NCBI GenBank assembly: GCA_025917655.1
Contig: CP084611.1
Location: 310,001 to 374,000 of the forward strand
From: Chlorella sorokiniana
Lineage: Eukaryota; Chlorophyta; Trebouxiophyceae; Chlorellales; Chlorellaceae
Length of the DNA stretch: 64,000 nt
Reading direction: 5' to 3'
Within the stretch, counting starts at the first letter, position 1, and each line of letters begins with the position of its first letter. The notes beneath the pieces were generated by a model. It saw nothing but the letters and a program-made list of their open reading frames with translations, was not told where the DNA came from and did no database searches. The position numbers were made by a program, and so were the translations under genes. Shown in pieces: positions 1 through 64,000 of this stretch.

Positions 1-2127
1 CCTCCGGTGTGCGAGGGGCAGCAGGCAGGGCTGCCTCCGCTGCAGCGGCAACGAACCGCATTTGGGCCCCTTGCATGGAAAGAGAACCCGGGGTGTTCTC
101 ACTTCCTCGCCAGGGACCGGAGGTGGCTGGACATTGAGCAGAGTCGGGCGGCTCACCTGAGAGAGCACCAGCTGGATGCAGCCAAAGATGATGATGAACT
201 GCTGGAGCGTGATTGTGCTGCCCGAGTCGAACGACTGGTTCAGCGCCTGTGAGCAGGGCAGGGTGGCCAGCATGGCAGCGGTTGGTCGCCACACAGACCA
301 CACAGGACTGAAACGGCCCAGGGCACGGGGCGGTAGAGCAACGCGGGGTCGTGAGCGCGTGTGTGTTGGCAGCAGGCCCGCAGGCCGGATTGTTTACAAA
401 CCCATACAAGTTCAAAGGGAGCCACGATGACTCTAACGCAACATCAGCCACTTTGTACCATTCAGTCCGATCCTTCCAATCCCTCACCCACACCCACACG
501 CACTACCCACACACCCACACCACCACCTCCGCCTACCTTCATTGTGATGCCTGCAAAGATGCCCAGCGTGATGTTGTTGCCCAGCGAAGCAATCTGCTGG
601 AAGAACACCACTGCGTAGCTGGCCCACTTGCCTGCGAAGAGAAGGAAATAACGCAGCAGGCGCTTTTTGGAAGGTGATTGGGATGCAGCGGGGCCCTCGA
701 GGGGTTAGCCGGCCTTCGTGCGCTGGCAGGGCAGAGCACTGCTGGGTGCTCTCATGCCTGCTGAACCGCTGATGCAAGCGCGGGCGTCTTCTGTCCGGTT
801 GCGGCGAGGATGATAGCCTCGAAAACAAGATTGCAGACTCACCCGAAATGGAGAAGGCGACGTCACGGTACCGCACATACCGCACGCCGTTCCATTCGTG
901 CAGGCTCGCAAGCAGCACGGATGCGTACCACGTCACTGCGCAGGAGGCGGCAGGCATCGGTACCATAATGTAAGGTGGGTGGCAAGCATCAAGGGCGGGC
1001 CGGCGTGCGGGCAGGCAGGCAGGGTACCCAGGAGTTTGCGCCCGTCCTGCTGCCAGCGCCGCCAGCAGAACTGCGGCACATTGAAGCACCCCGGTCCCCG
1101 CTGGCTGGCGTGCGCTGCGCAACCTGCGGCTGCGCCTCCCTGCTGGCAAGCCTGCGGGCCCAGCCGTGGGGCTGCTGTGGGGACGCACCCACAATCCCCA
1201 TCAGGAGAGCCACCATTCCGGGCCCCCAGCCCAGGCCGGCGAATGCAAAGGGCAGGTAGGCATCTGCGCACGATTGGGTTGGGTTGGGGGAGGGGGCGTG
1301 GGCAGTGGGTGCAGTGCTTGTTGGTTGCCCAGCGCCGGCTGAAGACTTGAGTGTGGGGGCAGGGGCTGGCAGATGCGACGGGTCCCTGCCGGCCGGGCCC
1401 CGTAAGGTCCCCGTTACAGACGGGCATGCAGCTGTGGGCACGGCTGCAGGGCACGCGGCGCGCCAGGCTCACATGCCGCAGGGGTGGCGATGGTGGTGGC
1501 CAGGTGGTACCCGGCCCACGCCCAGGTGCCCTTGCCGATGTCGGTACGGAACGATTCCTTGGCCTGTGGGGGAGGGGAGGGGCGCAGGGCGAGGGGTCGA
1601 GCAAAATCAGGGGGCTCCACAGGGCAGCAGGTGGAGGAGGCAGCAGAAGGGTGGAGATGAGGATGGTCGAGAGCTGCTCTGGCAGGGCAAACGAGGGCAG
1701 GGCATGCAGCAGTTGCAGGGCGCGTGTGCAAGCCGCTGCCTGGAACGACGTGCTGGCAAGGCATGGCTTTGGGGGAGGGGGGCGAAGCGTGGGGAGGGCA
1801 GGGTGCGTATCAATGAGAGCAGCAAAGCGGCGGGAGCAGGCTGGGGCCTCGCTGGCTGGCCCCGCCGGTCGCCAGGGCCACGCAGGCTGAGGCCAGGCGC
1901 GCCCGCACAGGACACACCCCCAGCAGGCACGGGCGCAAGCAATCGCATGGATCCTGACATGCAGACTGTGGCGGGCTGCCTGTGCGTGCCTGATACTCTG
2001 CAGACGTGTCTTTCTCCGCGTCCGTTCCGGTGAAGCCAGTCATGCCCTTGCCGCTGAGGTCGGTGGGGGAGTCGCTGCCAGGCTTGCCCGGAGCCTCCGG
2101 GCGCAAGTCATCTGCCGTGTTTCTCAT
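1..2127 (-). CDS. Amino acid/auxin permease family (AAAP) transporter, 3' part missing
   Basis: Plasma-membrane type proton-coupled amino acid transporter related to plant AAP/LHT permeases (family inference). The ATG is at 2127. Coding exons in order are 2006-2127, 1473-1563, 1263 to about 1174, 843-935, 537-631 and 157-246, and all joins keep one frame with GT-AG introns. The first exon gives a hydrophilic N-terminus (MRNTADDLRPEAPG). The second gives the family entry motif FRTDIGKGTWAWAGYHLATT, and the third gives AYLPFAFAGLGWGPGMVALL, the first membrane helices. Later exons encode VTWYASVLLASLHEW and QQIASLGNNITLGIFAGIT, both typical of the family. After 157 no further exon is visible and the gene continues past the left edge, so substrate range cannot be judged. 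The family call is firm; the subfamily is not. Confidence 0.82.
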
Positions 2128-2356
2128 CGTCTACTGCCTCAATGAACGGGTGGCAGGGGTTTTGCAAAGGATGGGGAAGAAGGGCCACCAGGGGGCCTGC
2201 AGCGGACGCGGCGGCGGCGACAGCACCATGCATGTTCTCAGGAGTCAGGTGGTGCGGCTTTCGAAAGCCTCGGCATTGAACGCCGACACCTTCATGTAAT
2301 GGATAAAGACGCAGGATGCAATGATGGCGCGGCCAGTGGCCGGAGCTAGGCCACCT

Positions 2357-3152
2357 TCACATGGGGCCATCCCCGTGCAGCCTTGCATTACAAGGGCAGC
2401 GCGGGATGTGAATCATTGGGAGATCTACCTTTCTGTGAGTAGTGGTGTTGCGGGAGGGTGCACCGTGCGTGGCAGGGGCGGCTGTCTCCAGCGCACCTAT
2501 TGCGGGGCTGGCTGCACCGCAACAAGAACAATTGCACGGCTGTGATGGAAACAGGAAGGTATAAAGCGAAATGTTATAAACAGAACGGAGGGCTGCACGT
2601 TTTGTCTTTCCTGACACGCACGTGGGAGGGCCCCAGCGCACCCTCCAAAGTACCACCTTTTTGCGGGCAAACCCAGCGATGTGCATCGTCCTCCCCATGT
2701 ACTTTGCGGAGAGATGTAGTAACTGAAGGCGAGGAGATCCGGGATTGGTTTGCATCAGTCGCATCTGTGGCAGCAGCGGCAGTAGCGGCGGCAGCGACAA
2801 GCGACAGCACCGCTGCTGGCAGCGGCTCGCCAGCGTGCTGTCATCCCGCGGCTGGAGGGAGGTTGACAGTGTACTCACACTCTCCGTAGTATTCCAGAGC
2901 TTCACACTGTACTTTCGCAGCCTGCCCATTGTTGCATGTGGCGCCAAATGCCGCCGGCGGCAGCGCTGCTTGGCAGGCAGCAACCTGACTGGACTGGCAT
3001 CCGGTCCAGTTTGTTTGGCTGTACACTACCAGCAGTATGAGTAAGCTACATAAAAGGCTAGCGAAGGTCCTGCAGCAAGCAGCCTTCCAAGCAGCCCGCA
3101 TTTGTGGCAATGAGGCTGGCAGCAGCCTCAAGCTGCAGAATGTCCTCGGCAT
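2357..3152 (-). CDS. Possible small secreted or single-pass membrane protein
   Basis: I do not recognise this protein. An open frame starts at ATG 3152 (or 3101) and encodes a hydrophobic anchor or signal segment (FASLLCSLLILLVVY) followed by a cysteine-containing stretch ending QCEALEYYGE. A GT donor follows base 2879. A second exon, 2657-2722, can be joined in frame to give TTSLRKVHGEDDAHRWVCPQ. A third exon down to about 2357 is possible, but its frame is not settled. Base composition is lower in GC than the neighbours. It could be a real Cys-containing secreted protein or chance coding potential in the spacer between the permease and the agmatine deiminase gene. Confidence 0.3.
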
Positions 3153-3570
3153 GCGCAATGTGGTTGTTGAATCTTTCACTTCATTAAGTTCGCTAGATGG
3201 AATTCTCGTGTTGCGGGCCAGCCGGGAGATCAAGCAAGGCAGAATGCCTGCAGCCACAGTATCCAAACACTAGCAGCAGCTGCGGCGCCGCCAACCACGC
3301 TTGCCTGTGCGTCCAGCGGCCCTCCCTGGCGGAGCGCCCTGCCAGGCGGTAATCGTCTCTCAGTGGCTTATCTCAGAGATCTTGCGCAGGTGCCTGCGGC
3401 TTTCACCGCTGGAGCCAGGCACGCCACCGTGGCACCACCTCGTTGGACTCCGTCCATCGCATGCAGGATAAAAGCGCCTTCTCAACTCAACACATATGTC
3501 ATCCCATATCACTTCCATTCGCTCCGTCCACCCGTTGCCTTCCTTTTACCCTTCCTTTGACATCTCAACC
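3153..3570. other. Spacer upstream of agmatine deiminase
   Basis: No coding region is supported here. It must contain the 5' flank of the agmatine deiminase gene on the plus strand. AT content rises near 3480-3560, with pyrimidine-rich tracts just before the ATG at 3571. No clear TATA element was identified. Confidence 0.4.
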
Positions 3571-6500
3571 ATGCCTGCTGCCCTGACCGCACAGGTGAGG
3601 CCCACCAACCGCGTTAAGGGTCATCCACAGTCGAATTGCCAAGCCTACACCATTCCCTCTTGCGGTTCCCGTTGTCAGTGCGGCTATGCCCTGCGCCACC
3701 CCCTGCTCCCGGTTACTCACCCCAAGTCCATCCTGCCCTTTCCCTTTGCAGCGCCAGGGGCTGGCGCCCTCTACGGCGCGCGCACAGCCCCGCCTGGGTA
3801 AGCCCTTGCCCGGCCTGGGTAGGGGCCACCCAGCCGCCGCCGCTGCGCCATGCACAGCCGCTGCTGCCAGGCTCGACCCTCTCTTCCCTCTGTGAATGCA
3901 GGCCGCCGTGTGGGCATGACCACCCGCGCGGTCGCAGCCCCGGAGCAATCCATTTACGAGACCATCCAGCAGAACAAGGAGTTCCCTCCCGAGACGCAGG
4001 TGGGCCGGGGCGGCGGCGGTTGTGGGGGCAGGGTTCAGTGCGTGGGCCCGGCGCGGCCCCAAGGGCCGCCCTGCCTGGGCCCATCTTCTGACGTCAACCT
4101 TTGTTAACCGGGCAACCCCTTGGGCTGCCCCTCTCTGTGAAGTTGCGCTGTACGAAGCTTGCCCCCACTCATTCCCACCCGCTCCCACCCACCCCCTTGC
4201 AGTTCCCTTGGGGCTTCTCCCCGCCCCAGGGCTTTGTGCTGCCGCGGTACACCCCGCGCGCACCGCCCTCGGTGCCCACTCCCAAGCAGCTCGGCTACAC
4301 CATGCCCGGCGAGTTTGAGCAGCACGCCGCCTGCTGGATGGGCTGGCCCACCAGCGGCTACCTGTGGCGCGAGGGCGCCAAGCCGGCGCAGGAGCAGTAT
4401 GCTGGCATCGCCAAGGCCATCTCCCAGTTCGAGCCCCTGAAGATGATTGCATCCCCCGGCGCGGTGGGCCCCGCCGCACCGCTGCTGTTGCTCCAGCGCA
4501 GGCTGTTTAGCCTCCAGCACCGGCCTGCCCCGCCCGGCTGGGAACGCGCTGTTGGTGTGGGTTGCCTGCCCCCACTCCCTCCCTCGCTCACCACCCTGCT
4601 CCTCCCCTCTCTCCCTTTTTGAACAGGACGCCGAGCTGGCTCGCTCCTACTTCACCGACGCGCCCAACGTGGAGGTGGTTGAGATCCCCATCAAGGATGG
4701 CTGGACCCGCGACTGGGGCCCCAGCGTGAGGCTGCTGCGTGCTCGTGCGCCGCACTGCTGTTGCGACTGAACCGCTTGGCTGGCATTGTACGCACGCGTG
4801 CTTTGCAGACTCCTCGCACCGCAGCGCGGCACCTCTCGCCGCTTCGCTTCTCGGCTTGTGCGCCCTGTGCAGGGCATGCCCGCCTGGCAAGCCCTCATCC
4901 AGCAGTTCAGCCGCCCCGCGCCGCTGAGCCCACACCCCCACCTCCCCTGTGCCGCGCAGTTTGTGGCCAAGACGGAGGGCGGCAAGCGCACCGTGGCGGG
5001 CGTGCACTGGGACTACGACGGCTACGGCGCCACTCTGAAGAAGGTGTGTGTGTGTGAGTGTGTGTGGGGGGGGGGGGGCCTGGGAGTCGGCTCTCAGGCA
5101 GGAGCTGCGACCTGCGACGGAGACGTGCAGCCCGGCCTGGCCCCCTGTGACTTGAGTCGCTGGACAACGTTGCATTCAAGTCCCCTACATGCACTTCCTC
5201 CTTTGCTCACATCCCCCGCAACCTTACTGTTACTCTCCTTGCCTGTGCTGACACGACCCGTTTGCCCGCCCCCCCCTTCCCGCCCCCAGCTGCTGGGCCT
5301 GCCCACCTTCATGCCCGAGGAGGACTGGGCGGTGGACTACGCTGCCGGCCGCAAGCTGATCGAGTCCACCGGCTCCAAGGTGTTTGAGGCCCCCATCCAC
5401 ATCGAGGGCGGCTCCATCCACTCAGACGGCGAGGGGTGAGCGCCCGGCCTGCCCGCGCCGCCGCCAGCTCGCTCGGCGCTGGCCGGCGGCCCAACCCTGC
5501 CGCCTCCCGCCCGAGGGTGCCTGCTGAGCTGCGCCCTCCTGACCATGCCTCTTGCTTCGCCTGTGTAGCCGCCCCTTCTTGCCCATCTCCTCGCTGCTCT
5601 TTGCCCAACTTGCGAATCAGTTAGCTCTCCAGCTACCCCCACTGACCCCCCACCCCACCCGTTCCCCCAATCGATGCTGATTGCAGCACCCTTGTGGTCA
5701 CCGAGGAGTGCCTGCTGCACCCCTCCCGCAACCCCCACTACGGCAAGGCGGGGATCGAGGCTGTGCTGAAGGAGTACCTGGGCCTGGAGAAGATCATCTG
5801 GCTGTGGAAGGGCGTGGCGGGCGACGACTCGGTGGTCAACGGCCACGTCGGTGAGTGCGCCAGCCTGGCGGGGGTGGGGGTGGGCGGCGGCGCTGCAGCT
5901 GGCTGTGACAGCGGGAGGAGGGTGGGGAAGGGAGCCGCGGTTTGCGCGCACAGCGACCCTGAGCTTGCGGGTGATGTAAACGGCGCGCTGCGCGCCGCTC
6001 TGGCTAGGGTCAGTGAAGCGGTTGGAGGCACCTCTTCCCGCCGCTGCCGCCGCCCTCCTCCCAGCCGCTTCCGGCTGCCCATGCCCTTTCCCTGTCGGTG
6101 CTGACTCACTCGCCATCTGTCCCGCTTCTGCTCCCGCAGACAACTTCTGCTGCTTCCTGGCCCCGGGCGTGGTGGCGCTGGCGTGGCCCAACGACGAGAA
6201 CGACTTCAACGACCCGCAGTACGAGATCTCGATGGATGCTTACGAGCGGCTGAGCAACACCACCGGTGCGCTCCTAGGTTCTCTCACAAGAGTCAGGGAT
6301 CGCGTGCTGTGGGAATGAAGGGGAATGAAGCGAAGAGATGCACCCACCATGCAGAGTGTGCTGGCGTGGTTGACGTCGCCCCCGGCTGCGCAACCCTCCA
6401 TACTTGCCCTGACCTGCATTGCGCTGTCCCTGCGACCTCGTGCAGACGCCAAGGGCCGCAAGCTGAAGATTGTCAAGGTGCCCTGCCCGCCCGCCATCTT

Positions 6501-7586
6501 CCGCACGTACCGCGAGGCCGGCGGCCTGCTGGTGAGCCTGCCTGCCCTGCTGTGTGTGCACAGCACAGCACTGAGCCCTGCGCATGTTGCTCTTATTGCC
6601 AGGCATGCCTTAGACTGCGCTAGCTCACCCGGTGCCGCCCCCGTCACGGGTCTCCCTCTCGGTCTTGTTTTTTTATCTTTCCCTCCCTCTGTCTTCTCAA
6701 CTTTTCCCTTTTCCAGCCCGACCACTACGACAAGGGCTACACCCCCGCATCCCCGGCGAGCGGCTGTCCGCCTCCTACATCAACCACTACAAGGCCAACG
6801 GCGGCGCGGTGCTCAGCAAGGTGGGAGCACCGCCGGATTCCCTGTGTGTGTTTGTGGTGGTGGGTGTGGTGGTGGTGTGTGTGTGTGTGGGGGGGGGCAT
6901 GAGTGCTTGGATGTGAGTGGGCGGGTGGGTGGGTTGATGGCCTCAGAAGCGGTCAGATGGCTGACCTTAGGCACGGTCCAGGCTGAATGCATCGGGGGGT
7001 GGGTGTGGGGGCAGACCAGTCCAGCAGCCAGTGCCCAGCCGCTTGCGCTCGAGAACGTGGCAGTGACTTTGTTGGCTGCTGCTCCCTGCTCCCGCAGTTT
7101 GGCGCGGGCTCTGCCATGGCTGACCAGCGCGCTCTGGACATCCTGGGCGAGGCGTACTGCAAGTGAGAGGCTGGCGGTGCAGGCGGTACACGCAGCGTAC
7201 CCGCAGGTTGCTGCGACGCTGCACGCCACACCGCAGGGTGCCGCGCTCCCATCAAACTGCACACGGCTGGCTTTCCTCTGAGCCAGTGCCTCTTTTCCTC
7301 GTGGCTTCCCCTGTTGCAGGTACCTCGACCCCAACACCAAGGTGGTGAACGTTGACTCGCGCGAGGTGCTGCTGAACGCGGGCAACGTCCACTGGTGAGC
7401 CTTGCTTCAGCTGCCTTCCCTCGTGTCCTCGCGGTGCTGCTGATGTTTTGTGGCAGGCTTGGGTCGTCTTGCGGTGTGAAGGCAAGCATCACTGATTCAA
7501 GACCTGCTGACGGCTTGCCATGGCCCCCACTTCCTCCCTTCTCCCCTGCCTGCAGCATCACCCAGCAGCAGCCGGCCGAGTGGTGA
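3571..7586 (+). CDS. AIH: Agmatine deiminase (agmatine iminohydrolase), probably plastid-targeted
   Basis: Hydrolyses agmatine to N-carbamoylputrescine and ammonia in the plant polyamine pathway (known for the family). Exons: 3571-3594, 3752-3797, 3902-3999, 4203-4463, 4627-4725, 4960-5043, 5290-5435, 5687-5850, 6140-6265, 6446-6531, 6717-6820, 7098-7162, 7320-7394, 7556-7586. All introns are GT-AG. Exons 1-3 encode an Arg/Ala/Ser-rich leader (MPAALTAQ, then RQGLAPSTARAQPRLG), which looks like a transit peptide. Family motifs are GWTRDWGPS, HIEGGSIHSDGEG, LVVTEECLLHPSRNP, VDNFCCFLAPGVV and the catalytic cysteine region GNVHCITQQQPAE just before the stop. Exon 11 is 104 nt where 105 are needed: DHYDKGYTP and RIPGERLSASY lie in different frames across the C run at 6742-6746, so one C appears to be missing. 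Confidence 0.95.
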
Positions 7587-8236
7587 GCGGCCGCCCGGCG
7601 CTGCCGCCACCACGACGCGCTGCCGCTGGCGCTGGTGCGTGCCGCGTGGCTGCGGTTGCTGCGTGGCGCAGGCGTCCTCGCCCCCGGCCTTGCCCGCTGG
7701 GGCGTGGGTGCTCTGGGCCCTGGAGCGCCGACCCGTCCCCGCAGTACGAACTAGCACAGCTGGCGCCGCACCCATGTTTTTGCTGAACATATCTGTTGCT
7801 CGCCGCTCTGCCGCAGTTCCTGTGTACTCCACATATCTGACGAATTGTTAGCTCCACCGTTTGTTGTCTGCCCTTGTTGTCATTGTGAGCGTGGGCCTTC
7901 ACCCAGCCGGCTGGCACCCAGCCGCTTTTTCTCGGTGCTTGCCCCTAGTCCCTTTTGTGCTCTCCAGCATGCAACCCCTCCCTGAACCCTGCACCCACCT
8001 GGTAGAATGACGATGCATCCCATTGCGATGTAACCATCAGCTGTTGACTATGGGCGCCAAGAAGCAGGCTGTGTGCTGGGGTGCAGAGCTCAGCGTGGCA
8101 CTTGGAGACAGCTGAGGGCTGTGGTGGGATCCGGGGCTCAGTGTCTTCGACTGAACCTACCCGCCTGTCCCATTTTTGCCATCCACACCTGGCAAGCTGG
8201 AGGAGTAACACACGGCGTCTAGGGCTAGCGAGGCCC
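7587..8236. other. Spacer between agmatine deiminase and the next gene
   Basis: 3' flank of agmatine deiminase and 5' flank of the following plus-strand gene. I see no conserved coding exon. The following gene could start earlier at 8081 in the same frame, but the ATG at 8237 is preferred because the residues before it look unstructured and rich in Ser/Thr/His. Confidence 0.4.
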
Positions 8237-11200
8237 ATGGCCCGGCGGGGCCTGCGGTTCACCGTCTCTCTCGGAGCGAAGAGCAGCTCCAACTGCCGCA
8301 TTCTGTTGGTGGAGGTGGACACCTCCCGCGCTGCGGTGAGCGCAGCCGCCCAGCGGCTCCATGCTTGCCTGCAGCTGGTGCTGAGCGCACTCAACACAGC
8401 CGCGCACCCTTGAGCAACCCAGCGCATGGCGGCAGCGCTGGCCGATGGAAGCGCGCTCCTCCCGTCGCTGCCGCCGCCGTCTGCCCCCACCAGCTGCCAG
8501 GTTGCCCCTCCCGACACATCCCTGCTCTAGCGCCATCAACTCATCAGTTGCTGACCCACTCTGCTCTGCTCGTTGCTTGGCGCTGCAGAAGGAGATCCGC
8601 TGCTCGCACACCGGGGGCGACGCCTGGACGTATGTCGACCCGGCGGCTGGCAGCGCTGCGGGCGGCAGCGATGCGTCGCCGCCGCTCAAGTGCAACGCGT
8701 GGGACCGCAAGGGCCGCAACCCAGCCATGAACGTGTATGTGCACCTGGCCAGCGGTGGCGGTGCCACGGTGCCCGCACGAGACCCTGGAAGCGGCGGCAC
8801 AGGCGCCTCCGCCGCCACCGGCTGCCCCCGGGCGAGGAAAGCGAGTCGGCTCGTTGCAAGCTGGGCATCCTCGTCACGCATGCCCTGCCCAAGCTGGCGG
8901 CGCGACTGGGCGGCTACGAGCAGCTGTGCCTGGACTGGGTGACGTGGCGGTGCGAGGAGGGCGGCGGCGGCGCCCCGCCCCCGCCAGCGTTGTGCCGCTG
9001 CCCGGCCGGCAGCAGGACGAGGCGCACTGGTGGCAGCTGCGCCAGCTGGTGCGCTGCGGCCAGTGTGGTCCTTTGCTGTCGTTCCTTCTAATTCATTGAG
9101 GAAGGGACCGGAGGATGGGTGCTGCTGGGCAGCCGCTCTGCTTTCCAGGCACCGCGCGCCGCCCCTTTTGCTTGCCACCCACCACCCCACAACCACCCGC
9201 TGCGCTGCCTGCTCCGCTGTAATGCTGCCCTGCAGGCCAAAGAGAAGGAGACTGGGATGGGCACCGCGGATGTGTCGCGTTCCGTTCAGCTGGACTCGAT
9301 TGAGGAGGTGGCGCTGCGAAGGGCAAAGGTGGGCGTGCCGCCGCCGTTCGCCGCCCTCGCCGCCCTGTCCTGTTCCTTTCCTGTTTAAGGCGAGCTCGCA
9401 ACATGGGCAGCCTGCAAGCTGGCTTGCCACCGGCCCTTCCGTTAGAATGCTGCTTGCACCCTGGTTGCTGACAATGAGGCGCTCTCCCCGCGCTCACGGC
9501 AGCCAGCCGTCCCCCCCTCCCGCTGCGGGTCCCCAGCAGCCGCGCGCCGCACCTCGCTCGTGCTCAGTTCGAATCACCCTCCTCAGTTCGAATTACCCTC
9601 CCCTTCAGTCGCCACCAGTCATGCAGCTCCCGTACACACCGCCACGGCTTGCCGCCCCCTGCCGCTGCCGCAGGAGACGCTGGTGGAGGCGGCGCGGCAC
9701 TTTGGGCCCGAGGCCGTCGCCAAGGTGTCGCGTCTGACCGTGAGGAAGCTGTACCAGCGGGAGTACCACTTCTTTGACGGGGACCAAGGCAAGCGCGGCA
9801 TGCTCAGCATGCACAGCGTGGCTTTGCAGCACAAGGCAGCCTGCGGGCTGCACCATGCCCCGCCTTGCTTTCCTCGGGGTTCCTTCAGCACCACGGCCGC
9901 ACTGTGGCCAGATGTTGGGAGCGCTGTGCGCGCCAGCGCTTGCCTGCCATCGCGCCCCACCCTTGCGACTGCTTGTGTGGCCCCTGCCCTCTTCAGACGT
10001 GGCAGACTCGCGGCGGCACGCGCTGGAATGGGCGGTCGGCCTGGCCGAGGTGGAAGAAATGCTTTCCACCAACGCCGAGGCGAGGGCCAAACTGAACGAG
10101 AGGCTGACCGGCGTCAGCGGCGGCGGCGGCGGCGGCGGCAGTGGCGGCGCGCAGCGCAAGCGTGCGCGCGCAGCACAGGGGGCGGGCGGCGGCAGCCGCC
10201 GCGTCGTTCTTCTGCGCGGGCGGCCGGCGGCCGCAGGGGCTGGCGCCACATGTGGACGGCGTTGGCCCACCGCCGCTGGTTGCTCGGGAGTCTTTGCTGG
10301 CCCCTGCAGCAAGTGGCGGCCTCGCCGGCCGGCCTCAGCACCTGGCAACACAGCCAGGCGGCGGCGCAGGGGCTCTCCAGGCCGCCCTGGCAGCGCAGGC
10401 GGCCGCTATGCCGCGGATGAGCGCACCGCGCGCGCTGGCGGCGCCTCCGCCGTCGCTGCTGCCGCCGGGCGCGGTGGCCATGCCTACGCCGGCAGCTTCC
10501 TGCAGCTGCCCTCCTTCTCGGAGGTTTTGGCGGTACCAATGGGGCCGCCGCATGAGGTGCACCCTTTCCGCACGGTGCAGCAGCCGGCGGCGGACGCAGC
10601 CCCCAGCCCGCCTCGCCCCCGGCGGCGGCGGCGGCGGCTGCAGGAGTGGCCCCTGCGGCGGCTCCCGCAGCAGCGCAGGCCGAGCCCGACCCCACCACCG
10701 GCTCCCTTCCCTTCTCGGAGTGGCTGCAGCAGCTGGGCACAGAGCCCAGCTTCCCGCCGCTCAGCTTGATTGCGGCGGCGCCGGCGGGCTCGCCGCGGGC
10801 GGGCACGTGCAGGAGGCGGAGCAGGCTGGGCACCCTGCTGCACCTGCCGAAGGGCCACACCTGCAGCGCTCTGGCAGCAACGGGCAGCAGCTGGGCGGCG
10901 GCGGCGCCGCGCAGCCGCTGCCCCGCCTGCACCAGTCGGGCAGCCTGTCGCAGCTGGCGCGCGTCGGCAGCCTGGCGGGGCGCCAGGCCGGCCCACACAC
11001 GCCGGCGCTGCCGCCCCTGCAGCCTCGCTGTCGCCTCGGGCTGCGCCAGCTGGGCCGCCCGCCGACGCCGACGCCTCTGGAGAGCTGGTTCCGCTGGACG
11101 CTGCGCTGGAGGCTTGGGAGCAGCACGATGCGGTGCGGCGGGAGCTGCGGGAAGCGCTGGCGCGGCTGGAGGAGCAGGGGCGGCGCCTGCAAGGGCTGGA

Positions 11201-11675
11201 GCAAGAGAAGGAGGCTCTCCAACAGGCCCTGGCTGCCGCCCGCAGCCAGCGATCTTCTGCCGCCGGCACCCACGGAGGCAGCAGCGGGGGTCGCAGGGCG
11301 GCAGCGGCGGCAGCTCCCCGCGGCGTGCTGGACGGCCCGGCGGCGGCGGCGGCGGCGGCGGCCGCCGCCGCCGCCGCCGCCAAGGCCGCCGCCGCGGCGC
11401 AGCTGGCCGACCTGCGGGCGCTGTTCCCGCAAGGCCTGCAGCTGCAGCTGGCGCAGCTGTTTGCGCAGCGGCGGGAGCTGCAGCCCTTTGCGCCCGCCAT
11501 ACAACAGCTCTGCCTCACCGCTGTGGATAAAGCCATGGGCCTCTACGCCGCACTCGCCGCAGGGGCCGCCCCCGCTGCTGCCGCAGCAGGCGCGGTGTCG
11601 GCGGGGGATGCCGCGCCCAGCCCCTCTCCGGTGCAGGCCTTCCCGCGGCAGCAGCTGCCGCCGCTTCAGCGCTGA
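8237..11675 (+). CDS. Unrecognised large protein with coiled coil and poly-Ala tract
   Basis: I do not recognise this gene. Supported exons: 8237-8335 (MARRGLRFTVSLGAKSSSN), 8589 to about 9063, 9236-9328, 9674-9788 and 9997-11675. Readable blocks include NPAMNVYVHLASGG, LGILVTHALPKLAARLGGYE, DEAHWWQLRQLVR, RLTVRKLYQREYHFFDG and ALEWAVGLAEVEEML. The C-terminal third is low-complexity (Gly, Ala, Pro, Ser), then a predicted coiled coil (DAVRRELREALARLEEQGRR), a run of at least 14 alanines near 11341-11390, and a final alpha-helical block with LFAQRRELQPFAPAIQQL. The intron after 9788 has a GC donor. Coherent coding segments change frame several times, at 8825-8829, near 8975 and repeatedly in 10200-11050, mostly at G/C runs. 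A nuclear or scaffold role is possible, but nothing in the sequence proves it. Confidence 0.6.
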
Positions 11676-12295
11676 GGGCGGCGCAAGGGCTTCCTCAGTG
11701 ACACCACACGCCTGACGCATCCATCATCATATAAAAAAAGTCCTGCACTCTTCACCCCTTTGTTCCCACAACCCTTGTGTGTGCTGTAGCGCTGCCCAGT
11801 TCCATCTGGGTCTGTGCCAGACCCTCCCTTTCCCTTGGACCAGCTTCCCAGCAGTTTTTGCTGCCGCGCAACGTAGCCGGCAGCGCCCCCTAGCGACGCA
11901 TGTCTGCCTTCAGAAAACCGGCCCGGGACTGAGCTTCTTGCCAACATAATGCCGCTGTACAACGCCGAAATGCTCCACACACCCCTCTTTGATTGAACTT
12001 GCCTAGTGCCCTGACCCCCTTCGCCCCAGCCCCTGCTGTTCTTCTCCCGACCTGGCCGCTCCCGTCTCTTACTTCTTGGGAGCTCGGCTCTATAGCGTGC
12101 GGCTTTCGACAACCAATAAAGGTACACCCATACGGCTGCTCTACTTACAGATATGTAATTCCCACTACCCTGGCAAGCGGGGCGCATGAGGTTGGCGTTC
12201 CCCTCAGAGTGGGGGTGGTCGCCGGTCGGCGGTGGCTGCTTACCATTCACCATCTAAACCCTAGCTGCCGTGCTGTCTGTTTCGTTCAATCGCGT
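11676..12295. other. Spacer before the RCC1-repeat gene
   Basis: No coding exon is supported. The stretch is less GC-rich than the flanking genes and contains an AT-rich patch at 11730-11750 and another (ccaataaagg) near 12111-12120. It holds the 3' flank of the coiled-coil gene and the 5' flank of the RCC1-repeat gene. Confidence 0.4.
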
Positions 12296-14688
12296 ATGTT
12301 TACAACATTTCAATGGGCGCGGCTGCATGGCGTGGGGGTGCTCGCAGGCGGCGCTGCCTCGCGCAGCCTCGGGACCGCGGTGCTTTCGTGGGGCCTGGGG
12401 ACTCACGTGAGCAGCACCGCGATCTCTCGGGTCACCGCCTGCCGGCGCCGCCGACACCGGCTGCGCATGCCTGCTGGCTGACCGACGCCGTCCCTTGCCG
12501 CCGCCACGCCGCCGCTGCACTGCTGCTGTTGCGTCGCACCTGCAGGGTGCGCTGGGCATCCGCTCCACCATGGATCAGCACGAGCCAGACGAGATCCCGG
12601 ACCTGCCGGGATCAATAGCGGCGGTGGGAGCGGGCCACTACACCAGCTTTGCGGTGACCTCAGAGGCGAGAGGCCGCCGCCGACGCCCGGCTGCAGCTTG
12701 TCACGGCCCCGCGCGCTGCTCCTGCCTCCCACCGGGCAGGCCGACCGAATGCCGCACTGCCTACTAGTACCTGCCCGCCAGAGGCACCACATCCTGCATC
12801 GTTTTGTTGCGCCTGCTGCAGGGGGCGCTGCTGTCCTGGGGCCGGAACAAGGAGGGGCAGCTGGGGCGGCCGCTGGGGGAGGGCGAGTTTGAGCTGTCTG
12901 CCGCTCCAGCCGAGGTGCAGGGACTGGATGGACATAAGGCAAGCGCACATACGTTCTACAATGATTCCATAGCAGCGCTGAATGGTGCAGGGCTGCATCG
13001 CGTCTGTCTGGCCCCGGCTGGGATGCTCCGCAGATGGCAGGCGCAGCCAACACTCGTGCAGAACATCTCTCGTGCCTCCTCCCCTCCCCGGCACGCAGAT
13101 CACCGCTGCCTGCGGCAGCGGCGTCGCCTCCTTCGCTCTCGCCTCCGACGGCGCGCTCTTCTCTTTCGGCAGCAGCAAGCGGGGCCAGCTGGGCCTGGGG
13201 GCAGGGCGGCTGGCGGCGCCGCGGCCGCAGCGCGTGCCGCTACCCGCGCCCGCGGCGCAGGTGGCGGCGGGGTGGGGCCACGCGGTGGCGCTGCTGCGGG
13301 ACGGCCGCCTGTACAGCTGGGGCTGGCCGGCGGCGGGACGCCTGGGCCACTCCTTTGCCGCCTCAGGCAAGGGGGCCCCGCTCTGCCTTTGCAGCTTGCA
13401 CAGGCCGTAGCTTCGATGCTCAGCCGTCAGCTGCCGCCGCATGCTGCCTTGCCTGCGCGGCTGCCTCTTGCCGGCCCCTCGCTGCGGCTTCGGCTGGTGC
13501 ACAGAGCCACCTGCCCGCCGCGCCCCACCCTGCTGCAGCCGAAGATGAGGCTGAGGAGCGGCTGGTGCAGCGATGCGTGTGGGCCCCTCAGCGGGTGGAG
13601 CTGCTGCGGGATGTGCGCATTAAGCAGGCAGGCGGCCGTTTCGATCTTTATCGCTGCTTTTCTCGGCCTCTTCCCACCTTGTCTCGCCAGCTGGCCAGTT
13701 GACACTTATCTGCAACATCCACCCACCCGCATCTGCCCATTACAGCACACCATACACGCGCTCCTGCTCCCCAGGTGGCCTGCGGCCTGGACCACACGCT
13801 GGTGCTGGCGCAGGACGGCTCGCTCTTTGCCTTTGGCGACAACGCACTGGGCCAGCTGGGCCGCCCCAGCCGGCCCGAGGTGGGGGCAGGGATCGAAGCA
13901 GGCGAACATCCAAGAGCGTGCCCTGCAGCAGGGCTCCTGTCAGCTGGTTGAGGCGTTGCGGAGGGCAGCTTAGCAAGAGGGGGCTCGGTGGGATGAAGTA
14001 AAGAGTGATGACCCCCGCCCATCCATGCACCCACGGCCACACCGTGGCATTGTCACCCCCCACACCCACACACAAACCGTCCCACCCCCACACGCACGCA
14101 CCAACCCGCACCACCCATTCATACCCGCGCGCCACGCAGGGGGAGCACGCTGCCCCGTCCAGCGCCGCCGACTGGATCCTCAACCCGGAGACTGGCTGCG
14201 GGCGGCGCATCAGGTTCTTGCGGGTGGGCTGGCCGGGCAGGGAGCGTCTTGTCCTGCTCCCGCCGCCGCCCTGGCCACTGTCGGGCTGTTTGCACGGCAG
14301 TGGCCCATTCTGTCACGCCCCGCTGGCGTTACTGCCGCGACCGTTGCGGGAAGGGCTCGGAATGGGTGGCTCGGGCGCTTTCCTCAAACTCAACGCCTGC
14401 TCCCACTACCCTCTCCCCCCTCCTCGCCGCCGCCTCTTCCCTCCCGCCTTGTTCACTTTGTCCATCCATTCTCGCTGCATTCTCTGCATCCACCTTGCGC
14501 CCCCTTTTTGCCTCTCTGTTCCCCCCCAGGTGGCGGCGGGCCTGGCCCACAGCCTGGGCGTGATGAGCGACGGGTCGGTGGCGGCGTGGGGGTGGAACGG
14601 GGCGGGCCAGTGCGGCCTGGGCAAGTTTGTGTCGGATGAAGTCATCCCCCACCCCACCCCCATCTACGGCCTGCCTGCCAACAGGTGG

Positions 14689-14725
<37 letters not shown>

Positions 14726-15080
14726 GGCGGCAGGAAGGGTGTCTATCAACAAAACGTGCAGTGCTTCCGTGGGAGGATAGAATACTGGCGGGTGTGAGAG
14801 GCAGTCGGCAGAGCCTCCTGACCTGCTGCCAGGGGGCACGGCATCGGAGCGCGGCAGCAGCCAGGCAGTTGTGTCACGGTGACCCACAACCTCCCCACTC
14901 CCCAAAACCGCACCCCCATGCTGCTGCTGTGCACCGCATTGTGCAGGCACGCTTTGATCGCGGCAGGTCGTGTGCACAGCGTGCTTGCCACGGATGAGCT
15001 GGCGGCGAGAGGGCGGCCGCAGCTCACAATGTGTCACAGGTGACCCCCTGCTGGTTGAAAGTGCCGCCGCGCGCCCCCCT

Positions 15081-15114
<34 letters not shown>

Positions 15115-15316
15115 GGCACACACACACCATTTACACACCAACCCTACCCCCACATGCGTCGACAGCTGGGGCTCCGCCGCCGCTGGCCGCCTGGGCACGG
15201 GCCAGCTGGAGGACAGCCCCTTCCCGGAGCAGCTGCCCGACCTGGACGGCGAAGACGTGCTGAGGCTGGCCTGCGGGCTGGACCACACGCTGGCGCTGGT
15301 GCAGCGGACGCACTAA
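12296..15316 (+). CDS. RCC1-repeat (beta-propeller) protein, complete
   Basis: RCC1-fold seven-bladed propeller. Family members act as exchange factors, UV-B sensors or organelle RNA factors; the exact role here is open. Exons: 12296-12406, 12546-12665, 12822-12938, 13099-13366, 13539-13627, 13775-13879, 14140-14223, 14530-14684, 14947-15039, 15166-15316. They sum to 1293 nt, an unbroken 430-residue frame. Seven blade motifs are readable: SWGLGTHGALG, SWGRNKEGQLG, FGSSKRGQLGLG, SWGWPAAGRLG, FGDNALGQLG, WGWNGAGQCGLG and SWGSAAAGRLGTG. The ending CGLDHTLALVQRTH closes the last blade. Introns 2-5 have GC donors (12666, 12939, 13367, 13628), required to keep blade signatures such as FAVTSEGALLSWG intact. 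The N-terminus MFTTFQWARLHGVGVLAGG resembles a short organelle presequence, so a mitochondrial RCC1-family role is possible. Confidence 0.93.
14691..14724 (+). repeat. (GT)n microsatellite in an RCC1-gene intron
   Basis: About 16 GT units, starting a few bases after the splice donor at 14685 of the RCC1-repeat gene. On the transcript it reads as GU repeats at the 5' end of the intron. Confidence 0.9.
15082..15113 (+). repeat. (CA)n microsatellite in an RCC1-gene intron
   Basis: About 16 CA units in the last intron of the RCC1-repeat gene, roughly 50 bases upstream of the acceptor at 15164-15165. Confidence 0.9.
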
Positions 15317-15802
15317 CACGCATACCGGCGCCGATACAGAGGAACACTAGCACGCACGCCGGCGAGCTGTCTGCACGGGCATGCGCCACTCCCGTGTCTG
15401 GCGGCGTTATAGGCAGCGAAGAATATGTACTTGCAACGCGCAGGTGCCAACGCATGTGCGTTAAGCAGCGGCCGCGGCGGCGGCAACATGCGCGCGGCTT
15501 TTGCCTGCGCTAGGGTTCTGCCTGCTTCTGGACTGAGTCGTGTGCGCTTTGCCAGCTGTACCCTAATCCCCATATTTGAATCCATATGGCACAACCGAAA
15601 CAGGCTGCCTTACGTGCCTAGCAATCTCGCAACAGTGCCCTGTACAGGGCATGTGGGCCACGCACGTCCCTGGGGGCTTGACCCTGTCGCTGCACCGGGG
15701 TTGGGACCTGCCGGGTGGTGCAAGGGGCTTGCGGCGAGGCTCTGTTGGTTACCTGTCGTCAACCAAGCACCTCTATCCCTGCTGCCCCAATCGCAAACCG
15801 TG
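15317..15802. other. Convergent 3' spacer, RCC1-repeat gene / XRCC2
   Basis: Both flanking genes end into this stretch, so it should hold two 3' untranslated regions. No coding exon or tRNA-like structure was found. Confidence 0.45.
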
Positions 15803-17916
15803 TCACTGCTGAGTTCTCGGGGTGTGCCACCTGGCCTGCCGTACCGCCCCTCCCCCAGCCCCCCAGCCGCCGCCGCCAATGCCGCCGCCGCCGCTGTCCT
15901 CCCGCAGCAGCAGTCGGTGGGTGACCAGCTGCTGCCACGGCTTCATCATGACTTCTCGGTGCACCCAGCCGTCGGGCTGGGCCCCCGCCTGCTGGTCCTG
16001 ATGGCGGCTGGCATCCCGGGAGGGCCCTTTGCTGCGGATGGGATGGATGGCAAGGTTCAAGCGGTGGTGGTCGGTGAGCGGGCGGGTAGGCGGCGGGTGG
16101 GGGCCTGAAGTGCTGCAGCTGGCACGCCGGGGCAAGAAGCAGGAAGGCTGCAGGGGTTGCGGCGGCCGGCGGGCTTCAAGCAAGCCGCGGATAGTGGGGC
16201 CGAGATACAGTTCCAGCAGCCGTGCCAGCGTCCAGGAGCCGAGAGGGGCTGGACGCACCCGGCAGCAGCAGGTGCTTGGTGGCTATGACGGGCACTCGGT
16301 ACCGCTGCTTTATCGCCTGTACCTCGACCGCCAGAGCAGCGTGCACGCGGTACAGCCCCAGCGGCGCCCCCCTGCATCAGGTCGGCCGGCGCGCCGCCGT
16401 AGCTGTCGCCGCCGCCAAGGCCTGCAATCATAATGAGAGGAAACCCGGTGCGGGCATCTCTGACCCAGCTGCGCTGTTGCATATGAGACTGCAGCAGCGC
16501 AACCAGCGCTGGCAAGGCAAGTGGCACTGCTAGCTGAGCTGCCAGCATGCAAAAAGGCCGGGTGCTGGCAACTCTGCTGCAGAGGGGGCTCCGAAGGCAA
16601 GCACCTGCACTGCTGCGCTGCAGCCCTGGACACAACCAGGAGGCAAGGGCTCCCCAGCCCCTGCTGCAAACAAGCACATCGCGGCCCCAGCTGCACATAG
16701 GCACATACTGGCTGTTGTTTTCCCAGTTCCCATGTTTTATCACTGAAAGTAAGTGCACCTGCACCGCCTGAGGGCGCCCCCCGTCCCGCCTTGTCGACGT
16801 AGTAGTAGGCGGCAACGTTGTCCAGCAGCAGGCAGGCGAGGCCGCCGGGAGAGGCGGCCAGCGCGTCCAGGGAGGAGCCCAGCGTGCGCAGCGCAGCCAG
16901 CGCCTCGAAGCTGCTGGCGCAGCGCGCCTGCCGGGTGCGGCGGCGGCAGCGGCGGTGGGCCGGGAACAGCAGGTCGGCAGCGGAGTGGGGTCTGCCTGGC
17001 TGGCAGTCAAGGCTGGAAGGCAAGAGCGGAAAGCACCGACACCAGCAGACGAAGGCGGCCGGGCAACAACCTGCAATGCTGCACTGCGCACCAGCCACAC
17101 TCCCAACAGCTTCTCACCACGTGGAAGCGGGTGAGACTGTCTAGCAGTACCGCCTGCGCGTCTGGCTGCCGCACGCCCGCCTGGCGCTGAGCTGCCAAGA
17201 TGCGCGCGTCCAGCATCTGCGGCGGGCGGGGCAGCCGGTGCCGCACAGGCAATGTCACGCAGGGCTGAGCAGCAGGCGACTGCAGACCCGCCATGCCGGC
17301 AAGAGGCTCAGCGGGCTCAGCAGCCTTGTTGAATCACCTCCAGCAGGCGCACAAAGTCCAGCTTGGCATCAAAATCTAGTAGGACAACATGGGCTGCAGC
17401 AGGGAACACGAGAAGAGTGTCCAACTGATCGGCGGCAAAAGTACAACAACTGAAAGCGCAATGTTGCGGGCATCTGTACAGAGACTGTGCTTGATGAGGA
17501 TACTGACGAGGTTCTTCTCGCGCAGGCGCTTTTTGAGATGTAGAAACAGGTGCAAGAAGCGTGGCGAGCCCAGCGGGACGCGCCTGCTTTGCCGCCGTAG
17601 GCGACGCCGCCGGCTTCCCGAGGCAGCACGCAGCACGCTGCCACGTGCAGCAGCGCGGTGGTGCGCCCGCGCCGGCCGAGGAAGCGATTTCCAGCACCTG
17701 GCCGCCACGCAGCGCCATGAAGCGGTCGATGAGCGGCAGGCCTGTGTGCAGCGGCTCGACCCAGGTGCGCTGCAGCAGAGCCGCAGCAGTCTCGTCGGGC
17801 AGCAGCCAGCGCCGCCAAGCCTCCTCCGGGTCCTCCTCTTCCTGTTCCTGCTGCTGCGGCTGTTGCTGCTGCTGATGATAGTGCTGCTGCACACTGTGAC
17901 TGCCGTCCACATCCAT
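15803..17916 (-). CDS. XRCC2: XRCC2, RAD51-family recombination repair protein
   Basis: XRCC2 is a RAD51 paralog acting in homologous recombination (family knowledge). Exons include 17584-17916, 17338-17393, 17118-17216, 16790-16927, about 16232-16371, and a last exon of about 15803-16074. The start is the first ATG in frame (17916), followed by a Gln-rich stretch. Readable in order: GLPLIDRFMALRGGQVLEI, the P-loop region SSAGAG then TTALLHVAACCVLPREAGG, LLDFDAKLDFVRLLE, LLDSLTRFHV, ASSFEALAALRTL, ACLLLDNVAAYYYVDK (matching the human LLILDSLSAFYWIDR strand), AIKQRYRVPVIATKHLLLP and KPWQQLVTHRLLLRED (human KAWQQLVKHR). The intron after 17584 has a GC donor. One base appears to be missing inside the P-loop (GGG near 17666-17668). 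Joins around 16371 and 16074 are not settled. Confidence 0.85.
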
Positions 17917-18526
17917 GTCGTGCCAGGGGCTCCAGCAACCACAGCGGCGGGCAGCGGCGAGGGGTGCAAAAGTTGGCGGCACGTCGGCGGCGTCTATTGT
18001 ATAATCAACCAAAGGTTTGACACACGGTTCGAGGGGTTACCCAGCAATATTGACGCGCCCACAAGTGATCGAGGTTGGAAGGAGATCAAGCGAGCGCGCG
18101 GCGATATTGGGTGATGTGGGTGATTGTTGCAGGGCGACTGTTGCTTCTAGCAGGCTCGACAACGAACGCTCTGTCCTTCGAGACCGTACCTGCAACAGTA
18201 CACACAGTGTTCAGCCTTCATGAGCTGCCATCCCCGATTCTGCTGATCTGCATTGGATCATTAAGCGTTTTTGCGGCCGTCCAGCCGCCCTGATACCCCT
18301 TCCTTTAAGGTCCCGTCAATCCTGACTTCGTTTTGTGGCCTGCCCTGGCTCTGCGGGGCCACCCGCGCTGGAATTTCCGGTGAGAGCGGCCAAGAAGCTT
18401 TATCGGTCAACAGAATGGCTGGTGCGTCCGCCACTGGGCTGCAGATCGAGGGGCACCCTGGGCGGCAGTAGAGGCTTGCGGCCCGCCTCCAACCCTGCCT
18501 TTTCCCTCGCACGAGCAGATCGAGAC
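17917..18526. promoter_or_regulatory. Divergent spacer, XRCC2 / TPX2-like gene
   Basis: About 0.6 kb between the chosen ATG of XRCC2 (minus) and that of the TPX2-like gene (plus), so both promoters should lie here. This is inferred from layout only. The XRCC2 frame stays open a further 32 codons upstream but has no ATG there, so an upstream exon cannot be excluded. Confidence 0.4.
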
Positions 18527-21459
18527 ATGCTGCAGGGCTCAAGGACCCAACCTGAATCGCCGTCCACCCATGGCGGAGTGCCACCGGAGGCAGCGCTGCC
18601 CGATGTCAACGTGGGTGCTCCTGCGGTCAATGCTGAGGCTACTGACATTGAGCAGCACCCACCTGCCATTCTGGCCAGCTCAGCCAGTGATGACGCATTG
18701 GGAAGCTCTGTGGCCACCTTCAAAGCTGCCTCTGGGCGTGTAAGCATGGGGCAGGTGGGTAGCGTCGCCGCCGGCCGGTCCTCCGCCGGAGCCTGCTCCT
18801 TCTCCGATCATTCGTGTCCCTCAGCATGAGCCCATCCATGCACCCTCCCATTCAGGAGGGGCAAGAAGCTTGCGCTCCAGCAAGCCGCGCAGCGAGCAAG
18901 CCTGCACGCGCAGCGCCGCAGGCAGCTGCAACACAGGAGACGCGTGAGCACCCAACTGACGGCAGGGCGGCCCAGCCGCAGCCCCCAGCAGCTTGTGGGG
19001 TGGCACTGCGGCTCCTTTAATGAAGTCTGGAGGCCACGCTGCCTCTCCTGATGCTTGCCTGGATGATGAACAACTGAATTCATCTGCAGAAGATGTGCCC
19101 CAGAACCCGACGACTGCCGCCCTGACAGATGGCCATCTGGCCCCCGAGCCCCTCCAAGCAGCACACATCCCAAAATCCCCCAGCCGACCAGCTTTGGCAG
19201 CAGTCCTTGCTCTGCGCGTCTGCCCGTGTGTCAAGAGTTTGAGCTGCAGAGGGAAGAGCGGCTGGCTGATGCTGAGGCGGCAGCGGCGCCTTCTCCCACT
19301 GGAGTCAGCGCCCCGCCCGCTGCGGTACGCTCAGCTGGGACAGCTTTCCACTGGGACAGACTGAAGGCTGCCCTTTGCCAGCTGTTGTCAAAAGGATGCT
19401 ACGATCCCTTCATGTCTCCCGGCTTCCGCTACCCTTTCTTGCAGCACCCATCTCGGCCCGCCAGCCCCGCCCCGCCCACTGGCCACGTCGCGGGCCGCCT
19501 GGCCGGCAGCTCGGTGCCTTCCCGCCAGGTCGTCCCACAGGCCGCCGTTCCGCCGCCCGCCAGCACAACCCGCGGCGCCAGCCTAGCCAACAGGAGCAGG
19601 CCGGCTACCGCCAACACGATGAGCCCCCAGGACAGCGCTGGCGGCAGCAGGGTGTCCCAGGTGCTCCCTGGAGGGGAGCGCAGAGACGCCAGCATCAGCG
19701 CCCGCTCTAGCCTGCTGCGCCCTACCGCCTCCTTCGCAGCTGGGGTGGAGGCAACGCGCTCGCGACAGGAGCTGCACGCCCGTTCATCCCAGCCCTCGGC
19801 CTACCAGCCGAAGGCGCGCTGCTGCCGCTGCTGCCTTGCAACCCCTGCCGCGGCTGCTGCCCTGGCCGAACAAGCCTCTTCCACTGCCAATCTCGCATCT
19901 TTGGTCATCCCCTTGCAATGCTCTTCACCAACAGCTTTTCTGTGTGCGCAGGCCACCCAGCAGAGGCCCTTCAAGCTGGCCTGCGACGAGCGGGCGGCGC
20001 TCGACCACATGCGTTTGGGGGAGGAGGCGCTGATGGGCACCGAGGAGCGGGCGGTGCGCACGGTGGGTGTCCGGGACTGGGTCCGCAGATCGCTCTGCAT
20101 GGCGTAGGGCCGCCCCTGGGCGATGGTTTGTGGGGCTCCCGGGAGCAAGGCGCCTCTCTTGAGGAGGGTCATGCTGTGTGCGCGAATGCCACATATTCAC
20201 ATGGGCGGCATGCAGATTCGCAGGCAAAATTCTTGACAGCCCACTCAGCAGGGATTCAGGTGTATCAGGTCTGCCCACCCACACCTTGTGGGCATGCATG
20301 CAAGCTGCGGAGGGCCCATCTCACCCCTGCAGGCAGCCAAAGCACGCAAGGAGCTGGCAGCCAGGCTGGCTGGAGCCGGTGAGCGCTGCCGCTGCTCTCT
20401 GTCAGCCGCTCCCACGGGCGGCGCCCCCCCCCAGGCAGCAGGTGCGCGTGCCTGCTTGCCTGGCTGCGTAATTGATTGCGTGCTGAGCCTGCGTAGAGCC
20501 CGCACCGACGCTGTTGCGTTGCCCCTGTGTGTCACACAACACGGTTGTCTGGCCCCTCCACGCCCGCGCCGCCGCCCCGGCACGTCAACTTAAGGGCTCT
20601 CCACACACTTTAAACGACCCATTGTAAGCGACCCATTCCCCCACAACCCCCACCTTTATCACTCCTATCAGCTCCACGACTTGCTTCAATCCAACCTGCG
20701 TTTGCAGCAGCGCCAAGACGCCCACGCGGCCAGGATTGCCGCAAAGGCGGGGGCGCAGCGACAGCAGAAAGAAGGGCGGGGGCTGTCCAGTCCGACCGGG
20801 TGAGCGACGCCGTTGTGAGGTCAGCCCTGACATGCTGCTCATCCTCACTGCCGCGTTGCTACCTGAGGAAAGGCTGCAGCACGCTCACTCCGAGCACTCA
20901 TGTCCCGATTGTGGCCCCGCCTGACCAGGAGCGCATCCTCCCGCATCGGCGCCCTGCATGGCGCCGCAGCCAGCACTTCAGCCGCTGGCCCCACGCTGGC
21001 CACCCAGGTGCGAGCGGCACGCCATGCGGACCTCAGCGCGACGCAGGCTGCGCGCGAGGCGGAGGAGGCTGGGCAGCGGGAGGCGCAGCGCCCGGCGCAG
21101 CTGGTGGGTCTTAGGGGGTGCATTCCAGTGCCCGTGGGTGGGTTGGGGGAGAGGCCTTGCGCCGACACAGGCACGACAGCCTCTGCATGCCAGTGAATTC
21201 CAAGCCTGCTGGTGGCACAGATGGTGAGGCAGCTGCCGCGAGCCCAAGCAATGCAGGTATGCCGATGCAGCCACCACGCTGTGCCACCGTTGGCTGGCTC
21301 TCGCCCTCACCAGTGCTGACCACTCCTTCCGTGCAGGCTAAGACACCCATCCTGCCGGAGGCGCTTGGAGCCAGCGAGCAGCTGGGGGGCAGCAGGGCCA
21401 GGCGGAGGACGGGGGGGAGAGAGCCACTGGCAGGCACTGCAGATGGTGATGATGGCTGA
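18527..21459 (+). CDS. TPX2-like microtubule-associated protein
   Basis: Likely related to the TPX2/WVD2 family of microtubule-binding and spindle proteins (inference from two motifs). The first exon from ATG 18527 encodes MLQGSRTQPESPSTHGG and an acidic, low-complexity region. Later exons encode QEFELQREERLADAEAAAA near 19233 and, in 19952-20062, QRPFKLACDERAALDHMRLG. Both resemble the TPX2 pattern of FxLxxxER followed by a charged helix. Between them lies a Ser/Pro/Arg-rich linker (ASLANRSRPATANTMSPQDS). Further short helical exons occur near 20334-20380 (AAKARKELAARLAGAG), 20708-20799 (QRQDAHAARIAAKAGAQRQQ) and 21000-21102. The last exon ends at the TGA at 21459. The exact exon set is incomplete and the family call is moderate. 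Confidence 0.48.
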
Positions 21460-22095
21460 GCCTGGCCTGCCACCTGCAGCTGCAGCGCATGCAGCCGGGG
21501 TTCACTCGCAAGGAACCAACTCACGACATTTCTGTGGCCTCACTGAACGCTGCGATATCTGAGAGAGACCAGGAGCTCGCTGCTCCCATGTGCTTTTCAC
21601 TACTTCCCTGTCATTGTAGCGGTCTTGCCTAGCCGAGATCAGCCCCCATGCCACTTGGCAGCACTCTGCAACCTGAAGTGTGATCGACTTTGAAATCGGC
21701 TTACAAACAGGCAGGCCTGGCTGCCATGGTTGCAGGGTTTGCAAGCATCCCCGCGCAGCCTCAGCTGCGCATCAGTGACCCAAACTTGCGCTGGAAGGAG
21801 AGACGGGACGGAGGGGCGGCGGGTGCGGGCGCGGCGCCCGGCGCCAGCGCCGCAGGAACATACGTCATGTGTTGCAAAGAGCAGGCGGGCGGGCAGGCAC
21901 GCGCGCCGCACGCGCAAAACCCGGAAACAGGATCAGCAACTGGCTGCTGCCGCGGCGAGGTGTTGCCGCGGCGGGGCGGGCGCCGCCGTGCCGCGCTGGC
22001 CAGACGAGAGCGCGCCAAGGCTCAGGGGCCCGACGAGCCTGGGTGTGTGTGCAACGGGCGGCAGGGCGAGGCCTGATGCGCGCCGGGCAGCCGCT
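21460..22095. other. Convergent 3' spacer, TPX2-like gene / ATP2
   Basis: Both neighbours end into this stretch. On the minus strand a TGTAA element (ttaca at about 21703 on the plus strand) lies about 390 bases past the ATP2 stop and could serve as the algal polyadenylation signal. Nothing else was recognised. Confidence 0.35.
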
Positions 22096-27137
<5,042 letters not shown>

Positions 27138-28159
27138 GGTGGCTAGCTGGAGACGATCGGTGCGACCTCGATGCGCGAACGAAGGGCGTTGGGCCCGGGG
27201 GTTTATGTCCCACAGCATCGAATTCCTTCTTCCTGGGGCGAAGGCCAGGCTGGCGGTCAGAAACCTGCTTTCGGGAGCTCTTCTTCGCCTGTCCGCTGTC
27301 TGATTGATCCCACGGCCTGGATCCACTGCCCTGAACAAAACGCCTTTGCTGCTAAACTCCGTCTAGGTCTTGTGGGGATTGCTTCTAAGCCGCTCGCCTC
27401 TGGTTGCCCTGGCTGCAGATCGCAGTTGTATCACATTGACCGGCATTGGCTGCTGCCATGCTGTTGGCGTGCCCTTCAGAAACCCTGCTGCCGCAGTCAC
27501 CCTGGCTGTCGCAGGTCTGCCAAGTGGCCCAGGCCCCGTGTCCCTTTTTGCAATCCGGCTGGACTGCTGGGATTTCGCAGGTTGGCTGAGCTGCGGGACT
27601 ACCCCGCCACACGGTACGTGCAGTCCGGGCTTGTGTGGGGCTGTGTATGCACCAGTTGTTGGCTGCGTGGCCGGACCTTTCGGCACGCAGACGTCACGCC
27701 CATTGCTGGGTGGTCATGCACAGCCATGAACCTAGCGAGTCTGGCCATCGTCTTTCAACTCACAGATTGAACCACACTGCTACGATGTCGCTGCGCAATC
27801 TTCCTTCCAGCACGGCCAAGGGCATGCGCTGCGCTACGTCACCCCCCTCTGCGCTGCCGCCCATCCCGCGTGTTTGCCAGCATTTCCCGGGCTTTGGCAG
27901 CATTTCAGAAGGGGTTTACAGGTGCAAAATGCATGCAAGGCTCTCCCGAAAGGTGGCCCTCCGGAGGCAGCGATATGGCAGACGTATTGCTGCGGGCGGC
28001 TGCTGCTGCGCTGGCGTACTGCTGGGAGACTTTGGCCGACCCCGCAAGGAGCGGGTCACATTGACCGTACGTTAGAACGGGCAAGAGGCTCACCGGCGAC
28101 ACGGCGTTGCGAAAAGCAGCAGTTGACTCCTCGGGGAGCCCACCTCTGGGCTGGCGGCC
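27138..28159. promoter_or_regulatory. Divergent spacer, ATP2 / VAMP gene
   Basis: About 1 kb between two ATG codons on opposite strands; both promoters should lie here. Several short frames are open but none shows conserved residues. Whether a small gene occupies 27780-28075 on the plus strand could not be decided. Confidence 0.4.
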
Positions 28160-29819
28160 ATGCCCCTTATTTACAGCTTCGTGGCGCGTGGAAATGTGGT
28201 TCTGGCAGATTATACCTCCTACACGGGGAACTTCTCCACGGTAGCACTTCAAGTGAGCCAACGGCACAAGCGCGTGCCAGAAGCTGACCAGTTTGCCCGC
28301 TGCTTGCACAGTCAGCACTCTAGAATGCCTGGGGCACACTCATTGCGGCGGTCAGTGCGCCCGGGAAGCCCGCCGATCACCTCGGCCATGCGCCGCCGGT
28401 CGACTGACCATCAGCTGCCGCCGCTGCTTCGCCCGACGGTTTGCAGGCGCTGGAGAAGGGAGGGCAGGGCGCCAACGCCAAATTCACATACTCCTGTGAT
28501 GGACACAGTGAGTGGCAGTCTGTCGCGCTGCTGTTCACCTCCGCCCTGTCCACCTGTTCTTAGCGGGCAACTCACTGCTGGCCACCACGCCCCCTCCCCC
28601 TCATTGCTGTGCAGCCTTCAACTACCTCTCATCCAATGGATACAGTGAGTGCGGCAGCCCCTGTTAAATTTTGCAATCACATCAACCGCAGCCTCTCTCA
28701 GCACCACGTGTGTTGCCCTGTGCCTCTTCCTTGCCGCTCAACAGCCAGGCTGACCCAAGCCACCCCTTGCCGTGCTGCCACAGCCTTCCTGGTGGTTGCG
28801 GACGAGCAGTTTGGGCGGCAAATACCCTTTGCTTTCTTGGAGCGGGTGCGGGAGGAGTGGCAGCAGAAGTGGGCGGAGAAGGGGCCCGGCGCCGCCGCGC
28901 ACTCGCTGGACAAGTCTTTTGGCCCGCGGCTCAGGCACTGGATGGAGTACTGCGAGCAGCACCCGGAGGAGCTGTCCAAGGTGGCCAGCGTGCAGAAGAA
29001 GGTGGGGGTGAAGCCGCAGCGACGGCGGGCGTCGCGGGGCTGCATGCAGGGGCACGGGGCTGCGCTGTGGCTGTGGGCTGCGGCGGCGGTCGACGAGCAG
29101 CGGAGGGCGCGCTGCAGCAGGCGTTCCGCGCGAACCACACCGTCTACTCGCCGCCTGCGCGGCCCTGCCGCCTTCTGTGGGGCCAGCTCTTGGCGACGGC
29201 GGGCTCGGCCGCTCCCCCGCCATCTGCCGTTCGGTTCACGGTGTTCTGCGCATCGTGGCTTCTGCCCCTTCTCAGCTTCTCTTCACCCGCTCTGCCCATT
29301 GCCCGGTGGCAGGTTGATGAAGTGAAGAACATCATGGTGGACAACATCGAAAAGGTGCTGGAGCGGGGGAGAAGATTGAGCTGCTGGTGGACAAAACGGA
29401 CAACCTGCGGTTCCAGGTGGGTGCCTGTCCTTAGGAGAGCAAGTGCGTGAGCATGCTTGGTGCTGCTAGGTGGATGTTAAGCAGGGTGGGGGCCTAGGTA
29501 CAAGCATCGCTGTGGTGACCGCAGCCGGCTGGCGGGTCCCGCGCTGCCATCGCATGCTGCGGGGCTCTGCTGCATGCTCGCCGTCGGTGCAGCTGCGCCT
29601 GCGGCATGCGCAGCACGCCTCTCAGCACGCTTGCCATGTGCCACGCCCCCCTTTCCCGCCCTCCAGGCGGACAAGTTCCACAAGACGGGGCGGCAGCTGC
29701 GCAGCCGCATGTGGTGGCAGAACATGAAGATGAAGCTCATCATCCTGGCCATCCTCATCCTCATCGCCGTCATCATCTTCTGCGCCGTGTGCTTCTCCGG
29801 CGGCAACTGCCTGAAGTGA
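28160..29819 (+). CDS. VAMP7: Longin-domain R-SNARE, VAMP7/VAMP72 type
   Basis: Tail-anchored vesicle SNARE for endosomal, vacuolar or plasma-membrane fusion (family knowledge). Exons: 28160-28252, 28447-28507, 28615-28644, 28784-29001, 29313-29416, 29667-29819. The longin domain starts [20 protein letters not shown] and continues [20 protein letters not shown] and [20 protein letters not shown], close to plant VAMP72. The SNARE helix [19 protein letters not shown] carries the central Arg of R-SNAREs. A C-terminal membrane anchor follows ([17 protein letters not shown]), ending CFSGGNCLK. Exon 5 is 104 nt where 105 are needed: a G run at 29365-29369 seems one base short. Corrected length is 219 residues, normal for the family. 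Exon 3 is a 30-nt micro-exon. Confidence 0.95.
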
Positions 29820-31351
29820 GGGCGGCGACGGCTCCAAAGCCGGGTGAAAGATGGAGAGTGCACACCACGCGCGCTGTGGTTTCTGCGCGCTGCCCATCTC
29901 GCCGGCTCTCTGCTGCCTGTCCCCGCCTGTCGCCCCTGTGTATAGTACATCGCCGCTCCTCTTTGCCCCAAACTTAACTGACGAGCATGCGCCGCTGCGG
30001 CGCCTGGCCCGCCCGGCCCTGCTTTCCGAGCGGCCTTGGATTTGATACATGACGCCAGCGCTGACCTCTGCCTGCCTGCTTCAGTCCTCATTTCTCTGCT
30101 CGTTGCTGTTACCATGACAGACTTGCGGGTGCTGATCCCAAACATAAAGGCAGCAGTCGTGGTGGTCACCCCAAGCGGTGCCATGGCCTCTGAAGGTACC
30201 GCACCCAACGCGGCACAGCGCGCCACAGCGTTGCAGCGCCAGCTCGTGACAGCCACTGTCGCTGCTGGCCAGAATGTGACGAGGCCAGGCAGTAACGAAG
30301 TAAGGAGCATGGGGCAGTTGCAGGGCGCTTTCTGGCCCTGTCGACCACCCAGCATGTCAATGTCGCAGCGCTGTGCCGCCAGCTGGACGAGGCAGTGGCG
30401 GCGCCGGCGCCGGCGCTGGGGCACTTGATCTTGAATTTGGGAAGAATTTTGGCTTCTGGAGCTGTGCGGAACGCTGGGGCGGCGAGAGGGCTGCCTGCTG
30501 CCAAGGGATTGCCAGCAGAGCTTCCTGGGAGACTGGCTGGGTGGAGGCCTTCCCCTAGGGGGAGGGGCTGGGTGGAGGCCTTCCCCTAGGGGGAGGGGCT
30601 GGGTGGAGGCCTTCCCCTAGGGGGAGGGAGCTAAGCCTGGCATCGGCCGTGTGCCAGGCGCAAGCGGGTCAACGTGCGGGCCCCAGGCCGCTGGCAGTGT
30701 AGTGTGCAGGGCCTTTCCTCCCCCTGGTAGCTCGTGCTGGGGTTGCTGCCGCCGCCTGCCGTGCCCGCCAGCACACTGGAGGGCCATCAGCCTGGAGAGT
30801 GTGCTGACAGGCCCTGGCATGCCGCTGGGCCACCGGGCGCTGGTGCTGTACCTCGGTCCACACAGCGTGTATCTGCCGCTACTCTGGCGCGCTGCCCCGC
30901 TGAACCCTCGTCCCGCTTGCAAGGGGGTCCTGGCGAGTGCTGCCCAGCGCAGGGCACCCGCCATCACGGGCGGCCCTGTTTCCCACTGCTCTGCCTTCAA
31001 CAGAGGCGCACATTGCACCCAGGCCGCTGGTGCAGGTGGGGCAGGGTTGCCAGGTACTTTCCCCTCCGAGGAATCAGAGCCACCTTTATTCCTTGGTGAA
31101 ACCTCAGCCGACCGAATCCCACCGGCATACCCCAATTCAGCAGCATTCATCGAATCTCCCTGCCTATAACCCACCAATTGAAGGCGTTTTGTATGAAGCA
31201 CATGGGCTTTGGCGCCAGGAACGTCCATTGTAGGCGGGGGGTCACCTTGCCAGCTCAGCATTGACGCCCCATGAAACACCAACACCGCCGATGCACACGG
31301 TATTTCAACCAACCGTCCAGTAACAGTTCCTGCTATATCAATCACATCACC
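29820..31351. other. Spacer between the VAMP gene and family member A
   Basis: About 1.5 kb. Frames open on both strands around 30040-30430 are of low complexity and I cannot support a gene there. The stretch contains a three-copy 31-bp tandem repeat and otherwise no recognisable element. Confidence 0.4.
30539..30629. repeat. 31-bp tandem repeat, about 3 copies
   Basis: Three nearly perfect head-to-tail copies of a 31-base unit starting gggtggaggccttccccta. The core cccctaggggg is self-complementary. No coding frame is implied. Confidence 0.9.
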
Positions 31352-32876
31352 ATGCTGGCGGTAATGAACCCCACCGCCTCCTTCTCTGTGGATTTGCCCG
31401 TGGGACCACAGCCGCCGGCGTTCGACGACACACTTGTGCAGCAGATGTGCAGCTGGATGTTTGAGCGAGACGATGCTAGTGATAGCCCCGCAGGTGGGTA
31501 TGCAGGGAGCTCCCTCTCCGGACCACCAACAGCACTGTGCCTACTGCCGCCCCCAGCCTCTGGGGCCCCGGCCCCAGCTTGAGTACGTTTCCAATCGGAT
31601 GTCGATGGGCATTTTCAGCCGAGATGCGGCAGCGCAACCCGTGGTAGACGGGCCCGGCGGCAGGGTGGGCTAGGGCCAGGCTCAGCTGCCACCACCGACG
31701 GGGTTCAGTGCGCAGAACATGTCACTCACAATCATTTCATCTCGCCCCCAAGAAAGGGCCACTGAGACCCTCACCTTCGCACTCATCGCTGCAGGCTTGG
31801 AGCTGCCGGGCTGCTGGCAGCGGGAGGCCTGTCCCTCGGTCCCTCCGCCGCGATCGGCGGCGGCAAACCTCCGATCCAGCCCGCTCCCTGGCTGGCCCCA
31901 TTCCCGCCGCCGCGCACCCGCCCCGCACACGCCGCCTCCTCCTGCCGGCCATCCAAGCTACGCTTCAACCCCACCCTCTCGAGCTGCTCCACCGCCAGCT
32001 CCGAGGCTGTCTCCTGGCTGGCAGGGTGGGCGCGGCTGGCAGCAGACGGCCCCGCTGCCGCCACCAGCGCCTCCCCAGCCCAGCCAGCAGCCTGTCGCTG
32101 GACAGCGGCAGCCGCGGCGGCGCCACCTCAGCACTGCTGCACTGCGCGGGCGGCCTCGACGTGGGCAACGCCTGCGGCGGCGACCCGTGCCGCCAGGCGG
32201 CCGCCACTCGCAAGCAGCACGGGCGCTCTCTGCGGGGGCACCCCCGCTCCTCCCGCAAGCGCAGCCTGGCGGCGGACTTGGACGCAGCCTCCTGCGCCCT
32301 CCTTTCCAACAGCAGGTGGGCGCCTGCTTCGGGCCTGCCTGGGGTGGGGAGGCCGCTGGGCGGCAGAGCAGCCGTGGCTGGCCAGAGCCTGTGGCTGGCA
32401 CAAGGCGCAAGGGGGTATTGCCGGCTCACCCGCTGGCAGAAGGCGCCGCGCCCGCCCCCACCCGCCATCCCACCCCGCGCACACACACACACACACACAC
32501 CACCACCTTCCACCCACTCGCCTTCCTTTCCACTCCCTGCCGCAGCTCCCGCGCCAGCCGCAGCCGCCAGCGACTGGAGCGCCAGGCTTGCCCGGCGCCT
32601 CCCAGCCTGGGTGGCGCCGCGCCAGCAGCGCCCGCATACATGCCGGCGGATGGCGCCAGCACCAGCTCCCTTCCCACGCTGGAGCCCCTGTCAGCGATCC
32701 CGCAGCCGCTGCAGGCCCCGCTGGCTGAGCTGGCGGCAGATGAGGCTGAGCTGGCGGCCCTGGATGCCGCGCTGGCCGCCCTTGATACCGCCCCGGCCTC
32801 CTCAGCCCCACCGCCCTGCCCCTGGCAGCTCTCTGGGCCTGAGCGGCGGCGCCAGTCCATATCTTGGCTGTCGTGA
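31352..32876 (+). CDS. WLAGW-family protein, member A (unrecognised family)
   Basis: I do not recognise this family. Exons: 31352-31493 (MLAVMNPTASFSVDLPVGPQ, then VQQMCSWMFERDDASDSP), 31794-32315 and 32546-32876. Exon 2 contains SSEAVSWLAGWARLAADGPA and, in another frame, a basic ending (SRKRSLAADLDAASC). It is one base short of keeping phase with its neighbours, so a frame correction is needed. Exon 3 reads YMPADGASTSSLPTLEPLS and then the helix ELAALDAALAALDTAP, before a stop after SISWLS. The same order of motifs (tryptophan helix, basic patch, DGAST-SLP, LxAxLAxL helix) appears in members B and C. There is no signal peptide or membrane segment. A nuclear regulatory role is speculation. 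Confidence 0.65.
32484..32502 (+). repeat. (CA)n microsatellite in intron 2 of member A
   Basis: About nine CA units roughly 40 bases upstream of the acceptor that begins the last exon of family member A. Confidence 0.75.
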
Positions 32877-34947
32877 TGCCGTTCAGCTTTGGCGCACCAG
32901 CCAGCCCCTCCCTGCAAGCAATACACACTTGACACGGCCCATTGCGCTTTTCTCTTTGTGCCCTCACCTTGAGCTGGCGCCCAACCATACAAGACCACAG
33001 AAAGACAACAACTGCCTTTCTTCCCTACACACCACGCCCCCACACACGATGACCAGCGTACGTGTAGCGCTTTTTGGCAACCGCACCTCCTGTGCCTGTG
33101 TCGCCCCCCTTCGCCACGTGGCGCCCTTGGCTTCTTTTCCCTTCCCTTCACACCCTGTCAGAGGACTGTCAACCCCGCTTGCTTGTCGCCCACTTCTCAC
33201 CCTTTCAGAGAACGTACACACCCGCCTGTGTGTCACCCTAAACCTTTGTCTGGCTGCCTGCGCTCCAGTGCGCCCCTGTGTCCTACTAACTGCCGTGTAT
33301 CCATCCGTGTTGCGCCGACTGGCCGCCCTCCTCCACCCCTTGCAAGCTGTGTGTAGCGAGCTTGTGCCGCGCGCCTCTTCAGCTCCTTATTTACCATACA
33401 CTTTGAACGCCCCATTATCAACACACCCACAAGTGCACCCATTCACGGTCACACCGCTATCCCTTCCCAACTCTCAGTTCCTCCTCGCCCCATCACCCCT
33501 TGCATTCGTCATTCGACAAGCAGCCGCTAGGCTGGCTCACAAGCTGTCAGCCTTGATGTGCGATTATTTTGCATGGGCCACGCCCTCGGTCACCGCCGCA
33601 CGGCCGCTTCCACTCACCGCCCTCACACCCCCTGACACGTGCAACAACTGAGCAGAGTGCTGCTCTTGAGCATGCTGTGCACGCCCGCTTTCGTTCCCTG
33701 CTGAAGCAGCGTGCTTTCCATACATGTCGGCGCCGCAGCGCGCACCTTGCCCGCCGCTGCGCTGCCTCGCATGCACCACATCGCGTCTTCTTTCACCCTC
33801 TTCTTCTCGAAAAATCTTCCATTTGATTACCTGCATCCTCACTGCATTGTAAACTAGCATGCCCAGGCGGAGGCATGGCAAGAGCGTGCGGGCGAGTGGT
33901 CCCCCGGCTCAAGCCACCAATCGCCGCAACGCCGGCGCCAGCGAATCCGGTGGGCGAGCCAGCCGCAGCCAGCGCCTTTTTCAGCGGCGCCCGCCTGTGA
34001 GGCCAGCTGCGCATAATTGATGGGTTACACGTCGGGGGTAGGACGAAAGATAGACAGAGGCGAAACGATGGCAGGAGGCCGCTCTGATCGTGGGGCGTGG
34101 CCACGGCGCTTCAAGGGCATGAATTTAGATGGGCATGGTAACTGCATACAACATGGATGGGTAGGTCTGCCAATCTTGCGTGCATGGCTTGCTGGGAAAA
34201 ACGGTGGGCGGGGGTGGGGCGGTCACTCAGTAAGACAGCGTAGCGAGGGGCGGTCTGCGGGCCGACAGTTGCGGCGACAAAGGCGAACAGCCCACAACGT
34301 GGTGCTGGCGCAGGGTCGGAGCTACAAAATCGAGGGGAAGCAGCCCATCCGAGGGCGTTCTGTACAAGGGGAAGAGTCCAGCAGGCGGACAGCGAATACA
34401 AGGCGGGGCAGGGTGGCTGTGGCTGAGCAAGGAGGGACCGCCAGCCGCCGGGAGCCACCGCACAAGATGAGGACGGGAGGCAGGAGAGGAGCTGGGTGAG
34501 TGGGCCGTATGTGTGTGTGTTGTGCTCCGTGGTGAGGGGCGGCATGCGTTCCAGGCTGGCCGGCAGAGAGCCGCAGAATGGGCGGCCCACTTGCCGGGCA
34601 CCGAGTGATGGGAGGAAAGAATGTGCTGTGGTCAAGCAGTGCAGCATGACGAGGCGAGGCAGGGCAGGCAATGCTGAATCAGGTGTGGCATGAGCTAAGC
34701 AGGTGTGAAAAACATGGAGGCAGGCGGTATGGAGCAGTGAGGCGCCTGCCGGGCACCAAACCAGCTGCACAAGCGGCCTGAATGCGGGCCCGGCTTTTGC
34801 GTTGTACGGAACAGGGTAGTGAGAGGGGGCTACCTGTGCGGCTTGAATGAAATGGAAGGCCCAAGCGGGGGCGGCGACAGTTGGCCGCAGCAGTGGGGGA
34901 TCAGAGGGCGGGAGGCAACAAGAAAAACACGCTGCGCAGCTCGCGCC
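32877..34947. other. Convergent spacer, family members A and B
   Basis: About 2 kb between two genes that end toward each other. The frame open on the plus strand to about 33650 has no conserved residues and is probably 3' untranslated sequence. A TGTAA element lies at about 33848-33852. No repeat, RNA gene or mobile element was recognised. Confidence 0.4.
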
Positions 34948-36068
34948 TCAGAACCACAGGCTGGCGTGCGGCAGGGCGGGTTCGCAGTCCAGCTCAGCGA
35001 GCGCAGCCTCCAGCCCGAGGGGGTCGTCTTCGTCTGGCGGGTCCCCCGCCCAGCCCTGCTCCTCAGGCCAGTCTGGGCAGCACGGCACCTGCTGCACCTC
35101 CACCACAGGCACCAAGGCGGGTGTGCAGCCAGCATCCGCCGCCGCCGCCGCCACAGCAGGCAGCACGGTTGTGCTGGCGCCGTCGGCCACACGGCCGCCA
35201 CCCACGGGGAGGCTGGGGCGGCCGACGCGGCGGGCCTGCCGCCATCGTGGCGGGGACGCGTGTACTGGACAGATGACCTGCCCAGGGAAAGAGGCGCAGG
35301 GCGGCGGTTATCGCGGAGGATGGGGGCGACTGAGCAGCGGGGCCCCGCCCGGGCCGGGCGTCTCCGCAAAGAGGCCAGCCCAGCAACGTCGGGGGCGCCA
35401 GCCTGCCCCGGTGCATGCAACAGCGGAGCCCGCAGGAGAGAGGCCCTGCAGCGCACTATCCAACCGGTCTGCTCACCAGCTGCTGCACCTCTGGAAGTCG
35501 GCGGCTGGGTCGTGCTCAGGGGCAGACGCGCGCTTCCGCAGGGCGGACGTTGGGCAGCGGCCGGGGCTGGGGGTGAGAGGGTCCGCGCCGCAGGCTGCCA
35601 GGACGGCGGGGCCGCTGAAGCTGCTCACCATGCCGCTCTGGCTGTTGAAGCTTGCCGGCCTGGACAGGGCTGACAGCGGCGGCGGCGCGGCGGCGCAGCC
35701 GGCAAAAGGTCCGCCCCAGCAGTTGCCACAGGCGTGCGCGCTGCTGGGAGCACCCACCGCGCACCCCTGAGTGGTGGCCAGCCGCGTCCACCCTGCCAGC
35801 CACGACAGAGCCTCAGAGCTGGTGCTTGTGCTGGGGGAGAGGGGGCTTGGAGGTCCCAGCTGCACTGCTGAACTGGGGGCACGCTGGCAGGGGGCGCACG
35901 CGGAAGGGGCCACTTCCAGGCTGGTCGGCCAGCTTTGGGGGCTGCCGCTGTCCGCTTCCTGGCCCTCCAGGTGCCACTGCCTCTCCTCTCCTGCGGCGAC
36001 AGGAGTGGTACCCCGGGGAGGTCGAAGGTAGGGACGGCAAAGTTGCAGTCAGCCAACGGGCAGGGCAT
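34948..36068 (-). CDS. WLAGW-family protein, member B (unrecognised family)
   Basis: The probable start is ATG 36068 (MPCPLADCNFAVPTFDLPGV). A frame change is needed before the tryptophan helix TSSEALSWLAGWTRLATTQG near 35790-35840. That exon ends around 35480 at a GT donor. The last exon, from about 35273 to the TGA at 34948, reads VADGASTTVLPAV, then an acidic stretch DWPEEQGWAGDPPDEDDPLG and the terminal helix GLEAALAELDCEPALPHASL. The DGAST-LP motif and the terminal helix match members A and C. The internal sequence is Ser/Pro/Ala-rich and poorly conserved. Function unknown. Confidence 0.6.
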
Positions 36069-37439
36069 TTGGCCCCCTTCGGAAAAAGCGGACAAAAGCG
36101 ATGGGATGCCTGTCCGGTCCGCTACACATGTTGATTACAGCTTTTTGAGAGCCGCAGAAGCGGCGGGGCGAGGGGCTGGGCAGGAGATGGCATTCATGCC
36201 TTCTAGCCCGGCTGCTCCCTGGCTCCCTTTCCCCACCTGTCATCGTTGAAGAACTGACAAATCGATCCAGCCAAGTGCGGAGCTCTGGCGTGTCGTCTTC
36301 CCCGAGCTGTGCCCGCACACGTGTGCACACAACAGTATCGCAAAAATGGCTCCGCACCTCAGGCCAAGGGGTACACGGCATTTCGCCGTGGGAATGTGGC
36401 CCAGGCAGCGGAGCTCAGGATGGCACCTGCAGGGTTGGGGATGCTTCCCATGCTGTGAACGACGCGCTGCCGCCCCCTCAGCATTCCAGCTCCTGGCGGC
36501 TGAAGGGAGCAGTCGCAGCAGCTGCAGGGACACCACCAAGTACATTGAGAGAATGAAAATGGTAAGAGTTGGCCGGTGCACCCTTGAGCCGTAGCTCAAG
36601 CGAGCCACAGTTGGCTACGTAGCCAACGGCCCTGGCAGCAACGTGGGGGCATGGACAGAAGGGTGGCCATACTTGAGAGAGGGGGCGCTGCAAGGTGCAA
36701 ATCTTGTGCGGGCTGCTTGGCCGCCAGACACCGCGCCCAGATCGCACCCCAGCTTTCAGCAGCCCGGCGGTGGGCGCAGTGTAGCATCCAGCTGAGCCAG
36801 CTGAATCCAGCAACGCTGGATCCAAAGCGGCGGAGCGCCAGAATGGCAGCATGCAGGAGCCACTTCCAGCCATGGCTGGGCTGCCAGCCTTGGACCCTTC
36901 ACTGACCCTCCGCTGCCGCTGTAAGCCTGGCAGGCTGATCACGCCTGTGGCAACAGCCTGAGGAAGTGCCTGCTGTACACATGTGTGATTGTGCGCTCAG
37001 GTGGAGCCGGAACGCCATGCCAAGTATACAGCGTCCGCATGCAGCAATTTCTGGGGCTGCAGTGGGCAGAGGAGGCAAGAGGGCAAGGCAGTGCGGGCGT
37101 CTGCGTGCTGGCAGGCGGGCATTTATGACTTGAAGGCTGCAAAGCACACTCTTCCAGGTCCCTGCAGTGCTTGTTCTTCCGGCGCAGCATGAAACGCGCG
37201 TGGCGGAACTGCCCAAGTGAGCGGCCATGGCGCAAAAAGCGCGCCAAAAAGCGTAACACAAGCCGGATCTGGAGTGCTATGGAGCAAACCACGCACAGCA
37301 TCGCAGGGCTGCCATGAAAGTACCGTGGGGAAGATTGCACGTATCTAGTGCTTGCAGTCTCCCCCGCTCTGCTCAAGCCATCTCTGTGGATTCTTCTCTC
37401 ACATTGTACCCAGTCCGAGCCTCCAACCCGCTGGCAGTC
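36069..37439. other. Divergent spacer, family members B and C
   Basis: About 1.4 kb between the starts of members B (minus) and C (plus). Composition is more balanced than in the genes. Short frames exist on both strands but show no recognisable domain. Both promoters are expected here by layout. Confidence 0.35.
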
Positions 37440-38755
37440 ATGTGTGTCGGCTCGCAAACGGCGGTTTGCTTGGTGCACCCCGCCCGTGGCGACTACAGCC
37501 CTCTTTCGCAGAAAATCGCTCACATGGGCGTGTCGCACCTGCAAGATATGAGCTTCTGGCAGCAAGCTGGTGAGGACCGGAAAGCCGGGCGCGGCGTGGA
37601 CGCCCTGACTGCCCCCGTTTCGCACTTTTTGAAGCTCCTGAAGGTTGCAGAGTCGGCCCGCGCTACCCCGCGCCTCCTCGCGCCGCCAAGCAGGGGCCTC
37701 AGCATCCCGAGCTGTCTAACCTGTCTCACTCCGCTTGCCCCTCAACCGCCTCGCAGATGTCCACCCCGCCCATGCGCTCCCCGCCCGCCCCTCCGAGCAG
37801 CCGTCGGCGGAACTCATGCTGGGCCAGGGGCCACCGCCAGTGCGCCTGCGGCCCGCTGCAGAGGTCTATGCCACCCCCTCCATCACCCTGTCAGCCTGCT
37901 CCCCTGAGCACCAGAGCAGCTGGAGGGATACTGCGAGCCCCCAGCGGTCTGAGGCCCTGTCGTGGCTGTCGGGCTGGGCCAAGCTGGCCGCCGTACAGGA
38001 CGCGGCCTCCTCCGATGGCTGCCCCACGCCGCCCCAGGGCGCTCAGCAGCCGGCCTCCCACGCCTGGGGCGACAGTGCCAGCCTCGCCGACAGCGGCACC
38101 TCCAGCCCCGCAGCGCTGGGTGCTGCCGTCGACCACACGCCCCGCAAGCGGCGCGCCGCGTCTGACGTGCCTCAGCATGCATCCGCCGCCCACTGGGCCC
38201 GTGCCCACCCTGCGGCCACCGCGCCGTCCAGGTGGGTGGGCAGGAATGGGGGTCAGGCGCTTCCCACCGTGGTCTTGCTGTGGCACGGAAGGGCACATCG
38301 CCGCCGCCGTCTCCGCGCTGTGTATGCCACACTGCAGCTCCCGCACCGCCGCCTCCAACAAGCTTGCGTCCTCCTGTGTGCGCAGCGCCCGCCGCGACGC
38401 ACCCGCGCCCGGGTGTCCCTGGACTTCGCCCGGCAGCTGCCCTGCCCCTGCCCGCCGCCGCCTACGACCCCTCCGGCGACGCCGCCAGCGTCTCCTCGCT
38501 GCCCGCCGTGCAGCCACGGCTGTGCGGCCCGCCCGCTGGCCGCACTGTTTCGCATCCCGGGTGGCTGCCGAGGGCCGAGTGGGGCGCCGGCAGCGGCAGC
38601 GTGCCGCCCGCTGTCCCCCGCCACTGCCGCTGGAGATGGGCTTGGACAACCTTGATGCCGACGACTTGGAGGCGTTGGATGCCGCCCTGGCGGCCCTGAA
38701 CGACGCCCCCCCCCCCTTCCTGCCCCAACTCGCTTCCTGCCCCGACTGGCTGTGA
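37440..38755 (+). CDS. WLAGW-family protein, member C (unrecognised family)
   Basis: Exon 1 runs from ATG 37440 (or 37524) to 37569 and includes MGVSHLQDMSFWQQA. Exon 2 is 37757-38231 and keeps one frame throughout: VYATPSITLSACSPEHQSSW, then the helix RSEALSWLSGWAKLAAVQD, then a basic patch HTPRKRRAASDVPQHASAAH. Exon 3 is 38386-38755. It contains AAYDPSGDAASVSSLPAVQP in a second frame and ends in the first frame with LDNLDADDLEALDAALAALN and then SCPDWL before TGA. Two compensating single-base errors in exon 3 would join them. This is the cleanest copy of the family in the window. No known domain was recognised. Confidence 0.7.
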
Positions 38756-39962
38756 ACAGCGGGACTCATCGCGGAGAGCCGGGTGCTCGCCGCGCAGCCC
38801 TCCCCTCCCAATGAAAACCTCCTTGCGCTGCCTGCAGCAACCTTTGGCAGCACTGCATGATCCCCAGTGATGGCCCGCTTGACCGTGAGAGCCTGCCCGC
38901 TCCTCCCCAGGCCCCTGTTTGGGCCCCTCTTTTACCCTGTTGTTCTTTGTGTTCTTATCGACCTACCCGGGAGCGCGCGCTCCCTCCTGTACCCACAGTT
39001 CCTACCCGGTTGCAGCCCAGATGAAGCCAGCTGTTCCCCCACCCTCCCCCTGCCGTGGCACTCCCTTTGCCGCTGCATGGGTACCGCCCTTAGCTTGGTT
39101 AGCGCGTGGCGGCTGTTGCATCCTTTCCCATCGCCTTTTTGTGACACACCGCGAGATTCCAGCACGTTGTGCTGCGCCGCTTACTGCGATCCATCATGTG
39201 ACCGACCACCTCCCTTTCCAAGTTTGTTGCCTCTCCTCTTTCTAAACCAGACGTATCTAATGCATCCCCTTGCCATACGCATGCCCCTCCCTTTCAACCG
39301 CCGCTTGTCAATCCCCAGCGGTGCACACGACTGCCGCTCCTGGCAGCGCCTGCCTGGCAGCGCCTGCCTGCGCTGCTGCGCCCGTCCTTTCCAGGCCTTC
39401 ATCTCTTCCTCAACTGTCTTTCCCCCAATCGCGATCCATGAGCAAAGCCACCTTCGAACTATGCATGCCCCGACGCTCCCCAACCCACTCGCCAACCGTT
39501 GCTCCCAGCTTCTCGCCTGGACTCCATGCCTCACCCCCGCCTTGCCTTGCCCGGCATTTCCGGGCCATGCGCATCAGCGAGCAACGCCGCTGAGCGCTCC
39601 CCACCCCTCACCCCCACCTGTGCTGCCAGCTGCAGCCCCAGCCAGGCTGCTGCTGCGAGTGCGCATCCCACCAAGCTTCACCCGTGCTCCTCTGCACACC
39701 ATTTCGTTCATTTGTTCAACTAAATGATGGGACTCCACCCACCCATCCTTTGCAAAAACACTCTTGCCTCAAGATTCGACTTTTAGTTCTTCGCCCACCC
39801 GTATTTAAGAGCGCAGGCCAAGCCACTGAGCCCGCTGCCGCCGCTGCAGTGCGGTGCCCGCGGGCTGCCTCTTTGGCACGGTTTCCTGCATTGTTTTGGA
39901 AGCCTGCCAACTTTTCCCCTTGTGCCTTGTGGCACATGCTGCTGCTGGCCTGCGTGTCGGAT
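38756..39962. other. Convergent spacer, member C / YTH gene
   Basis: About 1.2 kb, pyrimidine-rich on the plus strand, lying between the stop of member C and the stop of the YTH-domain gene. It should hold both 3' untranslated regions. No coding exon is supported. Confidence 0.4.
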
Positions 39963-42900
39963 TCACTTGTAACTGCCCACACCGCAACTCGAACACACTT
40001 CAACCCATGGGGGCATGCCAAGATGAGCGGAAGCAGGAGGCGTCAGATCCGCTGGGTAGCTGCGCAGCCGGCGCCCGGCCCCAGCAAACGTGTTGGCCTG
40101 CTGCTGCTGCTGCACGCGCAGGCTCTGCTCCGCGATGCCCGTTCTAACTGGGCGCCGCTGCTGCGCCGCCGCCGCCCGCGCCGCGCGGTAATGCTGCCGT
40201 GCCAGCTCCGCGTCGAAGGGCAGCCCCGCCTGGGCGGACGCTCTGCGCACGCAATTGGGGCGTGGCAGCAGAGGAAGAATGAAGCAGGGGGCAGCCCCGG
40301 GTGCGCAAGCGAGGGTTGTTCGTTTGCAGGAGGCTGGCGGCGGCTGAAGGAAGCCAGGGGGCAGCGGCAGGCAGCAGGCAGTGCAGGAAGGCGGTACAGA
40401 CGAGCAGCAGCTGTACCTCTTGCAGTACTCCACGTACTCCTCCTCCCCCATGGCGGCCAGGTCGGGCGGCGCGGCGCCGCCGTCAACAGCCGCCCCCGCC
40501 TCGCCGCCGCCGCCGCTCGCGCTCTTCTCAGGCGGCGCTTCGATCGCCAGCGGGCGCCGCCGCCGTTCTCCTTGCCCTCAGCAGCCCCGCCGCCGTCCGC
40601 GCCGCCAGGCTTGTCGCCGCCGGGCTTGTCGCCGCTGCCGCCGTTCTGCAGCTCTTTGAGTTGGTTGAAGCGCGCCACGTACTCCTCATACGTCATGCGC
40701 AGCAGGTCGGGGCGGTCGTCTCGGGGGCGAATCGGCGGCGGGGGCCCGCCGGGGGCCCTCATAGCCCCTGCAGGCAGGCAGAGCGGCGCGGCGGGGTGGA
40801 TAGCGGGGAGCGGGGAGCGGCGGCGGGCGGGAGCAGGCCGGGTGGGGCTCAGACTGCAAGCGGCGGCGCCGGCACAGCGACGGCTCGCGCTGCGTCAGCT
40901 CAGCGCCGCCCCCGGCCAGTCAGCAAGCTGGGGCAGGCCTTGCAGGGAGGGCATGGCAGCAGGCAGAGCGCAGCGCCAGCCGGGCCCCAGCGGGCCCCCA
41001 GCGGGCCTCAGCGGTACCTCACCTGCCCCAGTGCTCGGGGGCGGAGGGCCACGGTCGTACCGCCCTCCTCGGTCAAAGGGGCGGTCAAAGTCCCGGGGCG
41101 GGGGCCGTCCCTGCGCGGAAGCAGAACACAAGCGTGTCGGCCGCCGTGCGCACAAGCACGGCTGCAGCCAGAGCCACGCGGCAGAGGGCCGCCAGCGAGC
41201 GGCTGGCAGTGCGGTGCGGCGAGCGCGGGAGCGCCGCGGGTGGCCCGGCAGGGGCGGCTGCGCGCCTGAAGGGCGGCGGCGGCCCATCCCTGCATGGGGC
41301 AGGGGTGCGGCGGCGGCGCACAGTCAAAGCAAACGGCCCGACGGAACCAGCAGCGGCCGGCGGGGGCTGGTCGGGCAGAGCGCTAGCAGGTGGCACCGCA
41401 TGCTGGGAACAGGTGCATGGGGCCACAAAGAGGCATCCACCTGAAGCGGGGGCCGTCGTAGCGCCCGTGGTACCGCTCCCGCTCCCACTCGTACCGCCCC
41501 CGTCCGCCTCCCGCTCCCGCTCCCGCCCCCGCCCAGCGCCGCCGCCAAAGCCGGGAGGCAGCCCGTCAGCCGTCGGAGATGGCTCTGACGCCTTGCCAGC
41601 CTCGGGCTTGACGGCGGCCTCGCCGCTGCCGCCAATGCCGCTGCCGCCGCCGGGAGGCGGGCCGCGGCGCCGGGCGGCCGCATGCCTGGCATCATTCCTA
41701 CGAGCGGAGCGGGACCAAGGGGGTGGCCGAGCAAGCCAGCAAACTGGCAACAGGGAGGCAGGCGGGGGCGGGCGGCGGTCACCAGCATGCGGCGGGCATC
41801 GGCGGCAGCATGCCGAGTGGTCGGGACCGCTGCTCAGCATTCAGGGACAGCATGGCCCCCTCACCCTGCAGGCTGCCCATCATCATGGCCGCTGCCATAG
41901 GGTTCATCATGCCTGCGCAACAGAAGGCGGCCGGCCGTATATGTGTGTGTATGCATGTGTGTGTGTGCTCAGAACAGAGCACAGGCCAAAGAGAGCTGCG
42001 AGGCGCCGCGGCGGGGAGAGGGGAGCCTGTGAGGCGGGCGCCTCCTGGAAAGAAGCAGCGGCGCCGCAACCGCAGCGCCGAGTGGCATGGTGGCCCCAGG
42101 AAGGGAGCGGCAGAGCGGGCGAGGAGAGGCGGGGGGGGCCTCTGGGTGGGGGGGGGAGGGAGCGCACCCGCCATCATGGGGTTCATCATCGAATTCATCA
42201 TGTTCATGGCCATCAGCGGGTTCATGCCCTGCACAGCGCGCTCAGCGTGCACAGCAGCGGGGCAGGGTGTCAGAAAGGCGGCGGCGCAGCCGGAGGGGGC
42301 TGAGGCTGCCGGCCGCAGCAGCGAAAGGCAGGCCGAGCTGCATTCCTTGCGCAGGGCGGCGCGGGGCTCATGGCTGCTGCTGCTGCGGCAGCTTCCGAGA
42401 AGCCGCATCGCACCATGAGCATCGACGGATCCGCCATGCCCATCAGGCCCTGCCCCACCAGCGCAGGTGGCCCCCAGGGTGCCCCCGCCCGGCGGCCGTG
42501 CGCCGCCGCCGCCGCCGTCGCCGATGCCGCCGTCGTTGCGGGGTGAGGGCTTGGGGCGGTGGGTGGGTGGGGGCGCACGTTCCAGCAGGGACAGCAGCTC
42601 CTCTGCCACGCTGGCATCTATTTCTGCGGCACATGGCAGTACGGCAGTACCGACCAGGTCAAGAAAAGCGGGTTGGGGGCACAACAGCTGCATGTGGCAA
42701 TGGCACGCTGTGCTGAGGCTGCCTGGTGGCCGCGCGGATCTCTCCCCTCCCCTTCCCCAGCAACAGCGTGGCACCCACCTGTGCCATCCTTGCCCGCCCG
42801 CACCGGCTGCGGCGGGTCGCTCAGCGGGTTGCTGCAGAGCAGAAAGAGGGCACAGAGCAGCTTGCTTGACGTGGTTTACATGCGTCAAGGGGGCAGACTG

Positions 42901-43716
42901 ACAGCTGCTGCCCCTTCAGCCCTCGAACACAGAGCTCGGACCGCCAGATATCAAAGTTCAAAGAAGGAACCGGATGCCGCAGGCAAGGGGTGGAACATGA
43001 ATCGAACTACACATCACTCACACAAGGTGCTCGGCCTCCGCATACGGCAGGTCGGCGCGGCGGATCCACTCGATGCGGCAGGCGGGCAGGGAGCCGGCCA
43101 CCGACAGCTGGCGGGCCTGCAGGGGAGTAGCAGGACGCGGGTTCCCTTGCTCAGGGAGACCGGCTGTAGAGTTGGCGGGTTCTGTGCGCCTAAATCCAAC
43201 CGGTGTGGTCTCTGGCTGCGGCCAGAGCGCTTGCAGCAATGGTAGCGCGCTGGTGACGTGTTGGAAAGGCGGCTGCAGCGGGCACTAGGAGTAAATAGCG
43301 GGCCCACCGTGGCCTGGTCGGCTTGGCACAGCATGCGGGCGGCTCCCTGGAAGCTGCCGGATAGAGAGATGGTGAAGATGAGGGTGACCGGCTCGCCTGC
43401 GGCGGGACAGTACCCGCCAGAAATGCAGGGAGCAAGGCTCAGCAACGCATTCACACGCGGCGCCGACCACCGGTGATGCAGCGGCAGTCGACAATCGGCG
43501 CGAGCAGTCGCAGGGGTGCTGCGTGGCAGTTCTCAGCAGCTGGCTGAGGGATCCAGCAGCGAGCCCAGCTGGTGTTTCCTGTGAAGCCGCCGCACCTGTA
43601 GCAAACGCCTCGTTCAGCCGCTCCACAGCCCCGTAGCCCACCGGCCACACGCAGGCGGCGGCGGCGCGCTCAAACAGCCGCTGGTCGGCCACTCGCATCA
43701 GAAAGTAGCGGGGCAT
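39963..43716 (-). CDS. YTH-domain RNA-binding protein (m6A reader type)
   Basis: YTH domains bind N6-methyladenosine in RNA (family knowledge). The ATG at 43716 opens straight into the domain: MPRYFLMRVADQRLFERAAA, VWPVGYGAVERLNEAFAT, then TLIFTISLSGSFQGAARML, CRIEWIRRADLPYAEAEHLV and NPLSDPPQPVRAGKDGTEID. This order matches the plant CPSF30-YTH and YTHDC1 type. Exons: 43596-43716, 43308-43396, 43022-43116, 42779-42831, then from 42623 leftward; the last two are 40417-40767 and 39963-40242. The C-terminal half is Met-rich (MNPLMAMNMMNSMMNPMM), Arg/Glu/Gly-rich (YEWERERYHGRYDGPRFR) and ends with helices (MTYEEYVARFNQLKEL, EEEYVEYCKR, FDAELARQHYRAARAAAAQQ). The first cage Trp is present; the second was not found. 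No zinc fingers precede the domain. Middle exon joins are uncertain. Confidence 0.8.
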
Positions 43717-43816
43717 GCTGGGCTTGCTGCGTGGCTGCTGCGATCAAACACGGTGCGCGGCGGTCAGCAGCAGTCGACGCTCGGTCGACTGCCGAGCTTT
43801 CTTCCCGTCTGCCAGC

Positions 43817-44363
43817 TCAGCCCCAGGCCGGCGTGAGCGCGTAGTTGACCACCAGGCGTCCGTCCACGCCAAACGCGTCGTGCAGCACCGAGATGCGCTC
43901 TTCAGGGAGGGAGCAAACGCCTCCCTGAGGTACACAAACTGCGAGGGCGGCGGGAGATAGCCAGCGTGGTGATCACCTGAGCAGGGTCGGCACTGCGCAA
44001 GGCAGCTGCAGAGGGCAAGTGCGGCTGGCACTGGAGGGGGCCGCGGCAAAGGAGCGGATGCAGCACGCGGAAGCGCCACAGGCAGGGCGGCGCACCACTT
44101 GGTCCCTGCCCAGCTTCTTGCGCAGGAAATCAACCAGCTTAGCGAAGCGTTCCTGGCCGTCGATCTGCAGGAGGACAGGAGCTGCACTGGACTACGAACG
44201 AGCAGCGCAGCAACCTGCCGCTGGCAGCGGCGGCACTCTAGACGGGGCGGGTCACCCAGAGGCCGGCTACCTTGACTTTGTTCTGTTTCAAAATGGGAGC
44301 GTCCCCCGTCTGCTTGAAGAGAATAATCACTTTCGTGTCTGTCGGCGCTGCTTGCTCGGCCAT
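43817..44363 (-). CDS. ATG12: ATG12, ubiquitin-like autophagy protein
   Basis: Ubiquitin-fold modifier that is conjugated through its C-terminal glycine to ATG5 and promotes ATG8 lipidation in autophagy (family knowledge). Exons 44271-44363, 44099-44164 and 43817-43938, GT-AG introns. Exon 1: MAEQAAPTDTKVIILFKQTG and APILKQNKVK. Exon 2: IDGQERFAKLVDFLRKKLGR. Exon 3: FVYLREAFAPSP, then LHDAFGVDGRLVVNYALTP and the terminal AWG directly followed by TGA. Exon 3 is 122 nt where 123 are needed; the GGG at 43905-43907 (CCC on the coding strand) seems one base short. Corrected length is 93 residues, the usual plant size. The next gene on the same strand starts only 100 bp downstream. Confidence 0.95.
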
Positions 44364-44782
44364 CAGTGCACGCCAAGCTCACAGGCGCTGCGTGGCCATC
44401 TCAACGATTTGTGATTGCGATGCAGTGCAATGTGGGCCCCGAAAGGAGCCCTTTTGCTCAACAGGCAGCACTTGTACTTGCGGCGTACTGTTACGTGTGT
44501 GCGCTTGGTGGATTGGCATCATGTCCAACTAATAGGGCGTTCTGTGCTATCACATTGTGGTCTGCGGGGCGCTGGAGGTTGTGTGCTGCTGGGCAGTGAT
44601 CGCAACAAGCCCTTTGATCACAATTACGGCTTCGGACGACTAAAAATACTTTTGTACTGCCTCGCTTTCTGTCGAACACGAGGAAGCGGCTGCACCTGAC
44701 CTTCCTTTTCCGACGGCGAGCCCATCACCGGCCAGCGGCGCACAGGGCGCCTGGCGGCTGGGTGGGCTGCGAAGTAGCGGAT
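44364..44782. promoter_or_regulatory. Divergent spacer, ATG12 / DHX16-type helicase
   Basis: 419 bp between the ATG of ATG12 (minus) and the ATG of the helicase gene (plus). It is the lowest-GC patch nearby, with AT-rich words around 44636-44660. A shared promoter is inferred from layout only. Confidence 0.5.
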
Positions 44783-55358
<10,576 letters not shown>

Positions 55359-55998
55359 GGCAGTTGAAAGACATCGAGGCTGAGGCAGTTGGACGAAATT
55401 GGCGTCGGCAAGCAGGAGGGACACATGCCTTGCAAGGATTGAGTGAGAAACGAATATTAAGTGATGATCAGGACTGATGCAATGAGGATCTGAACCAAGG
55501 AGTAGGGCAGACATTGAAAAGAATGGCCTGGCTGGAACCAGTTGCGTGCAGGCTGGGACGCGTTAATAAAAAAACTGGAGAGCAGGTGCACTACAGAATG
55601 GGGAGGGTGTGGGGTGATGCCGGGAGGAGGGAGGGCAGAATCAGGAGGGCAAGTTTGTTGGGATGCGTGGTTTTGGGCTGGGCATCTGCTGCTGCTGCCT
55701 TGAAATGAAGAGTGCGGTGAAAGAAGCTAACTCAGAATCAGAACCATGCCAGCGACGTGCGGCAGCCCGCCTGGCCGGCCGTGCGCAGCTGAGCAGCAGT
55801 GAGCTTGGGCGTCGCCGCAGGGGGCGACGGCAGCCGGCGGGGCGGGGGCTACGGCCAGACGCACTGCAGGGCATGCTGGCATGATCCGCAGCTCATGGCT
55901 GCAGCAGGGGGAGGCAGGCTGGCAGTGGGTAGTTGCCTGAAAAGCTTGGGTGCAGGCCGGCTGCACTGACCGCATTGGGCCCAGCTGCGGGACATCTT
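55359..55998. other. Convergent spacer, helicase / member E
   Basis: 3' flank of the helicase gene. It holds an imperfect direct repeat (gaggcagttg at about 55357 and 55380) and an AATAAA-like word near 55564-55572. No coding exon is supported. Confidence 0.4.
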
Positions 55999-56566
55999 TC
56001 AGGCACTACACTGCGGCCTCTCTAGCAAACAGTCCCTGCGATCAGCTTGCCTGGGGGAGGCAGAGCTTCGAACATCAGTTGGGCCGGGTGGGCAGCCGAC
56101 AGGCCTGCGGCAGCAGCTCTGGTTGAGAGGGCTGGCAACACGGCGGAGCAGGTGGATGAGGGGGCTGGGCTTGCCAGCCGCGGCAGCAGGCTGCAACGGC
56201 GGTGCAGGCGCCGCCGTCACATCGCAGCCCAGCTGGCGTGCCAGCCGCTGCCAGCCCGCCAGCCAGGCCAGCACGTCGTCCGCGCAGGGCGGGGGTCGCT
56301 CAGCGCGCGTGCGGTTCACCCGCCGCCGCTTGGGGAGCTGCCGGTGCGGCCGCCGGACATTCGAGAAGGGGGAGGCTGGAAAGCTGTCCCGTGGCAGCAA
56401 CAGGCCCCTTGCGGTGCTGCTGCTCGCTTCCGAGCCTGTCGGCGTGGTGGCTTGGTGTTGCAGCGGCGGCGGGGAGCCTGGGGGCCGGCAAGGGTTGGAG
56501 GCGGTACGCGCCCCTCCGCCTCCCACAGCACCGGCTCCCTCGCAACCAGGCCCAGCGACGTGCAGC
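55999..56566 (-). CDS. WLAGW-family protein, member E (partial or degenerate)
   Basis: One exon is readable, from an acceptor before 56566 to the TGA at 55999. It contains KRRRVNRTRAERPPPCADDV and the tryptophan helix DDVLAWLAGWQRLARQLGCD, followed by a Pro/Ala-rich tail. The DGAST-SLP motif and the terminal LxAxLAxL helix of members A-D were not found downstream. No ATG opens this exon, so a first exon must lie further right, perhaps between 56600 and 56950, where short Arg-rich frames exist. It may be a truncated copy, or its end may be hidden by frame errors. Confidence 0.4.
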
Positions 56567-56949
56567 CTGCACACGGTGCATGGAGGGTTTCAGGAGGATT
56601 GGAGGAAGAACAGCATGCTGGCATGAGGCCACGCCGATGGGCAGCAGGTGGACATGAAGCGGCTTGCCACGCTCAAAAGGGCTGGGTGCCGTGTCCCGGC
56701 GCCGGCAGCCAAAGGCGCTTCCCCTGCCCACCGTCCGCGCTCCTTGGGCGCTTCGATGCTGATTCAGGCGGCTCCAGCCAAGCGGCGGGCGCCAAAAGAA
56801 GGACCTCCGAGAGGCTGGGGGCCCAAGCTCTCCGCGACTGGGAGGCGGCGGAGCCCAGGCCTGCTGCATGATGCTTGAAATGCAGGGGGAGACGTGTGCA
56901 ACTCTCGATAAAATGTGCAGTGATTACTGGGTCTCGGATGGGACACGAG

Positions 56950-58457
56950 AACCTGGACCCACCCAGCGCTGTGGGTTCCCTGCCGCTACGGGGCGGCGGC
57001 CCCCTGGTAAAGGATCGCCCCGTATCCGGTGCGCCGCACGCATCTGGGAGGCCTAGACAAGGATTTTGACGGTTATTTTCGGCTGCTGAGTTCCCGGGGT
57101 GGCTCCCTTTCCTGGTATGGGCGGCGCCCTGCCGTTGCGCCCCCTCCCGCGCTGACAGTGGCCAAGATTCCTGTCTGCCCCTGGTTGATTTGCTGCCGTG
57201 CCCAAGGTTTTGGCAGGCTTGCTCAAATCAGAGGCTTTGGGTGGGCGTTGTGATGGACTTGACAGCGCTGCAGGGGGCTGGCCGCTCCGCGGGCAGGCGC
57301 TCCGCCGCCACAACTAGTGCAGCAGCATGCATGGGCACATATGTTGCCCTCCAAAGGGACACAACACGCTGCCGCCGCTTGAAGTACAGCAATCCAGTAA
57401 AGCCTTTCAATCTGCTGGCAGATATTTTGTCTGGCCCACCGTGTTGCCACGAAATTATGAGACTGCGGATGTGGCTAAGGGGGCGCCAAAGAGGCACCGA
57501 CCAACTGGCACGCACCCTGCGGCATGCCGCACATGAGCGGGGTAGCATCAGCTGCCAGCCGTCGTTCTGTGGCCAGCCCTGCACCTAACAGGTCGTCGTT
57601 TTCCAACTGTGCCACTACAAACGGATCTCTGACTGTGCAAAAGGATGCAAGGCCCTGCCGTGTGATGAAGGCTGGCACGGAGGGGCAGCGGTGAGCGCCG
57701 CTGCAGGCCTGCGTGGTTGTGGCAGCCAGCGCAGTGCAGCAAAGGGGTCTAGGGGCGGAGAGGACGGTGAACTGTTACATAAAGAATTGTACTGTGCAGG
57801 ATGCAAGCGAATCGGACTGCTGCACAGGTCAATTCGTGTGTGTGTGGCAACAGGCAGCGCCACGCGACAGCAGAAGGCTGCCAGTAAAGATGGCTTGGCG
57901 TGCCGTGGCGACAGCCGCTGCCGATGTTTCGATGCGGCAGGACAGTTCTCATCATACTTCAAAACGCGTCAGCGGTACAGCGGTCAGGGGGAGCAGGCGC
58001 AGAGCCACAGTTCATGTGAGGTGGGGCCGCAGTTGCGGCGGCAAAGGGGGCAGGAGCTCATGCGTTGGTCAGTGGCTCATCAAGCTTGGGGGTTCTTGAA
58101 TGGAGGGTAATGGCAGGAGGGTACGCAGGGACAGGGGGTATTCTAAAATCGACCATCATCAAAATTAATTGGAGGGAAGCTGAGGAAGGCGAGATTGGAG
58201 CAGAGATTGGGGAAGGGGAGTTGCAGTGCTCTGGCAAGCTGCATTGATACCGGCAGGGGCAGACGATCAAGCTTATTACTGAGACGTTGAGGCAGGAGAG
58301 AGGGCAGGAAAAGAAGCAATGAACTGTGCAACGTAGGCTGTCGCATGCCCCCAACCAGGGTGGCGGGGCAGGCGGGGCCGGCAGAAGACGGCAGCTAGAT
58401 TCTTGGCTTTCTTGGCTGTGAGTGGGCAGGGAATTCCTTGCCCAATCGCTGCTGGGG
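56950..58457. other. Spacer between members E and D
   Basis: About 1.5 kb with mixed composition and no exon I can support on either strand. It should contain the 5' region of member E and the 3' region of member D. Confidence 0.35.
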
Positions 58458-59528
58458 TCAGAAGCAGACCAGCGCGAACGGGGAGGGCAGCGGCGGGCAT
58501 TCGTCCAGCAGCGCCGCCAGCGTTGCATCGAGCTCCGCGGCGTCTTCGGAGGCCGCCTTGACCGTGGATGCGGGCAGGGCGGGGCCCGCCTCTCGCGGCC
58601 GAGCACACACAGCGCGACCCCGGCATGGCGGCAGGGCTCCCGCATTCTGGCAGCACGCAGAGGGGGCAGCATCCGGGCGGCTGCTCCTGGGAAGAAGGAG
58701 AGGCGCCGGGCTGCGTCGCCGCCAAAGGGGTTCCGCGGCTGCAGCGAGGGCGCCGGGGCTCCCAGGGCATCACCTGAGAGAGCCTGCAAGAGGATTGTTG
58801 GGATAGAAGACACCAGTGCATGGTTTCAGCACGCCAGAAGGGGAGACGGCAAGCGTTGGAAGCAGGGCAGAGGGGGCAGCGGGAGGGGCCACCAGCCCCG
58901 TGGGGGAGCTTGCCAGCCGCGCCTGACCTGCCCCTGTGTCGCCGCTCTGCCGCAGCATCCACGAATGGCATCGGCTCTGACAGGGCTGGGCTGAGCCGTG
59001 GCCGGCATCGCTGTCGCGGGCGCTCCGGGCTGCTGTGCGTGGCGGAGTCGGCGCAGGCGCCTCGCTCCCGCTTCCGCAGTGCCGGGGCTCCAGAGCGACA
59101 GCGCTGCTGTAGCTCTCCATGTAAAAGGGGCTGACTGCGGTGGCGGCTGGCAGTGCGGCCAGCCGCGCCCAGCCCGCAAGCCAGGACAGGGCAGGGGAGC
59201 CGGCGGCGGCGGGCTCTGCCTGGGGTGGGGGCCGCTCTGGTGTGACCGCAGCGGCAGGGCCGGGATGCGCCGCGCTGTCACCCTGCTCTGCCCCAGCGTG
59301 TGTTCTGCCGAGGGGAGGCAGCTCGACAGCTGGGCTGAAAGATTGAAAGGGGACTGTTCGCTGATTTGGGAGCCCAGGGACTGCTGGGAGGGAAATTCTG
59401 TGGTCAGGCCTGCAAGGGTGGTGCCCGCGTGCCGCCATGTCATCGCTGCAGATGGCGCCGTCTCGGGTGCAGTCCGCCAGCCTTCCAGCCGCGCATCTGC
59501 AGCGTATGGCGCAACTTGCGGGCTGCAT
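58458..59528 (-). CDS. WLAGW-family protein, member D (unrecognised family)
   Basis: ATG 59528 opens a frame that contains the tryptophan helix AGSPALSWLAGWARLAALPA near 59150-59210, preceded by a Pro-rich stretch. A donor is likely near 58930. The last exon begins after the acceptor at 58774 and reads GDALGAPAPSLQPRNPFGGD and AARRLSFFPGAAARMLPPL. In a third frame it then reads VKAASEDAAELDATLAALLD followed by ECPPLPSPFALVCF and TGA at 58458. The terminal helix ELDATLAALL matches members A-C. Frame changes inside the last exon are required. No known domain was recognised. Confidence 0.6.
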
Positions 59529-60768
59529 AAGTATGGTTGGCGTGATGGTTGCTGCCAGTGAAAGCTGGCCAGCGCAGGTGTAAGCCCTTAGTCACGACGC
59601 GAGCGGTCGTGACGGGAGTGCCGCCGCCCGCGATACCCCCCTTCCGCCAGCCCTTGCCTGCTTCGCCGGCGAGCGTGCCGCTTCCCACCACGACCCAGCA
59701 GCTCTCGACACAGTCGCCAGCAGCAGCAGCAGCGCTAGCTTGCAACGAGCGTCCGGTTGCGGAGGGCCCCAGACAGATGTGCCGCATAGCGCGCTCCCAG
59801 CCGGTAAGAATGGAAGTTTCTTGCAGCTGCGAACTAAAAGAGCCCGAGACGGGGGCTTCAACCCGGGGAAAGAGGTGTGTCCGGTGGCGGACCCTTCCCT
59901 CATGCATGCGTCACGGGCACCATCACCACTGCCCCCATGCACGGCGGACCACGGGATTGATTTATCAGCTGAAACGGCACTGTGCTCCGCATTACAGGGT
60001 TTGCAGGCTTAAAAGGCAGTTTGCACGCCGTGGGGGAGGCAATGAAGCGGCACATGCAACGCAGATGGAAGGCGGCGGTCAAGACCGCTGAGTCAGCAGC
60101 AGCAACGTTGCTGCCTGGTGGGGTGGAAAAGGGGCGGCCTGCGTGTTTGGAACAAGTCGGCTGCAGAGTTGGGACTGCAGCCGGGCCAGTGTATAGCATA
60201 ACAGATAAAGGGGCGAATGAACTCTCGGCGGGGCATAGGGGCCCGTCGTTCACGGCTGCTGCTCAAGAGGCGTTCAGAGGAGGCCAGTTGCGGGCAGTAT
60301 CAAGTGCCAAGCTCGTGCTAGACAATGAAAGAGTAAGGCAGTGGTCAAAGGGAGTGGCTGCGCAAGGTATGCATGCAGTTGCGCAGCGTAGCGATCAAAG
60401 GTGGGGCGCAAAACTGTGGCCGGCAGAAGGACAGAACAGTGGCCGCACTGCTGCCATACATGGGTGGCGTGACCTCCCTCCTTCGGAAGGAGGATTCACG
60501 CAAATTCAATCAGGTTTGCAGACGTTCTAAGGGAGAAGGGGCGTTTATTCTGGCAGGTGAAGGGCGAATTATTTTCGGGCGGGCAAGCTGAAGCGACAGA
60601 AAGAGCGGAAGACAGCTTGGCGTGCAGCACAATGGCGCTACCTGCTGTGGAAAGCTGAAAGAGCGAGAGCGCAAAGGTGCAGTTCAGGAAGATGTATTCA
60701 CACGACCAGAAAAGCATGGGCGGTGTGTGCAAGCCGCCGAGCGGCCTCAGCGCGCCCGGGCAGGGCCT
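59529..60768. other. Spacer between members D and F
   Basis: About 1.2 kb. Frames open on both strands around 59550-60090 show no conserved block. It should hold the promoter of member D and the 3' region of member F. Nothing else was recognised. Confidence 0.35.
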
Positions 60769-62005
60769 TCACAGCATGGCCAAGCTGCCGCCATCCAGCA
60801 GTGGCAGGCCCCAGTCCTCGTCGACGTCCTCCCCAGCCTCCTCTCCCGCCGTGGCTGCAAAGCTCGATTCGAGCGACAGAGGCTGGGGGTGCTCCAGTCC
60901 AGGTCAGCGCTGCTGGAGGGCCAGCTGCCGGGTTCTGCATCGCCCGACAGGGCGGCGAGGACGCCGTCTGCCTCCCAGGCCAGCTCCAGGGACAGAACAG
61001 CCTGCGGTGCCCCTGCTGCCGCCGCTTGCCCCACCGGCGCAGGCTGGAAGCTGCCGGCGGGCGGCCAGGCGGCGCCCCAGCCGAGAGCGGCGGTGCGGGC
61101 GGCGAGGGCGGCGGGGAAGGGGGCTTGCATTGGCGCTGTGGGCAGGGGTACAGAGCCCAGGCCGAGGCTCCAGCTCCCGTTTGGGGACACCAGGTCACCA
61201 AGGTCCTGGCTGTTTTGGCGGGCGGGCCTGTGCTCCAGGCACATGCGGCGGTTGCGGGCAGCTGCCTCTTCCGTGTACACCTCCCTGCAGCCGGTTGCAA
61301 TGGATCGGAGCAATGCATCAGCCTAGAGCAGCACTCCAGCAGGTGCTGCGACAGATGCGGCGGCTGGGGGCGTTGGGCGGGCAGCAGGTAGCAGGGGCCT
61401 CACCCTGTGGGGCCGCGCTTGCGTGGGTGGTGGGTGGCACGTGCCACCTGAATGCTTCCTGCCAAAGCACCGCCCCTGGCCCATGCGAAGTAGGCTTTGT
61501 CTTTTGCCAGGGCGCCCCAGGCCGCCAGCCAACACTCCAGCCCGTTGCCTGCCGGGGCGGCCCGGCAGGAGGCCTCGGACGGCGAGAAAGGCGGCGGCGC
61601 TGCTCGCACATGCTGCTGCGGCGTCAGCGGCGGAGGCGTTGGCAGCCGCGACGGCAGAGGTGCAGAGCAAGCTGCATCGCCGGTCTCCATGAAGTTCAGT
61701 AGGGAGGAGGGCTTGGGCACTTGCACTGTAAGCACAGCGGCAGACTTTGGGCCTGCAGGAGTCTGCGTGCCCGCTGCGTCAGAGCCACGGAGGGCCGCAG
61801 GCTGGGTGCGGCGGCAGGCGGCGTGGGTGGGCTTTGAGGGACCCCGGTTTGTTTCACCGTCTGCAGTGAAGCCCATCGCGGGGCAAGGGGCAGAGTAGGC
61901 GGGCTTGAGGGAAACCGAGGACGGGGACCTCAGCCAAACTGCTGCTCCACACTCACCCGTCTGATTTGGCTCTTGAAAACTGCCATAATAGTCAGAAGCT
62001 TTCAT
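60769..62005 (-). CDS. Possible divergent WLAGW-family protein, member F
   Basis: ATG 62005 opens MKASDYYGSFQEPNQTGE and continues to a tryptophan helix GNGLECWLAAWGALAKDKAY near 61490-61550, similar in spacing to the WLAGW helix. A second exon starts after an acceptor near 61290 and reads REVYTEEAAARNRRMCLEHR and LVSPNGSWSLGLGSVPL. It ends in a strongly acidic tail (EEAGEDVDEDWGLPLLDGG) before the TGA at 60769. The G run at 60885-60889 seems one base short between DLDWSTP and the acidic tail. The LxAxLAxL helix is absent, so membership in the family is tentative. The acidic tail with Trp and Leu resembles a transcriptional activation region, which is only a suggestion. Confidence 0.5.
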
Positions 62006-62643
62006 GAAGGGCTCACTCACCCCGGTTGCCGCTAAGTTCTTTTACAATCGGCGGGTTTGCGCTGTTATAAGCGGGTCAATCAACACTAGTGTGTCAGCAG
62101 GAGTTAATTTGATGATCACAAGACGGGGAAACCTCCCTTGCGGGCCGATTGGCCCAGCGCCATCCTGGACAGCACAGCAGAATCCTGGCTCTCGTGGCTC
62201 ACAGCCGTTCATCCCACCGGCGGCGTAAATCTCACAATAAACGCATAATAATGCAAGGCTGGACGTTAAGGTTGCAGCGTCCCGGGGGGACTCGTCAAAG
62301 CAGGCACCAGGGGGAGGCACTGCCGACGGGACAGCCGGTCGCAAGCAGCGCGGTCAGCACCCAACTCAGCTGTCCAAGCTGCGGGTCCCCCACAGCTCCA
62401 GAAGGGTTTAATGGGGTAAGCAGCACGGAGACATGCGCAGATGGGGGAAGCCATGGGACGCTGCAAAAGCCACCGGCGCGGCTGCGGCGGTACAATCCCT
62501 CCTGCCACGCAAACGACCCCAAGCCGCTGCAGCTGTAGAGGCGAGAGCCCATCCATCCTTGAACCAGCCTCCTTGGACAAACCGTGAGTTTCATTTCAGG
62601 CACGTGCACACCGGCAGCCAGACAGGCTGCCCAGTCCAGCGCT
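62006..62643. other. Spacer between member F and the HOS1-like gene
   Basis: No exon is supported here. It should carry the promoter of member F and the 3' untranslated region of the HOS1-like gene; a minus-strand TGTAA (plus-strand ttaca at about 62042) lies at its far end. Confidence 0.35.
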
Positions 62644-64000
62644 TCAGCCGTAACACTCAAGGACTATGAATGCCTCAGCGGCGCGCGCCGCCGCCAAAGT
62701 AGCGCCGCTTGCCCCGGCCGCCGGGGTGCCGCCAGGAGCCGCCAGGCCCAGCACACGATCGAACTCGTGGGCTGGCCCCGCAGCAGCGGCCCAGGAACCT
62801 GCGGGCACCCCCGCCGCAGCCTCGGCATCCGCGTCGTCTCCTGCCGCGCCAAACACGCCCCCGCGCCGGCACGCGCTTCGCTGGCATGCGCTGCGCCCGC
62901 CGCCGGCTGACCGAAGAGGGAGACAGGAGCTTCGCGCGCCTGCTGCGCTTGCGTGGGCGCCGCTTCGCGAGCCGCAGCGGCGGCAGATGCCTCACGCTGC
63001 CGTTCCAGCAGAGCCGGCACAGAGCCGACAAGGGGCGCTTCGGTTGGGGTGGGCCCCACCGCCAGCATGGCAGGCGCCAGCTCAGCCCTCGCCACCTCAG
63101 CCACCTTCTCCATCAGCCGCACCCCCGCCGCCCCCTGGCAGCATCCTGCTCCGTCGCCGGCAGCAGCGCGGGGCGGCGCCCGGCGCCGTCGCCACAGCCA
63201 GCGCGCGCTGCGGCGCCGGCAGCGCGCCCGCAGCCGCCGCCAGCAGCGCCGCCAGGTCGGCCTGTTGGGGCGAGGTGGGTGCGGCGGGGCAGCGGCGGCT
63301 GTACTCTAGCAAGGCCTGGGGGTGCGGCCCCTGAGCAGGTGGTAGAGAGGGATCATGAGGGCGGCGTAGGCCTGCCCCTCTGCTGCTTCGCGTTCCAGCC
63401 AGCCCAGCACCTCCTGCAAAAGTGGGGGGGTGAGCAAGGGCTGGGCACTCCTGGCACCTCAGAAGCAAAGCATCAGAGCAGAGCAACAGGGCAGGCCAGC
63501 AGCGCAGCTAGTGCAGCTGGCAGATGCGGAAACAGGTGGAAAGCGCCGCGACAAACCCCGCCCCCACCTGCTCCTCTGCACCGTCGAAAGGCAGCCGCGC
63601 CACAGCGTGCACAGCGGTGGCACCCCCGGCGCCCGCACCCGAGCCGCCGCGCCCAGCAGCAGCGGCAGCAGGCGCGCGGGCGGCGGTGCGGCGGGCCGCA
63701 GCGGCGCCGCCCGGCCCCGCGGCTGCTGCCGCTGCCGCCGTCGCGCGCTTCACGCCCAGGAACGCTTCTGCCAGCAGGCCCGCCTGGCAGCGCACGCGCA
63801 GCGCCGCCGCCGCCTCTTCCAAGTCGGCGTCGGCCTCGGGCCGCTGCCGCAGCAGGGAGAGCGCCACGTCTGGGCGCCCCGCGCCGCAAACACCTGCAGC
63901 GGGAATGAGAGCGGGCAGCGGGAGGCCTGTGTCTGACATCGCGCAGGCCGGCTGACGGCGCAGGCACACCAGCCCCACTCCAACCCACCCCACCAGCCCC
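62644..64000 (-). CDS. HOS1/ELYS-like nuclear-pore-associated protein, 5' part missing
   Basis: The ELYS-like region is shared by animal ELYS and plant HOS1, a nuclear-pore-associated ubiquitin ligase (family knowledge). The exon starting at 63893 reads VFAARG and then PDVALSLLRQRPEADADLEE and RVRCQAGLLAEAFLGVKRAT, the typical VR-GLLTEAF core. The next exon, from 63413, reads EVLGWLEREAEGQAYAALMI, PLYHLLRGRTPQALLEYSRR and a helical Ala/Leu-rich tail, then LMEKVAEVARAELAPAML. The frame stops at 62644 after EAFIVLECYG. One base seems missing in the G run at 63318-63322 (RGRTPQALL) and probably one in the first exon. The gene continues off the right edge, so the RING region of HOS1 cannot be checked. 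The call is moderate. Confidence 0.55.

Follow-up and report, generated by a model that had tools for sequence, protein, structure and literature searches.

A candidate family of unnamed paralogous genes with a shared tryptophan helix, clustered in the Chlorella sorokiniana genome

Judged from their sequences, six clustered genes (copies A to F) and three further loci (G, H and I) appear to form a real, unnamed family of paralogous genes, each copy carrying a short helix with two tryptophans (the W-helix). The six lie in the window, i.e., the whole stretch of 64,000 nucleotides that was analysed (positions 310001-374000 of the 5.25-Mb contig C1, in a genome of 38.8 Mb on 15 contigs). A sequence-only reading had described a family of diverged, unrecognised paralogues, and this description is supported by the clustering, by an excess of synonymous over nonsynonymous differences in the helix (pS > pN), by a second shared motif and by the lack of an accepted Pfam match. 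We extend it to nine members and add the second motif, together with a pattern for it. The genes of the window are intron-rich and eukaryotic, and one of them encodes a mitochondrial-type ATP synthase beta.

Six W-helices in the window

All six W-helix peptides of the sequence-only reading were found letter for letter in open frames, with one W-helix per protein in the frames that we read. The codon for the first W of the motif starts at 32015 (+) in A, 35802 (-) in B, 37963 (+) in C, 59183 (-) in D, 56265 (-) in E and 61531 (-) in F. The two ends given for the cluster also proved to be start codons, 31352 being an ATG in the likely first exon of copy A and 62005 opening exon 1 of the F model. 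The features are as follows.

31352..31493 (+): copy A, probable first exon, MLAVMNPTASFSVDLP...WMFERDDASDSPAG; donor CAG/GTGGGT, score 7.8 (strong)
32000..32041 (+): copy A, W-helix SEAVSWLAGWARLA; peptide located, profile, codon comparison
32042..32310 (+): copy A, apparent frame change right after the helix; codon usage
32760..32876 (+): copy A, C-terminal helix LDAALAALD, up to the stop codon; tail pattern
34948..36381 (-): copy B, three-exon model 36381-36237, 35864-35477, 35212-34948; helix, tail and two more blocks forced
34948..35013 (-): copy B, C-terminal helix LEAALAELD, up to the stop codon; tail pattern
35776..35817 (-): copy B, W-helix SEALSWLAGWTRLA, then TTQGCAV; peptide located, profile, codon comparison
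37524..38755 (+): copy C, model 37524-37569, 37757-38231, 38338-38375, 38514-38755; unforced best model
37948..37989 (+): copy C, W-helix SEALSWLSGWAKLA; peptide located, profile, codon comparison, AlphaFold helix
56239..56280 (-): copy E, W-helix DDVLAWLAGWQRLA, then RQLGCDV, with basic PKRRRVNR before the helix; peptide located, profile
58458..58532 (-): copy D, C-terminal helix LDATLAALLDECP, up to the stop codon; tail pattern
59157..59198 (-): copy D, W-helix SPALSWLAGWARLA; peptide located, profile, codon comparison
60769..62005 (-): copy F, model 62005-61957, 61752-61404, 61284-61035, 60891-60769; helix and tail forced, weak final acceptor (1.2)
61505..61546 (-): copy F, weaker W-helix NGLECWLAAWGALA; pattern, profile score within the random range

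The pattern W[LIVMF][ASG][ASG]WxxLA had 6 matches over all six reading frames of the window, compared with a mean of 0.02 and a maximum of 1 in 200 second-order Markov windows. A 26-base DNA pattern for WL[AS][AG]WxxLA had 13 matches genome-wide, 6 of which, spread over 29.5 kb, were copies A-F, whereas the reversed control had none; because this pattern was derived from A-F themselves, the counts gauge their rarity and clustering, not their discovery. The short WLAGW idea alone is not rare, a loose 15-base pattern giving 901 matches genome-wide on both strands, many of them in GGCTGG repeats.

In a leave-one-out profile, A, B, C, D and E scored 37.5, 41.8, 34.6, 28.6 and 21.3 bits, respectively, each being outranked by the remaining five alone. 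Copy F scored 10.4 bits and ranked 7th, inside the range of the best random scores (6.2-16.5 bits, determined with the full nine-member profile on 20 first-order Markov windows). Thus, A-E stand above random by the helix profile, while F is not significant from the helix alone, and its membership therefore rests on its position in the cluster, its basic stretch and its acidic tail. The sequence-only reading had called A-D well supported and both E and F tentative; in the profile, E also scores above the random windows.

Comparison of the 14 helix codons gave descriptive pooled values of pS 0.44 and pN 0.19 for A-E, and of 0.49 versus 0.30 for all nine copies, the relation being reversed in some pairs with F or G. 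The consensus of the helix is [SD]xALSWLAGWxRLAxxxGCxV. The helix has a charge close to neutral (-2 to +1), with a mean hydrophobicity of 0.03-0.56 and a moment of 0.19-0.50 (0.19-0.23 in G, H and I). AlphaFold, run on exon 2 of copy C aligned with the five other window copies, predicted a single helix (residues 55-79) spanning the motif. The mean pLDDT was 60.0; it reached 83 over residues 61-70, and the exon was otherwise predicted with low confidence.

C-terminal helix, basic stretch and gene models

A C-terminal helix had been mentioned previously, though with no sequence given, and it turned out to be real. The pattern L[DE]AxL[AE][AE][LF], which was composed after inspecting the tails of A-D and H, matched only four sites when all six reading frames of the window were scanned, one each in A, B, C and D, and not once across 200 Markov windows. 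Each match lies on the same strand as the W-helix, the distance from the first W being 745, 789, 712 and 651 bp downstream in A, B, C and D, respectively; in copy H the corresponding tail, LDAALEAF, is found 649 bp past the W. The tail, with the consensus LDAxLAALxDxxP, extends to the stop codon or close to it. The net charge of the A-D tails is -5 to -8 over the 20 residues scored. This acidic, hydrophobic and helix-prone end is present in A-D and H. The ends of F, G and I are acidic with a different sequence, and a search for a C-terminal helix in copy E found none.

A basic RKR-like stretch, of a kind that easily arises in GC-rich frames, is found inside five of the nine models (B, C, E, F and G), and in E it precedes the helix. 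Similar strings occur in another frame in A and D and in a frame outside the model in I, while none was seen in H. The sequence-only reading had described the remainder of each protein as low-complexity and divergent; most of it has indeed diverged, but the acidic C-terminal helix is shared too, as is, in some copies, this basic stretch. Sites of the R-x-S type are found near the basic stretch in A, C and E. The reading frames of G contain seven R-x-S-[hydrophobic or H]-[DE] sites (RTSVE, RTSHD, RASYD, RASLD, RRSID, RASMD and RGSLD), six of them inside the G model.

The gene models, which are hypotheses, were obtained with a splice and codon model trained on neighbouring genes. The unforced best model of C joined the helix, the basic stretch (TPRKRRAASD) and the tail (LDAALAALN at 38675); this tail includes LDAALAALNDAPP. 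The unforced model of D contained the tail and a shortened helix; the helix was absent from the unforced models of the other four copies (A, B, E and F). Rewarding the conserved pieces led to three- or four-exon models for B, C and F and to rougher ones for the other copies, several with poor splice sites. Exon 2 of the B model holds basic LRKRASAPE, and the F model contains basic HHPRKRGPTG and the acidic end EDVDEDWGLPLLDGG. In copy A, the codon signal shifts frame no more than about 50 bases after the helix ends, the frame favoured downstream carrying SSRKRSLAAD. This leaves no space for an intron of at least 85 bases, the minimum permitted in the models. The frame change could be due to an assembly indel, to decay or to a missed gene structure.

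Members elsewhere in the genome and searches for known families

Three additional likely members were found outside the window, G (C1:1493506), H (C1:4905575) and I (C4:1957552), which brings the family to at least nine, sequence-search counts being lower bounds, with eight of the nine on contig C1. The description of the family as local thus fits the six clustered copies, but not G and H elsewhere on C1 or I on C4. No additional copy was present in the 10 kb on either side of the window.

Protein searches with single members gave marginal E-values between members (0.006-0.12). Copy A retrieved B, C and D (0.006-0.023); C retrieved A and B (0.02 and 0.12); E retrieved B (0.006) and the newly found G (0.05); G retrieved the newly found H (0.02) and E (0.10); and H retrieved G (0.008). 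The helix consensus, used as a query, recovered seven members (G, B, E, H, A, C and I) and nothing besides, missing D and F. A longer motif, LAxxxGCx[VA], is common to G, H, B and E. Copy I was found by the pattern and the consensus alone, and since it retrieves only itself when used as a query, it is the least certain member.

Five other WL[AS][AG]WxxLA matches (C1:135449, C2:4679651, C4:291269, C4:896084 and C11:1689173) were judged by eye to be non-members, and C9:1313825 (E 0.136) was inspected and not accepted. A relaxed pattern gave 37 matches, compared with 5 in the reversed control; seven of the 37 were known members or earlier matches, and none of the 23 contexts inspected was member-like (7 more matches fell outside that inspection). 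No relative was found among the pattern matches in viral contigs (16) and prokaryote genomes (32), a result that says little about algae.

The sequence-only reading knew of no named family with these features, and our searches of Pfam, NCBIfam and the PDB agree, giving no convincing match. Pfam gave no match for 10 open frames or for the nine helix-bearing frames, and only weak single-member matches, none of which was accepted, for five tails and seven models. No DNA-binding or known co-activator domain rose above noise in any of these Pfam searches; therefore, we did not file the proteins under any transcription-factor family. Cut8, ACC_epsilon, RsmI_C, Lzipper-MIP1, DUF4813 and SpoVM were each rejected as weak matches to one member that the others did not share, the best being ACC_epsilon (E 0.0066). 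NCBIfam gave one match (E 0.2), and neither the helix profile nor the C model matched anything in the PDB. For exon 3 of copy F, an SBP-type zinc finger and a bZIP were considered and also rejected, the F model having no Pfam match. The string WLAGW was not found in the open literature searched, which does not establish that the family is unpublished.

Possible function and comparison with known systems

Composition and the properties of activation domains lead us to propose, tentatively, that these proteins may be mostly disordered regulatory adaptors built on short conserved pieces, most likely nuclear, acting as transcription co-regulators or adaptors. The basic stretch, as a putative import signal, would direct them to the nucleus; the W-helix would use its W-x3-W-x2-L face to dock on a folded partner, and recruitment of the transcription machinery would fall to the acidic tail. 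A basophilic kinase could switch import or binding at the R-x-S sites near the basic stretch in A, C and E and throughout G. A more speculative version, to which we give a rather low probability, is that of an undescribed family of phosphorylation-switched nuclear adaptors, with a W-x3-W-x2-L docking helix and an acidic LDAxLAAL end, which would have originated in a single lineage of algae and multiplied within one cluster, the rest of each protein being free to diverge.

Other interpretations can be weighed against these data. The copies may represent a divergent branch within a known regulator family of the green lineage, the domain of which was missed because of short exons or wrong models. 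The models are indeed approximate and partly forced, and HMMER is weak on short, low-complexity exons, but nothing rose above noise in Pfam for the open frames, the helix-bearing frames or the seven models, the best score of this kind (Cut8, for C) lying under its cut-off; we consider this interpretation unlikely. It is less probable still that the proteins coat an organelle or a lipid droplet through an amphipathic, membrane- or lipid-binding W-helix. The richness in tryptophan, the hydrophobicity and the moment would suit such a role, but G, H and I have low moments, and protein docking would be a better fit for the conserved W-x3-W-x2-L face and the acidic tail. We regard as similarly improbable that the family consists of cell-cycle, degradation or kinase adaptors, i.e., carriers of degrons or docking motifs, rather than of transcription regulators. 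Their disordered, motif-based build and the many possible phosphosites of G are consistent with such adaptors, but the sole pointer from Pfam is the weak Cut8 score.

That the matches are non-coding, due to chance or to GC-rich repeats, seems very improbable. GGCTGG repeats do yield many WLAGW-like matches with the short pattern, and most unforced models skip the helix, but this would leave unexplained the presence of 6 of the 13 specific matches within 30 kb with none in the reversed control, the second motif in register and the synonymous excess. Most unlikely of all is a family of the pyrenoid Rubisco-linker type. A disordered protein with a short helix is the general build of the described Chlorella linker in the available text of PMC11570498, but the helix of that linker is characterised in this text by glutamate, arginine and phenylalanine (E169, R171, E172, F173, E175 and R179) rather than by W-x3-W, and the present proteins have a single W-helix without repeats and a C-terminal helix of different sequence. 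The helix sequence and the copy number led us to reject the Rubisco linker, as described in that part of the source.

If the adaptor interpretation is correct, this would be a compact case of a gene family that owes its coherence entirely to short docking motifs, which ordinary domain searches overlook. Its nine natural variants would make it possible to test the importance of individual residues in the helix and tail, and unnamed candidate regulators would be added to the algal genome. A tandemly expanded, unnamed and disordered family is not of an unusual kind, and its general interest is modest.

The docking helix of p53 has the spacing F-x3-W-x2-L. Acidic transcription activators as a general type resemble the present proteins in having a disordered chain, a helix with hydrophobic residues at i, i+4 and i+7 (here W-x3-W-x2-L) and an acidic helical end; they differ in that the W-helix described here is not acidic and comes without a detected DNA-binding domain. 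Cut8 (PF08559), a nuclear proteasome tether, matched residues 144-241 of the C model with 12.5 bits (E 0.11), below the gathering cut-off of 26.2 bits; C was the only one of the seven sequences to match it. CsLinker, the Rubisco linker of Chlorella, is, according to the available text of PMC11570498, a disordered protein with short helices, as the present proteins appear to be, but its helix, of the E/R/F type, is repeated, whereas each protein of the family carries a single W-helix.

First exons and reading frame of copies A and B

In the predicted first exons of copies A and B, two of the clustered paralogues sharing the tryptophan helix (W-helix), DDT is followed by W[ML]:

31352-31493, plus strand, copy A first exon (CSWMFERDD)
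36237-36381, minus strand, copy B first exon (RTWLDRFVSS)

This combination is perhaps a second, weaker W motif. Immediately past its W-helix, copy A showed an apparent frame shift (window 32040-32090, plus strand), in a space too short for an intron. The change of frame may reflect an assembly indel, decay of the copy or a gene structure that was overlooked.

Neighbouring genes and a tandem repeat

The resemblances of the four gene models listed first were presumed by eye:

3686-7586, plus strand, agmatine deiminase
12415-15298, plus strand, RCC1-repeat protein
29121-29815, plus strand, VAMP-like protein
46032-54017, plus strand, DEAH RNA helicase
about 22400-27100, minus strand, mitochondrial-type ATP synthase beta gene (many short exons, one of which was compared with PDB)

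At 30535-30628, a 31-base unit is present in three identical tandem copies.

Phosphosite-like motifs in member G

The reading frames of member G, a likely family member outside the window (minus strand of L074, the stretch C1:1491001-1496500), contained seven R-x-S-x-[DE] sites, which make it a possible multi-site kinase substrate.
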